64,000 bases of DNA from Candidatus Zixiibacteriota bacterium (GTDB taxonomy: Bacteria > Zixibacteria > MSB-5A5 > GN15 > FEB-12). The number at the start of each line of letters is the position of its first letter. Positions within the stretch are counted from its first letter, which is position 1. The notes below the pieces were generated by a model that worked only from the letters and a program-made list of their open reading frames with translations, did no database searches and was not told the DNA's origin. Position numbers and translations under genes: made by a program. This document shows, piece after piece, positions 1-64,000 of this stretch. The stretch lies in contig JAVEYB010000001.1 of the NCBI GenBank assembly GCA_034003725.1, forward strand, positions 642,641-706,640. The letters are read 5' to 3'.

Positions 1-1091
1 AGTCGGCGGCAGCGCCGATACCGCCGCTGTTCGACGAGCCCCAGGAGCAGGAGGCAATCCGGGCGCCGTTGTTGGCGGCATAATAAAACGCCGAGGCGGC
101 GGCATCCATCATCACCACCCCGTATTCCTGCCCGAGGTAGTTATAGGAGTAGCCCATGCGCAGGGGCATGATCTTGATGCCGTTGCCGGTGACAGCCTGG
201 GACCCACTGCCCCAGCCGCCCGCGATACCCGCCATGCCGTAACCGTCATTGGTGAGCATGCCAATGATGCCGGCCGTATGCGTGCCGTGACCATTGAAGT
301 CACGCGGGTCGTTATCGGCGGTGGTGCAGTCCTCGCCGGACCAGCAGTTGGAGACGCCGTTGATGAAGTCCCAGCCGATCCAGTCATCGACATATCCGTT
401 GCCGTCGTCGTCGACACCCGAGGTCCCGTTAAGCTCAGTAGTGTTGATCCACATATTACCACGCGAGGCCCCCGGGTTGGTCGGTGAGGCGTTGACGCCG
501 CCGAGGTCGGGGTGGTAGTAGCGGGTTCCGGAGTCGAGGATAGCCAGGATGATCGCCGTGTTGCCGGTCTCTATATTCCACGCTTCCGGCGCGTCGACGT
601 CGTGATCGCTGGCCTGATTGAGGTGCCACTGATAGGAGTAGTATCCGTCATTGGGAGTGGCGTACATGGCATGGATGCCGTTTTTCTCAACCGACTCGAC
701 ATTTGGATCGTCGAGGTATGCCTTCATCACTTCATCGAGGTCAGCTTTCTGATCGAAGTGAACCACATAGAAGCGCGAGAGGTCAAAGTATTGGCCTTTG
801 ACGAACTGCGGCTGAGCGCCGCGGAACAACTGGCGCATCTCGGTCACGCCGTAGCGGGCAGCCACCTCGTCGAGCGACGATACGCCCAGCGAGATCTGTC
901 CGCCACTCTGGCGTGCGGACTCGATTTGCGCGCTTGGGACTCTGAACTGTACGATGAGTTCACCCGGAGCCCAGCCGAGGAAAGAGGGGACGCCCGACGG
1001 ACGGTCAATCACCTTGACGTCGCCAGGGCCGGCCAGGATGAGGCCCGGGATGAGGAGTATCACGGACAGTAATAATACCAGCCGTTTCATC
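1..1091 (-). CDS. S8 subtilisin-like serine protease, exported, C-terminus cut by window edge
   Basis: A secreted subtilase. The reading frame opens at an ATG at 1089-1091 preceded by GGAGG and runs off the left edge after about 363 codons. Residues 1-20 form a signal peptide (MKRLVLLLSVILLIPGLILA). Residues 40-140 resemble an I9-type propeptide. The catalytic Asp lies in ILDSGT (about D186) and the catalytic His in GHGTHTAG (about H268). The oxyanion Asn and nucleophile Ser would lie beyond the edge, so activity cannot be judged. An acidic loop between Asp and His (DDDGNGYVDD) looks like a calcium site. It stands alone on the minus strand. Family assignment is firm; the substrate is unknown. 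Confidence 0.9.
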
Positions 1092-1750
1092 GAAACCTCC
1101 ATGAGAGTGTAGTTACTCGTCAGGACTGTAACAGAATGCAGATTATTTGGTCACCTGGTACGCATCCCTCCCTTCCAGTTCAAAGGGTTGGCAGTGAGGC
1201 ACGCGAGAACTCGTCTGCCGGCGTTGCCGGAGAGAGCAAGACACGGTCACGAGCGCCGCGGCTGCGCCTGACCATCGGCCCGCGGGAGTCGTTTCATGGC
1301 CGCCCGGGAGCCGGCGCGATCTTCCGGTAACGTCGGGCACGACTAGTGCCACTAACTTCGATTACGTCACAGTGCTGTGATGCGGTAACGCGTGATGGAT
1401 GCACATGCCTGCGTCGCGGCCACAGGTATGAGGCGGTCGACGGGTTGTTTTCCGTTCGCGTTGAGTGCAGGCTGGTTCAGGCACCGTTACACAACACCAA
1501 GGTCAATCTGTATTGGATTCTCAAGCCTCCCCCAGGTCAAGGCTTCGACTCTTGTGTGAAAATATAGAGGCGCTACAAGGCGGGCGCAAGAGAGTATTTG
1601 GGGGGTGTGTTGAAGTACCGGCGGTACCATCGCACGCGAGGTCACACGGGAGGGAAGTGCGTCGGATATGGGACGACAGCACAGGTCCCCGGGTCGGGGC
1701 AAAGCCCGAAGAGAAGCGCTATGTGCCCCAGCGAGTTCGCATTTTAGAGA
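1092..1750. other. non-coding gap, nothing recognised
   Basis: No frame in this stretch has a convincing start, ribosome site or family motif; the short frames here are under 120 codons and overlap on both strands. The right part lies downstream of the RND pump gene and the left part must contain the protease promoter, but I cannot pick convincing -35/-10 boxes. Small imperfect inverted repeats such as TACCGGCGGTACC near 1618-1628 occur without an obvious role. Confidence 0.4.
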
Positions 1751-4700
1751 TTAGCGGGCGGCGCGGCGGCGCTCAAGGAAGCCGTAGATGCTCATATATG
1801 CAGTGGGTATCAGGATCAGGGTAATCAGCATCGAAACAGACAGTCCCCCGATCACCGCACGGGCCAGGGCGGCCTGGATTTCCCCACCCGCGCCGGCACC
1901 GATGGCCAGCGGCAGCATACCCAAAACGGTCGTGGAAGTCGTCATGAGAATCGGTCGAAGTCGGAGGCGACCAGCGAGGAAGACGGCGTCCCGGACGGAC
2001 ATATCTCGTTCCCGGCGCAGCATGTTGATGTAATCCACGAGTACAATGGCGTTGTTCACCACGATACCGACCAGCATAATCATTCCCATCAGGGATTGCA
2101 TATTCAGCGACGTGCCTGTCAGAAGCAATGTTGGGACCACGCCCACGATCGACAGCGGAACGGCGAGCATGACGATGACCGGATCGAGGAATCGTTCGAA
2201 CTGGGCAGCCATTACCATATAGACGAGGATGACGGCCATGAGGATGGACAGCAGGAAGTCCCGGGCCGCCTTCTGCTGTTCTTCGTATTCGCCGCCGAAT
2301 ACAAGCGAGAACCCTTCGGGCATCGGAAAACCGCGCAGATCGCGCTGCAAGTCGCCGACAACATCACCGAGGGCAGCTCCGCCTTCGAGGTTAGCGGTGA
2401 TGTAGGTGACCCGCTGGCCGTCGACACGCTGGATTTCGGTGGGCGACCGTCGCCGCTCCGCATGGACGACTGAGGAAATCGGCAGGACATCTCCGGACGA
2501 GGTTTGAATCGAGATATTGCTGAGGTCGGTGGTGCTGAGGCGGTCATTCGGCTGAAGGCGAACGACGATCGGGAATTCCTCGCCACCTTCGCGAAACACG
2601 CCGGCACGGCTGCCGCCGACATTGGTCTGGATGATTTCTCCGATGCGGCTGACGGAAAGGCCGACCGCGGCGATTTTTTCACGATCGATAATGAGGTTCT
2701 GTTCGGGACGGCCCTCGCGGCGGCTGATACGCACGTCGGCGATCGACGGATGCACGGCGACGATTTCCTCGATTCGCGCCGTGATTTCGTCGGCCATGGC
2801 GAGATCGTAGCCGCGCAGTTCGATCTGGACCGCTTCGGCGCCAGACGAACCAAACAGCCGGCGGAGCATCCACAGTCCGGATTGGGCGCTTACCCGCACG
2901 TCGGCGCCGGGCACCCGACCCGCTACAGCGGCACGAATGTCATCGGCCAACTCAAAGCTGCTAACGGTTCGTTCGCCGGCAGTCTTCAAGGATATCTCCA
3001 CTTCGGCGTCGCCGGAGCGGATTTCGGCGGTCACATGCCGCACCTGATCCATCGGCAGCACGGCAAGCACGATGTCTTCCAGTTCGTGCAGATACTCGTT
3101 TACGACGGCAATGTTGGTGCCCTGCGCCATTTCGAGTTCGACGCTGATTTCGTCGGCGTCGGTTTGTGGGGCCAGCTCAACGGGCAGAAGCGGCCACAGA
3201 AAAAGGGCCGCGATCAGGAGAGCGGCAGTCGTTCCGAATACAATCGCGCGATGGGTCGTGGCCTTCGCGAGAATGACGCCGTAGCGATCTTCGAGCCGGT
3301 GGAACCACTGACCGAATCGGAGCAGCACCTTCGGAGTCGGCTGATCGCCGTTGGCGACCCGCAGAAACCTGCTGCCGAGCATCGGCACGAGCGTCAGCGC
3401 GACAAACAGCGAACACAAAAGCGCGAAGACGACGACCATGGCGAGTTCGCGGAAGAGCAGTCCCGAAATAGTCTGCATGAAAAAGACCGGCAGGAAGATG
3501 ACGATGGTGGTCAGCGTCGAGGCAATGACGGCCCCCGTTACCTGACGTGCGCCGGTCAGGGCGCTCTCGTGCGGGGAGTGACGGCCTTCCCGCAATCGCA
3601 CGATATTTTCGAGCACGACAATGGCGTTGTCGACGATCATGCCGATACCGAGCGCAAGGCCGCCAAAGCTCATCTGGTTCAACGTGAGATTGCCGAAGAA
3701 GAGCAATCCGAACGTGGCAATGATCGAAATCGGAATTGAGAGAGCGATGATGAAGGTAGACGAACCGTTTCGCAGGAAAAGATACAGGATGAAAATCGCC
3801 AGGAAGCCGCCCCAGAGCGCGGAATTTTGCACGTTGTTGATGGAGTTTTGGATGAATTCGCTCTGGTCGATAACGATGAGCAGGTTGATGTCGTCACGTT
3901 CTCGGTCGATCTGCTCCATGACGTCGCGTACCTGTTCGGCGACCGCGACCGTGTTTGCGCCGGACTGCTTGCGGACGCCGAGCCGAACCATGGGCTGACC
4001 ATCCACCTGCACCAGCCGGTTCAAATCCTCGTATCCATCGACCACCTCGGCAACATCGCCAACCCGTATCGGCTTGCCGTCGATCACCGTGATGATTGTC
4101 TGGGCAATCTCGGAGAGCGACTGATACTCGCCCCGGGTGCGGACGTACAGGTCGTTGAGGCCTTCGCGCATATCGCCGCCCGGGAGGGTCACGTTTTCCC
4201 GGAGGAGCGCCTGGCGGACGTCGGCGGCGGTCAGCCGGCTGGAAGCCAGCCGGTCGCGCAGCAGGCGGACCTGGATTTCCCGATAGACTCCTCCCCAGAC
4301 GTCGACCGACCCCACGCCGGGGATCTGCTCAAAACGCTGCGATATCTCGCGCTCGAGAATCAGGGTCAGCTGGTCCATGGAACGGGTGGACTGCGCACCG
4401 AGGATAACGACCGGGAAGTTGTCGGGGTCGAACTTCCAAAGGCGGGGCGACTCGACCTCGGGAGGAAAGTTATCGCGGACCCGGTCGAGGGCGGCGCGTA
4501 CGTCGTTGGCCGCTTCATCGATGTTTGTTCCCTGGGCGAACTCCAGGGTAACGCGGCTCTGGCCTTCTTCGGAGCGAGAACGCACGCGCTCGATATTGGG
4601 GACGCTGGCGATGGCGTTTTCGACTCGATCGGTGATTATGGTCTCAATCTCTTCGGGACCAACATTCGGGTACGACGTAGAGATGCTCAACTGGGGAAAG

Positions 4701-4822
4701 TCGATCGGCGGCAGCAGGTCAACGGCGAGAAAGCGGAAGCCCATGATGCCGAGCACGATGATGATGAGGAACACCATCGAGGTAGCGATTGGTCGTTTGA
4801 CGGAAACGTTGGTGATACTCAT
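1751..4822 (-). CDS. RND multidrug efflux permease, HAE-1/AcrB type
   Basis: Inner-membrane proton-driven pump of a tripartite efflux system, 1023 residues, the usual length for AcrB relatives. The N-terminus has TM1 after SVKRPIATSMVF, followed by a large periplasmic porter domain, then the TM2-6 block and a second half repeating the pattern. The conserved TM4 motif is present as GIGMIVDNAIVVLEN, keeping one of the two Asp of AcrB. The TM10 position of AcrB Lys940 reads VNNAIVLVDY, with Asn, as in many HAE-1 pumps outside the enterobacteria. It starts 17 bases after its fusion-protein partner ends, so the two form an operon. No TolC-type gene is adjacent, so an outer-membrane channel must be shared. 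Substrate cannot be inferred. Confidence 0.93.
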   Translation of the reverse strand: MSITNVSVKRPIATSMVFLIIIVLGIMGFRFLAVDLLPPIDFPQLSISTSYPNVGPEEIETIITDRVENAIASVPNIERVRSRSEEGQSRVTLEFAQGTNIDEAANDVRAALDRVRDNFPPEVESPRLWKFDPDNFPVVILGAQSTRSMDQLTLILEREISQRFEQIPGVGSVDVWGGVYREIQVRLLRDRLASSRLTAADVRQALLRENVTLPGGDMREGLNDLYVRTRGEYQSLSEIAQTIITVIDGKPIRVGDVAEVVDGYEDLNRLVQVDGQPMVRLGVRKQSGANTVAVAEQVRDVMEQIDRERDDINLLIVIDQSEFIQNSINNVQNSALWGGFLAIFILYLFLRNGSSTFIIALSIPISIIATFGLLFFGNLTLNQMSFGGLALGIGMIVDNAIVVLENIVRLREGRHSPHESALTGARQVTGAVIASTLTTIVIFLPVFFMQTISGLLFRELAMVVVFALLCSLFVALTLVPMLGSRFLRVANGDQPTPKVLLRFGQWFHRLEDRYGVILAKATTHRAIVFGTTAALLIAALFLWPLLPVELAPQTDADEISVELEMAQGTNIAVVNEYLHELEDIVLAVLPMDQVRHVTAEIRSGDAEVEISLKTAGERTVSSFELADDIRAAVAGRVPGADVRVSAQSGLWMLRRLFGSSGAEAVQIELRGYDLAMADEITARIEEIVAVHPSIADVRISRREGRPEQNLIIDREKIAAVGLSVSRIGEIIQTNVGGSRAGVFREGGEEFPIVVRLQPNDRLSTTDLSNISIQTSSGDVLPISSVVHAERRRSPTEIQRVDGQRVTYITANLEGGAALGDVVGDLQRDLRGFPMPEGFSLVFGGEYEEQQKAARDFLLSILMAVILVYMVMAAQFERFLDPVIVMLAVPLSIVGVVPTLLLTGTSLNMQSLMGMIMLVGIVVNNAIVLVDYINMLRRERDMSVRDAVFLAGRLRLRPILMTTSTTVLGMLPLAIGAGAGGEIQAALARAVIGGLSVSMLITLILIPTAYMSIYGFLERRRAAR

Positions 4823-4839
4823 GGTGACGTGTCGCTCAC

Positions 4840-6138
4840 TCAGAACTGAATGGTGCTGCTGTCGCCGACAGCCGCCTGCTGCTCCCGGATGATCTCGTTC
4901 AACAAGTCTTCACGCTGCAGATTCTGCAGTCGTTCCACCCATCTCCAGTCGACCGGGCGGACGCGGGCGGTTGAGGACTCACCGGTCAGCAGGTCCTGCC
5001 CGAGGGTAACCACCCAGCGGTCGGGCTTGACTCCGCGGATGCCCGCGACCATTCGACCGCGGGCGATGACCTCGACCGGGACAAACGTAAACGAGACGGG
5101 GTTGGAGAGCGCGACCTCATTGTCGGTTCCAGTGACCGCCGCGAGTTCACCGGTCAGCGAATCGGTCGCGATGAAGACGCCGGTCGCGCCCGTGCGCGGA
5201 TTTTCATACAGGGCGCTCAGCGGAACCAGGGTCGCCTGTTCGCTCTCGCCGTAGAAGATGTCGACGGCCACAAACTGGCCGGGGAGCAGGGAGCGGTCAG
5301 GATTCGGGATATCAATCTCGGCATCGGTGCTGTGAGTCACCGGATGCAGGAACGGAGAAATGCGCGACAGGCGGGCGGATATCGGTCCCTCGGAGGCAAA
5401 AATCTCGGCCCGCTGGCCGCTTTTAATGTATTCGAGCATACGGTCGGTGAGGACCACTCCGGCGCGGACGGTATCGAGTTGCCCGACCGTAAACAGGCGT
5501 GTGCCGGGACTGACAAACATGCCGATTTCCGCGTTGCGGTTGCCGACGGTACCGTTCACGGGCGATTGGATGACGGTCTGGGACAGAGCTTCCTGCCGTT
5601 CGTCGACAGTCGCATTTGACTGCGCCACGCGCGCGCTGGCCAGCTCGAAGTCAGCCTCGGCAGAGATGGCTTCTGTCCGGGCACTTTCCAGCTCGGTGGG
5701 GGTGATCAGGTTTTTCGCAGCGAGCGATTCGGCTCGATTCAGCTCAGCCTGCATCTCCTTCATACGGGCTTCCGCCTGCTTTGCCTGAGCCTCGGCGATA
5801 CGCAAGCCGGCCTCAGCCTGTTTGAGACGCTCGCGGAATTCGTTGTCGCGCAGCCGGAGCAGGGTCTGTCCCCGCCTGATCTGGTGGCCGTTTTCCACGG
5901 GGACCTCGACGACAACGGCCGAGATTTGCGGGTAGATCTCGACCTGGTTACGGGCTCTGATAACGCCGCTCAATCGCTCCGTCAGAGGAAGCGAGCCGTA
6001 TTGTGCCTGCACGGCTTCGACGGCCGGCATGAGGCGATTGCCGCCCGGATTGCCGCCCTCACTGTCGCCGGAACAGCCGAACAAAGCCATCGTGGCGAGT
6101 GTCGGTGATACGAGAAGCAGGAAAGTGCGTAGGTTCAA
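4840..6138 (-). CDS. RND efflux periplasmic adaptor (HlyD/MexA family), lipoprotein
   Basis: Membrane fusion protein that links the RND pump downstream to an outer-membrane channel; 432 residues. Residues 1-22 end in a lipobox-like LFGC, so C22 is probably lipidated. A biotinyl-lipoyl-like half (about 60-100) is followed by a long alpha-helical hairpin rich in Ala, Glu and Gln (about 100-185), the second lipoyl half with VIQSPVNGTVG, then beta-barrel and membrane-proximal domains. It is the first gene of the two-gene pump operon. Family is certain; cargo unknown. Confidence 0.92.
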   Translation of the reverse strand: MNLRTFLLLVSPTLATMALFGCSGDSEGGNPGGNRLMPAVEAVQAQYGSLPLTERLSGVIRARNQVEIYPQISAVVVEVPVENGHQIRRGQTLLRLRDNEFRERLKQAEAGLRIAEAQAKQAEARMKEMQAELNRAESLAAKNLITPTELESARTEAISAEADFELASARVAQSNATVDERQEALSQTVIQSPVNGTVGNRNAEIGMFVSPGTRLFTVGQLDTVRAGVVLTDRMLEYIKSGQRAEIFASEGPISARLSRISPFLHPVTHSTDAEIDIPNPDRSLLPGQFVAVDIFYGESEQATLVPLSALYENPRTGATGVFIATDSLTGELAAVTGTDNEVALSNPVSFTFVPVEVIARGRMVAGIRGVKPDRWVVTLGQDLLTGESSTARVRPVDWRWVERLQNLQREDLLNEIIREQQAAVGDSSTIQF

Positions 6139-6408
6139 CGAAGTGTCTCCAGGTGGTCGGTCTGCTCAGCCCGGAGACCGAGGTGCACATACGCGCCACC
6201 GTAGTTCTTCAATGGTATCTTCTTGCTCACTGTGCAGCCGGCCGAGACGAATTTCGGAGGCGCAGTACAACCGTTAAACACCGGAATGTCGGAATAGTTT
6301 TCGGGTAACGCCAAAAAAACCGCCTCGTCGTCGGCTATGTCGCGCCACGGCCGTTGCCGGTCCCAAATTAGACGCCGGACGAACGGTGCACAAGAGCGAA
6401 TTCACGTA

Positions 6409-8319
6409 CTACTCCGACGGGCACGCTTTCGCGCGGAGCCGGTCGATGAAGGCCGCTGATACCCAGTAGATTCCCCACGGCCGCCGGCGCCCCGCACTCA
6501 GGAAGAACAGGTATCGACTGTCGGGGGTTATCCTCGGACTCCCGTTTACACGCGTTCCGTTGATGGTGTCACCGAGGTCGATGCAGTCGGTCCACGATCC
6601 GTCCAGACGCCGAAAAGACATGTTCAGCCTCTCCTCTGCCGAGAAGATCAGGAAGTCTGCGTTGGGGGAGATAAACGGGCTGTGGCCGACGAGGGTCTCG
6701 TTTCCGAGATACGTGGTGAGCAACACCGGTTCCTGATACGCTCCGTCACGCAGTTCGGAGGAGTACATGTTCTCGGAGAATTCCGAAAAATACAAATTCC
6801 CGTACTTGTCCGCAGAACATGGCCAATGGACGCCGAGCCGATTGACATTCGCGCCGACCGAGCGTGGTTCTGACCACCCTGCGTCTGTCCGTTCCCGGTA
6901 CCAGTACTCCTCCTTCACATCGGGATCGCCGCCGGGCACTTCTCCGGGGGCAAACGGTCTGGTACTGATGAAGAACATGCGGGCGCCATCCGGCGAAAAG
7001 GATGGATCACGCACGATACCCGAGTCGGCCCTGACAGGATACGACCACCGACCATCGATCTGTCGAGACATACGAACGGCGCCTTCCGGCGGAGACATAT
7101 CGGTCCAGTACGCCTCAGCGCCATCGGGTGAGAATGCAATGGAGGAGTGGGCGCGATGGTGTCCCGACACAATCCCCGGTAGAAACAGCACCGGCGTATC
7201 GCCGGGCGGGTGCTGCCCCATGTACGGCCCCGAAAGGTGAGGAAAGATCGGCTCGGCGGTGTCTGCGCCGAGCGCGCGGAGGAGATCGGCCGTTTCGGGA
7301 AAGGTCTCCTGCCGGGCGAGATTGAAGGCCGATTCTCCGCACGCGGTACGGTGGTTAATCGAGATACCGGCCGTGACGAGGTAGTCGACGACCGCGGTAT
7401 GGCCTTCCGACGCTGCGTAGTGCAGCGGAGTCCAACCATCGGGGTCAACCTGATGCAAATCAAACCCATGTTCGATCAGCGAGCGGACGATCGCAAGGGA
7501 TCCGCCGCTGCAGGCCGGAAACAACAACCCCGGGTCGTTGGTTCGGATAGTCTCCAGGTCGGCGCCGAATGTCAGGGCGTACTCGTAGAGGGAGCTTTGG
7601 CCATTTACTATCGCCTGTTGCATGGCAGTATTGAGCATTGCGGAGTCTATGCTCGCGCCGCGCGCGACCAGATAGTCCACCATGTCGGAAAACCGGTTGC
7701 GCGATGCCCACAACAGCGCCGTATATCCGCGGAGTGCAGCAGCGTTGATGTTCGCTCCGCGCTCGACGAGCAGGCGGACCACGTCCATAGTGTTGCTTTC
7801 GGCCGACAAGATGAGAGGTGTTCGTTGTGCACCGTCACGGGCCTCGATGTCCGCGCCACGATCCAGCAACAAATGTGCAACCGGCACCTTGCCTGCACGG
7901 ACAGCCACGTGCAAGGGAGTCCATCCGCCCGCAGAGCCTCCGCGCGTTGCCGCTGACGGCGTGTTGAGTGTGGTTGATCCGTGGTCCAGAAGGTATTGCG
8001 CCGCCGCAGTCAGACCGGCCCTGGCGGCAAAGTGCAAAGGGGACTCTCCGGATGAATCAAGCGCATTGACGTCGGCGCCGCACTCAACCAGTAACATGGT
8101 GATAGAGTCCTGATTATGCATCAAGGCAAGGTGCAAGGGGGTTCGGCCGTGTTCATCTGTAGAGTACAGTTCGTCAGGGGACTCCGACAGGAGCGACGAG
8201 ACGCGAGGCCGGTCACCGCCTGCAATTGCCATCGACAACTCGGATCCACTCGCCGGTGCGCTCAAGCCGCACGCCAGTGTAGCGGCACACGCAATCACGT
8301 ATACTCTGATACCGATCAT
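6409..8319 (-). CDS. exported ankyrin-repeat protein with C-terminal PD40/TolB-like propeller
   Basis: A 636-residue protein with a signal peptide (residues 1-26, ending APASGS). About nine ankyrin repeats follow (roughly 27-345), recognisable from repeated TPLHLA, TPLHVAVRAG and TPLHYAASEGH motifs. The C-terminal part (about 370-630) has WD40-like PD40 repeats such as IAFSPDGAEAYW and PSFSPDGARMFF, which build a TolB-type propeller. Both domains mediate protein binding, and no catalytic residues are visible. It is monocistronic with no informative neighbour. Role unknown; a periplasmic scaffold or sensor is only a guess. Confidence 0.85.
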   Translation of the reverse strand: MIGIRVYVIACAATLACGLSAPASGSELSMAIAGGDRPRVSSLLSESPDELYSTDEHGRTPLHLALMHNQDSITMLLVECGADVNALDSSGESPLHFAARAGLTAAAQYLLDHGSTTLNTPSAATRGGSAGGWTPLHVAVRAGKVPVAHLLLDRGADIEARDGAQRTPLILSAESNTMDVVRLLVERGANINAAALRGYTALLWASRNRFSDMVDYLVARGASIDSAMLNTAMQQAIVNGQSSLYEYALTFGADLETIRTNDPGLLFPACSGGSLAIVRSLIEHGFDLHQVDPDGWTPLHYAASEGHTAVVDYLVTAGISINHRTACGESAFNLARQETFPETADLLRALGADTAEPIFPHLSGPYMGQHPPGDTPVLFLPGIVSGHHRAHSSIAFSPDGAEAYWTDMSPPEGAVRMSRQIDGRWSYPVRADSGIVRDPSFSPDGARMFFISTRPFAPGEVPGGDPDVKEEYWYRERTDAGWSEPRSVGANVNRLGVHWPCSADKYGNLYFSEFSENMYSSELRDGAYQEPVLLTTYLGNETLVGHSPFISPNADFLIFSAEERLNMSFRRLDGSWTDCIDLGDTINGTRVNGSPRITPDSRYLFFLSAGRRRPWGIYWVSAAFIDRLRAKACPSE

Positions 8320-8633
8320 ACGAATTCCTTCCGTGAGACAGTCGCCGAGTCGGTGAGATCGAGCAGCGGCGCACCCACACCCGCCGTGCGAGGGGGGTGA
8401 GCAGACGCCAAGTCGTGGATGCTGTTATCCATTCCAAAGTACCGCGCCTCTGCGGCAAGGTCAACGACATTGAGGTACCTGAAGAAGGCTTCAATCGAGG
8501 GGCCGTTCCAGTGGGTAAGTGATATTCACATGAGGCTGTGCTACCTAGCCGAGACGCTAGCCCGTCTGTTCCACGATACGTGTAACCGCCTATGTCATAT
8601 CACGATACGAACGATGATCAGGACGCACCGGGG
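8320..8633. other. intergenic region upstream of a sigma-54 promoter
   Basis: No gene recognised. A nine-base direct repeat, CACGATACG, occurs at 8572-8580 and 8601-8609, 29 bases apart and 25-60 bases upstream of the sigma-54 promoter. It could be an activator site, but the repeats are short and this is weak evidence. Confidence 0.35.
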
Positions 8634-8650
8634 TTGGCACTGTTCATGCC
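8634..8650 (+). promoter_or_regulatory. sigma-54 (RpoN) promoter
   Basis: TTGGCACTGTTCATGCC fits the -24/-12 consensus (TGGCAC, five bases, TTGC) with one mismatch in the -12 element. The invariant GG (8636-8637) and GC (8648-8649) are separated by exactly ten bases. A start site near 8660 would give a 36-base leader ending in an AAAGGAG ribosome site before the ATG of the glycine-zipper gene. Expression would therefore need an NtrC-type activator, such as the one encoded at 33892-35247 or an unlinked one. Confidence 0.65.
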
Positions 8651-8695
8651 ACACAGGTGGCCTAAGGCCAATGCACCTGATATCGAAAGGAGTGC

Positions 8696-9208
8696 ATGAT
8701 GAAAGCGGTCGCCCTGACCGTGGTGGCTCTGATTCTGGGCGTCTCGGTTTCGGCGGATTCTCTGCCGCGCCCAACCGGGAGTTGCTATGAGTGGATCATG
8801 AAGGATGCTCCCCGAGACGCAAGACTAACGGTAACCATGCGTGACAGTAGTTCGGTTCAGGGAGTGCATCCCATGTTTGATCTTTCCTCGAAGGTCATAA
8901 GGCTTCAACCGACATCGGTGACCGGAGTTGCTCCGTCTGTTGTGCTTCCGCTCGACAGCATCAGCCGGATCACTTACCGGAAACCGAGTGAAGCTCGCAA
9001 GGAGGTCACGATTATGGGGGTGGTGATCGGCGCCGTGGGTGGAGCGATTATTGGAGCGTCAGCGGCTCCTGAGAACCGGGACCTGCTGAACATGGAGCCG
9101 GTCCAGTACGGTTTCAGCGGGGCAGTCATCGGGGGTCTATTCGGCGGTATTTTGGGGTCGGCGGTGGGACGCGGGTTGACGACGGAAGTGTCGGTGTCCT
9201 GCAGTTAG
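8696..9208 (+). CDS. small exported glycine-zipper protein
   Basis: A 170-residue protein of unknown function with a signal peptide (cleavage probably after VSA, about residue 20). The middle is an all-beta segment, and the C-terminal half has two hydrophobic glycine-rich stretches (VVIGAVGGAIIGASAA and GAVIGGLFGGILGSAVG), a glycine-zipper pattern that packs helices in membranes. Two in-frame ATGs (8696 and 8699) follow an AAAGGAG ribosome site; the second has better spacing. A sigma-54 promoter lies just upstream, unusual for such a small envelope protein. Confidence 0.75.
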   Translation: MMKAVALTVVALILGVSVSADSLPRPTGSCYEWIMKDAPRDARLTVTMRDSSSVQGVHPMFDLSSKVIRLQPTSVTGVAPSVVLPLDSISRITYRKPSEARKEVTIMGVVIGAVGGAIIGASAAPENRDLLNMEPVQYGFSGAVIGGLFGGILGSAVGRGLTTEVSVSCS

Positions 9209-9313
9209 GACATCCGCGGGGCGAATGAAATACGACCGGTAGTGGGACCGGGCCACCGGAGTGGCGGCTCAACTTTCCTGCCATAAACCCGATATTATGG
9301 ATAGGGTTAGGCG

Positions 9314-9982
9314 ATGAAAACACTCCATTACCTGATGATCGGTCTTGCAATCGGGGGCGGGTTCGGCGAGTTCGCAGTCGCCCGGGCGGCCACTGTGGTC
9401 GGGCGGATAATCCGGTCGGCGGTGGTCGAGTCGGGCGACCGGCCGGTTGAACGGTATCGCGGGCGGGTATCGGGCGGCGATCCGGCGGCGATTGCCGATT
9501 GCCGATGCGACCCGGGGCATTATGCGGTGGTGTATCTCACCGGCGACAGTCTGCCGCCAGTGCGTCCGGTGGCGGGCGGCCGCATGACCCAGAAGGACAT
9601 GATGTTTCAGCCGTCCGTGATGGCAGTGACGGTCGGGTCGACCGTGGAGTTTCCCAACCTGGATCCGTTTTACCACAACGTGTTTTCCTACTCGACCACG
9701 CGGAAGTTTGACCTGGGTCGGTACGCGCAGGGGAAGTCCAAGTCGGTGACGTTTGACAAACCGGGACTGGTCAAAATCTTCTGCGAGATACACTATTCGA
9801 TGCGCGCCTATCTGCACGTATTGACCACGCCCTACTTCGCGGTTTCCTCCGAAAGCGGCGAGTTTCGGATTACGGGGGTGACTCCGGGAGACTATCGCCT
9901 TCACGTGTGGCAGGAGAATCAACCCGAACGCGAGCTTACTCTCAGCGTCACCACCGACACGGTAACAGTCGAGATCGATTGA
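9314..9982 (+). CDS. exported cupredoxin, methylamine-utilisation-protein-like
   Basis: A 222-residue periplasmic protein with a signal peptide to about A25 and one plastocyanin-like domain (about 85-175). Type 1 copper ligands are visible: His121 (FYHNVFS), then Cys157, His160 and Met163 in FCEIHYSM. A C-terminal beta segment (about 178-222, SGEFRITGVTPGDYRLHVW) resembles a carboxypeptidase-regulatory-like fold. This is the cupredoxin type often labelled methylamine utilisation protein, but no methylamine dehydrogenase gene is nearby, so that name says nothing about its job. It leads an operon with a sensor kinase nine bases downstream and an outer-membrane barrel. The set suggests copper or redox sensing at the envelope. 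Confidence 0.85.
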   Translation: MKTLHYLMIGLAIGGGFGEFAVARAATVVGRIIRSAVVESGDRPVERYRGRVSGGDPAAIADCRCDPGHYAVVYLTGDSLPPVRPVAGGRMTQKDMMFQPSVMAVTVGSTVEFPNLDPFYHNVFSYSTTRKFDLGRYAQGKSKSVTFDKPGLVKIFCEIHYSMRAYLHVLTTPYFAVSSESGEFRITGVTPGDYRLHVWQENQPERELTLSVTTDTVTVEID

Positions 9983-9991
9983 GGAGTTGCG

Positions 9992-11797
9992 GTGCGCAAT
10001 CGACTGACCCTGACGCGGCGATATCTGCTTTTGATTGCAGCCGTTATGACTGCGTTCATTACCGCGACACTGATGATCACGACTGCCGTAATGAAATCCG
10101 GCATGGTTCGATTGTTCGAACAGCAGATTGTCCGGGCGCGCACGGTCCTGGCGCAGTACGAATCTACGCATTTCCTTTCGCGCGCGCAGGAAATGGATGC
10201 TGTTTTGAGTTCGCCGAGGTTTCTGGCAGCAATAGAGACGGGCGATTCGTCGACGATCACCAATGAGGCCCCCGTGTACCAGGAGATTCTCGGGGCCGAT
10301 GTACTGCTGCTTGCAGACGAGGCGGGACGAATCACTTACATGTCGGGCACGTCAGGTGCCAACGGAAGTTCGCTGCTTCGGCTGGCGTTGATAGACGCGC
10401 GCAATTCTCCGCCACTCCGGTTCGTTTCGCTGGACGACACGGTCTTTGAGTTTTCTGTTCGGCGCGTGTATGCGCAGACCGGGATTTCGATCGGCTGGAT
10501 CATGGCGGGCAAGGAGTATTCATTCGCCATGTCGCGGGATCTGAAGCGACTGACCGGTCTCGACGTGGTGGTGCTGCGGGACACCGCGGTGCTCGGATAT
10601 ACTGACGCCGAGTTAGTTCGTGATATGCGAACGCAGCCGTCGCTGCTCCGTCGCCTTGCATCGTCGGAGCCCGGCGGCCGGGAGCGGGTTGGCGGACGTG
10701 AAATCATGTATTCATGCGTCGCTGGTTCGTGGTCGGATGCCGTGATCGCGTTTGTCGGCTCACCGGACGAGCATGTCGGCCCCATACGCTCTCGGATCAT
10801 GCTCTACCTTGTGCTTTTGGCGCTTGGCGGCGGTGCAGTCTCCATGGGGATCATCTACCTGTTGACGGATCGGTACATCGGTCGGCAGGTGAACCATCTC
10901 GTCCGAGCGGCCGAACAGATAGCCTCGGGCGACCTGGAACGCACGATCGAGCCGAAGTCATCGGATGAGCTGGGGTATCTCGCCGGTGAGATGGAGAGGA
11001 TGCGTTCACGAATCGTGGAAGATATGGCATCGCTGGAACGGGCGCACCAGGAGCGGGTGAAATCGGAGAAGATGGCAGCTCTCGGTCAAATGGCCGCCGG
11101 CATCATACACGATTTCAAGAACCCGATCGGGGTGATACGGGGTACGGTGGAGTTGATCCAGATACGGGGAGCAGACAGCGTCACGCGCGGCCGGTACTGT
11201 GCGACAATCAACGACCAGATAGACCGCATGCTCACTCTGGCCCAGGACGTCCTGACGTACAGCACGGGAGATACGACACTGGCGATTCGCGAAGTGAATC
11301 TCGAAGAGTATTTCGAGTCGTTGCGGCGATTCCATTTCGACGCATTCCAGGCGGCGGGAATTCGTTTGACCATCGAAGGGGACGGCGAGGCGCGGGTGGG
11401 TATCGACCCTGCCCGGTTCCGGCGCGTGCTGGACAACCTGCTCAACAACGCCCGTGACGCGTTGAAACCGGGCCAGGCGGCTGCTGTCCGCTGGAGGGTA
11501 ACCGGGGACGAGTTCATAATTGTCGTCACTGACAACGGCCCCGGGATCAGCGAAGAGATTCGCGACCGCCTGTTTGAACCGTTTGTCACGAGCGGCAAAC
11601 AGGGTGGGACGGGGCTGGGGCTCGCGATCGCCCGCAAAATCGTTGAAGAACATGGCGGCAGAATCGAGGTCATGAGCGCTGAATCGTCCGGGGCGCAGTT
11701 CACGATTGTGATGCCGCGTATCGATCCGACAGCACCGAGGTTGTCACTCGATGCAGCCGCCCTCGCCCCATCGCTGCGCGCAAGGAGCACGGTATGA
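9992..11797 (+). CDS. membrane sensor histidine kinase with periplasmic sensor domain and HAMP
   Basis: A 601-residue kinase. TM1 is at about 11-33, a periplasmic domain of about 230 residues (Cache-like by size and topology) follows, TM2 is at about 270-292, then HAMP (about 293-345). The dimerisation helix carries the phospho-accepting His373 in IIHDFKNP, and the ATPase domain has NLLNNARDAL, DNGPGIS and GGTGLGLAIARK. It starts at GTG nine bases after the cupredoxin stop and overlaps the barrel gene by ATGA, so the three are co-translated. No response regulator is adjacent. The adjoining cupredoxin may deliver the signal, which is inference. Confidence 0.92.
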   Translation: MRNRLTLTRRYLLLIAAVMTAFITATLMITTAVMKSGMVRLFEQQIVRARTVLAQYESTHFLSRAQEMDAVLSSPRFLAAIETGDSSTITNEAPVYQEILGADVLLLADEAGRITYMSGTSGANGSSLLRLALIDARNSPPLRFVSLDDTVFEFSVRRVYAQTGISIGWIMAGKEYSFAMSRDLKRLTGLDVVVLRDTAVLGYTDAELVRDMRTQPSLLRRLASSEPGGRERVGGREIMYSCVAGSWSDAVIAFVGSPDEHVGPIRSRIMLYLVLLALGGGAVSMGIIYLLTDRYIGRQVNHLVRAAEQIASGDLERTIEPKSSDELGYLAGEMERMRSRIVEDMASLERAHQERVKSEKMAALGQMAAGIIHDFKNPIGVIRGTVELIQIRGADSVTRGRYCATINDQIDRMLTLAQDVLTYSTGDTTLAIREVNLEEYFESLRRFHFDAFQAAGIRLTIEGDGEARVGIDPARFRRVLDNLLNNARDALKPGQAAAVRWRVTGDEFIIVVTDNGPGISEEIRDRLFEPFVTSGKQGGTGLGLAIARKIVEEHGGRIEVMSAESSGAQFTIVMPRIDPTAPRLSLDAAALAPSLRARSTV

Positions 11798-12948
11798 GAC
11801 TTTTCAGTCTGGTCTTCGGTTGCCTGATGATCGGTATCACCGCGATGGCGGACGTTCAGTTGTCCGGATTAATCGATGTGGTTGCCAAAAACAGCGCCGA
11901 AGACGATATTACCAACGTCACGTTCAAGGGCTTCTCGACGTTTCATTCTCTGCGCACCCGGACCTTTATCGACGCCGCCGTCAACGAAGACGTGACCGTA
12001 TTCACGCAATTCATTACGGACAACAACACGTTTGCCGTCTACGCGGCCTATGCGCGTTTCAGCAGACTGGCAGGCGGCTACCTCAATGCGAATGCCGGTT
12101 TTATTCCGACGACCGTAGGCTCATTCGTATCGCGGTCCTACAGCGACAAGAACCCGCTTATCGGACGGCCTTTGATGTATAACCATCACTCGGCGTTTGT
12201 GCCGGGGCGAAATGACTCAATCAGGTCGGTTGACGATCTTCTCGACACACGCCAAAACCGGAGCCGCTACGGCTTGCCCGTCATCTACGATGCCTGCTGG
12301 AACACAGGGGTTGAGTTTTACGGCTCGGTCGGTCAGTTCGATTACTCACTGGGTTTCTTGTCCGGATCGGTCGGCTATCCAACGATCGAACAGCGCAAGA
12401 ATATCCCGCAGGTGACGACGCACCTGGTCTGGTATGCCGGTCCGGCGTTCTCTGTCGGGGGTTCGGTGTTTGTCGGGCCGTATCTGTTTGAGGGCGGATT
12501 CGCGGACCAGTTGCCGGGCGTTGAATACGATGCTTCCGGTGAGGCGCCCGCCGAAGCATATGATGATTATCTCAATGTCGGTTTCGCCGGCGAGTTGCAC
12601 TGGTCGGCAGGCTATGTCGATATCTACTCCGAGGTTGTCCACGCATTCTGGGAACATCCGTATCTGCCCGATCTTGGAATTACGGCGGGCTACATCGAAG
12701 GGTCATACAAGCTCGCCGCGGGCTGGTATGTGGCTGCGAGGTACGACCGATGGGAGCCCGGTAAACTCACCGACTCCAACGGCAGCCGGCAATCGTGGGA
12801 CTACCCGGTGCAGCGCCTGGAGGCGGCGCTCGGGTACCATCCGTATCGCCGCGTCACAACGAAACTGGCCGTACAGATCAACAACTTCATCGGTTCGCAG
12901 GAGTTGGACAATGAGCTGGTTGCGCTGCAACTGAGTGTGGGTTTCTAA
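11794..12948 (+). CDS. outer-membrane beta-barrel (porin-like) protein
   Basis: A 384-residue exported protein: signal peptide MRLFSLVFGCLMIGITAMA, then alternating amphipathic strands rich in Tyr, Phe and Gly. It ends in VALQLSVGF, with the terminal aromatic residue expected of a barrel recognised by the Bam machinery. Its start overlaps the kinase stop (ATGA), so it is the third gene of the cupredoxin operon. It probably serves as a porin or anchors the system at the outer membrane. A strong hairpin follows 63 bases after the stop. Confidence 0.78.
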   Translation: MRLFSLVFGCLMIGITAMADVQLSGLIDVVAKNSAEDDITNVTFKGFSTFHSLRTRTFIDAAVNEDVTVFTQFITDNNTFAVYAAYARFSRLAGGYLNANAGFIPTTVGSFVSRSYSDKNPLIGRPLMYNHHSAFVPGRNDSIRSVDDLLDTRQNRSRYGLPVIYDACWNTGVEFYGSVGQFDYSLGFLSGSVGYPTIEQRKNIPQVTTHLVWYAGPAFSVGGSVFVGPYLFEGGFADQLPGVEYDASGEAPAEAYDDYLNVGFAGELHWSAGYVDIYSEVVHAFWEHPYLPDLGITAGYIEGSYKLAAGWYVAARYDRWEPGKLTDSNGSRQSWDYPVQRLEAALGYHPYRRVTTKLAVQINNFIGSQELDNELVALQLSVGF

Positions 12949-13010
12949 GAATCTGGAGGCAGCGACACACGGTGCGCACAGGAAGATGGAAGTGACAACG
13001 AGACAAGACG

Positions 13011-13036
13011 AAACGCCGGGCGTCGGCCCGGCGTTT
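13011..13036. terminator. bidirectional stem-loop terminator between convergent genes
   Basis: A perfect 11-base-pair stem (AAACGCCGGGC and GCCCGGCGTTT) closes on a GTCG tetraloop. It lies between the barrel gene ending at 12948 on the plus strand and the cysteine-rich peptide gene ending at 13077 on the minus strand. Only three T follow on the plus side; the minus side continues TTTCGTCTTGTC. It plausibly ends both transcripts. Confidence 0.7.
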
Positions 13037-13076
13037 GCGTTGACAATCATCAGTCCGAAACCGATTCAATAGCGGG

Positions 13077-13259
13077 CTACAACTTCGGGCACGGTCTGCA
13101 CACTTCCCAGCAGACGATCGGCGGTGTCGTGGTGCACACCATCACCCAGCAGCAGCGGGCGGCTTCGACCTTCGTAGGCGCCGTGATGGTAAATGCGCCG
13201 AGGAATACCATCACCAGTGCGAGCGTCAAGACCAGCGCTCTCAACAGCTTCATGCTCAT
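13077..13259 (-). CDS. tiny secreted six-cysteine peptide
   Basis: A 60-residue open frame behind an unusually strong ribosome site (AAGGAGGTGA). Either ATG at 13259 or 13253 could start it; the second has better spacing. A classical signal peptide (KLLRALVLTLALVMVFLGAF) ends near VEA-A, leaving a mature peptide of roughly 26 residues that holds six cysteines (36, 37, 42, 50, 54, 57) together with Trp and Pro. It lies 45 bases after an exported thioredoxin-like gene on the same strand, which fits disulfide handling or metal/cluster binding. I do not recognise the family. Alternatives are a bacteriocin-like peptide, a metal-binding peptide or an electron carrier subunit. Confidence 0.72.
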   Translation of the reverse strand: MSMKLLRALVLTLALVMVFLGAFTITAPTKVEAARCCWVMVCTTTPPIVCWEVCRPCPKL

Positions 13260-13304
13260 TCACCTCCTTTCGAGCATCGGTTACAGCCCCCTGCAAAGTT
13301 GATT

Positions 13305-13892
13305 TCACTGCACGACCGGACTACCGGTCCGGATGCGTTCGACGGCTCGTATGATCTCGTTCTGTGCGTCCGGTTCGAGCGTGCCCGGCCACGCCTGCAG
13401 CACCATTCCATCGGGCGATACCACCACTGTTTGCGGCAGGACGTGCCCGCGGTAAGCGTCGAGCAATCGGCTGTCCGTGACGGCCACAACCGGATAGGGC
13501 ATCGCATGCGCGTTCGCGAATGTCCGGGCCTCATCGGCGGTGCCTGCGCACAATGCAATAAAACGCAGGTTTTCCGAGGCATACCGGTTGCAGAGACTAT
13601 TCCAGAAATCAAGATTCCCTTCACATGCGTCGCACGAAGGAGAAAACCACAGGACCACGGTTGTCGGAGATTCGATACTGTAGCGGAGGCTAAACGGCAT
13701 GCCGTTTACGTCTTCGCCCGACAGTGCGGGAAGTCGCTGGTCAGCGGCCAGGGGTTCAAACATGGCGGTGAGTTCATCCAGCGATGCCTTCAGATCGCGG
13801 TTTTCATTGATCAGCAGGGCGATTTCCGCAGCCATCAGGACAATGATGACGGCAAAAACGACTGTCCAAATCGTATTGCGGCTAGAGGCCAT
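13305..13892 (-). CDS. membrane-anchored thioredoxin-like (TlpA/redoxin) protein
   Basis: A 195-residue periplasmic thiol-disulfide oxidoreductase. One N-terminal helix (about 8-29) anchors it, then a short coiled linker (ENRDLKASLDELTAMF) and a redoxin fold with the active-site pair C87 and C90 in FSPSCDACEG. The cis-Pro loop reads VLPQTVVVSPDG. Two extra cysteines (about 100 and 114) lie in the fold. It immediately precedes the six-cysteine peptide gene, which may be its substrate. It resembles MauD/TlpA proteins. Divergent and operon neighbours give no further clue. Confidence 0.88.
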   Translation of the reverse strand: MASSRNTIWTVVFAVIIVLMAAEIALLINENRDLKASLDELTAMFEPLAADQRLPALSGEDVNGMPFSLRYSIESPTTVVLWFSPSCDACEGNLDFWNSLCNRYASENLRFIALCAGTADEARTFANAHAMPYPVVAVTDSRLLDAYRGHVLPQTVVVSPDGMVLQAWPGTLEPDAQNEIIRAVERIRTGSPVVQ

Positions 13893-14136
13893 GACATGCC
13901 TTCGTATTCAGATGTTCCGAGATGATACGTGGCCGGAAACGCCGGCACACAGCGAGAAGTGATTCGAGTATATACGACTCGGCAGTCCTGTCGTCAAGCT
14001 GCATTTCGCACGCGAATCAAGTCAGGTCGAGGCGCCAGATCGTTCGGGGTGCGGCGATGAGACAGCCAAGCCGGATTGACAACGGGATGCGGGGCATGGT
14101 CATAGTGACCGCGTTGACGGCATTCCAAAGGGGCAA

Positions 14137-16422
14137 TCAGTGCCGTTGAGAGCGGTTATCCCGCGCGACGTGAGGATTCGGCAATCCCAGAACGGCCAGC
14201 AGCGGTCCCAGGCGGGGATTCTTCTGCACGCAGTCGTAGTACGGCATGACAGCCATAAGCATCAATTCGGCGTCTCGCCGCCGAAGCGCCTCCTGGAGGC
14301 ACGCCACCGCCATATCTTCGTGTCCGAGCAGAAGATACAACGCCGCGAGATACGGCTGTGACACATATTCATCGGCTTGACGGGCCAGCAGTTGGTCCAG
14401 CGCCAGTCGCGCGTGCGAGAGATCGCCAAGGCGTTCAAAGGCGAGCGCCTGCGTGGTGAGACTCATAGCGCTTGATCCTGACACGGCTCGACTGCGCTCG
14501 AACTGGGCCCGACCCTTCTCGACGTGGCCTGTGGAGAAGTAACAGAAACCGGCGAGCGCATGCGTGAAATCGCTGGCCGTTCCGAGAGCCACTGCTTTTT
14601 CCAGGAACTCGAGTGCGCGGTCGTACTGCCCGGTGTGGACATGATGCCAGCCGGACATCGTGAGTGATACGACCGACAGAGGATCGCGCTGGAGCGCGGT
14701 GTCCAGATGATGAGCGGCTTCTTCGGTGCGTCCGACGAACGACAGCAGTTCGCCGTACCATTGGTGGGCAACGGCATGTCCAGGGCTGAGCTCAAGGGCG
14801 CGGAGAAAAGTCTGTTCGGCATCGGCCCATGCCCAGTCGTAGTAGGTCAGAATTCCTCCCAGGGTTGCGTGGGCATCGGCGAGCCGATCATCTAGTTCGA
14901 GTGCGCGCTGCGCCGAGGTGCGGGCATACGAGATCGCGTCGCGCGGCGTCATGTAGTCATATGCATACAGCAGGAAGTATGCGTCGGCCAACCCGCACCG
15001 CGCGGGGGCATAGGCCGGGGCCAGACGGATACATTGCTGGAGGTAGCTCAGGGCTCTTCGGAGACTGTCAGCGGAACGCAGGTTCATTTCATGGCGCGCC
15101 CGGCTGTACAACTGGTAGGCCTCAATCGGTACGTCCTGTGGTCCGCGCTGCGACGACAGTAATCTCTCCAGTTCCAGCTTGAGTTTTTCGACGATAGCGC
15201 GAGAGATATCGTCCTGAATGGCGAAGATATCGGACAGTTCCCTGTCGTAGCGCTCCGACCAGAGCTGGTAACCCTCGGCGACTTCGATTAACTGGGCTGT
15301 TACTCGCACGCGTTGCCCGGCTTTGCGCACGGAGCCTTCAACCACGTGCGTGACGCCCAGCTTCCGCCCGACGTCCCTGATATCTCCGGTATGGCCGCGA
15401 AACGCAAACGCGGAGGTGCGGGCCACGACCCGAAGTCCCGGAACGTGATTGAGGTCGCCGATAATATCTTCGGCGACGCCATCGCAGAAGTACGCCTGAT
15501 CCGGGTCCGAACTGAGATTGACAAAGGGCAATACTGCGACCGACGGTGATGACGGCTGTCGGCGGGGCGATGGTACTTCGTCGTGCGTACTAGTCAGTGC
15601 ATCTCGTATCTCGACCGCCGATTGGCTACGCCGGACAGGCTCCTTCTCGAGCATATGGAGAATGAGGGAATCGAGCGACCGGGGGATTTCGACGCGAATG
15701 GTCGATGGCGCCGGCGGCGCATCGTGTGCGATCGCGTGCAGCGTGGCGGCTTCGGAATCCCGCGCGAACGGATTCATGCCGGTCAGCAATTGGTAGAAGA
15801 CGATGCCGAGGGAGAACAGATCGCTGCGATGATCTGCGTCGCGGCCGTACACTTGTTCAGGGGACATGTAACCGATGGTGCCGAGGGTCGACCCGCTTTT
15901 CGTGAGCGGCTGGACACCGGCGACCGCCGCGAGTCCAAAGTCGACAATGCGCACGCGGCCGCCGTTGTCGACGAGGATGTTTGACGGTTTGATGTCTCGG
16001 TGGACCACTCCCCCGGCGTGGGCGGCCTGCACGGCGTCGCACAACTGGACGGCGAGGTCGAGGAATTCACTGACAGGGAGCTGCCGGTCGGCGGCGTACG
16101 CGCCGAGGGAACGGCCGTCGACGTGCTCCATCACGAAGAACGGTCGCCCGTCGTGTTCGGAGACTTCGTGTATAGTCACAATGTTGGGATGTGACAGACG
16201 GGCCGCCGCCTGGGCCTCGCGAAGAAAGCGGAGCCGGGACTCGGTGTGGCGGGCGAGCTCGATCGAGAGGAACTTCACCGCGACGTCGCGGTCGAGGCTC
16301 GCGTCGCGTGCAAGATAGACCTCGCCCATCCCGCCCGATCCGAGGCGGTGCGCGAGTCGGTACTGACCGATTTCGGCACCGGCCGCGAGCGCCCTAAAGG
16401 ATCTGGTATCGTCATCGTTCAT
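14137..16422 (-). CDS. Ser/Thr protein kinase with TolB-like domain and TPR repeats
   Basis: A 761-residue cytoplasmic Hanks-type kinase. The kinase domain spans about 20-285: glycine loop GSGGMGEVYLARD, Lys50 in VAVKFL, catalytic HRDIKPSN (D143), DFG (D161) and the activation segment GTIGYMSPEQ. No transmembrane helix follows. Residues about 300-430 form the TolB-like domain common in adenylate-cyclase and kinase fusions (VAVLPFVNLSSD, FCDGVAEDII). The remainder is about seven TPR repeats. This three-part architecture is common in large-genome bacteria; targets are unknown. It is monocistronic. Confidence 0.92.
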   Translation of the reverse strand: MNDDDTRSFRALAAGAEIGQYRLAHRLGSGGMGEVYLARDASLDRDVAVKFLSIELARHTESRLRFLREAQAAARLSHPNIVTIHEVSEHDGRPFFVMEHVDGRSLGAYAADRQLPVSEFLDLAVQLCDAVQAAHAGGVVHRDIKPSNILVDNGGRVRIVDFGLAAVAGVQPLTKSGSTLGTIGYMSPEQVYGRDADHRSDLFSLGIVFYQLLTGMNPFARDSEAATLHAIAHDAPPAPSTIRVEIPRSLDSLILHMLEKEPVRRSQSAVEIRDALTSTHDEVPSPRRQPSSPSVAVLPFVNLSSDPDQAYFCDGVAEDIIGDLNHVPGLRVVARTSAFAFRGHTGDIRDVGRKLGVTHVVEGSVRKAGQRVRVTAQLIEVAEGYQLWSERYDRELSDIFAIQDDISRAIVEKLKLELERLLSSQRGPQDVPIEAYQLYSRARHEMNLRSADSLRRALSYLQQCIRLAPAYAPARCGLADAYFLLYAYDYMTPRDAISYARTSAQRALELDDRLADAHATLGGILTYYDWAWADAEQTFLRALELSPGHAVAHQWYGELLSFVGRTEEAAHHLDTALQRDPLSVVSLTMSGWHHVHTGQYDRALEFLEKAVALGTASDFTHALAGFCYFSTGHVEKGRAQFERSRAVSGSSAMSLTTQALAFERLGDLSHARLALDQLLARQADEYVSQPYLAALYLLLGHEDMAVACLQEALRRRDAELMLMAVMPYYDCVQKNPRLGPLLAVLGLPNPHVARDNRSQRH

Positions 16423-16561
16423 GGATGAGCCGCTCGTTCAGGAATTCCGGCATGCACGCTGCAAATATAGACTTTTGCAATCCACGCTGCAACGGAAATG
16501 AAGCCAGAAGGATCATCCCGATCGGCGGCTTGTCGGACCACGCGATACATCACCGCCTTGT

Positions 16562-17512
16562 TCAGGAGATGGGAATGCGTTCCTTGTGGTGTTGCAGCCA
16601 GGCGTCAAACGTTTGCAGGTCGGGGTTCAGTTCGCGACTGCGATTGACATCGCGCGGGGCCCTGTACTCGCGTTCAAAGTCCCGCTTGAACTGGAACATA
16701 TTGCCGATGTCTTCGGCGCCGGGAAAGCCGAAGCTGCGGTACACGGCAGGTTCGACCTCGTTATAGCGCACGTCGCGACCGAGCGCGCGCGCCAGCGCGT
16801 TCGCCATCTCTTCGCCACTGAGGTGTTCGCCGGCGACGCCGACTGTCTTCCCGATAACGGGCTGTCCTGCCTTGAAAATGCCGTATGCGCACTTGCCGAT
16901 ATCTTCGGCCGCTATCCCCGGCAGTTTGCTGCGGCCCATCGGGAGCGTGAAGGTGAGCGTGCCGGACTGATCGGGTTTGGGCCCCATCCCGAAGTGTATC
17001 AGGTTGTCCCAGTAAAAGGAGGTCAAGAGCAGTGTGGTGGGAACGCCGGACTCAATGAAGTAGCGGTCAGCTTCGCCCTTGGCGTCAAGGTGCGGAACCT
17101 TGTACCGTTCCATGAGGGTAGGCATGCGGTTGTCATCGAGCGGCACCCAGCGCCGGGTATCCTCGAGCGTGGACCAGATCACGTGTTTGAGGCCGGCGGC
17201 GCGGGCGGCTTCGGCCATCGTTTTCGCGTGCAATTTCTCTTTCTCCGGGGAAAGGTGGTCCCAGAAAAACGTGACACAGAAGGCCCCGTAGGCGCCGGTG
17301 AAAGCTTTTTCGATTGAGGCAGGGTTGTCGATATCGGCGGCCACAACCTGAGCGCCCATTGCCGAGAGCCCGCGGGCGTTGTCCGATTCCGGATTGCGGG
17401 TGATGGCACGGGCGGTGAATTCGCCGTGGGGGTCGGCGAGGATGGCGCGCACGAGGCCGCCGCCCTGCGCCCCGGTGGCCCCGATAACGGCAATGACTTT
17501 CTTCTCAGCCAC
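16562..17512 (-). CDS. NmrA-family NAD(P)-binding Rossmann protein
   Basis: A 316-residue atypical short-chain dehydrogenase. The dinucleotide-binding loop GATGAQGGG starts at about residue 10, followed by the NmrA features ARAITRNPES (NADP specificity region), VVAADIDNPAS and the HVIWSTLED strand. Catalytic Tyr-Lys of true dehydrogenases is not evident, so it may be a redox sensor protein such as NmrA/HSCARG rather than an enzyme. It is divergent from the sodium-dependent transporter gene. Confidence 0.88.
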   Translation of the reverse strand: MAEKKVIAVIGATGAQGGGLVRAILADPHGEFTARAITRNPESDNARGLSAMGAQVVAADIDNPASIEKAFTGAYGAFCVTFFWDHLSPEKEKLHAKTMAEAARAAGLKHVIWSTLEDTRRWVPLDDNRMPTLMERYKVPHLDAKGEADRYFIESGVPTTLLLTSFYWDNLIHFGMGPKPDQSGTLTFTLPMGRSKLPGIAAEDIGKCAYGIFKAGQPVIGKTVGVAGEHLSGEEMANALARALGRDVRYNEVEPAVYRSFGFPGAEDIGNMFQFKRDFEREYRAPRDVNRSRELNPDLQTFDAWLQHHKERIPIS

Positions 17513-17859
17513 AGAAGTTCTCCTTACGTACCGATTAAACGGTTGTTTCCGGTTCTCAGGATCTGAGCGGGTGGACCGCCCGCGGGATATCTCCCAGAAA
17601 CAGGACTTAGTGGATGAGAGTTCCAGAACCGGGAAAGCGGGAACGCCGGCGTCGGCGGGTGCACCTTTTTGACCTGGCTCCGAAAATTCATGTGGCGCAG
17701 GGCCCGCCGGATTCGGAAATTACCTGCGATCAACCGGCAGGCGAAAGCTTTGAAGCCGACGCGACGGCTCATCGGCGGCCGGGATCTGACCACGACAGAA
17801 AACATTCCCTCAGCAGAGTTGATGCTCGCACAAGATACGCATGCGGACGTGGAGGTAGT
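17513..17859. other. divergent intergenic region (NmrA gene / transporter)
   Basis: The transporter frame stays open upstream to 17614, but the added residues are strongly basic, unlike a transporter N-terminus. The ATG at 17860 has GGAGG four bases ahead, so I treat this stretch as non-coding and as the promoter region of both genes. No clear operator was found. Confidence 0.5.
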
Positions 17860-19416
17860 ATGCAGCATCGGGAACGATGGGCCACCAAAATCGGTCTGAT
17901 TTTGGCGATGGCCGGCAACGCCGTAGGTCTGGGCAATTTTCTGCGATTTCCGGTTCAAGCCGCTCAAAACGGCGGCGGCGCTTTTATGATCCCCTACTTT
18001 GTGGCCCTGCTTCTGCTCGGTATCCCGCTCATGTGGGTGGAGTGGGGTATGGGCCGATACGGCGGGAGATTCGGTCACGGCAGCACACCCGGGATGTTTC
18101 ATGTGATGTGGAAGCATCCGTTGGCCAAATACCTTGGCGCACTGGGGCTATTCCTGTCGCTGGCAACCATGATATTCTACGTTTACGTCGAGTCATGGGC
18201 CCTGGGATTCAGCTTCTTCTCTCTTGCGGGCACGTACTTCGATCAGGAATCGCTAACGGGCATGCGGCATTTTCTGTCCAGCTACCAGGGAAATGGGGAT
18301 GGGTACTTCACAAGCATTCTCCCCGCATACGGTTTTCTGTTGTTGACGCTTGGTATCAACTTCTACGTGTTGTACCGGGGGGTATCCAAGGGTATCGAGC
18401 GGCTGGCGTTGATCGCCATGCCGGCGCTGATCTTGTTCGCGATCATTCTTGTGATCCGGGTGATATGGGTGGGTACACCGGACCCTGTCAATCATCCCGA
18501 TTGGACTGTCGAGAGCGGGTTTGCGTTTATATGGAATCCCAACCTGTCGCAGTTGTCGTCACCGAAGGTGTGGCTGGCGGCCGCCGGGCAGATCTTCTTT
18601 ACGCTGAGTCTCGGATCGGGACTGATTCAGACCTATGCCAGTTATGTCCGCGAGAACGAAGATATTGCGCTGGGCGGACTTGCCACGGCATCGATCAACG
18701 AAGGAGTCGAAGTGGTTCTCGGGGCCAGTATTGCGATACCGATTGCCGCCGCCTTTTTCGGGTTAGCGACTACGCAGGAGATCGCCGCTCGTGGCTCGTA
18801 TGATCTGGGATTTGTTTCGATGCCGATCATATTCTCGATGATCCCGATGGGGCAGGTGTTCGGGTTTTTGTGGTTTCTGCTTTTGTTCTTCGCGGGAATC
18901 ACGTCGTCAGTGGCCATGTCACAGCCGTTGATTGCGTTTCTGAAGGAGGAGTTCGACCTGACGCACAAAAAGGCGGTGGGCGCGCTGGCGCTGATGACAC
19001 TGATTCCCATTCAATTCGTGGTGTTTATGTTCAGCGGCGGCTTCCTTGATGAGATGGATTACTGGGTTGGGACATTCGGACTGGTGGTGTTCGCGCTTTT
19101 TGAAGTAATCGTCTTCGCGTGGTTGTTCGGAATCGAAGAAGGCTGGAACGAGATCACCCGAGGGGCCGAGGTGACTGTACCCCGGATGTTTCGACTTGTC
19201 ATCAAGTACATAACGCCCCTGTACCTGCTTTTCATCATGGTGAACTGGATCGTTCTGGAAGCGGTCCCGACACTGCTGATGCAGGGCGTACCGGGTGAGC
19301 ACCTGCCGGTCCGCTGGTTCGCACGCGGGGTCATGCTGCTGCTGTTCATTATCATCTGCTATATGGTTTACCGGGCATGGAAACGCCGTGCGAATCGAGA
19401 GGAGGTCGCATCATGA
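17860..19416 (+). CDS. sodium-dependent neurotransmitter-symporter family (MetP-like) transporter
   Basis: Inner-membrane Na+-coupled amino-acid importer of the NSS family, 518 residues with about 12 helices. TM1 carries the signature GLILAMAGNAVGLGNFLRFP with the unwound sodium/substrate site, then NGGGAFMIPY and GIPLMWVEWGMGRYGG. The start at 17860 is chosen for its GGAGG site and because the family begins RxxWATKxGLILA. The stop overlaps the ATG of a 36-residue one-helix protein of the MetS type. This points to the MetPS subgroup, whose studied member imports methionine and alanine in Corynebacterium; substrate here is inferred. Confidence 0.92.
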   Translation: MQHRERWATKIGLILAMAGNAVGLGNFLRFPVQAAQNGGGAFMIPYFVALLLLGIPLMWVEWGMGRYGGRFGHGSTPGMFHVMWKHPLAKYLGALGLFLSLATMIFYVYVESWALGFSFFSLAGTYFDQESLTGMRHFLSSYQGNGDGYFTSILPAYGFLLLTLGINFYVLYRGVSKGIERLALIAMPALILFAIILVIRVIWVGTPDPVNHPDWTVESGFAFIWNPNLSQLSSPKVWLAAAGQIFFTLSLGSGLIQTYASYVRENEDIALGGLATASINEGVEVVLGASIAIPIAAAFFGLATTQEIAARGSYDLGFVSMPIIFSMIPMGQVFGFLWFLLLFFAGITSSVAMSQPLIAFLKEEFDLTHKKAVGALALMTLIPIQFVVFMFSGGFLDEMDYWVGTFGLVVFALFEVIVFAWLFGIEEGWNEITRGAEVTVPRMFRLVIKYITPLYLLFIMVNWIVLEAVPTLLMQGVPGEHLPVRWFARGVMLLLFIIICYMVYRAWKRRANREEVAS

Positions 19417-19523
19417 CGATGACAACCGGCGGCTGGGTTTTCATGATTGTCGCCTGGGCGGCGATTCTGTGGCTGATCGGTCACTGCCTGATAAAAGTGC
19501 TGACCAAGAAGAAACCCGGATAG
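19413..19523 (+). CDS. MetS-type small subunit of NSS transporter
   Basis: A 36-residue protein whose ATG overlaps the transporter stop (ATGA). It has one transmembrane helix (GGWVFMIVAWAAILWLIGHC) and a basic tail ending VLTKKKPG, the pattern of MetS-family NSS small subunits (one helix followed by a short positively charged cytosolic end). In MetPS both proteins are needed for transport. Size, topology and translational coupling all agree; it is easily missed by gene callers because of its length. Confidence 0.85.
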   Translation: MTMTTGGWVFMIVAWAAILWLIGHCLIKVLTKKKPG

Positions 19524-19554
19524 CAGGCGACAAACAGACGATCGGCGAGTGGTG

Positions 19555-20097
19555 TTATTTCGAGGCGAGGTCGTGCAGCGTGCACACGGTTCTCCAGTTC
19601 CTGACGGTGGCGGTCACCTTCAGCGTGCGTTCGAAATAGGCGGTGGACAATTTGGTGCGGGCAACGCCGTTGGGCAGATACAGGTAGATTTCGCTCCCGC
19701 GGATTGCAAAGCGTTCCGGTGCGAACCGATCGCCGTCGAGCGCTTTCTGCCGGGCCGCTTCGGGGACAGCCGTAAGAAAAGCCACGTGGAGGAATCGTGT
19801 TTGGTCTGGTCCGATCGCAGCGAACGGATTGTGCGCAATGGTCGCAGCTAATTCGGCGGCAGTGCGAACAGTCACCGCAACCGTCAGTCCCTCCTCGTTA
19901 CTAATCGCTTTCTCGATTGTTCGGGCAATCGAGGCAGTCCGGCGCCGCGTGCATCGGAATACCACATTGCCGCTCTGGATATACGTAGTCACGTCGGTGA
20001 ATCCGAGCGATTCGTGCAGAGACCTGAGCCGGGCCATCGAAATACGATTATGCCCGAGCAAGTTGACGGCGCGAAGAAGCGATATGTAAACGGGCAC
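19555..20097 (-). CDS. DUF1697 family protein
   Basis: A 180-residue cytoplasmic protein starting YISLLRAVNLLGHNRISM and continuing DVTTYIQSGNVVF, the hallmark of DUF1697. The family adopts a ferredoxin-like fold and has no established function. Length matches the family. It ends 31 bases from the convergent MetS-type gene, with no shared role evident. Confidence 0.88.
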   Translation of the reverse strand: MPVYISLLRAVNLLGHNRISMARLRSLHESLGFTDVTTYIQSGNVVFRCTRRRTASIARTIEKAISNEEGLTVAVTVRTAAELAATIAHNPFAAIGPDQTRFLHVAFLTAVPEAARQKALDGDRFAPERFAIRGSEIYLYLPNGVARTKLSTAYFERTLKVTATVRNWRTVCTLHDLASK

Positions 20098-20189
20098 TGC
20101 GTCTCCTCCTTGTCAGCCCTGCAGGCGATCGCATATACGTGACGAACAGCACACTCGGCCAGGAACCGACCCCGAGCCGGCTGGGGGGG

Positions 20190-21170
20190 TTATCGCTCGA
20201 ACGGGTGATCGTATGTAAAGTCCGGCCGGTAGTGATCCGGACTGTCAAGTTCCTGAACCCAGCCGCGGTAGAAGCCCAGCCGATCGAACTCGGCGAGGAC
20301 CTCGTTGTATTCTTCGACCGTCACAGTCCGCCCCAGACGTTTGTGATGAGCGACCGGCGGTGTGGGGTGGTACTGCGACATGAGCGATACGTGCACGGTC
20401 GGCGACAGTTCGGTGGCGATCCACCGGAGGACTTGTTTGCTGTTCTCGATCCGTCCCGGCAGCACGAGGTGGCGGATGATCATCCCCGATGTAATGCAGC
20501 CGTTTTCATCGAGTCGAATACTGCTGCCTTTCTGGAAAAACATTTCCTTAATGGCGGCGCAAGCGATCCGCGGATAATCGGGCGTGTCGGAGTAGGCGCG
20601 GCCAAGCGGTTCATCGAGATACTTCAAGTCGGGCAGCCAGACATCGATCACACCGTCGAATGACTTGATCGTCTCGACCTTGTCGTAGGAACTCGTGTTA
20701 AACACAAACACCGGCGAACGACCACGCGCTTTGAGCGCGTTCACTATGACGCGCACCTGCGGGACGAAATGTGACGGGGAAACGAATCCCACAGCGTGGG
20801 AGCCGCGATCAAGAATGGACTCGATCCGGCGTATGATATCGGGCAGGGATACCCACTCGTGTTCGATACTTCCCTGCCGGCGGCTGATCTGGTAATTCTG
20901 ACAGTAGACGCATTGCATATTGCAGCGGCTGAAGAAAATGTTGCAGATTCCATGTGTCCCCGAAAGGACGGGCTCCTCGCCGCGATGGGCGCATATGGAG
21001 CCGATGTCGAAACCTGTTCCGCTCTGGCAGAAGCCGAGACGGCCGGCAAACCGATCAGCGTGGCAGTTGCGTGGACAGCAGGTGCAATCCCGAAGTTGCT
21101 CCAGAGGGGCCATAAGAGCCGCCATGTCAAGCGGCTGTCCGGAGGCTGGATCGTGCAGCAGATCACTCAT
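20190..21170 (-). CDS. radical SAM protein of the PflA-like family
   Basis: A 326-residue cytoplasmic enzyme. The radical SAM cluster motif CNMQCVYCQNYQIS (CX3CX2C) lies at about residues 82-95 and would bind a [4Fe-4S] cluster and SAM. An N-terminal cysteine set (CTCCPRNCHADR, then GFCQSG) is the extra pattern of the PflA-like subgroup. The later part has FNTSSYDK, DVWLPDLKY and VHVSLMSQYHPTP. No glycyl-radical enzyme gene is in the window, so the substrate is unknown and pyruvate formate-lyase activation should not be assumed. Confidence 0.88.
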   Translation of the reverse strand: MSDLLHDPASGQPLDMAALMAPLEQLRDCTCCPRNCHADRFAGRLGFCQSGTGFDIGSICAHRGEEPVLSGTHGICNIFFSRCNMQCVYCQNYQISRRQGSIEHEWVSLPDIIRRIESILDRGSHAVGFVSPSHFVPQVRVIVNALKARGRSPVFVFNTSSYDKVETIKSFDGVIDVWLPDLKYLDEPLGRAYSDTPDYPRIACAAIKEMFFQKGSSIRLDENGCITSGMIIRHLVLPGRIENSKQVLRWIATELSPTVHVSLMSQYHPTPPVAHHKRLGRTVTVEEYNEVLAEFDRLGFYRGWVQELDSPDHYRPDFTYDHPFER

Positions 21171-21228
21171 GCCGGAAACATAACAAAATGGGGTGCAAAA
21201 GACAAGAGGTGGACCGTTCTGAGCGGTC

Positions 21229-23274
21229 CTATCCCCCGGATACGATTTGCTGCAGCCGTTGAAGGTTGATGGGTTCGGGCGGGTCGAGGCGGTTGGCCCG
21301 GTCGAGGTACTGCTCCGCGTATTGCAGCAGAGAAACGTTGCTACTTACCCGATACAGGCGCACGGCCATCATCGCACAGCCATACTGCACGTCGTAATTG
21401 TCGGGGTAGCGCTCGCTCAACTGCGCGATTGCGCTGAGTGTCCCCGGCAGATTCCTCGACAGATAGTACACATTGACCTCAAACTGCTGCAGCAGGAGAT
21501 TATCCGGGTAGCGCGCCAGCAGCCGGTCAATCAACGCTCGAGCGGATACGCTGTTCCCGACGTAAAACGCGTCAATCATACTATCGAGAGTGGTGTGGGA
21601 ATCCCCTGCCGGGGAAAGGCGTCGGAACTGGATAGCCGAGCCGCGCACGGTTTTGTTGAAGACATTCGGGCCGCTGTCATTGACGGCAGTGTGCTCTCTG
21701 AGCCAGTTCCAGCGCGAGGGAGCGATTGCGACGTGCGTAACGCCGTTTTTCTGAAACACGTAACGGTCAGGAGGGCGCGGCCCAAGGAATTCGAGGATTC
21801 CCCGGAGCCGATTGTCGATGGTGAGAGCGGGGGCATTGGGTCCGGCAAGAACGGCTGACTCCGGCAGCAACTGAGCCAGATCCCGGCTGAGGTCACACAT
21901 CTCGTAGCGAAGTGTTCCGAGTCCCCTCGCCACATAGCAAGCGCTTTGGATCACGATCACCACAGCCACAAGAGCCGCGACAATTCGAGAGAACCGCGAG
22001 GGGTGACCGACAGGGGGGCGCTTCCCGACGTACCACAGCACGGCCGACAAAGCGGATGCGGCCGCGACAATCAGTAACCAGAAACGTCCAAACAGGAGAC
22101 GACCGCTGCCGACGTCACTGAACTGGCCGACGATCACGGCGATCAGCGACACACCGATGATCCAGACAAGTAACCAGCGCCATCGAGCCGCTCGGTCAAT
22201 CGGCGGGCTCTCTCCGGCGATCACCCGGCCGAGAGTCGTGGCCGCGAGCCAGCACACGGGGAGCAGGACAAAGATCATATGCCGTGCCGGTCGCCATTCG
22301 GGGAGCGACAGAATGACGGTCGCAACGATAATCCAGGTGATATTATAGGCCGTGATACCGTTGTCTTCCTTCAGACGGCGCAGTGGAGACAGTGCTGTTG
22401 CGATACCGCCCAGCATTGCAGCCGCAATCAACGCCGACTGGAATCGGACAATCGTCGGGTTTGCCCAGTAACTAACGAGGCTGGTGAAAAGCCCGGCGAG
22501 CGACGTGCTGCCATCGGACGCCACCGTGGCGCGCACTTCGTCGAGGTAATCCATAAGTCCTGCGGGTGACCCGCCCCAGAAGACGATGACGTAGACAACC
22601 AGGCCAATGGCGGAGCCTGAGACAACTCTGGCCAGGGCGGCGGGGCTCCAGCCCGGCCCGCGAGTGATAATTGCGACGATTACCGGCGCAAGAAGCATAG
22701 CGCCAAGCAGCTTGCCGGTGAGTGCGGTGAGTGCAATCACCAATCCCGTGAGCAGCTGACCCCATCCTCGGTCTCCAGAGCGAAAGAAGACGAGACTGAG
22801 CAGGCCCGCATAAAACAACAGGCCGCTTTCCATAAGTGGGTATCTGCTGTAATAAAACAAAAAGACGTTCGAGCTCAGCAGCAGAACAAGCAGGCCACGA
22901 CCGCCGCGAGTGAGCGAACTCCAGAAGGCGGCTGCGAACAGGGCCATACCCGTCAAACTGAGGATCAGGCTCGTCACGTGAGCCGTGATTCTCGATACCC
23001 CCGCGACCGAGAAGACGAGATACGCGACAACCGAGACGATGGAGTGGCCGAATATTGCATAGCGGTCGTAGTTGAGCGGGTCCCAGTCGCCGAAGAGGAC
23101 GGCATTGCGGGCGAACCAGGTGTAGTAGTACGGATCGGTAACCAGTGCATGACCGAGTCGCTGGAACATGGCCGGCGGGTCGGCGTCAAGTCCAACAAAA
23201 CGGGCAATGACGAAGAGCGCAGACAAAGACAGTGCCGACCACGTCCACGATCGTGCGGTGCTATCGTTTGTCAT
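21229..23274 (-). CDS. polytopic membrane glycosyltransferase-like protein with C-terminal TPR-like region
   Basis: About 681 residues. Roughly 12 hydrophobic helices (to about residue 480) follow the pattern of PMT/ArnT-type GT-C enzymes. The first loop after TM1 holds DPYYYTWFARN and acidic residues where GT-C enzymes bind lipid-linked sugar. The C-terminal part is soluble and ends in helical repeats (QYGCAMMAVRLYRVSS, YLDRANRLDPPEP) like TPR. The frame extends upstream to 23415, but I prefer the ATG at 23274, which starts MTNDSTARSW just ahead of TM1. Target of glycosylation unknown. Confidence 0.72.
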   Translation of the reverse strand: MTNDSTARSWTWSALSLSALFVIARFVGLDADPPAMFQRLGHALVTDPYYYTWFARNAVLFGDWDPLNYDRYAIFGHSIVSVVAYLVFSVAGVSRITAHVTSLILSLTGMALFAAAFWSSLTRGGRGLLVLLLSSNVFLFYYSRYPLMESGLLFYAGLLSLVFFRSGDRGWGQLLTGLVIALTALTGKLLGAMLLAPVIVAIITRGPGWSPAALARVVSGSAIGLVVYVIVFWGGSPAGLMDYLDEVRATVASDGSTSLAGLFTSLVSYWANPTIVRFQSALIAAAMLGGIATALSPLRRLKEDNGITAYNITWIIVATVILSLPEWRPARHMIFVLLPVCWLAATTLGRVIAGESPPIDRAARWRWLLVWIIGVSLIAVIVGQFSDVGSGRLLFGRFWLLIVAAASALSAVLWYVGKRPPVGHPSRFSRIVAALVAVVIVIQSACYVARGLGTLRYEMCDLSRDLAQLLPESAVLAGPNAPALTIDNRLRGILEFLGPRPPDRYVFQKNGVTHVAIAPSRWNWLREHTAVNDSGPNVFNKTVRGSAIQFRRLSPAGDSHTTLDSMIDAFYVGNSVSARALIDRLLARYPDNLLLQQFEVNVYYLSRNLPGTLSAIAQLSERYPDNYDVQYGCAMMAVRLYRVSSNVSLLQYAEQYLDRANRLDPPEPINLQRLQQIVSGG

Positions 23275-23718
23275 GATATCGATGCCTCTCAATAACGGCC
23301 GCCGCACTCGCCCTGCAATCGGATTCTGTACGTCCCATTGTGATTTGCCGGATCGCGTGATAACATAACCGCTGGTAACGGCGCGAGCAAGGTCAAGGGT
23401 GAGATGGATTGTCACGGGAGAGGCAGGCGGTCCAGAGCGACTCCGACCAAGCTTCGAACTTCGTTTCGCCGGTCCAGTATGCTTCTGAAAGACAATACCT
23501 TAGTGCAAAAACCGGACAGGAGAATATCAAGTGCCGGAGCGAACCGCGGAAAGTGATGGACGAGACATGGCGTTTCGGTATCTTTGACACATCGCGATTG
23601 TGGAATGTGCCCGCTTTGCAGTGGGTATCGGAAGAGTCGATTGTGCGGGTTGGCATCCCGGCTCCACAGTGACTGACTTCTGATTGGATTGAAAAAACAT
23701 TACGACTGGGAGTCCCCG
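23275..23718. other. divergent intergenic region
   Basis: Lies between the membrane glycosyltransferase-like gene (minus) and the DinB-family gene (plus). Short frames on both strands lack family motifs and ribosome sites. The DinB frame is open from a TTG at 23689, but its ATG at 23719 has GGGAG at the right distance. No repeat or hairpin stood out. Confidence 0.4.
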
Positions 23719-24225
23719 ATGGCTTTGCGCGATGTGTTTCTTGCAGAGTTTGATCATGAGATGGCCAATACCAGAAAAACGCTCGAACGCGTTCCAGAGA
23801 ACAAGTTCGGATGGCGACCGCACGTGAAGTCGCTCACGATGCAAGACCTTGCCAGCCACGTGGCAAATCTTCCCTCCTGGACGCCCCTGACACTTCAACA
23901 GGATTCGTTTGACGTCGCTCAGGGAGGCAACCCGGTTAGAGCCCCTCGCGCGCAATCCGCTGACCAGCTGGTGAAGATATTCGACGAAAACGTAGAGGCC
24001 GCCCGGAAGGCGATTTCGGCTACGAGCGACGAAGAGTTTCAGAAGCCGTGGTCCCTGCTGAGTAGCGGCCACGTGTATTTTACCATGCCGCGCGCGGCCG
24101 TGCTCCGGTCGTTCGTCTTCAATCACCTGATCCATCACCGGGCGCAGCTCACGGTCTATCTCAGGATGAACGATGTGGCTGTCCCGGCGCTCTATGGTCC
24201 GTCGGCGGACGAGCAGAACATGTAG
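23719..24225 (+). CDS. DinB-family four-helix protein
   Basis: A 168-residue cytoplasmic protein of the DinB/YfiT-like metalloenzyme superfamily. It has the N-terminal helix MALRDVFLAEFDHEMANTRK, the first metal-ligand helix near DLASHVANLPSW, and the third-helix pair in FNHLIHHRAQLTVYL, where two His normally bind a divalent metal. Family members include thiol transferases (bacillithiol or mycothiol S-transferases), but substrate is not visible here. Monocistronic. Confidence 0.87.
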   Translation: MALRDVFLAEFDHEMANTRKTLERVPENKFGWRPHVKSLTMQDLASHVANLPSWTPLTLQQDSFDVAQGGNPVRAPRAQSADQLVKIFDENVEAARKAISATSDEEFQKPWSLLSSGHVYFTMPRAAVLRSFVFNHLIHHRAQLTVYLRMNDVAVPALYGPSADEQNM

Positions 24226-24320
24226 AAGTTGTCTCCCCGGTTGAAGGGGGCGGCGGAAGGCCGCTGACCAGGCCCCTTTCCGTCTATCGGTACGATGGTA
24301 TCGGCCGGTGAGCTCCACCG

Positions 24321-24538
24321 CTATTCCGCGGAAGTGGGATCGATGATAGAGCGAACCCGGCATATACGGTTGGCCGGATAACCGACTGGGGTCGCGTGCT
24401 TGCGCAGCAGATCCTCATTCGGCGCAATGTACACGCAGTAAATTTTGTCGTCGGTGACGTAGCTGTGCACCCGCTGCGTGCTTTTGCCGAGAGGCTTCCC
24501 ACTCCGGGCATTTCCCGTTCAATGACATACTTCGGCAT
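24321..24538 (-). pseudogene. decayed DUF4242 (SCO4226-like nickel-binding) gene
   Basis: The start reads MPKYVIEREMPGVGSLSAK, an exact match in style to DUF4242 proteins. About 60 bases later another frame reads VHSYVTDDKIYCVYIAPNE and continues to IIDPTSAE and a stop at 24321-24323, also DUF4242. Between them the roughly 25-residue segment of the normal protein (the ELQ..SC..L region before the QWVHSYV strand) is missing and the frame changes near 24475. An internal deletion with frameshift therefore inactivated the gene. The rest of the gap 24539-24797 holds nothing recognisable. Confidence 0.82.
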
Positions 24539-24797
24539 CGCGATATCTTTCCGCTGTCCTGCCGAAGACAGGACAGAGATGGCGCCTCGGGGCACGGCGA
24601 GAAAGGGCCGGCGATGTATTCGCCACAGGCACCGCGTTGACATTCGATGCCCGGATGAACGTATGGAACGCGGTGCGGGTCGATATAGGGGCCGAACCGG
24701 GCGTGTCACGCGTGGATTGCAATGGTCCACATTGCACACCGATCCGTTCACTGCCGTCCGGTGATCTCCCGCCGGCGCTCAGGGGGGTCTTTTCCGT

Positions 24798-24821
24798 GGC
24801 CCGATCTCATTCGGTCGGGCC
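24798..24821 (-). terminator. stem-loop overlapping the cusA stop codon
   Basis: GGCCCGA (24798-24804) pairs with TCGGGCC (24815-24821); the cusA stop codon sits in the ten-base loop. No T-run follows on the minus strand, so it may protect the mRNA end rather than act as an intrinsic terminator. Confidence 0.35.
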
Positions 24822-27800
24822 GGAAGTCGAGCGCTGCGACCGTTTCAAGCGCATCTCAGCAAGCAGGCAGTAGAGCGTCGGTACGGTAAACACGGTAATC
24901 AGGACCACGGTCATGCCACCGAAAGACGGGATGGCCATCGGCACCATGATATCTGAGCCGCGGCCCGTTGAGGTCAGGACCGGAAGCAGCGCGAGAATCG
25001 TGGTAGCCACCGTCATGAGAGCGGGGCGAATGCGCCTCTTCCCTGCCTCGACGGTCGCTTCGCGGATCGCTGTCACGGATGCCGGTTTGTCGCGGTCAAA
25101 GACCTGCGTAAGATATGTGGAAATCAGGACGCCATCGTCGGTGGCAATGCCGAACAACGCCAGAAAGCCGACCCACACAGCTACCGAGAGGTTGAATTCC
25201 CGTACCTGGAACACCTGGCGGAGGTTTTCGCCGAAAAGGGAGAAGTTCAAAAACCAGTCCTGCCCGTACAGCCAGAGCATGAGAAATCCGCCGGACCACG
25301 CCACGAAGATGCCGGAAAAGACGAGCAATGTCGTAGGAACCTGTTTGAACTGGAAGTACAGGATAAGGAAGATAACGACCAGTGACAGCGGCAAGACGAT
25401 CATCAGCCGTCGTTCCGACCGCACCTGGTTTTCATAGGACCCGGAGAATTCGTAACTGACCCCGGCAGGAATCTCGAATTCCCCGGTCGAAATCTTATTG
25501 CGCAGAAGCTGTTGTGCGTCCTGGACGACGTCCACTTCGGCGTGCCCGGGTTTCTTGTCGAAGATGACGTAGCCGGTGAGGAACGTGTTTTCGGACTTGA
25601 TCACCATCGGTCCGCGCACGAACCGAATTTCCGCCAATTCTATCAGCGGGATCTGTGGGCCCGAGGGAGCCGGCACAAGCACCCGACCGAGTTCGTCGAG
25701 GTCGTTTCTCAATTCGCGCTGGTAACGAACTCTCACCGGGTACCGTTCGCGACCTTCAACGGTCGTGGTTATCGGTTTCCCTCCGATTGCGACCTCAATA
25801 ACGTCCTGTACCTGACGGATGCTCAAACCGTACCGCGCGATTTTCTCCCGATCGACATCGATTTCGAGGTATGGTTTACCGACGATTCGATCCGCGAGCA
25901 CCGCCGACGGTTCGACAGAGGGCACGAGCTTGAGCAGTCGTTCGATTTCCAGGCCGACTCGCTCGATCGTCTCTAAATCCGGTCCCTTCACTTTGACACC
26001 CATCGGAGCGCGCATCCCCGATTGGAGCATGACAATGCGAGCGGCAATCGGCTGTAGCCTGGGGGCCGAAGTGGTTCCGGTGAGCTTGCCGGCCTTCACA
26101 ATCTCACGCCAAATGTCATCGGGCGATTTGATGTGTTCGCGCCAATTTCGGTACGGTCTGCCGTTGTCGTCAGGAATCAACGCGCCCGACGAACCACGCC
26201 GGAATTCGCCTGTGGCGTCGTCGTATTCGAAGCGCAGTCGGCGGCCGTTGCCATCCACGATATACTCCGGTTTGTAGTTGATCACGGTCTCGATCATGGA
26301 GATGGGCGCCGGATCCAGCGGCGAATCCGCGCGTCCGAGTTTGCCGACAACAGACTCGATTTCCGGAATGCTCTGGAAAGCCATGTCCTGGTGCTGCAGA
26401 ACATCGAGCGCTTCACCTATGGACGCATGCGGCATGGTCGTGGGCATCCATAGAAAAGACCCTTCGTCGAGATCGGGCATAAACTCCTTGCCGATGCCGG
26501 GGAAGGCGTGGCTGACGGCCACTACGGGCGGGGACGAAAGCACCCATGAGGGCAGCCATCCGAAAAGTGAACCGAACCCAAGCCAGATGGTGGCCCCAAG
26601 CAACACGAGCGCCGCGGGGAGTGACAGGAAGAGCGCCTTATGTGCAAGACACCAGCGGAGGATTGGTTCGTAGACCCGGATAAACAGCTGGAATACCAGC
26701 AGTATGCCTCCAAACAGCACGGCTACAAAAATGAAGTTCACCAGTGTGCCCGCATCGACGCCAAATGGCTCCCAGTGGTCCGCCAGAATCCACGCGATCA
26801 GGACCACAACGACGTAATTAATCCAGATCGACGACGTCTTTTGGAGCATACCGGGAAGCCGGTCACGGAAGCCAGCGTAGGCAGCGGCCAGGAGCAGGGC
26901 GATTCCGGTCAGCCACAGTGAAAACGCGATCGCAATCATCCCACCGAGTCCGAGACCAATCGCCCGCCAGCTGCCCCTCCTGAGCGAGTGCGTGGATCGC
27001 CTAAACAGGACATGCGCGAACGGCGGAATGATAGTCAGCGCGATGATGACGGACGCGATGAGTGCGAACGTCTTGGTATATGCGAGCGGCTTGAAAAGCT
27101 TGCCTTCGGCGGCCTCCATGGTGAAGACGGGAAGAAACGACACGACAGTCGTGGCGACCGCCGTCAGGACGGCGCTTCCGACTTCTGATGACGCCCGGTA
27201 GATCACTTCGAGCCGGCTCTCCCCCGGCCGCGCCGCATCAAGATGCTTGAGAATGTTCTCGCATATGATGATCCCCATGTCATCAATAGTCCCGATGGCG
27301 ATGGCGATGCCGGAGAGCGCCACGATATTGGCGTCGACACCGAATACCTTCATACCGATGAAGGTCATCAACACGGTTAGCGGCAGCATTGCGGAAATGA
27401 GCACCGAGCTGCGCATGTGCATTACGGTAACGATGACCACGATGATGACGACCAGCATTTCATCCACTAATGCAGTATTGAGTGTCCCCAGAGTTTCGTA
27501 GATGAGGCCGGTGCGGTCGTAGAACGGGACAATGGTCACCTGCGAGGTACGTCCGTCGGGGAGTGTCTTTTTCGGCAGGCCCGGGGATATTTCCTCGATC
27601 TTTTTTTTGACGTTTTTGATGGTGGCAAGGGGGTTTTCCCCGAAACGGACGACAACGACACCGCCGACAACTTCGGCGCCTCCCTTGTCAAGGGCGCCGC
27701 GACGCATCGCCGGTCCGAGTGTGACCGAAGCGACGTCCATCACACGGAGCGGGATTTGGCCGGACTGCTTGACGGCCGTTTGTTCAATGTCGTCGATACT

Positions 27801-28610
27801 TTCAATGAATCCGAGACCGCGAATAACATATTCGACTTGGTTGATTTCGATGGTCCTCGCACCGACATCGATATTGGAAGCACGGACGGCGTTGTATATA
27901 TCGGTAAGGGTAACATCGTGGGCGCGCATGGCATCGGGATTAACGTCAATCTGGTACTCCTGCACGAAGCCGCCGACCGACGCGACTTCGGAGACGCCAT
28001 CGGCCGATTGCAGTGCGTATCGGACGGTCCAGTCCTGAATGGAGCGCAGCTCGTGGAGATCCCAGCCGCCGGTAGGATTGCCGTCGCGGTCACGACCTTC
28101 CAGTGTATACCAAAAAACCTGGCCGAGGGCGGTAGCATCGGGTCCGAGGGTCGGCTGCACCGCGGAGGGAAGCATGCCGGGTGAGAGCGAGGCGAGTTTT
28201 TCGAGGACGCGGGATCGCGACCAATAGAACTCGACGTCATCCTTGAAAATGATATAGATGGTCGAGAAGCCGAAGTAAGAGTAGCTTCGGATCGTCTTGA
28301 CACCCGGAATTCCGAGCAGGGAAACGGTAAGAGGATAGGTAATCTGGTCTTCGACGTCCTGCGGCGAACGTCCCGCCCATTCGGTGAACACGATCTGCTG
28401 ATTCTCGCCGATATCAGGGATGGCGTCGACCGGGATCGGGTCACGCGGCAGGCCGGCGATATCCCAATCGAATGGAGCGACCATGATTCCCCACGCGATG
28501 ATAACGACTGTGATCAGCCCGACAACCAGTTTGTTTTCAAGGCAGTAACGCAGGACGCGGTCTATGGGAGACGGCCGACCGATTTCCGGTGGCTGGACGG
28601 GCGGTGTCAT
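24807..28610 (-). CDS. cusA: copper/silver efflux RND permease CusA
   Basis: Heavy-metal RND pump exporting Cu+ or Ag+ from periplasm and cytosol, 1267 residues against about 1050 for E. coli CusA. The three methionines that bind metal in CusA have clear counterparts: WMPTTMP, APISMIETV and RIVMLQSGM. The TM4 motif reads AIGTIDDMGIIICENI. The extra length is mainly an insertion after the first helix bundle (about residues 540-700) containing additional hydrophobic helices, plus an elongated porter loop (about 790-850) with YRNWREHIKSPDDIWREI. It is the last gene of the minus-strand operon, four bases after cusB. Confidence 0.93.
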   Translation of the reverse strand: MTPPVQPPEIGRPSPIDRVLRYCLENKLVVGLITVVIIAWGIMVAPFDWDIAGLPRDPIPVDAIPDIGENQQIVFTEWAGRSPQDVEDQITYPLTVSLLGIPGVKTIRSYSYFGFSTIYIIFKDDVEFYWSRSRVLEKLASLSPGMLPSAVQPTLGPDATALGQVFWYTLEGRDRDGNPTGGWDLHELRSIQDWTVRYALQSADGVSEVASVGGFVQEYQIDVNPDAMRAHDVTLTDIYNAVRASNIDVGARTIEINQVEYVIRGLGFIESIDDIEQTAVKQSGQIPLRVMDVASVTLGPAMRRGALDKGGAEVVGGVVVVRFGENPLATIKNVKKKIEEISPGLPKKTLPDGRTSQVTIVPFYDRTGLIYETLGTLNTALVDEMLVVIIVVIVTVMHMRSSVLISAMLPLTVLMTFIGMKVFGVDANIVALSGIAIAIGTIDDMGIIICENILKHLDAARPGESRLEVIYRASSEVGSAVLTAVATTVVSFLPVFTMEAAEGKLFKPLAYTKTFALIASVIIALTIIPPFAHVLFRRSTHSLRRGSWRAIGLGLGGMIAIAFSLWLTGIALLLAAAYAGFRDRLPGMLQKTSSIWINYVVVVLIAWILADHWEPFGVDAGTLVNFIFVAVLFGGILLVFQLFIRVYEPILRWCLAHKALFLSLPAALVLLGATIWLGFGSLFGWLPSWVLSSPPVVAVSHAFPGIGKEFMPDLDEGSFLWMPTTMPHASIGEALDVLQHQDMAFQSIPEIESVVGKLGRADSPLDPAPISMIETVINYKPEYIVDGNGRRLRFEYDDATGEFRRGSSGALIPDDNGRPYRNWREHIKSPDDIWREIVKAGKLTGTTSAPRLQPIAARIVMLQSGMRAPMGVKVKGPDLETIERVGLEIERLLKLVPSVEPSAVLADRIVGKPYLEIDVDREKIARYGLSIRQVQDVIEVAIGGKPITTTVEGRERYPVRVRYQRELRNDLDELGRVLVPAPSGPQIPLIELAEIRFVRGPMVIKSENTFLTGYVIFDKKPGHAEVDVVQDAQQLLRNKISTGEFEIPAGVSYEFSGSYENQVRSERRLMIVLPLSLVVIFLILYFQFKQVPTTLLVFSGIFVAWSGGFLMLWLYGQDWFLNFSLFGENLRQVFQVREFNLSVAVWVGFLALFGIATDDGVLISTYLTQVFDRDKPASVTAIREATVEAGKRRIRPALMTVATTILALLPVLTSTGRGSDIMVPMAIPSFGGMTVVLITVFTVPTLYCLLAEMRLKRSQRSTSGPTE

Positions 28611-28614
28611 AGGT

Positions 28615-30576
28615 TCACTCCGTCACCGCCTGACCGGGCAGTTCGGACTTGATCTCCCCGCAGCGCAGCATCATGTCTCCGTAGAATGAATTCCAGACGA
28701 TGTTCTCCTCCTGAAGCCAATACGCGCCGGCATTGTCTCGGGCCATAGGACAGAATGTCAGATAGAACGGACTTTCGCCGGCGTGGCCGAAGGTATCGTG
28801 CAATTCTATAACTGCCAGTGACGCGTGGTAGAAGGCGTCACGTGCCGCGGCGATATCGCCGGCTGCCGCGCCGGCCTGTGATGCGTCGGCGAGACGCCGG
28901 GAGAGAATCGTCCACCGTGAGTGCGGCTCTCCGCGGAAAATGTTCGCCTGTATCGCATCGACTGCAGCCCCGAGTGAGTCGAAGGTCACCGTTGCCGACG
29001 ACAAATCGTCGTTAGCGAGCGCCATCTGAACCTCGAAATAGGCATCGTAGAGAGGAGAAAGAGCTTCTAACGCTTCGCCCGACGTGGTGAGGCGCGGCGC
29101 GTCTCCTGCCCGATACGGCTTCGGCCGGCTTGCCGTCCGGGAGGCGTGGCTGCTGTCGTGTATATGATCACGCATCGGCGCACTGTCATTCTCCGGCGGA
29201 GACATCATGCTTCGGCGGGCCTGGATCTGCATCTCGCTGTCGATCTTGAAGGCGCCGTTCGTGACCACCCGATCGCCTTCGTGGAGCCCGGACCGTACGA
29301 TATAGAAATCACCCGCGCGTGGGCCGAGAGTAATCTCACGACCCTCGAAGACAACACCGTCGTCACTCGGCACGCGCACATAGACGATGGCGCGTTTACC
29401 GGTGATGAGGGGCGCTGTCGACGGAATGAGCAGCGGGGCATCGGCGCCGGGCTGATTCACCCCGGGGGCGAATCCTGCAACGGACGTTGCCGCGCCGGCG
29501 GTAATCGATGTTCGTACAATACCGGTGACCAGCATGTCGGGTTTCAGACGGCCCCGGTCATTCGGCACCACGGCGCGTACGTCCACGGTGCGGCTTTTGG
29601 GATCAACGACAGGGTCGATGAAATCGATCTCCGCGTTGAAGGTCTCTCCGGGAAAGGACGGAGATTCAAATGCGACTTGCTGTCCCTTCTTCAACCAGGG
29701 CAAGTCGGATTCATATGCCTCGAAGGTGACCCAGAGAGTTGACAGGTCGGCGATTGTGTAAATCCGCGTCCCGGTGGTGACGTACATTCCCTCCCTGGCT
29801 TCTTTCTGTATCACGACCCCGGCTGCGGGTGCACGGATTATGAGGCGCTCCGGAACACTGCCCGCATCTTCCAGGTCGGAGATTTGTTTGTCTGTGAGAC
29901 CGAACAGGCGCAGTTTCTCTCGTGCCGATGCGAGGGTTGCTTCCGCCGTCGATTTGAGAACCGAACTGCGGGACTGATCGAGCGAGTGCACGGCAGTTCT
30001 GGCCTGGAGCAATTCCTCCTGAGCGGCAATCAGTTCCGGAGAGTACATTTCAACCATGGGCTCGTGTTTCTCCACGGTGGCTCCCGTGAAATCGATCAGC
30101 AATCGGTCGAGCCGTCCGGGTACCCAGGCAGTGATATAGGCAACGCGAGTCTCGTCGTAGGTGAGTTTGCCCGGCATGCGGACGGTCCGTTCGGCTGCCG
30201 AGTGAACGGCCGGGGTTGTCCGGATGTCGGCCAGCTTTACGGCCGTCTCAGACATGCGTATGCGGCCCGGATCAGTGTCGCCGTCGCCGCCCGCGTCAAC
30301 CGGAATGAGATCCATGAAACAGATCGGGCATTTGCCCGGCTTGGGCAACTGGATCTGCGGGTGCATGGAGCAGGTCCACACCGCAGATTCCGGGGATGTC
30401 TGCGTGGTCGAGCCGTTCGCGGACACAGCGCGGCTGGATTCGTCTGAGTGGGATGCAAGGCGGCCGAGGAAAAACGCCGCAGCAGCTACGACCACCACCA
30501 AAAGAAGCATCCGTCGACTGCCCGGCACGAACGCGTGCCAAAAAGGTCGTTTCTCGGTATTGTTATCCACGGCCAA
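28615..30576 (-). CDS. cusB: CusB-type periplasmic adaptor with heavy-metal-binding domain and DUF3347-like tail
   Basis: A 653-residue membrane fusion protein for the copper pump. One N-terminal helix (about 22-40) anchors it. Residues 66-95 form a heavy-metal-binding domain, CSMHPQI then CPICFMDLIP (C69, M71, H72, C83, C86), as found at the front of many CusB proteins. The HlyD-like core follows (KLTYDETRVAYITAWVPGRL to about 460). The C-terminal 150 residues resemble DUF3347 (YDAYFEVQMALANDD) and end with a Cys/Met patch, TFCPMARDNAGAYW, probably a further copper site. It lies between the YHS-domain gene and cusA in the operon. Confidence 0.93.
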   Translation of the reverse strand: MAVDNNTEKRPFWHAFVPGSRRMLLLVVVVAAAAFFLGRLASHSDESSRAVSANGSTTQTSPESAVWTCSMHPQIQLPKPGKCPICFMDLIPVDAGGDGDTDPGRIRMSETAVKLADIRTTPAVHSAAERTVRMPGKLTYDETRVAYITAWVPGRLDRLLIDFTGATVEKHEPMVEMYSPELIAAQEELLQARTAVHSLDQSRSSVLKSTAEATLASAREKLRLFGLTDKQISDLEDAGSVPERLIIRAPAAGVVIQKEAREGMYVTTGTRIYTIADLSTLWVTFEAYESDLPWLKKGQQVAFESPSFPGETFNAEIDFIDPVVDPKSRTVDVRAVVPNDRGRLKPDMLVTGIVRTSITAGAATSVAGFAPGVNQPGADAPLLIPSTAPLITGKRAIVYVRVPSDDGVVFEGREITLGPRAGDFYIVRSGLHEGDRVVTNGAFKIDSEMQIQARRSMMSPPENDSAPMRDHIHDSSHASRTASRPKPYRAGDAPRLTTSGEALEALSPLYDAYFEVQMALANDDLSSATVTFDSLGAAVDAIQANIFRGEPHSRWTILSRRLADASQAGAAAGDIAAARDAFYHASLAVIELHDTFGHAGESPFYLTFCPMARDNAGAYWLQEENIVWNSFYGDMMLRCGEIKSELPGQAVTE

Positions 30577-30606
30577 TTCCCTTCATGCGCAATGCGTCAG
30601 GGCCGA

Positions 30607-31095
30607 TCAATGCCCATGACCGGCGCGATCGTCCGAAGGTTCTTTCTTCGAATCGACGGCGGCATCGGCCTTGCTCTCGTTCATCTTTTTGAGGCGAGGT
30701 GTGGGATCGCTCAAGAAATCGTCGCGACACGTGTCGCTGCAGAAGAACAGTCGGCGGCCTTCAAAATACGTGGTGATGGATTTGTCCTCCAGCGCGGTGC
30801 CGGATACCGGGCATGTCGTCTGAATGTTCTCATATACGATTCCGGATTCGGCGGCCTTCCTGAAGTAGCTGTCAGGATCGGCTTTCAGCTTCTCCGAACA
30901 CATGGGGCAGCAATGGTACACGCGCTGACCCTGAATATCGGTGTACGCGGTACTGTCGATTTTGCCTCCCATAACGGGGCAGTGTGTCTGGTTTCTCAGT
31001 TGCAGTGAGTCGGTCCTCGATTCATCGGCCGATCCAATGGAAGCCAGACTGAGTACCCAGATCGATGCACAGACGATGCATTTGACTGATTTCAT
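30607..31095 (-). CDS. exported double YHS/TRASH-type metal-binding protein
   Basis: A 162-residue secreted protein with a signal peptide to about A23. Two cysteine modules repeat the pattern CPVMG...YHCCPMC (39-66) and CPVSG...FFCSDTC (95-123), which are YHS/TRASH-like metal-binding folds, and the tail ends DRAGHGH. Placed between the outer-membrane channel and the adaptor of the cus operon, it plausibly acts as a periplasmic copper chaperone or buffer in the place CusF holds in enterobacteria. That role is inference. Confidence 0.85.
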   Translation of the reverse strand: MKSVKCIVCASIWVLSLASIGSADESRTDSLQLRNQTHCPVMGGKIDSTAYTDIQGQRVYHCCPMCSEKLKADPDSYFRKAAESGIVYENIQTTCPVSGTALEDKSITTYFEGRRLFFCSDTCRDDFLSDPTPRLKKMNESKADAAVDSKKEPSDDRAGHGH

Positions 31096-31115
31096 CGGTG
31101 ACTCCTTTTTATCGA

Positions 31116-32552
31116 CTAATCCTGTTCGTAGACTTTCAAATCCGTGCCGGCCATCATTTCCAACTGCGCTCTGCGCGCGGCGAGATTTGCCTGTTCACGG
31201 GCAAGCGTAAGCTGAAACGCAAGCAGTTGTCGCTGGGTATCGAGCAGGTTGAGAAAATCCGTTTCACCTGCCTGATAGGCGGTGTACAGCGAATTGAGGG
31301 ATTGCTCGGCCTTGGGCACGAGCCCGTCGCGGTAAAGGCGTACCTTTCGCAGGGCGTCAGAGTAGTCAAACAGGGTCTGACGGGCCGTTGCGACGAGGCT
31401 GTTTTGCAGATCGTGCCGGTTGTACTCGGCGGCCCGGTGACGCGCTGCAGCTTCGTCCCGTGCCGCGGCGTTTTTGCCGAACCAGATGGGAAGCGATATG
31501 CCGGCAGTGACCATCCACGAATCGCCGCTGGATTGCCCGGTGTGAATGTTGACGGCCTCGTCAACTTCGATGTATTCCACGCCGAACAGGAAATCCGGAT
31601 AGGAACTGCGCCGGGCCACCCGCTCTCCCGCCTTCTCTTTCTCTACCATAAACCGCAGCGCGCGGATGTCCGGATTGTTACGTATGATCGCATCGATCAC
31701 CGAGTCGGCAACAAGCGGCGCTTCCATCACTGGTAACGCGGCCGGTACCGGCAGATCGATTTCGTCGGGAAGGTCAAGGAGGGCTCGAAGGCGCGCGGCA
31801 GCGGGAAGCATGGCTTCTTCGAGCGTCTGTACACGATCTTCGAGCTTGCCGAGTTCGACCTGCGCCATGATCAGATCCGGGTGCTGTTTCAATCCGACCC
31901 GGTATTTTGCCCGCGCGACCGATTCCCAAAACGTCATCAGGTCGAAGTTGTCCCGAGTGATCTGCAGGTTGCGGCCGAGGTAGTAGTATTCGATATATGC
32001 CGATTTGACGTCGTAGAGCAGGCGCTGGAGTGAGATGTCGAACTGCTCGAAGGACGCGTGCGCGGCAGCGGACGCCACCGCCTTCTTCGCCTCGAGCGTA
32101 CCAAACCAGGGGATTGACTGTTGAAGACCGAACCGCTGCTCCATGGGACGGCTCGTGGGCTCAAAATCCATAAACATGTGCCCGTACATAAACATTGGAT
32201 CCGGCACCGCCCCCGCGTAACCGGTCCGCCGTTGGTCGGCTACCCACCGGTGGTAGGCCCCACGCAGTCCGGGATTACGCCGGACGGCGACCGCGACGTA
32301 GTCCTCGACAGAAAAAAGCGAATCAAAGGTCGGAAGATTGCCCGGTGGGACCTTCATGAGTGCCGTCACTGAGTCGGCGGATTGGGGCGAATCGCCGGAC
32401 GAAGCGTAAGCCGCGACCGAGACCGAAAGCAGTAGAAGGGCAGCTCCCACACTATTAAGGAGTAGTCGGTGCCGGTGGCTGCATATCAGTGTGCGGCGAG
32501 ACCCGGATGCCCGGGGTACTTCCTTCTGTTGCTCTTTTCCAGTAGCCATCAT
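31116..32552 (-). CDS. TolC/CusC-family outer-membrane channel of the copper pump
   Basis: Outer-membrane efflux protein, about 478 residues, with a signal peptide ending near AAYASSG. Two internally repeated halves with long helices are typical of the OEP family (YLGRNLQITRDNFDLM, QAGETDFLNLLDTQRQLL). It heads the operon channel-YHS protein-adaptor-pump, giving a complete tripartite exporter. The start is uncertain: a TTG at 32564, ATG at 32552 or 32549; none has a strong ribosome site. This matters because the predicted sigma-54 start site falls almost on the ATG. Confidence 0.9.
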   Translation of the reverse strand: MMATGKEQQKEVPRASGSRRTLICSHRHRLLLNSVGAALLLLSVSVAAYASSGDSPQSADSVTALMKVPPGNLPTFDSLFSVEDYVAVAVRRNPGLRGAYHRWVADQRRTGYAGAVPDPMFMYGHMFMDFEPTSRPMEQRFGLQQSIPWFGTLEAKKAVASAAAHASFEQFDISLQRLLYDVKSAYIEYYYLGRNLQITRDNFDLMTFWESVARAKYRVGLKQHPDLIMAQVELGKLEDRVQTLEEAMLPAAARLRALLDLPDEIDLPVPAALPVMEAPLVADSVIDAIIRNNPDIRALRFMVEKEKAGERVARRSSYPDFLFGVEYIEVDEAVNIHTGQSSGDSWMVTAGISLPIWFGKNAAARDEAAARHRAAEYNRHDLQNSLVATARQTLFDYSDALRKVRLYRDGLVPKAEQSLNSLYTAYQAGETDFLNLLDTQRQLLAFQLTLAREQANLAARRAQLEMMAGTDLKVYEQD

Positions 32553-32563
32553 TGTAATGCTCA

Positions 32564-32580
32564 ATCAAGTGGGGTGCCAA
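32564..32580 (-). promoter_or_regulatory. sigma-54-like promoter for the cus operon
   Basis: On the minus strand TTGGCACCCCACTTGAT matches the -24 element fully (TGGCAC) and the -12 element except for its last base (TTGA for TTGC), with the correct ten-base spacing between GG and the -12 G. The divergent gene encodes a sigma-54 activator, and two palindromes lie about 95 and 130 bases upstream. The expected start site near 32554 leaves almost no leader before the ATG at 32552, which is the main reason for caution. Confidence 0.55.
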
Positions 32581-32645
32581 TCCATGTGGCATATTGTGGC
32601 ATAACGACTTACATATTTTTATTGAAATTGGATTGAGAAAAATGA

Positions 32646-32688
32646 AGAATATTCTCCAATATCGTATAATAATAGTGGAGAATATTCT
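32646..32688. promoter_or_regulatory. twin palindromic operator AGAATATTCT, between cus and its two-component genes
   Basis: Two copies of the perfect palindrome AGAATATTCT lie at 32646-32655 and 32679-32688, centre to centre 33 bases, or about three helical turns. Flanking CC and GG extend them to an inverted pair. A plus-strand TATAAT (32665-32670) sits between them, so one factor could both activate cus and control the kinase-regulator promoter. The layout is that of enhancer sites for an NtrC-type protein; the likely binder is the regulator at 33892-35247. Confidence 0.7.
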
Positions 32689-32833
32689 AAGTTAATGCCT
32701 TGTGGATCGCCGCACCAGACCCTGGGTCAGGTCCTGTCACAACAGGGTACGATGAAGGTCTTAGTACAGTCCACGGGCAAAGAACACGATATCATGTCAG
32801 CTACCGGTCCTCAGTTCGGTGAGAGTTTGAACC

Positions 32834-33895
32834 ATGTGGAAGCCTGAAAAGAACATCACGAAGCTGTACGTTCTTGCGGGGGTGATCGCGGTGACGGTCG
32901 GAATCCATTACGGATGGTTGATTGAGCCGTTTTTTGGCCACGTTCATTGGATACACGCGGCCCATGGCCGTTTTTGTTACATCCCGATCGTAATCGGGGC
33001 AACGTGGTTCGGGTTGCAGGGAGGCTTGCTCACGGCGCTGGTTATCTCACTGGCGGTACTTCCGTATATCACGGGATCCGATCTGCCGGCCGATGCTTAT
33101 GCCGACGAATTGATCGAGATCATCTTTTATTTTGCGATAGCGCTCCTGGTGGGCGGTCTCATGCAACGCGAATTCCGGTCGCGCGCGAGGGCGGAAGAAA
33201 TGCGCCTGCAGTTGGAGCGGTCTCAGAAAATGTCACTGGTCGGACGGATCGCGGCCGGGATGGCTCATGAGATCAAAAACCCGCTCGCATCGATCAAAGG
33301 GGCGGTTGAGATCCTCTGCGATCCGGCGACGGCGCCGGCCGACCGCGACGAGTTCCAATCCATCGTCTCCAAAGAAGTGAAACGCATCAACACGAGTGTC
33401 AGTGACTTTCTGGAGTTCGCGCGGCCGAGTGAGACACGCATGGCACATATCAACCTGGCCGACGCGGTTCGCTCGAGTCTGAAACAGGTTCAGGCGCAGG
33501 CGCGCAAGCGGACGGTCGCGATCGACAGCACGCTTGAAGATCCGGTGACAGTGAATGCCGACGCTGAGAAGATTCACCAGGTTATGCTCAATCTCCTGCT
33601 CAACGCGGTCGACGCGTCGCCGGATTCGTCAACGGTGACCGTGAGTTTAAAGACAGACGGGGATCGTGCTCGCGTCCTCGTGGAGGACAGGGGCGACGGT
33701 ATCAGAGCGGAGGACGCAGCTCGGGTGTTTGAACCCTTTTTCACGACCAAATCGTCGGGAACCGGTCTCGGGTTGGCGATCGCACAAAACATAATGGACA
33801 CACACGGCGGAACGCTCTCCCTGCGCAACCGTTCCGGGGGCGGCGCCGTGGCCGAGATGACGCTTCCGCGTGTGCGGGTGGATGGTGGCGCATGA
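32834..33895 (+). CDS. membrane histidine kinase of the cus-linked two-component system
   Basis: A 353-residue kinase. The N-terminal 115 residues form about four helices with short loops. The first loop and helix edge are rich in His and Cys (FFGHVHWIHAAHGRFCYIP, residues 34-51), a possible membrane-embedded metal-sensing site. No large periplasmic domain or HAMP is present. The dimerisation helix holds His145 in GMAHEIKNPLASIKGA, and the ATPase domain has NLLLNAVDAS, EDRGDGI and GTGLGLAIAQN. The gene overlaps the regulator by ATGA. Divergence from the copper-efflux operon suggests it senses Cu or Ag; that is inference. Confidence 0.9.
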   Translation: MWKPEKNITKLYVLAGVIAVTVGIHYGWLIEPFFGHVHWIHAAHGRFCYIPIVIGATWFGLQGGLLTALVISLAVLPYITGSDLPADAYADELIEIIFYFAIALLVGGLMQREFRSRARAEEMRLQLERSQKMSLVGRIAAGMAHEIKNPLASIKGAVEILCDPATAPADRDEFQSIVSKEVKRINTSVSDFLEFARPSETRMAHINLADAVRSSLKQVQAQARKRTVAIDSTLEDPVTVNADAEKIHQVMLNLLLNAVDASPDSSTVTVSLKTDGDRARVLVEDRGDGIRAEDAARVFEPFFTTKSSGTGLGLAIAQNIMDTHGGTLSLRNRSGGGAVAEMTLPRVRVDGGA

Positions 33896-35247
33896 AGATA
33901 CTACTGGTCGATGACGACTCATCGGTACGCCGCGTTCTGCAGTTCAAGCTGCAGAAACAGGGATACGAAGTCGAAACAGCGCCCGACGGGACTGCCGCCC
34001 TGCACGTACTCTCGCAGCGGATGTTCGACCTGCTCCTTTCCGACATACGTATGCCCAAGATGGACGGGATCGAGTTGCTGAGCCGGGCAAAGAACGTACA
34101 GCCGGAAATCAAGGTCATATTGCTAACGGCACACGCAACGGTCAGTCAGGCAGTTCAGGCGGTGAAGCTGGGCGCATTCGACTATATCACAAAGCCGTTC
34201 GACGACGACGAGCTGTTTGTCGCCATTGACAAGGCGCTGCAATTTGAGCGGCTCGAGTCGGAGAACCGCCGGTTGCGCGGTGAGTTGCTAAAGGCCGAAT
34301 CGGAAAAGCAGTTGTTGGGAGAGTCACCTGCTTTCCGCGAGTTGAAGTCGATGATCGGCAAAATCGCCGATAGTGACGCGACGGTGCTTATCACGGGTGA
34401 ATCGGGTACCGGCAAAGAGATTGTCGCACGTACGATTCACCGGGAGAGCGATCGGGCGGACAGAAGCTTCGTCGCGGTGAACTGCGCCGCGATTCCGCGC
34501 GATCTTATCGAGTCGGAGTTGTTCGGTCATCTCAGGGGCTCGTTTACCGGCGCCGTGAAAGACAAACGGGGTAAGTTCGAACTGGCGGACGGCGGTACGC
34601 TGCTGCTCGACGAGATCAGCGAGCTGGCCGTCGAGTTGCAGGCGAAACTGCTCCGGGTGTTGCAGGAGCGCGTGATCGAGCCGATCGGCTCAGAGACGCG
34701 GACCCCGGTCGACGTACGCGTTCTCGCTGCGTCGAATGTCGACCTGCGTGAGCGTGTTCGGTCGGGCCGGTTTCGCGATGATTTGTATTATCGGCTGAAT
34801 GTAGTCCCTTTCCATGTGCCCAGCCTTCGGGAACGCCGCGAGGACATACCGCTGCTCGCGCGAGAATTCGCCCGCAGGCACGACACCGAGTCGGAGCTCA
34901 CGCTCGATCCCGCGCTGCTGGACGCGCTGGCTGCTCATAGCTGGCCGGGAAACGTACGGGAGCTCGAGAACCTCATCGCGCGGATGGTCATTCTCCGACA
35001 TGGCGACATACTGACACTGAAGGACCTTCCTGATGATTTCGGCGCCTTCGATCCTCGTCGGGACATCGAAACAAGCTCCGTCGATTCTGCCGTCACCCTT
35101 GAAGATGCGGAGCGCAGACTGATCGTAGAGGCCCTGTTGAAAACCGGTTGGAATAAGTCCCGGGCTGCAAAACGTCTTGGAATTCCCAGGCACGTTCTCG
35201 TGTATCGACTGAAGAAGTTCGGGATCGATGAACCAAAGTCAGTTTGA
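33892..35247 (+). CDS. sigma-54-dependent response regulator (NtrC family)
   Basis: A 451-residue activator. The receiver domain (1-120) has phospho-acceptor Asp51 in LLLSDIRMPKMDG. The AAA+ domain has Walker A GESGTGKE (169-176), Walker B LLLDE (237-241) and the sigma-54 contact loop as GSFTGA (216-221) rather than GAFTGA. The C-terminal Fis-type helix-turn-helix reads AAKRLGIPRHVLVYRLKKFGI. It is translationally coupled to the kinase. Most likely it activates the divergent cus operon through the twin palindromes at 32646-32688. Confidence 0.94.
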   Translation: MKILLVDDDSSVRRVLQFKLQKQGYEVETAPDGTAALHVLSQRMFDLLLSDIRMPKMDGIELLSRAKNVQPEIKVILLTAHATVSQAVQAVKLGAFDYITKPFDDDELFVAIDKALQFERLESENRRLRGELLKAESEKQLLGESPAFRELKSMIGKIADSDATVLITGESGTGKEIVARTIHRESDRADRSFVAVNCAAIPRDLIESELFGHLRGSFTGAVKDKRGKFELADGGTLLLDEISELAVELQAKLLRVLQERVIEPIGSETRTPVDVRVLAASNVDLRERVRSGRFRDDLYYRLNVVPFHVPSLRERREDIPLLAREFARRHDTESELTLDPALLDALAAHSWPGNVRELENLIARMVILRHGDILTLKDLPDDFGAFDPRRDIETSSVDSAVTLEDAERRLIVEALLKTGWNKSRAAKRLGIPRHVLVYRLKKFGIDEPKSV

Positions 35248-35312
35248 CCGTCAAGGAGAGACCCAATGCACGTGTCTGCATCGGGCCTCTCATGTAGTCA
35301 CATTCACACGGT

Positions 35313-37505
35313 CTACCGGCGAGTGCGTTCCAGTACCAGTTTCTTCAGCTCAGCGATTTCCTCACGAAGCTCGTCGTTTTCCTTTTTGAGCTGCTTGATG
35401 GCGGCAAGGGCGATTCCTGACGGATCAATGGTGGAGATTGACTTGCCGTCGGAGCCGACTCCGAAGGTTTCCTGGAAGTCCTGAGCGGTCGGGCCAATAT
35501 GTTCCGTGACGGGATCACCGCGGTAGTTCCACCGGGTGATTTCAAGCTCGTCGATTTTCTCCAGCAGTTCGCGTCCATCGATGGGCCGGAAATTCTCCTT
35601 GGCAGCGGCATCCGATGCGTTAACCCAGTTGGTTCCGTCGCAGAAAGCGCCACCGGCAACTTCGATGGGCTGGCTTGGCTCGACGCCTACTCCAACGCCG
35701 GTATGGAAGTAGCCGTTGCCGTCGGAGTCCATCCCGGCCATCTTCATACCACTTGCGTGATTGATGTTCAGGCTCCCTTTAATCACACCACCTTTACGGG
35801 CGCGCAGGGTAATCGATGCACTATCAGTGGCCAGCAGGAGAACTGCCGTGGTGTCGTCCGTCGATCCGATAACACGGTTGGACTCGGCGCCGGTGCCCTT
35901 GGTTTTGATGGCATGGGCGGTGGTGGTTGGCGTGACTTTCAGGTACGCCTCGCTTTCCGGAACGCCGTCGCCGTCAGAATCGTGGTCGGTGGCAACAATG
36001 CCCCCGGCGCTGTCGATGGCGATCATGCTTCGAAGGACCTCATTCCCCTCACGATCGAGGTAGACAATTGAGCCGGACTTGCGTTCCACGGTCGACATCA
36101 TCACGGTCTCCGGAATCCCGTCTTCGTCGCTGTCACTGGACTGCGCGATTGTCGACCGTCTCGTTGTGTCGTCGGCAGTCACATTCATGTCGAGTCTCAT
36201 CGGAAAAGCATCCATCAGGTTAAACCGTTTTTTCGACGTCTTCATTGAGAATGCCGCATTGCTAAAACCGCTGCTGTGCGACACGCCGCTTTCCGTAATC
36301 CCGTCACCGTCATCGTCGTATTCGGTGAAGAGGGTAGCATCGGTATCGTCGCAGTCACCGCCTGCGGACATCCGCTTCGCCCCGGTGCCTTTGGTGTTGA
36401 TTGCGAGGCGAGCATCGGTTGCCGTCGTACTCGACGACACCGTCAGATCGAGGGCACCATCATCGTCCAGATCGACACCATGGACTTCGACTGTTCCGTC
36501 GAGGCCCGTGTTCGTAGAAGATGCAGCGAGGCGGACCGGCTCCGCGCCTGTTGCCTTCGTTTTGATCGCGACACCACAGCGGTCGGGAGCAATCAGTTTG
36601 CTGATCTCAGCGTCGGACACTCCGTCGTCATCACTGTCCATATCGAGCCACCGACGAGTGGAATCGGCGGTTACCAATGTGCCGGCGAACGTTTCGGGGT
36701 TGCCGTCATCGTCGGAATCGTACGACAGGATGCTCTGAACACGTCCCGCAACGGTAGCCCCTTCCTTCGCTTTGAATGTGACTCTCCCGACTCCCTTCCC
36801 CCTCAAGCCGGTCGTTGCCGGGTCATCATAGCCTTGCACGGCGACTCCGGAAGAGTCATACGTGACAAATGAGTTGACCAGCAAATCCGGGAGTCCATCC
36901 TCGTTGACATCGGCATCGGTCCGTATCTCGGCGGTTTCGCCGCCGGCGGACTCGGTGGTAATGCCGGTGCGTTTTGCGCCGGTTCCCTTGGTGTTGATAG
37001 CCAGTCTTGCGCTCGTTGGATCACTGACCAGGGCGAGATCAGGAATACCGTCACCGTCAAGATCGCCGATTGCGACCTGGTCCGGAAGCGTATGGATATC
37101 ACCGGACAGTCGTTTCGCAACGACCGAGTACAGGCCGGCAGTGAGACGTCTGCGGGGCAAAAGGTCCTCGCCATCGACAGTAACCTGGAGGAACAGGTCG
37201 GACTGTGGAACACCGCTGGCAGGCGGTGATGCGAGTATGTCGGCGGACACGGGTGAGACTGAGCCCAGCACCACGGAAAAGAGGCCGTCGAGGACCTCGA
37301 TGGAAGGATGCGACTCACTCCACAGGAGGCTCCCACTGGTGGAGTCATCATAGATGCCAAAAGTCATGGGACGGCTACCGCTGATGGGGGCGCCGGAAGC
37401 GTCGAGCAGACATCCCTGGTGCGTGAATGTCGACGGGGCGGACCAAGCTGATACAGCACAGATGAGGGCACACATCAGAGCACAGACGCATACGACAGCG
37501 CGCAT
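35313..37505 (-). CDS. exported repeat protein with C-terminal S74 (endosialidase-type) chaperone
   Basis: A 730-residue secreted protein. The signal peptide ends near AVSAWSA, then TFTHQGCLLDASGAPISG, a common surface-protein opening. The middle (about 145-560) alternates acidic calcium-binding motifs (DLDGDGIPDL, DSDDDGNPE, DSDGDGVPE) with a recurring motif, AIxTKxTGA, seen five times (INTKGTGA three times, IKTKATGA, IKTKGTGA). The last 130 residues form an S74 intramolecular chaperone (ASDAAAKENFRPIDG, TAQDFQETFGVG) followed by a coiled coil. S74 domains assemble trimers and normally cut themselves off. Likely a trimeric surface fibre; function unknown. Confidence 0.78.
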   Translation of the reverse strand: MRAVVCVCALMCALICAVSAWSAPSTFTHQGCLLDASGAPISGSRPMTFGIYDDSTSGSLLWSESHPSIEVLDGLFSVVLGSVSPVSADILASPPASGVPQSDLFLQVTVDGEDLLPRRRLTAGLYSVVAKRLSGDIHTLPDQVAIGDLDGDGIPDLALVSDPTSARLAINTKGTGAKRTGITTESAGGETAEIRTDADVNEDGLPDLLVNSFVTYDSSGVAVQGYDDPATTGLRGKGVGRVTFKAKEGATVAGRVQSILSYDSDDDGNPETFAGTLVTADSTRRWLDMDSDDDGVSDAEISKLIAPDRCGVAIKTKATGAEPVRLAASSTNTGLDGTVEVHGVDLDDDGALDLTVSSSTTATDARLAINTKGTGAKRMSAGGDCDDTDATLFTEYDDDGDGITESGVSHSSGFSNAAFSMKTSKKRFNLMDAFPMRLDMNVTADDTTRRSTIAQSSDSDEDGIPETVMMSTVERKSGSIVYLDREGNEVLRSMIAIDSAGGIVATDHDSDGDGVPESEAYLKVTPTTTAHAIKTKGTGAESNRVIGSTDDTTAVLLLATDSASITLRARKGGVIKGSLNINHASGMKMAGMDSDGNGYFHTGVGVGVEPSQPIEVAGGAFCDGTNWVNASDAAAKENFRPIDGRELLEKIDELEITRWNYRGDPVTEHIGPTAQDFQETFGVGSDGKSISTIDPSGIALAAIKQLKKENDELREEIAELKKLVLERTRR

Positions 37506-37595
37506 ACAGAACTCCTTGTGAAGGACGTAGGGTTGAAGGAAAATCAGTGCAAGCGAAACCGGCTATGGAGCGCGACCGCTTTGAGCAGGTGGTTT

Positions 37596-37625
37596 AATAT
37601 ATACAATACGGCCCAATTTAGTCAA
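37596..37625 (-). promoter_or_regulatory. sigma-70-type promoter for the S74 protein
   Basis: On the minus strand, TTGACT (37625-37620) is followed by TATATT after 18 bases or TATATA after 16. Transcription would start about 85 bases before the ATG at 37505. Confidence 0.5.
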
Positions 37626-37689
37626 TGTTATTATTTATCCAACCGATATGGAAACGGTCGGGCCGGCAGAGCCGGGCCCCGATGGCTCT

Positions 37690-37751
37690 TTGTTCCGAAC
37701 GGAACAATCCACATTCTTGAATTTGCCCTTCGCTATCTACTCTATTATATT
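37690..37751 (+). promoter_or_regulatory. palindromic operator and promoter for the sodium:solute symporter
   Basis: TTGTTCCG-AA-CGGAACAA (37690-37707) is an inverted repeat with eight-base arms. Fifteen bases further on, TTGCCC (37723-37728) and TATATT (37746-37751) form a 17-spaced promoter, 50 bases ahead of the symporter ATG. The operator position upstream of -35 fits an activator, or a repressor with a second site. The binding protein is not known. Confidence 0.5.
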
Positions 37752-37800
37752 AGCGGCTGTTTGCGACCGAGGATTACTCTTTGCGGGAGTGTGGCTTGCT

Positions 37801-39234
37801 ATGGTCCTGAAGGTGTTTGTTCTGGCGGCGTATGCCGCAATGATCATATGGATCGGGATCGCCGGATTTCGGAAGGCCCGATCTTTCTCCGACTACTTTC
37901 TTGGCGGCGGAACGGTGGGGGCCTGGATGACGGCATTCACGTACGGTACCGCCTACTTCTCTGCCGTCATGTTTATCGGCTTCGCAGGTCGGGTCGGGTG
38001 GGGGTTCGGCTTGTCGGGCCTCTGGATTGCGGCCGGCAATACGCTGGTGGGAGTCTTGCTGGTCTGGTGGCTGCTTGGTCCGAAGATCAGGCGCATGTCA
38101 CGAGAATACGGGGTCCACACCATAGGTGAGTACTTCGAGAAACGTTACGAGAGTCCTTTCTTCAAGCTGTACGCATCGATCTGCATCTTCGTTTTCTTCA
38201 TCCCCTACTCGGCGGCTGTGTTTATGGGGTTGTCGTACCTCTTCCGATCGACTTTTGGCATAGACTATACGCTGGCCCTGATTCTCATGGGCGGTTTCAC
38301 CGCACTCTACCTCGTCCTCGGCGGGTACAAGTCGATCACGGTGATCGACATGGTATTCGGGATAATCATGCTCCTAGGAGTTGGTGTCATGCTGTGGAGC
38401 ATCCTGGAGCAGGGCAAAGGCCTTGGGACCATTGTCAGCGGCATAGCATCGATCGATCCCAAGCTGGCGTCGCCGGTTGGTCCGCCAGGATGGTGGCCGT
38501 TGTTCAGTCTCGTATTTCTGACCAGTGTCGCCCCCCTGGCGATGCCGCAGCTGGTGCAGAAGTTTTATGCCATTCGTGATGATCGCGCGATCCGCGTCGG
38601 CATGGTCGGTTCGACCGTGTTCGCTCTGATTGTCACCGGAATCGGCTATTTCGCGGGTGCAACCACGCGCTATTTTCTGTCCAGTGAAAACGCACCGATG
38701 GCATTTGCCGACGGCGCCCCGATCTACGACGCCCTGATGCCCGAGCTGCTTACGCGCGTGATCCCGGAGGCACTCTCGGTCCTGATACTTTTGCTGATAC
38801 TGTCGGCGTCCATGTCGACGCTGGCGGCTCTGGTGCTGATTTCCAGTTCAGCGGTCGCCAAGGATTTTTATGCCGGTTTTGTCAACCGCACGGTGTCGGA
38901 CAGCGCTTTGACGAAGCTGATGCGAACAGGCAGCGCTGCAATTGTGATCTTATCGGTTGTCATGGCGTACTATCGGCCGGCGACGATCGTCAGTATCCTC
39001 GGCATTTCATGGGGTGCGATCGGGGCGGCGTTTCTGGGACCGTTTCTGTGGGGGCTGTGCGGACGCCGGGCCAACCGGATCGGCGCACTTGGTTCGTCGC
39101 TGACAGGACTGGCGGTGTGCCTGACGCTGTATATGACCGGCACCGCGTCGCCGCAGGCAGGTACGTTGGGCATGATCGTATCGCTCGCCCTTACGCCGCT
39201 GCTCAGCGCCCTTGTGCCAACGCGGCAGGCATAG
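37801..39234 (+). CDS. sodium:solute symporter (SSS family)
   Basis: Inner-membrane Na+-coupled importer, 477 residues with about 13 helices. It opens VLAAYAAMIIWIGIAGFRKARSF with SDYFLGGGTVGAWM, the SSS signature of PutP/PanF-like transporters, and has TIGEYFEKRYESPFFKL and the TM6 motif LYLVLGGYKSITVIDMVFG. The frame continues upstream to 37648, but those residues do not fit the family and ATG 37801 does. It is followed 19 bases later by a porin gene on the same strand, so substrate may cross both membranes by products of one operon. Substrate unknown. Confidence 0.9.
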   Translation: MVLKVFVLAAYAAMIIWIGIAGFRKARSFSDYFLGGGTVGAWMTAFTYGTAYFSAVMFIGFAGRVGWGFGLSGLWIAAGNTLVGVLLVWWLLGPKIRRMSREYGVHTIGEYFEKRYESPFFKLYASICIFVFFIPYSAAVFMGLSYLFRSTFGIDYTLALILMGGFTALYLVLGGYKSITVIDMVFGIIMLLGVGVMLWSILEQGKGLGTIVSGIASIDPKLASPVGPPGWWPLFSLVFLTSVAPLAMPQLVQKFYAIRDDRAIRVGMVGSTVFALIVTGIGYFAGATTRYFLSSENAPMAFADGAPIYDALMPELLTRVIPEALSVLILLLILSASMSTLAALVLISSSAVAKDFYAGFVNRTVSDSALTKLMRTGSAAIVILSVVMAYYRPATIVSILGISWGAIGAAFLGPFLWGLCGRRANRIGALGSSLTGLAVCLTLYMTGTASPQAGTLGMIVSLALTPLLSALVPTRQA

Positions 39235-39253
39235 CGAACCGGGGAGGATGACG

Positions 39254-40552
39254 ATGTATTCGCTCGCGCGCGCACTGGCGGCGATCATGCTGATTGCGTC
39301 GGCTGTGTCGGCCGAGGAACTCGGCGACCACTGGAGCGTCAACTTCAACGAGCGGTTCCGACTCGTAACCTGGGACAATGCCATCAGCCTCGATCGGACC
39401 GCGGGGGCTTCGCGGACCTTCACCCGTCATCGTACCCAGCTTGGCGCGGTCTGGACGCCCGACAAAACGGTAGCGATCGGGCTGCAACTGGCTAACGAGT
39501 TCCGGTATTATGCGGTGCCATCAACCGTTGACTTCCATGTGGATGAAGTTTTCGTCGACCTGGCGTATGTGAAGCTTGCACGACCGCGTAGTCTGCCGGT
39601 CACGATAACGGTCGGGCGGCAGAATATTATCCTCGGGGAGGGGTTTATCGTAATGGACGGCCACCCGCTGGATGGTTCTCGTTCCATCTACTTCAACGCT
39701 GCCCGGTTGGACTTGCATTTCAGCCCGGCTCGTCAGTTGACGGCGTTCGCCATCTATATCGAGGAGACAGACAATTGGCTTCCGGTCATTCATAGCCAGA
39801 AACAGGCTCTGGTCGAGCAACCGGAGACCGGGCTGGGTCTGTATTATACGGTCCGCAACCAGCAGTTCGAGTCGGACGCATACGTGGTATTCAAGCGGCG
39901 AGGCGCCAACGATGCGCTGCCGCATGATGCATCGACCGTGTGCATGGGCGCGCGGTTGAAGGTACCTTTGTCTATACCGTCGCAGCTCTATGCTGTCGTC
40001 GAAGGGGCGGGACAACTTGGCGAACAGGCGGGAGGTGACCGGCGGGCGATGGGCGCACACGGCTACGTGGAGCATCGGCCGACTCGGAGGCAAGTACACT
40101 GGTACCTGCCGTCGCTAATGCGAGCAGGAGCGATCTACCTTTCGGGAGACAATCCCGGGACGAAAAACCGTGAAGGCTGGGATCCGATGTTTGCGCGCTG
40201 GCCAAAGTGGAGCGAGTCCTATATCTACACGCAAGTCAAGGAAGATGCGGTAGCGTGGTGGACCAATCTGTGGTCGCTGAACGCGGCGATTCAGTTCGCC
40301 TTGTCGCCGTCGTCGGATCTGCGCTTTGATTATCATCACCTTGGCGCTCCACAGAAAAGCAGTGACGAAACGGACTTTCCGGGCGGGCGTGGTTCTACGC
40401 GGGGGGACTTGTTTATCGGAAAACTCACTTATCGGTTTGACCAGCGCTGGTCAGGGCATCTGTTGTGGGAGGGTTTTGTCCCCGGAGACTACTATTTCGA
40501 AGGAGCGGACAGCTACGCGTGGATCCGGGCTGAGCTGATGTTCCAGTATTAA
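39254..40552 (+). CDS. alginate-export-type outer-membrane porin
   Basis: About 432 residues with a signal peptide ending SAVSA. The body matches the alginate_exp/AlgE-like barrel pattern: NFNERFRLVTWDN, FVDLAYVKLARP, ITVGRQNIILGEGFIVMDG and an aromatic-rich end finishing WIRAELMFQY. ATG 39254 is preferred over 39248 because GGAGG lies six bases ahead. It is co-oriented with the symporter 19 bases upstream. Such porins pass anionic or sugar-like solutes, and alginate itself is not implied. Confidence 0.83.
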   Translation: MYSLARALAAIMLIASAVSAEELGDHWSVNFNERFRLVTWDNAISLDRTAGASRTFTRHRTQLGAVWTPDKTVAIGLQLANEFRYYAVPSTVDFHVDEVFVDLAYVKLARPRSLPVTITVGRQNIILGEGFIVMDGHPLDGSRSIYFNAARLDLHFSPARQLTAFAIYIEETDNWLPVIHSQKQALVEQPETGLGLYYTVRNQQFESDAYVVFKRRGANDALPHDASTVCMGARLKVPLSIPSQLYAVVEGAGQLGEQAGGDRRAMGAHGYVEHRPTRRQVHWYLPSLMRAGAIYLSGDNPGTKNREGWDPMFARWPKWSESYIYTQVKEDAVAWWTNLWSLNAAIQFALSPSSDLRFDYHHLGAPQKSSDETDFPGGRGSTRGDLFIGKLTYRFDQRWSGHLLWEGFVPGDYYFEGADSYAWIRAELMFQY

Positions 40553-40570
40553 TGGAGCGTAGAGGCAGGT

Positions 40571-40644
40571 TATCCGTGATGGTGGTTCACCATCCCGGAT
40601 ACCCCGCACGTGCAAAATAAGGGACGAACCACGCCGCGTCCCTT
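40571..40644. terminator. two consecutive hairpins between porin and Rrf2 regulator
   Basis: The first hairpin (40571-40601) pairs TATCCG-GATGGTG with CACCATC-CGGATA around a GTT loop with one mismatch. The second (40619-40644) pairs AAGGGACG with CGTCCCTT around ten bases. On the plus strand neither has a T-run; on the minus strand the second is followed by ATTTTG. They probably end or stabilise the porin transcript before the regulator promoter. Confidence 0.5.
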
Positions 40645-40723
40645 GGCCGGAGCAGGGCGCCAGCTTTTATACCGTTGGCGCACACCGGGTTTGCGAATTC
40701 ATGCAAAAATCCCCATTTGGGCC

Positions 40724-40772
40724 TTGACAGGGACATCGATGTGGCCGATATTTCGGACAAAAGAGTCCGAAA
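40724..40772 (+). promoter_or_regulatory. Rrf2 promoter with overlapping palindromic operator
   Basis: TTGACA (40724-40729), 17 bases, GATATT (40747-40752) form a sigma-70 promoter. The inverted repeat TTTCGGAC-AAAAGA-GTCCGAAA (40751-40772) overlaps the -10 and start site, 22 bases before the regulator ATG. This is the classical position for autorepression. Confidence 0.65.
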
Positions 40773-40794
40773 CCCTGAAATAACGATCGACACT

Positions 40795-41229
40795 ATGCTT
40801 TTTTCCAAAGCCTGCTCATACGCCATCCGCGCCTCGGTGCTGGTGGCGGCAAAAGATCCGGACGGACGGCGTGAGTTTATTCCAATTCGCGAACTGGCCG
40901 ATGAGGTTGGAGTTTCGTTTCATTTCCTCACGAAGATCCTGCGAAAATTGACCGAAGCCAGCATCATGGAGTCGTTTCGCGGTCCGAACGGCGGCGTCGG
41001 GCTGATCCGCCCGGCCAGACAGGTCAGCGTCATCGACATCGTCGCGGCGATCGACGGGATGGGGTTGTTCGAAGGCTGTGCGCTCGGTCTGCCGCAGTGC
41101 AGCGAAAAGAATCCCTGTCCTCTCCACGCGGCCTGGAAGAAGCGCCGCGAAGATCTCAAGTCAATGCTGACACGAACATCACTCGCGGAACTGGCCGGTG
41201 GCCGAACGATATCGGCGAAGAGGAAGTAA
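40795..41229 (+). CDS. Rrf2-family transcriptional regulator (NsrR-like)
   Basis: A 144-residue regulator with an N-terminal winged helix (MLFSKACSYAIRASVLVA, then ELADEVGVSFHFLTKILRKL). Three cysteines in the cluster loop (C95, C102, C108 in CALGLPQCSEKNPC) are placed as in NsrR and IscR, where they hold an Fe-S cluster. An open frame upstream to 40675 is non-coding in character; ATG 40795 gives the standard N-terminus. Placement just before the nos genes argues for a nitric-oxide-sensing role, with autoregulation through the palindrome upstream. IscR-type cluster sensing is the alternative. Confidence 0.88.
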   Translation: MLFSKACSYAIRASVLVAAKDPDGRREFIPIRELADEVGVSFHFLTKILRKLTEASIMESFRGPNGGVGLIRPARQVSVIDIVAAIDGMGLFEGCALGLPQCSEKNPCPLHAAWKKRREDLKSMLTRTSLAELAGGRTISAKRK

Positions 41230-41267
41230 CAGCCCATGGTTCCGGACGATCGATGGCCTTGCCAATT

Positions 41268-41300
41268 TACGGATTTCCTACTCCGAAATCCGTATATAAC
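41268..41300 (+). promoter_or_regulatory. palindrome and -10-like box upstream of the nos cluster
   Basis: TACGGATTTC-CTACTCC-GAAATCCGTA is a perfect ten-base-arm inverted repeat (41268-41294). TATAAC (41295-41300) abuts it, 58 bases before the cytochrome c ATG. It shares the core TCCGAAA with the operator upstream of the Rrf2 gene. It is a likely regulatory site for the nos operon; no good -35 is present. Confidence 0.6.
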
Positions 41301-41358
41301 CGGACACGAGAAAACGCGTACACGTAAACGCCATTACTTACTAACGAGGTACTGAATC

Positions 41359-41889
41359 ATGATTGCATGTCGCACTCGCACAATTGCACTTCTGGCCGCG
41401 CTCGCTGCACTGGCGCTGGTGGTGGGATGCTCTTCGGGACCGGAGACCGAGGCCGAGCGGCAGGCCCGCTGGCAGCAGGGGCAGCTCACCAGCTGGGAGC
41501 TGGAGCACGGTATCGGTCCGATCACGGCTGATGTGGCGCTGGCGCCGGTCGATGCGGCGAAGGCAGCCCGCGGCCGGGAACTGTTCATCGCCAAATGCGC
41601 GACCTGTCATTACCTGGACGATCGCAAAACGGGGCCGGCGCTTCGCGACATTACCACCCGCCGCAGCGCCGAGTACGTACTTAACCAGATTCTCAATCCC
41701 GAGCAGATGGGGAAGCTGCATCCGGACGGCAGGAAGATGGTGGCGCAATATGCGCAGTACATGACTATCCAGGGAATCACGAACGATAACGCGACGGACC
41801 TGCTGGACTTCCTTCGCTCGGAGGCGGACAAGCCGCCGGTGCCGCTTGAGCAGCAGCCCGGCGCTCATGTACCGCCGCCCGCAAACTAG
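41359..41889 (+). CDS. class I cytochrome c lipoprotein of the nos cluster
   Basis: A 176-residue monoheme cytochrome c. The signal sequence ends in a lipobox (LALVVGCSS), so it is probably tethered to a membrane on the periplasmic side. The heme site CATCH (in FIAKCATCHYLDDR) follows, with the distal Met probably in NPEQMGKLHPDGRKM. A Pro-rich tail closes it. First gene of the nos block, 51 bases before nosZ; the obvious candidate electron donor to NosZ, as no other cytochrome, NosR or NosGH is present. Confidence 0.88.
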   Translation: MIACRTRTIALLAALAALALVVGCSSGPETEAERQARWQQGQLTSWELEHGIGPITADVALAPVDAAKAARGRELFIAKCATCHYLDDRKTGPALRDITTRRSAEYVLNQILNPEQMGKLHPDGRKMVAQYAQYMTIQGITNDNATDLLDFLRSEADKPPVPLEQQPGAHVPPPAN

Positions 41890-41940
41890 GTTCTCAACAA
41901 CGGTCGCACACGCGTCACCACAGGGTAATAGGAGAGGTTC

Positions 41941-43863
41941 ATGAAAAGGATATTATCGAAGACGATTTGGATCGGCGCCGTGGCACTGGCCGCATCTGTC
42001 ATGACCGGCGGATGCGGAAACGGCAGCAAGGACGGCGTCGCCGGAACGGGCGACGCCGCATCGAAGGTATATGTCGCCCCCGGGACTCACGACGAGTTCT
42101 ACGCCTTCATGTCCGGGGGATTCTCCGGGCAGGTCGGCGTCTACGGCCTGCCGTCGGGGCGCCTGCTTCGGCACGTGCCGGTCTTCTCGCAAAACGCCGA
42201 GAACGGGTACGGATACAGTGAGGAAACGAAGAATCTTTTCATGACGTCGTTCGGGTTCGTTCCGTGGGACGACGCGCATCATCCGCAACTTTCGCAGACC
42301 GACGGTGTGCCGGACGGTCGGTGGTTGTTCATCAACGGGAACAACACGCCGCGCGTAGCGCGGCTCGATCTGGCCACGTTCGAGACGGCGGAGATCATCG
42401 AGCTGCCGCATTCCGGTGGAAATCACGCGTCGCCGTTCTTGACGCCCAACACCGAATACGTGCTGGCCGGCACTCGTTTCAGCGTGCCGATCCCGCAACA
42501 GGACGTGCCGATCAACACCTACAAGGACAACTTCAAGGGCACATTGTCCTTCATTAAGATCGACTCGACCAGCGGCGCCATGTCGCTCGCGTTCCAGATC
42601 CTGGTGCCGGGTTTCAATTATGACTTGTCCCATTCCGGCAAGGGTCCGTCACACGGCTGGGCGTTTTTCTCGACCTACAATACGGAGCAGGCCAGCACAC
42701 TGCTGGAAGTGAACGCGTCACGCAACGACAAGGACTATATGGCCGCGGTCAACTGGAAGCTGGCTGAGCGATATGTGGCCGAGGGCAAGGCGAAAGACAT
42801 TCCGGCGTCGTATCGGCACAACTATCTCGATGACGCCCGCATTGCGCAGAGCGAGATCGTCAAGTCCGTTAAGATACTTGACCCACGCGAGTGTCCCGGG
42901 ATGATCTATTACATTCCCACGCCGAAGTCACCGCACGGCGCCGACGTCGATCCCACCGGCGAGTACATTGTCGGCGGGGGCAAGCTGGCGACCGTTATTC
43001 CAGTTCACTCGTTCTCAAAAATGCTGAAAGCGATCGAGAACAAGGAGTTTGACGGTGAGGTGGACGGTATACCGATTTTGAAGTACGAATCGGTTCTGGC
43101 CGGAGAGGTTCAGAACCCGGGTCTGGGGCCGCTCCACACCGAGTTCGACGGTAAGGGTTATGCATACACGTCGATGTTCATATCGTCGGAGATCGTGAAG
43201 TGGAAACTGGGGACATGGGAAGTTGTCGACCGCGCCCCGGCGTACTACTCGATCGGGCACCTGATGATCCCGGGCGGCGACAGCAGATCCCCGTTCGGCA
43301 AGTACGTGATTGCACTCAATAAAATCACCAAGGATCGGTACCTGCCGACCGGACCGGAACTGACACATTCCGCGCAGCTGTATGACATCACCGGCGATAA
43401 AATGAAGCTTTTGCTCGACTTCCCGACTATCGGCGAGCCGCACTACGCCCAGGCGCTGCCGGCCTCGCTGGTCAAGGATCGATCGGTGAAGTACTTCCCT
43501 ATCGCCGAGAACACACATCCGCATGCGATCAAGGCCGAGAATGAGGCGCGGGTCGAACGTGACGGCAGACTGGTCCGGGTCTATATGTCGACGATACGGA
43601 CGCATTTCGCACCTGACAACATTGAAGGAATCAGGGTCGGCGATTCGGTGTTATTCCACGTCACGAATCTGGAACAGGACTGGGATGTGCCTCACGGTTT
43701 TGCGGTGATGGGCGCCAACAACGCCGAGCTTCTGGTCATGCCCGGCGAGACGCGCACGCTCGCGTGGAAACCGCAGGCAGCGGGAGTGATTCCGTTCTAC
43801 TGCACCGACTTCTGCTCGGCGCTGCACCAGGAAATGCAGGGATATATCCGGGTATCCCGATAA
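41941..43863 (+). CDS. nosZ: nitrous oxide reductase, Sec-type (clade II)
   Basis: Reduces N2O to N2 in the periplasm using the CuA and tetranuclear CuZ centres; 640 residues. The beta-propeller has the CuZ motif DDAHHPQLSQTDG (H113, H114) and later His motifs such as SPHGADVDPTGEY. The C-terminal cupredoxin domain carries the CuA ligands C621, C625, H629 and M632 in CTDFCSALHQEMQGYIRV, with the other His in WDVPHGF. The N-terminus lacks the twin-arginine motif of clade I and reads as a Sec signal ending MTGGC, which also satisfies a lipobox. An AGGAGAGG ribosome site precedes the ATG. Confidence 0.97.
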   Translation: MKRILSKTIWIGAVALAASVMTGGCGNGSKDGVAGTGDAASKVYVAPGTHDEFYAFMSGGFSGQVGVYGLPSGRLLRHVPVFSQNAENGYGYSEETKNLFMTSFGFVPWDDAHHPQLSQTDGVPDGRWLFINGNNTPRVARLDLATFETAEIIELPHSGGNHASPFLTPNTEYVLAGTRFSVPIPQQDVPINTYKDNFKGTLSFIKIDSTSGAMSLAFQILVPGFNYDLSHSGKGPSHGWAFFSTYNTEQASTLLEVNASRNDKDYMAAVNWKLAERYVAEGKAKDIPASYRHNYLDDARIAQSEIVKSVKILDPRECPGMIYYIPTPKSPHGADVDPTGEYIVGGGKLATVIPVHSFSKMLKAIENKEFDGEVDGIPILKYESVLAGEVQNPGLGPLHTEFDGKGYAYTSMFISSEIVKWKLGTWEVVDRAPAYYSIGHLMIPGGDSRSPFGKYVIALNKITKDRYLPTGPELTHSAQLYDITGDKMKLLLDFPTIGEPHYAQALPASLVKDRSVKYFPIAENTHPHAIKAENEARVERDGRLVRVYMSTIRTHFAPDNIEGIRVGDSVLFHVTNLEQDWDVPHGFAVMGANNAELLVMPGETRTLAWKPQAAGVIPFYCTDFCSALHQEMQGYIRVSR

Positions 43864-43973
43864 GGAATGACCCCACGCGTTGCATGATGGAGTCACGGAC
43901 TCAAACAACCGATGCCCGGCAGGCGCACGTAAATGTCGCCTGCCGGGAGACAAACGACAGGAAGAGGCGTACC

Positions 43974-44558
43974 ATGACCGCCGCCGGCCGAATCGTCCTA
44001 GTTATTGCGTCACTGCTGCTGTCTCTGACGTATTTCTTCCCCCTGTGGCAGATATCCCTCGAGGCCCCGCAGTATCCCGAAGGTCTTGGCCTGGAGATAT
44101 GGATAAATCAAATGCAGGGACAGAATCCGGGTGACCTGCAGAAGATCAACAATCTCAATCACTATATCGGCATGAAGACAATTCGCCCGGAATCGATCCG
44201 CGAACTGATCGTCATGCCCTGGGTAATGCGCGCCATCATGCTGTTCGGGCTGATCGCTGCAGCGCTCGGCCGGCGCCGCATGCTGCTGGCCTGGCTGGTG
44301 CTCTTCGCCCTGGTGGCTGCCTCCGGATTGGTCGATTTCTATCTCTGGGGATACGATTACGGCCACAACCTTGACATGGAAAACGCCATCATCAAGGTAC
44401 CGGGGATGACCTACCAACCGCCGCTGATCGGGTCAAAGCAATTGCTGAACTTCACGGCACATTCCTGGCCGGGGATTGCCGGTTGGGTTGCAGTCGGGTC
44501 GTACCTGGTGACGCTGGGGGTCTACATTGTCGAACGGCGCCGCGAGCGGGTCGCATAA
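43974..44558 (+). CDS. nosB: NosB-like integral membrane protein of clade II nos clusters
   Basis: A 194-residue protein with about four helices (near 6-24, 80-98, 102-124 and 163-183). Conserved-looking motifs include YFFPLWQISLEAPQYPEGL and INNLNHYIGMKTI. A membrane protein immediately after nosZ is characteristic of clade II clusters, where it is called NosB; its role is unknown, possibly in electron transfer or NosZ maturation. The frame extends upstream to 43764, but ATG 43974 is the sensible start, preceded by GAAGAGG. Name assigned from position and topology. Confidence 0.72.
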   Translation: MTAAGRIVLVIASLLLSLTYFFPLWQISLEAPQYPEGLGLEIWINQMQGQNPGDLQKINNLNHYIGMKTIRPESIRELIVMPWVMRAIMLFGLIAAALGRRRMLLAWLVLFALVAASGLVDFYLWGYDYGHNLDMENAIIKVPGMTYQPPLIGSKQLLNFTAHSWPGIAGWVAVGSYLVTLGVYIVERRRERVA

Positions 44559-44570
44559 AGGAGGCTGGTT

Positions 44571-45035
44571 GTGAATCTCACTACACGAGCGGCACTGAGT
44601 GTTTGTTTACTGGCCACAGTAGCGATCGGATGCGGCGGCAACGGGCCGGGCACTATGCATTACGGCGATGATCGCTGCGATTACTGCAAGATGCTCGTGG
44701 CCGACCCAGCTTTCGGCTCGCAGCTCGTTTCATCCACGGGAAAAGTATTCAAGTTCGACTCTATCGAGTGTCTTGCGGCGTACGAGTTGGTGCACGAAAG
44801 TGAACTCGGCGAGGCTACGCGGTGGCTGGCCGATATAAACAACCCCGGATCGTTCCTTCGCGGTGATCAGGCGATCGTGATTCGCGGCGAGCGACTTCGC
44901 AGCCCCATGGGCCTTGGGCTGGCGGCGGTGGCATCCGACCAAAAAGCCCGAGACCTCTCGGCTGAAACCAGCGGTGCGAGCATCTCCTGGTCGGAGGTCC
45001 GTGAATATGTTTCTGACGCGTGGGACGTCAGGTAA
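44571..45035 (+). CDS. nosL: NosL copper chaperone lipoprotein
   Basis: A 154-residue periplasmic lipoprotein (lipobox VAIGCGG, about C21). The NosL copper-binding motif CDYCKMLVADPAFG lies near 36-49, followed by KFDSIECLAAYE. NosL binds Cu+ and supplies it to apo-NosZ with the NosDFY complex. It starts with GTG at 44571 behind AAAGGAGG, 12 bases after nosB. Confidence 0.93.
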   Translation: MNLTTRAALSVCLLATVAIGCGGNGPGTMHYGDDRCDYCKMLVADPAFGSQLVSSTGKVFKFDSIECLAAYELVHESELGEATRWLADINNPGSFLRGDQAIVIRGERLRSPMGLGLAAVASDQKARDLSAETSGASISWSEVREYVSDAWDVR

Positions 45036-45051
45036 GTCTGGGAGTAGTTCA

Positions 45052-46329
45052 GTGGGTCTTGGTCACTTCTCTCATACGTGGACCGGGCGGCTGTTTCCGA
45101 CAGTCGCCATAACGTGCGCACTCTTTTTCGTGAGCAACTTTGCGGTGGCAGCACGGGTTTTGCCGGTGCGCACGGGCGGTACATATTCGACCATTGCAGA
45201 CGCGGTTTCGGCAGCCAGGACCGACGACACGGTTCTCGTGACGACCGGCGTTCATACCGCGCCTAATCTAACGATCGACAAGTCTATCGCACTGATCGGC
45301 GAGGAAGGCGCCATAGTAGACGCGCAATCCATCGGCCCGATGTTCACCGTCACGGCGGCGAATGTCACGATCCGCAATCTCCGACTCATTAATGTTCCGA
45401 CCGCGTTTACGGCAGAACACGCGGCAATACTGCTTGAAGGCGTTGAACACGCGATGATTGCGGACAACCGGATTGAGAACTGCTTCTTCGGCGTTTACGC
45501 GGCCAATTCTCAGGCCTGTGTGATCCGCGACAACGTCATTGAAGGTCGTCAGGCTCGTCTCACATCGGCCGGCAATGGCATTCACCTGTGGTACTGCCGA
45601 GACATCACGATTACAGGGAACGTCGTCACCGGCCATCGGGACGGTATCTACATGGAGTTCGTCCGATCGAGCACCGTTGACAGCAACGTATGCCGTAACA
45701 ACCTCCGATACGGGCTGCATTACATGTTTTCCGACAGCAGCCGATACGCGGACAATCATTTTGCGAGCAACGGCGCGGGAGTGGCGGTCATGTACACTAG
45801 TAATGTCTTGATGCAAGGCAACACATTCGAAAGGAGTTGGGGCGGCGCGTCTTACGGAGTCCTGCTGAAGGATATCAGGGACAGCCGTATTATCGGCAAC
45901 ATGTTTCTCAGTAATTCGATCGGTTTGCATATTGAGGGCTCCGACCGGGTTTACATTGCCCGCAACCTATTCAAGCAGAACGGCTGGGCGATAAAACTGA
46001 TGGCGAACTGCCTCGACAACACCATTACCGTAAACGACTTTCTGGACAACTCCTTCTCCGTAGCGACGAATAGCCGTCAGAACCACAGCACGTTCGACGG
46101 CAATTACTGGAGTGATTATGCCGGGATCGATCTTGACCGCAACGGATACGGCGATTTGCCTTTTCGTCCTGTCAGCCTCTTCTCTCTTCTGGTCGAGTCG
46201 CACCCGCCGTCATTGGTGCTTCTGCGCAGCGCTCTCATAGGAGTACTTGACCTGGCGGAGCGTGCGCTGCCCTCACTTACCCCGGCAACGTTGATTGACA
46301 GCAACCCATCGATGAGACCGAATTTATGA
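45052..46329 (+). CDS. nosD: NosD periplasmic copper-site maturation protein
   Basis: A 425-residue exported protein with CASH/right-handed beta-helix repeats (about 55-370), repeatedly showing xNxIxxNxxG patterns such as NGIHLWYCRDITITGN and HYMFSDSS. NosD works with the NosFY ABC transporter to mature the CuZ site. I chose the GTG at 45052 (GGGAG seven bases ahead, 16 bases after the nosL stop) because it puts the signal peptide (TVAITCALFFVSNFAVAA) at the N-terminus; the frame is open from 44914 inside nosL. Its stop overlaps the nosF ATG. Confidence 0.93.
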   Translation: MGLGHFSHTWTGRLFPTVAITCALFFVSNFAVAARVLPVRTGGTYSTIADAVSAARTDDTVLVTTGVHTAPNLTIDKSIALIGEEGAIVDAQSIGPMFTVTAANVTIRNLRLINVPTAFTAEHAAILLEGVEHAMIADNRIENCFFGVYAANSQACVIRDNVIEGRQARLTSAGNGIHLWYCRDITITGNVVTGHRDGIYMEFVRSSTVDSNVCRNNLRYGLHYMFSDSSRYADNHFASNGAGVAVMYTSNVLMQGNTFERSWGGASYGVLLKDIRDSRIIGNMFLSNSIGLHIEGSDRVYIARNLFKQNGWAIKLMANCLDNTITVNDFLDNSFSVATNSRQNHSTFDGNYWSDYAGIDLDRNGYGDLPFRPVSLFSLLVESHPPSLVLLRSALIGVLDLAERALPSLTPATLIDSNPSMRPNL

Positions 46330-47036
46330 TCGAAGTCCGAAAACTCACCAAGCGGTTCCGTAAGTTCAACGCCCTGAACGACGTTTCGTTCTGTCTGCGG
46401 CGGGGCCGATGCACCGGCATTATCGGGCCGAACGGTTCCGGCAAATCCACGCTGATAAAGTGTCTGCTGGGGCTGGTCCGCCCCACTGACGGCGTTATCC
46501 TGGTGGACGATCGCCTTGCGGACCGGGCCGGCGTTTATCGCCGCCGAATCGGGTACATGCCTCAGGTCGCAACGTTCCCGCAGGATCTCACCGGCCGAGA
46601 GGTGATTGAGCTAGTGGTTCGACTGCGGTCGGAACGGCCGGATCACCTTTCATATCTTTTGGACTTGTTCGATCTGCACACCCAGATGGACAAGCGCATT
46701 CGCACTCTTTCGGGGGGGACACGCCAGAAACTGAGCGCCGTTGTCGCCGCCATGTACGACCCGGAGCTGCTGATTCTCGATGAGCCGACAGCGGGATTGG
46801 ATCCTTCGACGTGTCGTCAGTTCAAGGAGTACCTTCTCGAGCGAAAGTCGGCGGGACGTTCGATCCTCATTACGACTCATATCATCAGCGACCTCGATGA
46901 GATGGCCGACGATATCGTGCTCCTGCTGGACGGCGCCGTACACTATGCCGGGTCGGTTCGCGACTTGAAACTGGCCACCGACAGTCTGCATCTCGAATCG
47001 GCGGTGGCGCATATTCTTGAACGGGGGGCTGCATGA
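46326..47036 (+). CDS. nosF: NosF ABC transporter ATPase
   Basis: A 236-residue cytoplasmic ATPase that powers NosY. Walker A is GPNGSGKST (34-42), the signature LSGGTRQKLSA replaces the usual LSGGQ, and Walker B with the catalytic Glu is LLILDEPTAGLDP. The H-loop His lies in ILITTHIISD. ATGA overlaps join it to nosD and nosY. Confidence 0.95.
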   Translation: MIEVRKLTKRFRKFNALNDVSFCLRRGRCTGIIGPNGSGKSTLIKCLLGLVRPTDGVILVDDRLADRAGVYRRRIGYMPQVATFPQDLTGREVIELVVRLRSERPDHLSYLLDLFDLHTQMDKRIRTLSGGTRQKLSAVVAAMYDPELLILDEPTAGLDPSTCRQFKEYLLERKSAGRSILITTHIISDLDEMADDIVLLLDGAVHYAGSVRDLKLATDSLHLESAVAHILERGAA

Positions 47037-47824
47037 ACGCGACCCGTCACGTGATCGGATTCGTCGTGAAGGACATTCTCCGGAGCCGATGGAGCATCAT
47101 GAACATGGTATTCTATGCGGCGACAACCAGCGGCTTGTTCTATCTGCAGGCGGACGCTACCAAAGTGGCGATCAGCCTCGCCAGTCTCAGCCTTGTGTTT
47201 GTCCCGCTGGTCAGCCTGCTTTTCACGTCGATGTATTTCTACAATTCGCGTAGTTTCGTCGAACTCATTCTTACTCAGCCGGTCAGCCGGCTCACGGTGT
47301 TCGTCGGCCTGTATGCGGGGATAATTGTTTCGCTGGTGGCGGGGCTGGTGGTGGGAGTTTTCGTTCCCTATGCCGCGTTCGGGTCGTTCAATTCGACCGA
47401 CGTCGGTGCGCTGACTGCCGTGATGGTAATCGGCGTTTCTTTGAGCGCCGTGTTCGTCGGGCTCGCGTTCCTGACCGCCATTCGGTTCGACGACCGTGGA
47501 AAAGGGCTAGCAGTCGTTCTCGGCGTGTGGCTGGTGGCCGCTATCGTGTACGACGGTCTTGTCCTCGCCGCCGCAACCGCATTCTCGCATTACCCGCTCG
47601 AGACACCGTTGCTTGCAGCGTCTCTTGCGAATCCGGTGGACCTCGCCCGTGTCGTGTTCCTTGTCCACTCGGACATGGCAGCGTTGATGGGTTATACCGG
47701 GGCAGTGTTCGTCCGTTTCTTCGATCAGACCGCCGGTCTGGCGCTAGCGGCCGCATCGATGCTGGTATGGACGGTCGCGCCGCTGTTATTCGGTCTTTGC
47801 AGGTTCAGGGCGAAGGACTTCTAG
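47033..47824 (+). CDS. nosY: NosY ABC transporter permease
   Basis: A 263-residue inner-membrane permease with about six helices. The family motifs are visible in FYNSRSFVELILTQPVSR and in the late segment LANPVDLARV. With NosD and NosF it forms the complex needed to assemble the NosZ CuZ site. It starts inside the nosF stop (ATGA) and ends the tightly coupled nosDFY block; the receptor gene begins 62 bases on. Confidence 0.94.
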   Translation: MNATRHVIGFVVKDILRSRWSIMNMVFYAATTSGLFYLQADATKVAISLASLSLVFVPLVSLLFTSMYFYNSRSFVELILTQPVSRLTVFVGLYAGIIVSLVAGLVVGVFVPYAAFGSFNSTDVGALTAVMVIGVSLSAVFVGLAFLTAIRFDDRGKGLAVVLGVWLVAAIVYDGLVLAAATAFSHYPLETPLLAASLANPVDLARVVFLVHSDMAALMGYTGAVFVRFFDQTAGLALAAASMLVWTVAPLLFGLCRFRAKDF

Positions 47825-47886
47825 TACAAGTCCGATTTCACGATAGATTACACCTGACACATCACCTTCCGGGAGGTAGATGACTT

Positions 47887-49779
47887 ATGGCTATGTTTCG
47901 ATCACTGCTGGTCGCCGCTTTCTGTGTGTACGGCATGGTTTCGCCGTTAGAGGCACGCAGTGCGGCATCGGACTCGACAGGCGCTGACGCCGATACACTT
48001 GATGTCGTACTGTCTACGACAATAGTGGTATCCGGTACGCGCCTGCAGCGCGACAGCACGGAATTCCCGTTCGAAAAGAACCGCTTCGCCGACCTTCTGC
48101 AAACGAGAGGCTTCGGGCTGATCCAGAAGGGCGTGTATTTTGCGCAGGACGTGTACGCCGACGGGTTCAAACGAAGCGATATCAACATCGTGATTGACGG
48201 CGAGCGGTATCATAACGCCTGCCCCAACCGGATGGATAATCCGCTGGCACGCGTCAATCCGCTCGAAATGGGCAGCATCGTCCTTGAGAAAACCTCGGCC
48301 CACGACAAGCCGGGACTCGGGGGGACCGTGTCCTACCATCGGGATCTACCTGACGCCGCGGAGCGTATCCGCTTCGGTGTATCTCACGGCTTCGGGGCCG
48401 TTCCATCACGCGACCTGGCCGTTTCCCTTGCGACCGATCGCCATCGGGTCTCCGCGCAGTATGCCGAGGGCTCCGACTATACTGACGGCGACGGGCGGGA
48501 TTTTTCGGACGCGTACGGCTATGACGATAACATCACGTACCGCATGGGCGAGATTAGTGTTGCCGGACTTCGCGGCGACTGGCAGTATCGTGGCGAGGTG
48601 ATGTACACCCAGGACGTGATGTTCCCGTATCTGATGATGGACGAGCGCGACGTCGTCGTGATGAGTTCGTCCTTGTCATGGCGTCGCCATCGATTCTATT
48701 TCACCCACACTTCCCACCTGATGAACAACGGGCTGCGGGAATCGATGGGCCTCATGGAGACGGATGCCCGGAACACCACACTCGGACTTACGGGTTCATT
48801 CTACGAGGTGGTGGCCAGATTCTGGAACGCCGACAATCTGATCGCCATGCCGTCGGTTCGTATGACAAACCACATCGTACCCGACCTTCGCACGTTCAGC
48901 GGCGCGTTATGGAGGCGGGTGTCGAAGGGCGACTTGCTTGCCTGGGGCAGACTTGGGGTAAGCCAGACTGTTCTCGGCGACAAAAGCCAGCTCTCTTTCT
49001 ATTCTCAGCTGTTCGCCGATGCGGCCGATAAGCGGGCATATCCGACCTACGCTGCGGGCGCAGGGTACCGACGCAGTGTGATGGGGAGGGCGACCGCCGG
49101 CGGTTCGGTTGATGTTATTTCGGAGCCGCCGTCACCGGAACAGCTTTACCTGGCCTATCGAGCGCCCATGGGACATGCCTGGTGGGCGGGAAACCCGGAA
49201 CTCAAGGCGCCGGTCCGCGCGACGGTTCGTGCGGATTTCGCGACCTCGGGCCTTCGGGCCGAGCTTTCCGGTGCACGGGTGTGGAACTATGTTGAGCAGG
49301 TGCGGATGTCTGCAGGCGGACGCGCCTATCGCTCATATCAAAACGTAGACGCGGTCCTGTTCTCAATCGCACTCAGCGGTTCGTGGAGATACCTTGACTT
49401 TAATGCCGCGTACACCCGCGGGACCAACACCGGAAGCGACTCGGCACTGGTCGAGATCGCGCCATTGGCGGTAGTGTCCCGTATCAAGCTTCCCGTCTCT
49501 CATTCGGCGGAAGTGTTCGTACGCCACACGTACAACGACGCACAGTCACGTATCGATGAGTCACTCGGTGAGACGCCCACACCGTCGTGGCATCGGTTCG
49601 ATCTTGGAGCCGGCGTTCGTCTCGGCGCAGCGGTGCTTTCCGTGGAGGTACGGAATCTCAGCGATGAATTGTACCATCAACATCTCTCCTACTCGCGAAG
49701 CCCCTACGCCTCGGGTAGCCGGTTGTATGAACCGGGGCGTTCCGTATCGCTCAGTCTTTTGATGGATGTGGGAGATTAG
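47887..49779 (+). CDS. TonB-dependent copper receptor (OprC/NosA-like)
   Basis: A 630-residue outer-membrane receptor with a signal peptide to about A23, a plug domain (about 40-150) and a 22-strand-type barrel ending RSVSLSLLMDVGD. The plug contains ACPNRMDNP, giving C112xxxM116, and the barrel contains SHLMN, giving H277xM279. These match in type and spacing the CxxxM-HxM copper site described for Pseudomonas OprC. NosA of N2O reducers belongs to the same group. Directly downstream of nosY, it probably brings copper into the periplasm for NosZ. ATG 47887 follows GGGAGG. Confidence 0.88.
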   Translation: MAMFRSLLVAAFCVYGMVSPLEARSAASDSTGADADTLDVVLSTTIVVSGTRLQRDSTEFPFEKNRFADLLQTRGFGLIQKGVYFAQDVYADGFKRSDINIVIDGERYHNACPNRMDNPLARVNPLEMGSIVLEKTSAHDKPGLGGTVSYHRDLPDAAERIRFGVSHGFGAVPSRDLAVSLATDRHRVSAQYAEGSDYTDGDGRDFSDAYGYDDNITYRMGEISVAGLRGDWQYRGEVMYTQDVMFPYLMMDERDVVVMSSSLSWRRHRFYFTHTSHLMNNGLRESMGLMETDARNTTLGLTGSFYEVVARFWNADNLIAMPSVRMTNHIVPDLRTFSGALWRRVSKGDLLAWGRLGVSQTVLGDKSQLSFYSQLFADAADKRAYPTYAAGAGYRRSVMGRATAGGSVDVISEPPSPEQLYLAYRAPMGHAWWAGNPELKAPVRATVRADFATSGLRAELSGARVWNYVEQVRMSAGGRAYRSYQNVDAVLFSIALSGSWRYLDFNAAYTRGTNTGSDSALVEIAPLAVVSRIKLPVSHSAEVFVRHTYNDAQSRIDESLGETPTPSWHRFDLGAGVRLGAAVLSVEVRNLSDELYHQHLSYSRSPYASGSRLYEPGRSVSLSLLMDVGD

Positions 49780-49800
49780 CTCCAGCATAAGGGCCTCAAT

Positions 49801-51276
49801 ATGTGGAAACTTTCACGCCTGTTCGGCGAATCGCTCAAGGAGACAGGACCACGCATAACGCGTCTGTACGCGGTCACAATCGGGGGGCTGGCGGTCGTCG
49901 GCCTCCTCGCGGCGGCGGCGTTGCTGCTGGAACTCGCACAACCGACCCCCTGGTTGCTTAACCCCGTGCAGTTCGGTTCGCTTCTCACCCTGCATGGGAT
50001 CATCATGGTCTTTCTGGTGACGGTCCACCTCTTCCCTGCAGTCCTGGGAACGGCCTTCATACCGAAGGCTGTGGGTGCGTCGAAACTCGCTATGCCGCGT
50101 GCGAACCTGTTCGGCTGGCTGCTGTTTACTCTTGGTTCTGTGGCCGTAGTATGCGGAGCGCAGTTCGGCAGGCACCAGGGCGGGTGGAAAATGACACTGC
50201 CGCCCGATGTCGGCGCCGAACCGGCTTTTGTCGTTCTCGTCGCCGGTCTGGGTGCGACCGCGCTCGCGAGTCTTATCGTGAATCTGTCGCTCGTGGCCAC
50301 GGTCTTCGCCGGAAAGCACCGCAGCATCTCTCTGTCGGCAGTCCCATTGTCCGCGTGGTTCTTCGTGTTTGGCTCGCTGATGCAACTCGTCGTGGTGCCA
50401 GCCCGATTCTGGTTCCTCGCGGCGCGACTGCCCGGAGTCGATGAGGCACTTATCAATCCGATTGCCGGGATTGAGCCGTCCGTGTTGCTTCGGCACCTGT
50501 TCTGGATCTACGCAAACCCGGCGATTCTGTCGGTACTGCTACCCGCGATCGGGGTCGCGTGTGCAATAATCGAAGGAGACCGGTCCCGGGTGCGGCTGCC
50601 TCGGCGGAGTCTTCTTGCCGGCGGCATAGCGTTGAGTCTTCTCGGGCTTGTCTCCTGGGGTCAACACCTGCTGACGGCGTTCGATCCCGGGTTTGTGGCC
50701 GTTTCGGGAAGCCTGTACGGTCTGCTCACGATTGTTCCAGCGACGCTTATCTTCTTTGTACTGCTTCGACACTGGCTGCCCGGCGGACCATACCCCTCCG
50801 TCCCAAATCTCGCACTGTTCGGCCAGATATCGACGTTCGCGGTTCTCGTCCTCAGCGGCGTCGCGCTGGCGGTCCCGGCGACCGGAGTGCATCTGCACAA
50901 TACCTATACAACCGTTGCGCATCTTCACTTCGGAGTGATTGGTATCGGAGTGATGGGGTTCGTCGCAGGTGCAGCGCATTTTCGATCGAGGACCGCACAG
51001 CAACTAAGCAAAACGCCGATTCTCGGTATGATCCTGGGCCTTCATGCAACATTCATTCCACTCATTCTGATTGGCTTGGGAGGGGCCCCTCGTGCATACC
51101 AGAACTATGCGCCCGGTGCACATTCCAGTCATATTATCGCGGCAATCGGTGGACTGGTATTGATTGTCTCAGTGATTGGATGGCTGGTAGATGTATGGCG
51201 CACCGGACGCCGGACCGCAGTTCCGGCCATCGTTTCATCGCAGGATCGGGTGGGAGATTACGCCGCTGAAGTGTAG
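49801..51276 (+). CDS. heme-copper oxidase subunit I homologue lacking most CuB ligands
   Basis: A 491-residue membrane protein with about 12 helices that follows the CoxA/CyoB pattern. Heme ligand positions are kept: H65 (LHGIIMVFLV), and H374 and H376 (TTVAHLHFGVIG). The propionate loop GAPRAYQNYAPG matches GxPRRYxDY. The CuB site is altered: the HPEVY motif reads NPAIL (N239 for His, L243 for the cross-linked Tyr), and the HH pair reads QH (Q288, H289). It therefore cannot hold a normal CuB centre or reduce O2 in the usual way. Its position between nos genes and NO-response genes suggests a nitrogen-oxide role. Start at ATG 49801, 21 bases after the receptor. Confidence 0.82.
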   Translation: MWKLSRLFGESLKETGPRITRLYAVTIGGLAVVGLLAAAALLLELAQPTPWLLNPVQFGSLLTLHGIIMVFLVTVHLFPAVLGTAFIPKAVGASKLAMPRANLFGWLLFTLGSVAVVCGAQFGRHQGGWKMTLPPDVGAEPAFVVLVAGLGATALASLIVNLSLVATVFAGKHRSISLSAVPLSAWFFVFGSLMQLVVVPARFWFLAARLPGVDEALINPIAGIEPSVLLRHLFWIYANPAILSVLLPAIGVACAIIEGDRSRVRLPRRSLLAGGIALSLLGLVSWGQHLLTAFDPGFVAVSGSLYGLLTIVPATLIFFVLLRHWLPGGPYPSVPNLALFGQISTFAVLVLSGVALAVPATGVHLHNTYTTVAHLHFGVIGIGVMGFVAGAAHFRSRTAQQLSKTPILGMILGLHATFIPLILIGLGGAPRAYQNYAPGAHSSHIIAAIGGLVLIVSVIGWLVDVWRTGRRTAVPAIVSSQDRVGDYAAEV

Positions 51277-51295
51277 TCCGACGCCGGACCTGTGG

Positions 51296-51835
51296 CTATC
51301 CACGCATGAAGTACGTCCGGAAGTCGTCGGCAGCTTGTTTCGTCGTCCACACCTGATAGCCCCGCTTTTGTGCCGTGTCAATCAACGGTGCAGGCTCGAA
51401 CGGCGTGATCAGTTCGAGAATCTGTTCACCGGAGAGGCGGCGGAGAGTCTGCATTACCATACCGAGAGGCTGTTCGCCGGCATCGATCATAGGTCGGGCG
51501 TCGATCGTCTCCGTCACTCGCGAGCGGTCCAACCAATCCGGACTAGTCGGCGATGTGTCGGCAGCTGCGCCGCCGGCCGAGGCCCCGGATTCGTACTCGG
51601 GCTGGCCGACCGCCTGACGAAGCCGCCGCACCAGGTCCGCTATCGGCACATTGCCGACTCGCGCCGCCTGAGACAGGCTGGTCACACGCGCGACCGTACG
51701 ACGGAGAACCGGGTTACGGAGTTTCTTGAACGGCGGTGCGATCTCTATGAGAACCGCCTCCAGCTCAGGAAAGGCATCGAGCAGCTCGGCGACTTTCGTC
51801 TGCGGTGATATCAGTATTTTCTGCCGGTCGCTCAT
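51296..51835 (-). CDS. DUF1858-DUF2249 two-domain protein
   Basis: A 179-residue cytoplasmic protein. Residues about 7-75 match DUF1858 (ISPQTKVAELLDAFPELEAVL, PPFKKLRNPVLRRTVARV), and about 107-175 match DUF2249 (ETIDARPMIDAGEQPLGMV, ILELITPFEPAPLI), a TusA-like fold. These domains commonly co-occur with DUF438 and hemerythrin proteins in nitric-oxide and nitrite-responsive loci and in [Fe-S] repair neighbourhoods. It follows the DUF438 gene by eight bases and so is in its operon, convergent with the oxidase homologue. Biochemical role unknown. Confidence 0.88.
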   Translation of the reverse strand: MSDRQKILISPQTKVAELLDAFPELEAVLIEIAPPFKKLRNPVLRRTVARVTSLSQAARVGNVPIADLVRRLRQAVGQPEYESGASAGGAAADTSPTSPDWLDRSRVTETIDARPMIDAGEQPLGMVMQTLRRLSGEQILELITPFEPAPLIDTAQKRGYQVWTTKQAADDFRTYFMRG

Positions 51836-51843
51836 GCAGGCGC

Positions 51844-53076
51844 CTATTCGTACGATAAAAGTCGTTTCTGTCCGCTGAGGGCTCGCTTGGCGGTCAAATC
51901 CTGGCTCACCTCGAGCGTCCCCAGATAAGTCCCGTTTTCATCGCGCACGGCGAAGTACTCGATATGGATGAATCTGCCATGCAACTCGATCCAGAACGGC
52001 GCTTGATTCGCACGGCCCGCCTTGAAATCGTCGAGAATCTTCTGCACGATGTGGACGCTTGCCGGCGGATGGCACATCTGGACTTTGCGGCCGATGATCG
52101 CCCGGTTGCGTTCGAAGATTCGTTCGCGCCCCTGTGTGAAGTACTTCACCGTGTCGTCTGCACCCACAAAGGTCAGATCGAACGGAATCGTATTCAGTAT
52201 CGTTTGAATTTCGAGCGGGCTCAGGCTCCCGCTCGGAAATTGCAGACGCTCGTCGGTGGCTGTCGATCCGGTATCCTCCAGTTCAAACTTCGAGGGCTGC
52301 CATCGGTCGACCGGATCGTAGATACAGAAACCGATTTGGGGGCTCTGTCGGTAAATCTCATACCATTCAGTCTCGGTCAACTTGTCGAGACACATCGGAA
52401 AGAGGATTTCCTCCTCTTTGAAGATCATCTCTTTGATGGCTTCCGTGGCCGGCCGCAGGACCAGTTCGACAACACTCCGAGCATCGTCCGCCGAGACCGA
52501 TCCCTGGTACTGCAGCGCTTCAATAGCCCCCTTGACCGCTGTCCGCACTTCGTCGTCTTTTCCCCACATCACGGTAGGCGGCCCGGTGATTCCCTTGGCT
52601 TCGAGGTAGGGGAAGACGAGGTTTTCCTTGCGGCTGTAGTGTTTGCCGACATCGGCCAGCCGGCTGAACCGAAGACGTAATTGACCGAGTATCTCAGTGG
52701 CATCGGCATCATCCGAGAGTGTTGCGAGTTCGGCGAACTGTTTGTCTGCCAGCTCCAGTTCGCCGATCAATGCCTTGTTCTCCTGACGGAAGGTGTGTAC
52801 GGGATGACCGGGCGGAACGGATTTGGCGGCGGATGTATCGAGGGCGCCTTTCATCGCAGCGGAATGCAGGTCGCACAGTTTCATGATCTCTTCGGCGGGA
52901 ACGCCGTCCTGAATCAATTCCTGCTCAACCGCAACCACTTCGTCGTACGGCACGCGCCCCAACAGCCGAAACAACTGCGGTTTAACATCCTCCGGCGCTG
53001 ATCCCTCGTGAAGTTGAAGGATCAGGTGTTTGAGGACGGCGCGTCGTGCTTTCGCATTGTCTATCAATTCGCTCAT
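51844..53076 (-). CDS. DUF438-hemerythrin-PAS protein
   Basis: A 410-residue cytoplasmic protein. The N-terminal DUF438 domain is at about 1-75 (KHLILQLHEGSAPEDVKPQL). A hemerythrin-like four-helix domain spans about 90-245 with candidate di-iron ligands in GHPVHTFRQENKAL, GKHYSRKENLVFPYLE and FKEEEILFPMC. A PAS domain (about 290-405) holds IPFDLTFVGADDTVKYFTQG. Such proteins bind NO or O2 at the iron site and recur in nitrogen-oxide stress loci. First gene of a two-gene operon; a Crp/Fnr-type box lies upstream. Confidence 0.9.
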   Translation of the reverse strand: MSELIDNAKARRAVLKHLILQLHEGSAPEDVKPQLFRLLGRVPYDEVVAVEQELIQDGVPAEEIMKLCDLHSAAMKGALDTSAAKSVPPGHPVHTFRQENKALIGELELADKQFAELATLSDDADATEILGQLRLRFSRLADVGKHYSRKENLVFPYLEAKGITGPPTVMWGKDDEVRTAVKGAIEALQYQGSVSADDARSVVELVLRPATEAIKEMIFKEEEILFPMCLDKLTETEWYEIYRQSPQIGFCIYDPVDRWQPSKFELEDTGSTATDERLQFPSGSLSPLEIQTILNTIPFDLTFVGADDTVKYFTQGRERIFERNRAIIGRKVQMCHPPASVHIVQKILDDFKAGRANQAPFWIELHGRFIHIEYFAVRDENGTYLGTLEVSQDLTAKRALSGQKRLLSYE

Positions 53077-53181
53077 ATGGGCCTCTTTCTTACGTGTCGC
53101 AGCGTGTATTATGCGGCGGTCCGGCGGGTTGGACTGCCGTGCCGATTATTGAAGTATTGCTGATTACTAATAGGCCCTGCC

Positions 53182-53195
53182 TTGACAAAAGTCAA
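53182..53195 (-). promoter_or_regulatory. Crp/Fnr-family binding site upstream of the DUF438 operon
   Basis: TTGAC-AAAA-GTCAA is a perfect dyad of the Crp/Fnr type (compare FNR TTGAT-N4-ATCAA). It lies about 112 bases before the DUF438 ATG on its strand. An AT-rich -10-like AATACT about 30 bases downstream would put the site near -41.5, the normal activating position. No Crp/Fnr protein is encoded in the window. Confidence 0.6.
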
Positions 53196-53312
53196 ACGGT
53201 GAGTATAGCGTAACAGCATTCAGCCCCTTTGAATACTTTGCAGGACAGAACGACAGGATCAGGATGCAGGCCGGGTTGAAAAGTACGGATTGTGCAGAAG
53301 AACCGAAGGGCC

Positions 53313-54545
53313 TCATTCCGTGCGGTCGGTAAGGTTGAATTCTTTCATCAGCCTTTAGAGATGAGTACGATTCATTCCCAGAATTCATGCCACATCCTGA
53401 ACTTTTACATCGGCACGATTGAGCGGCTTTATGATGCACTGGAGTCGTGAATCCTGCGTCATTTCGTTCAGCGTTTGAAGCTCACTGTTGCCGGGGCAAC
53501 CGTACGGCTCGCCGAGGGGCGGTATGGTGATCTTCATCACGTTGAGTCGGTAGTAGAGATCCTCGCGGAACTTGCGCTCGAGGACCAGGCCGGGAAGGTT
53601 GTGGTTGCTTGCGGCAATGATGCGGACGTCGGCGGGCGGCGTCTCGCTATCGCCCACCCTGCGGTACTGCCGCTCCTGCGGGAGACCAAGCAGTTTTTTC
53701 TGCAGATTAAGCGAAGCGCTGGAGATCTCATCCAGAAACAACGTGCCGCCTTCCACATCCCTCACGAGACTGCCGATGTCGCATGTTGACAACTCGGATC
53801 GGGCGATCCTTTCATACCGAAGGATCTTCGTTGCCGTTTCCGCGGTGGAGTCGATTTGTTCCTTCAGGTTTACGAGGTAGTGAGTGAATACGTCTCCGGG
53901 CAGGCCGTCGGTTCGGGATCGGCGATCCTCATCCGTGTTGTCCTATGTGATGCGGGCGGTCGCCATGCTCCCCTTCAGCCTGTGAACCCAGGGTTGTGCC
54001 GCCTCACCGAAAACCGCTTTTCGCTCCCAGCGTGTCTTCTCACCGATATCTTCAATCAGAACGATCGTACCGTCCACCATGCGGTCATGGTTGAACCGCG
54101 GACAGGCCGTTATCTCAAGCAAGATAGGTCCGCGGCCGTCGTTTTCAAACTCGGCGCGCTGTTGCGTTGGATACTCGGGTGAAGTATGGGCAACCATGAC
54201 CGCCTCGAGAATTGCGGGCTGGTTGGGGGCATCGTACACCTCAAAGGATTCCGGGCCGATACAATCAGGTACCTCGAATACCCACACCGCGGAGTCCCCC
54301 GCAACATCCCATGCAACGAGTGCCCGCTGGAAGGCGCTGTCAGTCTTCGCGGACCGGCTGAACAGGACCTCCCGCCGACCGTCGGCTGTATTGTCGATGC
54401 CGGCCAGAGCGTTAACGTGGATCGCGTCCCAACCGGGGGTCAGACGACGGGGATCACCGACAGCCGCTGGAATGATGGTGGCAAAGGTGACGCAGCTGTC
54501 ACCTGTCACAGCTATCTCAAGAAGCTGACCGACTTTCAGAGTAAT
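53313..54545 (-). pseudogene. relic of a propeller-PAS sensor kinase fused to a sigma-54 regulator
   Basis: One continuous minus-strand frame can be followed through several stops. First come beta-propeller-like residues (DNTADGRREVLFSRSA, ALVAWDVAGDSAVWVFE) without a start codon, then a PAS remnant (ITACPRFNHD, TIVLIEDI) and a kinase dimerisation region interrupted by TAG at 53943-53945. At VRDV the sequence switches to sigma-54 AAA+ sequence (EGGTLFLDEIS, REDLYYRLNVMKITIPPL) with the lid region deleted. A Fis helix-turn-helix follows, broken by TGA (53385-53387) and TAA (53355-53357): VQDVA, ILGMNRTHL, RLMKEFNLTDRTE. A deletion probably joined a tandem kinase-regulator pair. Confidence 0.85.
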
Positions 54546-54549
54546 TCAG

Positions 54550-54582
54550 AAAAAAAAGATCGGCCGGTAGATCCGGCCGATC
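54550..54582 (-). terminator. intrinsic terminator after the outer-membrane protein gene
   Basis: On the minus strand a ten-base-pair perfect stem (GATCGGCCGG with CCGGCCGATC, five-base loop) is followed directly by eight T. It lies 28 bases after the gene ending at 54611 and separates it from the pseudogene downstream. Confidence 0.9.
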
Positions 54583-54610
54583 GCAGATACTGCAGAGCTG
54601 TTGACGGGCA

Positions 54611-55096
54611 TCACCGTCCGAACGTCCAACCGACTGTAGCTTTAAAATCCGGCGCGTCGGCCAGGCCGAGTTTTCCCTCGATAAAGAAGTGTCCGGACTG
54701 GCTGCCGGTTGATCCTTTACCGATTCCAAACTGAAGGTACGCGGCAAACTCAGTCGCATCGCCCCCGCCTTCGTGCGAATAGAACACCGGGCCCAGTCCT
54801 CCCCCCAAATACGGCGTCCATGCGCCCCAGTCGGAGTGAAAGCGGTAGTCGACTTCAAACGACGGTGCAATGACGGTCAAATCATCGCCAAAACCAATCT
54901 CCACATTGGGCAGAATCATGAAGTCCGTGGCGATGTCACCGACATCAATGTGTCCGCCGACGTGAATCTGATCGGGGTTGACCGTGAATCCGACTCTCGG
55001 ACCAAACCCGTACAGACCAAGATCACGTTTGTTCGCATACGTTGATGCACCTATCAGCAGGCTGCCGGCCAATACGACGATCATGATGTTTTTCAC
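54611..55096 (-). CDS. small outer-membrane beta-barrel protein
   Basis: A 161-residue exported protein: signal peptide ending about A21 (STYA), then about eight amphipathic strands (PRVGFTVNPDQIHVGGHID, FEVDYRF, FIEGKLGLADAPDFKATVG) ending in WTFGR. Size and pattern fit an eight-stranded OmpW/OmpA-like barrel or outer-membrane beta-barrel domain. An intrinsic terminator follows, so it is the end of its transcript. Function unknown. Confidence 0.78.
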   Translation of the reverse strand: MKNIMIVVLAGSLLIGASTYANKRDLGLYGFGPRVGFTVNPDQIHVGGHIDVGDIATDFMILPNVEIGFGDDLTVIAPSFEVDYRFHSDWGAWTPYLGGGLGPVFYSHEGGGDATEFAAYLQFGIGKGSTGSQSGHFFIEGKLGLADAPDFKATVGWTFGR

Positions 55097-55162
55097 AATG
55101 TACTCCCTTGGTCAAGTGCTCTTGAAACTCATGAAGGACATCAACCTGCGTGGCAGGCCACG

Positions 55163-55909
55163 TCATTTAATCTCGATTCTGATCGGCTCGCGGGAGAAGA
55201 AGACAATCTCGGAACCAACCCCGTAGAAGATGTCTTTCTTTCCGGTCGCGGCAGCCACTCCCGTTCCGACAGCGGCGCCGGCAGCGGCCCCGATCTCGGT
55301 ACTTCCCTTCTTGTCGATCACCTTGCCGATAATACCGCCGACAATCGCGCCGCCGCCAATCATGGCGACTTCCCTGTCGGTGTGCGAACCCATCTTCTCC
55401 ACGATCAGGTCAGTGGGAACATCGATCCAGTTGCCTTTCGAATCCTGAATCGCGGATACGTGAAAGTGCAGTTCGGCGGGCGTTTTGAGTCGGCCGGATT
55501 CAACAACCGAGTCAAGCACTCCCATGACCGGCGAGCCGACATCAAACAGCGTACGACCGTCGACCAAGATGGCTTGAGACAGAGTAGCGCGGAATTGCTG
55601 CCCGGAGAGGTGTGTATCGGTATCAATCGAATCGACCAGTGTGACGGCGACAGCAGTGCTTTCCGGCATGACGACGAACACGGGCGCCTTTGGTTTCGGA
55701 GTAGTCGTCTGGCCGGATTGACCTCCGGAGGGTGGAGTCGTCTGCTGGGCGGCCTGCTGAGACGTCTCTTCAGTAAGTGTCTGCTCGGTCGGCTGTTCCG
55801 CCAGCGAGTCGACCTGGACATCGGTTTGCTGTTCGCTTGTGTCACCGCCGCAGGACACAAGAAAGAGTCCCAGCGAACCCACGAGAAGTAGTTTGATGAA
55901 TGTGTGCAT
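55163..55909 (-). CDS. lipoprotein with low-complexity linker and glycine-zipper segment
   Basis: A 248-residue lipoprotein (lipobox FLVSCGGD, about C20). Residues 22-75 are a Gln/Thr/Ser/Pro-rich linker. A beta domain (about 77-180, VFVVMPESTAVAVTLVDSID, LFDVGSPVMGVLDSV) follows; it resembles the beta domain of conjugation or secretion VirB10/TraB-like proteins in its VGSxVxGxV pattern, which is not proof of kinship. Then a glycine zipper, GGGAIVGGIIGKVID and GAAAGAAVGTGVAAATG. Probably an envelope-spanning structural protein. Confidence 0.72.
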   Translation of the reverse strand: MHTFIKLLLVGSLGLFLVSCGGDTSEQQTDVQVDSLAEQPTEQTLTEETSQQAAQQTTPPSGGQSGQTTTPKPKAPVFVVMPESTAVAVTLVDSIDTDTHLSGQQFRATLSQAILVDGRTLFDVGSPVMGVLDSVVESGRLKTPAELHFHVSAIQDSKGNWIDVPTDLIVEKMGSHTDREVAMIGGGAIVGGIIGKVIDKKGSTEIGAAAGAAVGTGVAAATGKKDIFYGVGSEIVFFSREPIRIEIK

Positions 55910-56249
55910 GTTTACTCCTTGTAGCAGTCTTTTTCCGAATCGGGATATGGGCAGTCCTTTTAGTTACAATCTCTTGGTGCGAGGTGAGCATTCATGGCTC
56001 TGACACACCGAATCGCCTGGTCGAGGCTCTATGAATACTGATAACATGCAAGCCGGCCAAAGTTCCGTCATTCTCGAGTGCAGTAACTCAGTCGATCCAG
56101 ATATCACACAGTCGGGTTCGGCAATACAGCCCGATGTACAAAGTATAACGCTCGCTGGAGTGCGGGTCAACATGGTGTTGTGATGCCGCCGGACCAGCGG
56201 GTTGCAGAAGTGATTGCCGCCGGGCGCACGATTTGACAGAACGCCGTTG
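55910..56249 (-). promoter_or_regulatory. gap with a strong sigma-70-type promoter at 56142-56170
   Basis: On the minus strand TTGACC (56170-56165), exactly 17 bases, TATACT (56147-56142) form a near-consensus promoter. It points to the lipoprotein gene at 55909, implying a leader of about 225 bases, long enough to hold a regulatory RNA or a short unrecognised gene. No good open frame or riboswitch fold was recognised in that leader. Confidence 0.55.
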
Positions 56250-56939
56250 TTATTTTTTTTCGCTGCCGATAAACCGGTATATCGCCGCGCCCAAAATGCC
56301 GCCTGCAATCGGAGCCACCCAGAACAGCCACAGCTGGGAAAGTGCCCATCCGCCAACGTACACGGCAACACCGGTGCTTCGTGCAGGATTCACGGACGTA
56401 TTGGTTACCGGAATGCTGATGAGGTGGATCAGCGTAAGGCACAATCCGATTGCGATGGGCGCGAGTCCCTGCGGAGCCCGCTTGTCGGTGGCGCCGAGAA
56501 TGACGACGAGAAACATCGCAGTCATGACAATCTCACAGACGAGGGCTGCGAAGAGACTATATCCGCCCGGTGAGTGAGCGCCGTACCCGTTGGAAGCGAA
56601 GCCGGCGGAGACGTTGAATCCGACTTGTCCGCTGGCAATGAGATACAGTATTCCGCCGGCCGCGAGACCGCCGAGCACCTGTGCCACGATATACGGAATC
56701 AGTTCCCTGGCCGGAAACCGACCACCCGCCCACAGACCAAATGACACCGCTGGATTGAGGTGACAACCGGAGATGTGCCCGATTGCGAACGCCATTGTCA
56801 AAACGGTAAGTCCGAAAGCCAGCGCAACGCCCAGCAGGCCGATTCCAACATTCGGAAACGCGGCTGCGAGCACGGCGCTGCCACAGCCACCAAGGACCAG
56901 CCAGAAGGTCCCGATAAACTCCGCACCATACTTTTTCAC
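56250..56939 (-). CDS. aqpZ: aquaporin Z-type water channel
   Basis: A 229-residue major intrinsic protein with six helices and both NPA half-helices: [11 protein letters not shown] and [10 protein letters not shown]. The Arg after the second NPA and the narrow-filter His/Thr-Cys-type pattern fit a water-selective channel of the AqpZ group. The GTG at 56939 ([19 protein letters not shown]) is preferred over the upstream ATG because GGAGGAG lies just ahead. Monocistronic. Confidence 0.93.
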
Positions 56940-57434
56940 ACTCTCCTCCTTCACACCGCGACGATTAGCGAACGGCCTCTTCACTCGGAAGCGTTGATGA
57001 GTTCCTTAGTTAGGAGAACCATTCTGGATGCAAAGTCAACACAATTGTCGGCCACCCAAGAGGGGGCCATATCGGTCCACGGCGCGTTTGATTGCGTCCG
57101 TGAGCAGGCGTTTCACCGTATTGACGTCCGCAAAAAAGGAATGGACAAGTGGAGCTCCCCGCACACCCGCACGTCCGAGCATCCAATCCAGACCCCAAAT
57201 TCTCTGACAACACCGCTTAGACGCGTTGATCGTTGCGGGCCGCTCGTCCGGGATGGGGCTGCGACACCACCGGTTCGTTCTCTCAGTCGGATGTTCCCGA
57301 TGCAAAAGCGAACCGGTTGGCTTGATGCCTATGGCCGCACGCAGACTTGCCGGGGCGTGCTCGGCATCTTTGCGCGCAGCCATATCAGACGGGTGAACAC
57401 CTGCTCACCGCACTTGATCATTGCGGCCGGCAGC
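56940..57434. other. non-coding gap, nothing recognised
   Basis: A minus-strand frame of 115 codons (57036-57383) has no family motif and no ribosome site, so I leave it uncalled. The right end is upstream of aquaporin on its strand (TTGACT at about 57024) and may hold its promoter, without a convincing -10. Confidence 0.4.
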
Positions 57435-57722
57435 CTATTTTTTCACGAGTGCCTTTTTAATGAGACCGATAATGGCCATCAGTACACCGCCGCCAACGCC
57501 GCCGCCGGCCACACTTCCGATGATACTGCCGACATCGAGTCCGCCACCGCCCGTGCTAAGGCCGAGCAGTCCGAGCAACTGGCCGCCAATCCCGCCCCCC
57601 AGTATCCCGGCAATGGAATTGCCCACGGTGCCGAGGGAGTCCTTCTTCATAAGGGAACCGGCGATGTTTCCGCCGACAGCTCCGCTGATAAGCTGAATGA
57701 TGATGGGTAACCAGGTTTCCAT
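57435..57722 (-). CDS. small glycine-rich hydrophobic protein
   Basis: A 95-residue protein of low complexity: METWLPIIIQLISGAVGGN, then NSIAGILGGGIGGQLLGLL and SIIGSVAGGGVGGGVLMAI, with Lys-rich ends (KKALVKK). Two or three glycine-zipper helices should insert in the membrane. No signal peptide cleavage site is evident. I know similar short proteins only as uncharacterised. The gap 57723-57989 next to it holds nothing I recognise. Confidence 0.65.
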   Translation of the reverse strand: METWLPIIIQLISGAVGGNIAGSLMKKDSLGTVGNSIAGILGGGIGGQLLGLLGLSTGGGGLDVGSIIGSVAGGGVGGGVLMAIIGLIKKALVKK

Positions 57723-57989
57723 GACGTCTTCTTCCTCCGTTTGGAACGTTTACGAGAGTCATTTCTCCACAGAGTCGTTGTCCTGGTTAGATGTACCAAA
57801 AGTGATACACCATCGGAGGAATTTTATCGACTGTTCTCGGGAATAGCAACCTCAATTACTCTTTGCGGTCGTGAAAAGACGGATCGGATGGTCCGGTATT
57901 CGGCGCAGGGGCGTGTCGGTACGGCGCGACGATCACCAGCACAACGCGAGCGTCCATCTACTCAGCGTGTGGGCAAAGAGTTACGGGTA

Positions 57990-59453
57990 TCAGCGGCCGC
58001 GCGACCCGAACAATGATCCCAGTACGCCACGTACCAGATGCCGTCCGAGCTGCGTCCCGGCAGCACGCGCCATGGACAGGGCAACCTTTCCGGCCGCACT
58101 CGCGGGCTGCGATGGTGCGCGGGTTCCCCGCTGCCCGCGTCCACTTCGTTTTGCCTCTTCGGGTTGAGAATCGACGTTTCTCTGGGCGCGGGCTTTAAGT
58201 TTCTCATATGCCGACTCGCGGTCGATCAGGTGTTCATACCGACCGCGAAGATCCGATTCCTGTATGATGTGAGCACGGACATCCGGCGGGATTGTTCCTA
58301 TTCGGCTGCGCGGCGGATACACCAGCGCCCGCTCGACGGGCGTCGGGCTCCCCTTTTCGTCAAGCATGGAGACGAGAGCCTCTCCGGTGGCGAGTTCGCT
58401 GATGACTTTCACCACATCAACTTTCGGATTCGCACGAAATGTTTCAGCTGCGGAGCGCACGGCTTTCTGATCGCGCGGAGTGAATGCTCGAAGGGCATGC
58501 TGAAGTCTGTTGCCAAGCTGGCCGAGAACCTCATCGGGAATGTCCAGCGGGTTTTGACTGACAAAGTAGACGCCCACGCCTTTCGAGCGAATCAGGCGTA
58601 CGACCAGTTCGATTTTTTCCAGCAGCACCTTTGGCGCATCATCGAAGAGAAGATGAGCTTCATCGAAGAAAAACACGAGGCGCGGTTTGTCGACATCGCC
58701 GGTTTCCGGCAACTGCTCGAATAACTCGGAGAGGAGCCACAGCAGGAACGTGGCGTACACTCGTGGCGATTGCATGAGGCGATCCGCCGAGAGGATGTTC
58801 ACGTACCCCACGCCGTCGGACGTCGTGCGCAGTATGTCATCCAGGTCGAGGGCCGGCTCGCCAAGCAACTGATCTCCACCCTGCTCTTCCAGCCCGAGCA
58901 GGCTTCGTTGAATGGCTCCGACGCTGGCCGACGAGACGCTGCCGTATTCAGTCTGGAACTGCCGACTGTTATCGGCCGCAAACTGAAGCATCGCTCGGAG
59001 GTCCTTGGTGTCCAACAGAAGCAAGCCGCTGTCGTCGGCGATACGGAAAATGATGTTCAGGACGCCTGACTGCACCTCGTTCAGCCCCAGCAGGCGCGAG
59101 AGCAACAGCGGTCCCATCTCACTGACTGTCGTGCGAACGGGATGACCCTGCGCACCATACACGTCCCAGAATCGCACCGGGCATCCCTCGAACGGCAGCG
59201 AGTCGATACCGAGCACCCTGCGCCGTTCGTCGACCTTGGCGTTTCCGCCGCCGGCCTGACTGATTCCGGCGAGGTCTCCTTTCACATCGGCCATGAAGAC
59301 CGGTACACCGAGTCGGCTGAACTGCTCGGCCATCACTTGCAGGGAGACGGTCTTGCCTGTCCCCGTTGCACCGGCGATCATACCGCGCCGATTTGCCATG
59401 CGCGGCAGAAGATGCAGCTCCCGCTCCGCCTTCGCAATACGTAATGGTTCCAT
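57990..59453 (-). CDS. HerA-like P-loop ATPase (DUF853)
   Basis: A 487-residue cytoplasmic ATPase of the HerA/FtsK superfamily, DUF853 group. Walker A is [12 protein letters not shown] (about 30-41), Walker B with acidic residues is [15 protein letters not shown], and the sensor segment is [23 protein letters not shown]. The extreme C-terminus is basic and Gly/Ala-rich ([18 protein letters not shown]). ATG 59453 is chosen, with AAGGA seven bases ahead, over the GTG at 59459. The family lacks a proven role; DNA translocation or segregation is likely. Confidence 0.92.
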
Positions 59454-59625
59454 GATCACATCCTTATCGTGCCGTATCGAGACCGTCGTACGCTGTGTTC
59501 AGGCCGGCCAGCAGCATTCTGGTTCCGGATCGCACTCCTATCGTGACAATATATCAGGTTCCAGGTTCCGAGTGTGAATGAAATCGACACCAGCTATCGG
59601 TCCGGCTATTGCGGAGCCAGCGGCG

Positions 59626-60774
59626 TTATTGTATTCGGCGACTCCGGCTCGACGCAACCTGATCGCCGGACGCGACAATCTGCTTCAGCTTTGATTCCAG
59701 GTTATCGAGCATCACGTCGTACCGAAAACAGCTTCGCCATCGTTCCCGGCCCGCAGCCCCCATTGTCGCGCGCCTGTCCGGGTCGCTCAGGAGCGCAAGA
59801 ATTGCATCCTGCAGTGAAACCGGTTCGTGCGGCGGAACCAGCATGGCTGTTTCGCCCTCTGCCACAACCTCGGGGATGCCGCCCACCCGTGACGCCACAA
59901 TGGGGAGTCCCGCACGCATACCTTCGAGGAGCACGATTCCAAACGGCTCTTCAATCGACGGGTGAACCATCATATCCGCTCCCTGCAGTTCCAGATCAAA
60001 CGACTCGAGCAGACCCGCAAACACTACTCGATCGCGGCAGCCGCTCTCCTGAAGGCGCGTCTTGAGCGCGGCTTCCAGCGGACCATCACCCAGCCACAAG
60101 AAGTAGGCATTCGGACACTCTCGAACGATGCCGGGGATCGCTGTTGCCAGATAGACATGACCCTTTTGATCGACGAATCGTCCAGAGGTGACGATCACGA
60201 GAGCGTCGTCGGGCAATTGGTATTTTTTACGGAGCATCTGTCGGGCCGACGGTTGGTCCAGACGCTGATCGCAATCCGGCAGGCCGGTGTGAATCGGCGT
60301 GATCAGAGATTCCGGTATGTAGCCGGAGGCGACGATCTGCTGCTTGAGACGATACGACGGCGTGATGACTCCATCGAGCAGTCGCGGCGTCAGCAAGCGA
60401 TGGACTAAATTGTTTTTCGTTTGGTCAAGTCCCGCCCTCCAGACGACTTTTACGTCACCGGTGAGTCGCGCCGCGATTCCCCCAAGACGGATATCCTTGT
60501 TGAAGTTGGCGATCACGACATCAATGTGGCTCTTCCGATAGATTCGGCGGAGCGCCGCTATTGTAACCGGATTGAAGTCGCCTGAAACAGGTAACTCGAT
60601 GATCCGGAGATTGGGATGTACGTTTCGATTTCGCCTCAGATACTCCGAGCCCGGCCGTCCGGCAATGGTCACGCTGTGACCGCGTGACAGGAGGCCTCGG
60701 GCAACCATGCCGGTCCAATACTCGATACCTCCGAACACGTGTACCGGCACGGAGTTCAGAAAGAGAATATTCAA
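59626..60774 (-). CDS. family 4 (GT-B) glycosyltransferase
   Basis: A 382-residue retaining glycosyltransferase. The acceptor-side N-terminal domain has VPVHVFGGIEYWTGMVARGL, and the donor-side domain has VTSGRFVDQKGH and the EX7E motif in EEPFGIVLLEGMRAGLPIVAS (about 285-305). It probably adds a sugar from a nucleotide donor to a lipid-linked or surface glycan. No other glycan genes are adjacent, so the pathway is unknown. Confidence 0.92.
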   Translation of the reverse strand: MNILFLNSVPVHVFGGIEYWTGMVARGLLSRGHSVTIAGRPGSEYLRRNRNVHPNLRIIELPVSGDFNPVTIAALRRIYRKSHIDVVIANFNKDIRLGGIAARLTGDVKVVWRAGLDQTKNNLVHRLLTPRLLDGVITPSYRLKQQIVASGYIPESLITPIHTGLPDCDQRLDQPSARQMLRKKYQLPDDALVIVTSGRFVDQKGHVYLATAIPGIVRECPNAYFLWLGDGPLEAALKTRLQESGCRDRVVFAGLLESFDLELQGADMMVHPSIEEPFGIVLLEGMRAGLPIVASRVGGIPEVVAEGETAMLVPPHEPVSLQDAILALLSDPDRRATMGAAGRERWRSCFRYDVMLDNLESKLKQIVASGDQVASSRSRRIQ

Positions 60775-61079
60775 TGGCTATGCCTGCTTTCCGCACCACC
60801 ATGTGGTCGTTTTCACGCGACGATGCCGATGCGCAAGCAACGAGTTCCGGCGTTCACACAGAAACCGGGTGACTTCATCTTCCCGACATCTATCGCGACA
60901 AAAAAAGATACAAACGAATTCGCACAAAAGAAAGCTGCAGTATGATGATTGAGGACAGGCGGGCGTTTTGCCGGTCCGACGTAATGCGCGCCGGGAGAAT
61001 CATGTCATCCCCTCCCGGCTCGTCAGCGTTTTGGTGCGTGACCTCGTCCTTCATGGACGATCGTCACCCCGTCGCCCGG
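60775..61079. other. gap with one hairpin
   Basis: No gene recognised. GCCGGGAG (60990-60997) pairs with CTCCCGGC (61012-61019). The stretch lies between the glycosyltransferase promoter region and the decayed NifX-family gene and may be further debris of that locus, but I could not match it to a family. Confidence 0.35.
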
Positions 61080-61388
61080 TCAGTGTTCGTGGCAGTTTCC
61101 GGATCCGTGGCCGTGCTTTCGGAAAGCGGGATCGCCGGAAAGGACCTGGGCTCCGCTTTGTACGAACAGTGCAGCTGCCCGCCGGCCCATACCGCCGGCA
61201 AGAATGTAAGTGCAGCCGAGCCGGCGCAGCTACGCGGGAATCACGCCTCGCTCGTGCGGAGGAGGAGTCAGGGCCTCGACCCTGGACACGGCTCTCGCCT
61301 CCGGATCGACCTCGATTATCGTGAATGTAGGGCAATGGCCAACATGCGGATGTCCGATGCCGTTCTCGGTTGGAACTGCTGCTTCCAT
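61080..61388 (-). pseudogene. decayed NifX-family (dinitrogenase Fe-Mo cofactor type) gene
   Basis: The frame from ATG 61388 reads AAVPTENGIGHPHVGHCPTF, then TIIEVDPEARAV and, after a TAG at 61230-61232, LRRLGCTYILAGGMGRRAAA and a His/Cys-rich end HGHGSGNCHEH. This is the small NifX/NafY-like family (Mth1175 type). Besides the stop, the segment between GAQVLSG and the His-rich tail is shorter than normal, indicating a deletion. Two independent lesions make recoding unlikely. Its partner ATPase upstream is also broken. Confidence 0.82.
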
Positions 61389-61419
61389 GATTGCTCCTGT
61401 TTTAAAACGGCTGGTTTCT

Positions 61420-61657
61420 CTACACGGCAGCCTGCCGGTTTGCTGCCCGAGTACAACTTTCGGCGTGCGAGCGCACGCTGTCCCACAGAGCCCTCATACG
61501 CTCCTGCGCCTCCTCCGAACAGCTGTACATATACGACCGTCCCTGCAACTGCGCTTTCCAGAACGCCGGGTCGAAGGGGACAGCACCGTGAACGTGCAGG
61601 CCGCGATCACAAGCGATGCTCTCCACCTGGGCGGTTGTATCGGTTCAGCAGGATTCG
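61420..61657 (-). pseudogene. C-terminal remnant of a MinD/Mrp-type ATPase
   Basis: RILLNRYNRPG (from 61657) continues, after a one-base frameshift near 61626, as ACDRGLHVHGAVPFDPAFWK, then QLQGRSYMYSC and a stop at 61420. The order LNRYN...VxGxxPFDPAF...GR matches the C-terminus of MinD-superfamily ATPases that accompany NifX-like genes. The P-loop and most of the protein are gone, replaced by the perR promoter region. Assignment rests on pattern only. Confidence 0.6.
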
Positions 61658-61670
61658 GACAGCATTTCTC

Positions 61671-61706
61671 TTGACATTGTCTAATTCAAAACTTATTCTA
61701 ATTCAA
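61671..61706 (+). promoter_or_regulatory. perR promoter with operator half-sites; predicts a leaderless mRNA
   Basis: TTGACA (61671-61676), 17 bases, TATTCT (61694-61699) is a near-consensus promoter. The expected start at about 61706 is the A of the perR ATG. TCTAATTCAA is repeated at 61680-61689 and 61697-61706, and TGTCTAAT (61678-61685) is shared with the katG operator, so autoregulation is likely. Confidence 0.75.
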
Positions 61707-62104
61707 TGAGGGATGCCATTTCGATCCTGCGACAGTGTGATATTCAACCGACTCCCCAGAGGATTGCAGTTGTTGAATATGTATTGAGGAGCAAAACCCA
61801 TCCGTCGGCGGATGATGTCCTGAACTATGCGCGCAAGCGATGCCCCACTATCTCACGAGCCACCGTATACAACACGTTGAATCTGCTAGTCGAAAGGGGG
61901 CTGCTGGGGATGCAGACGATCACGGAGGGCGCTGTTGTCTTTGATCCCAATACCGAGAAACACCATCACTTCGTTGACAACGAGACCGGCGAAATCCACG
62001 ACATCCCCTGGGACCAGCTGGAGGTCAAAGGAAAAGAAAGACTCAAGGATTTCGAGATTGTCGAATTTCAAGTAATCATGCGGGGCAGACGGAAGAAGAA
62101 ATGA
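61706..62104 (+). CDS. perR: PerR-type peroxide regulator (Fur family) without structural zinc site
   Basis: A 132-residue Fur-family repressor: winged helix with THPSADDVLNYARK and TISRATVYNTLNLLVERGL. The five regulatory metal ligands of Bacillus PerR (H37, D85, H91, H93, D104) are matched by H32, D80, H86, H88 and D99, all five residue numbers below, including the Asp that separates PerR from Fur. The CxxC pairs for structural zinc are absent (DNETGE replaces the first). Adjacent katG and a shared operator support a peroxide-sensing role. No ribosome site precedes the ATG. Confidence 0.87.
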   Translation: MRDAISILRQCDIQPTPQRIAVVEYVLRSKTHPSADDVLNYARKRCPTISRATVYNTLNLLVERGLLGMQTITEGAVVFDPNTEKHHHFVDNETGEIHDIPWDQLEVKGKERLKDFEIVEFQVIMRGRRKKK

Positions 62105-62112
62105 CTCTTTTT

Positions 62113-62147
62113 TTGTCCGTTAATGATACAGTGTCTAATAGTAGACA
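62113..62147 (+). promoter_or_regulatory. katG promoter with palindromic PerR operator
   Basis: TTGTCC (62113-62118), 17 bases, TAATAG (62136-62141). The palindrome TGTCTA-ATAG-TAGACA (62132-62147) covers the -10, so the bound repressor would block polymerase. The half-site TGTCTAAT also occurs in the perR promoter. The katG leader would be about 112 bases. Confidence 0.72.
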
Positions 62148-62245
62148 TTTTCTGCCCATACGGCTTTTCAATGGGAGTGATAGAGTTCGTCTCACGGACA
62201 GAACACCATCCGGAACATGAGAACTTATTCGCGAACAGTCATTGA

Positions 62246-64000
<1,755 letters not shown>

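Follow-up and report, generated by a model that had tools for sequence, protein, structure and literature searches.

The NosG, NosH, NosC1, NosC2 and NosR proteins encoded in nos operons are FeS or flavin proteins and do not have the heme-copper fold. Electrons are proposed to reach clade II NosZ, the N2O reductase, by means of (i) a cytochrome bc complex; or (ii) NosGH/NosBC2/NosC1, an accessory membrane electron-transfer role having been described for these Nos proteins and for NosR (PMC11539149). A second group of related systems comprises the heme-copper NO reductases (cNOR, qNOR, eNOR, sNOR and gNOR), in which a scaffold derived from oxidases is linked to nitrogen oxides; they may be devoid of the cross-linked tyrosine and the proton channels, and carry E, Q, N or D at the oxidase tyrosine position (PMC8756737, Table A4). 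A third is subunit I (CtaD/CoxA) of the A2-type (caa3) oxygen reductases. A nos-linked homologue of oxidase subunit I was not found described in literature titles and abstracts, among which the coverage of subscription journals is thin. The gene reported here is such a homologue, for which an accessory electron-transfer role comparable to that of the Nos proteins is proposed.

The stretch of DNA analysed (64,000 nucleotides; hereafter, the window) contains a clade II nos cluster in which all genes, from that of a cytochrome c through that of the oxidase homologue, run in a single direction on the + strand. Its features are as follows:

41359-41889, + strand: lipoprotein-like monoheme cytochrome c (CATCH), upstream of nosZ
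41941-43863, + strand: clade II-type NosZ, N2O reductase (Pfam)
43684-43854, + strand: CuA domain of NosZ, motif CTDFCSALHQEM intact, the sole COX2-like stretch in the window
43764-44558, + strand: NosB-like membrane protein, recognised by its place after nosZ and its conservation in relatives (no Pfam match); true start probably near 43974
44571-45035, + strand: NosL (Pfam)
44914-46329, + strand: NosD (Pfam); the ORF start is called too early
46326-47036, + strand: NosF, ABC ATPase (Pfam)
47033-47824, + strand: NosY, ABC-2 permease (Pfam)
47887-49779, + strand: OprC-like outer-membrane receptor, between nosY and the oxidase homologue
49801-51276, + strand: CuB-less A2-type heme-copper oxidase subunit I homologue; ATG start, intact ORF, 491 amino acids, 12 predicted transmembrane helices

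The gap between the stop codon of the receptor gene and the start of the 49801-51276 gene is of about 20 bases, and a simple, uninformative scan for promoters between 46900 and 51900 found no site. On the opposite strand follow (51296-53076, Pfam) the genes of a DUF1858/DUF2249 protein and of a DUF438/hemerythrin/PAS protein; the latter has an 81% identical counterpart in the related genome G009, at the same place beside the oxidase homologue. The domain matches bear out the setting described in an earlier reading made from the sequence alone (hereafter, the sequence-only reading), which placed the gene between a clade II nos cluster with its receptor and DUF1858/DUF2249/DUF438 proteins. The same reading had seen no subunit II or III nearby, and with this the subunit queries agree: COX2 matches in the whole window only the NosZ CuA domain (33% identity over 57 residues, E 3e-4), and COX3 and COX4 match nothing in it, so that subunit IV is absent too. 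NosG, NosH, NosC1, NosC2 and NosR were not recognised in the window's cluster.

The encoded protein matches Pfam COX1 over essentially its whole length (residues 18-453 of 491, E 2e-49), while its score with the NCBIfam model of CtaD/CoxA, TIGR02891, is 209 bits, the cut-off being 671. A structure predicted from an alignment of the window protein and 31 oxidase sequences has 12 long helices (mean pLDDT 78.7, pTM 0.84), and its best PDB matches are A-family oxidase subunits I. Identity to ordinary oxidases amounts to 25-30%, which makes the alignment less certain beyond the motifs. Metal-site and channel residues were mapped by alignment to solved oxidases and to 27 A2-type oxidases, and the key positions are the following:

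49993-49995, + strand: codon of H65, low-spin heme ligand, invariant in the eight family members described below
50515-50529, + strand: NPAIL, residues 239-243, replacing HPxVY (CuB His240 to Asn, Tyr244 to Leu)
50662-50667, + strand: QH, residues 288-289, replacing HH (CuB His290 to Gln, His291 retained)
50920-50928, + strand: HLH, residues 374-376 (H374, heme a3 ligand; H376, low-spin heme ligand)

At the CuB site, N239, Q288 and H289 occupy the positions of His240, His290 and His291, respectively, and L243 that of the cross-linked active-site Tyr244. This alignment confirms two points of the sequence-only reading: (i) that H65, H374 and H376 are retained heme-ligand histidines; and (ii) that the changes of HPEVY to NPAIL and of HH to QH remove two CuB histidines and the tyrosine. 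That reading had allowed that other histidines might fall at the CuB positions, and no other histidine of the protein aligns with one. It understated the extent of the loss, since the proton channels had been overlooked: K95 stands at the D-channel aspartate and I317 at the K-channel lysine, and both channels are lost.

The window protein has the attributes of the heme-copper superfamily fold, i.e., a COX1 domain, 12 helices and bis-histidine low-spin heme ligands, and lacks the four that characterise an A-family oxygen reductase: (i) the set of CuB histidines; (ii) the tyrosine; (iii) the D and K channels; and (iv) a nearby CuA-bearing subunit II. With A2-type subunit I, nearest to it in the tree, it shares fold, length, number of helices and low-spin heme ligands; it differs in the missing CuB site, tyrosine and D and K channels, in having no subunit II-IV genes nearby and in its place within a nos operon.

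Relatives with open frames were found in eight genomes of one small candidate phylum (the window's genome included), all eight of which carry clade II nosZ. Searches of 61 and then of 132 related genomes yielded G032, G009, G015, G010, G016 and G064, the last from another family of the class, and G086 was recognised as the eighth member by reading its nos cluster; since it was found in this way, members as divergent as this one could be missed where nosZ is absent. Ordinary oxidases whose sites are intact made up nearly all that a contig scan with the single protein returned, and the orthologues come from the genome search and from nosZ-anchored retrieval. The one exception of that scan, a Bacteroidales MAG (L015, JAAYJT010000002.1), has at 2956-13586 an operon that resembles one of alternative complex III and continues with the genes of a caa3 oxidase. 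CuB ligands are missing from subunit I of this oxidase (RPAIY, GQH), and the Cys, Cys and His of CuA from its subunit II; the heme ligands and the cytochrome c CxxCH of subunit II are retained. This operon would apparently represent an independent copper-free oxidase; the NosZ of the same genome is 61% identical to that of the window.

In a tree with A1 and A2 oxidases as its only references, the eight members group together as a single clade next to the A2 oxidases (support 96/92; 99/99 for a core of six), with several long branches and with the positions of G086 and G016 unsure. Substitutions of the N/Q type are indeed found again in homologues beside nos genes: the CuB triplet reads N/Q/H in three members (window, G032 and G009), G/R/H in G015, G/Q/N in G010, S/E/H in G016, G/Q/H in G064 and H/Q/H in G086. 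The existence of open relatives in seven further genomes, whose sites are altered in several different ways, excludes chance or sequencing error. Intact-site homologues, which according to the sequence-only reading would turn this copy into merely a decayed oxidase, do exist as ordinary A2 oxidases of the phylum (all those whose motifs were read have intact sites), one of them in the window's own genome; but these constitute a separate group at a different locus. A functionless oxidase in decay could account for the long branches, the odd composition and the lost copper site and proton channels. Nevertheless, frames of about 490-510 amino acids remain open in the eight genomes at only 26-51% identity to the window's protein, two heme ligands are invariant and the place in the operon is fixed. 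Open frames that persist for so long point to selection and largely refute decay, a very improbable explanation. The 49801-51276 gene is not merely a decayed oxidase copy.

The positions that the family has kept are informative. Both low-spin heme histidines, H65 and H376, are present in 8/8 members and the heme a3 histidine, H374, in 7/8 (a further likeness to A2-type subunit I), the exception being a glutamine in G064, a nos-linked member. Among the CuB histidines, His240 is kept in 1/8, His290 in 0/8 and His291 in 7/8; the K-channel lysine is kept in none, and the tyrosine position holds L, S, T or Y. Each member retains 39-61% (mean 46%) of the 114 columns invariant among A2 oxidases. This pattern indicates that the low-spin heme is the conserved cofactor site and that the oxygen chemistry is gone.

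The retained heme a3 histidine might instead serve the binding, sensing or reduction of NO (or another nitrogen oxide) at a five-coordinate high-spin heme, the protein being then an NO reductase-like or NO-protective enzyme. Several NO reductase families did originate in the heme-copper superfamily (PMC8756737); in the window, as in G009, G064 and G086, hemerythrin/DUF438-type proteins are encoded nearby; and the G086 cluster includes, besides the nos genes and its divergent homologue, a qNOR gene (L155:13418-15640), Rrf2 and hemerythrin-like genes intervening. But membership of the NO reductases was rejected on account of the residues at the tyrosine position, as opposed to the E, N, Q or D of those families (PMC8756737), of a variable pocket in which the former CuB site takes several forms and has lost metal-site histidines, and of the loss of the heme a3 ligand in G064. 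Moreover, the window's genome already has a separate, ordinary qNOR, besides an ordinary A2 oxidase and a fused cbb3 oxidase, and G010, of an estimated 100% completeness, has nosZ, the oxidase homologue and a single other COX1 gene, that of an A2 oxidase, and no NO reductase was found in its genome. The oxidase homologue is, in consequence, separable from NO reduction, and a role in NO chemistry appears quite unlikely. The proposal of the sequence-only reading, a heme-based membrane protein rather than an oxidase, is supported in general terms: of the functions that it listed, electron transfer fits best, and NO binding or conversion fits poorly.

As for gene order, in G009, G010, G015, G032, G064 and G086 the oxidase homologue has the same orientation as nosY and lies immediately 3' of it; in the window it is one gene away, the junction being occupied by the gene of the OprC-like copper receptor, an arrangement restricted, among the genomes examined, to the window's genome. 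In G016, the contig with the oxidase homologue shows no nos genes. Of the 132 genomes of the phylum, 14 carry nosZ (13 plus the G016 fragment), and all seven members recovered by profile search are among them; taken as a simple draw, uncorrected for kinship, this overlap of seven in 14 has a probability of 3e-8. Regarding other nosZ carriers, the nos contigs of G073 and G078 stop before nosY, and G063 has nos genes without an oxidase homologue beside them. The association between the oxidase homologue and nosZ is strong and, in the sample, limited to one small phylum: no subunit I homologue was found in 62 nosZ regions taken from the phylum of a Bacteroidales MAG and from one Rhodothermales MAG. 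These regions yielded only two membrane proteins of 150 amino acids near nosZ (L187:703-1179 and L191:10817-11272), whose SAHTHLILVG motif (HxH) is similar to the helix that bears the heme ligands in heme-copper oxidases.

The maturation genes end with nosY, and in six genomes the oxidase homologue comes directly after it. This place, together with the disappearance of the redox-active copper site, could also mean that the protein is a NosZ maturation or stability factor that acts with NosDFY, NosL and NosB to deliver copper or sulfur or to provide a membrane anchor, its hemes being structural remnants. Such a role is considered unlikely: among the metal ligands, those of the low-spin heme are precisely the invariant feature, and the family alignment reveals no conserved new copper- or sulfur-binding motif.

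Another type of nos cluster in the phylum offers a comparison. In G053, G111 and G116, genes of an FeS-flavoprotein, a Rieske protein, a cytochrome b and a cytochrome c precede nosZ and the oxidase homologue is missing (domains were called on G116; G053 and G111 were assigned by arrangement); their NosZ proteins are only 43-48% identical to that of the window. Rieske/cytochrome b module and oxidase homologue never occur together in the clusters examined. The module, likewise encoded in the nos cluster, would supply NosZ with electrons in the same way, although it consists of unrelated protein families and the window gene is a single subunit I homologue. At the head of Rieske/cytochrome b nos clusters (L175:14343-16262, also L156 and L174), there is a 640-amino-acid protein resembling FeS/pyridine-nucleotide-disulphide oxidoreductases, hinting at a soluble electron input to these clusters.

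The combination of retained low-spin heme ligands, lost copper site and channels, a place after nosY and alternation with the Rieske/cytochrome b module is most simply explained by a protein that moves electrons to NosZ or keeps the partners of NosZ together. The favoured reading is, then, that of a heme-only membrane subunit for electron transfer or docking in N2O respiration, the chances of which are judged to be about even. Homology, the pattern of losses and co-occurrence with nosZ are also cited in its support, and the homologue is encoded in nos clusters of several genomes, as befits a nosZ electron donor. Of the components of the known electron routes to NosZ, only the cytochrome c and the NosB-like protein were seen in the nos clusters of this phylum that have the oxidase homologue. 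Starting from an A2 (caa3-type) oxidase subunit I, a nos-operon-specific derivative would have lost the catalytic copper site and both proton channels while keeping the low-spin heme ligands and, usually, that of the high-spin heme. Electrons would enter from the quinol side, directly or via alternative complex III, and would pass through the low-spin heme, which lies close to the periplasmic side; the cytochrome c of the operon would take them up and hand them to the CuA of NosZ. Heme binding, the path and direction of the electrons and the contact with cytochrome c or NosZ are all deduced from sequence.

Regarding the quinol side, the positions 8 and 5 before H65, which by spacing we take to be those of the quinol-site residues of E. 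coli bo3 subunit I, vary across the family alignment, and a bo3-type quinol site was discarded. A bc-type cytochrome b was not found in the window's genome, where an NrfD gene neighbours that of the A2 oxidase, in the manner of alternative complex III. Since NrfD genes are present in all the genomes examined, electrons may come from this complex in any case. Likewise, many Bacteroidota clusters, as well as G063, have the cytochrome c-nosZ arrangement without an oxidase homologue, which is therefore not obligatory.

A more specific and rather doubtful version of the favoured reading is that the oxidase became part of an N2O-respiring complex, in which NosZ, with its CuA domain homologous to subunit II, and the cytochrome c would replace the other subunits, and the old oxidase heme would wire or anchor the N2O reductase at the membrane. 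Consistent with it, in one genome, G086, the cytochrome c preceding nosZ (L155:3775-4548) is still fused to a prokaryotic COX4 (caa3 subunit IV) domain, which along 93 residues shares 55% identity with part of the caa3 region of the window's genome; no such fusion was found beyond G086 in the other nos regions collected.

It is the heme-copper centre that defines the heme-copper enzymes, and here a conserved branch without that centre is fixed in operons for the reduction of N2O, a greenhouse gas destroyed by NosZ. Since family models name such genes cytochrome oxidase, genome surveys would miscount them as oxygen respiration. The finding bears on electron delivery to clade II NosZ, an incompletely solved step of N2O removal, and suggests that a protein of oxygen respiration has been re-used for N2O respiration in one uncultured lineage. 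If this is true, the heme-copper scaffold can act as a heme-only electron carrier.
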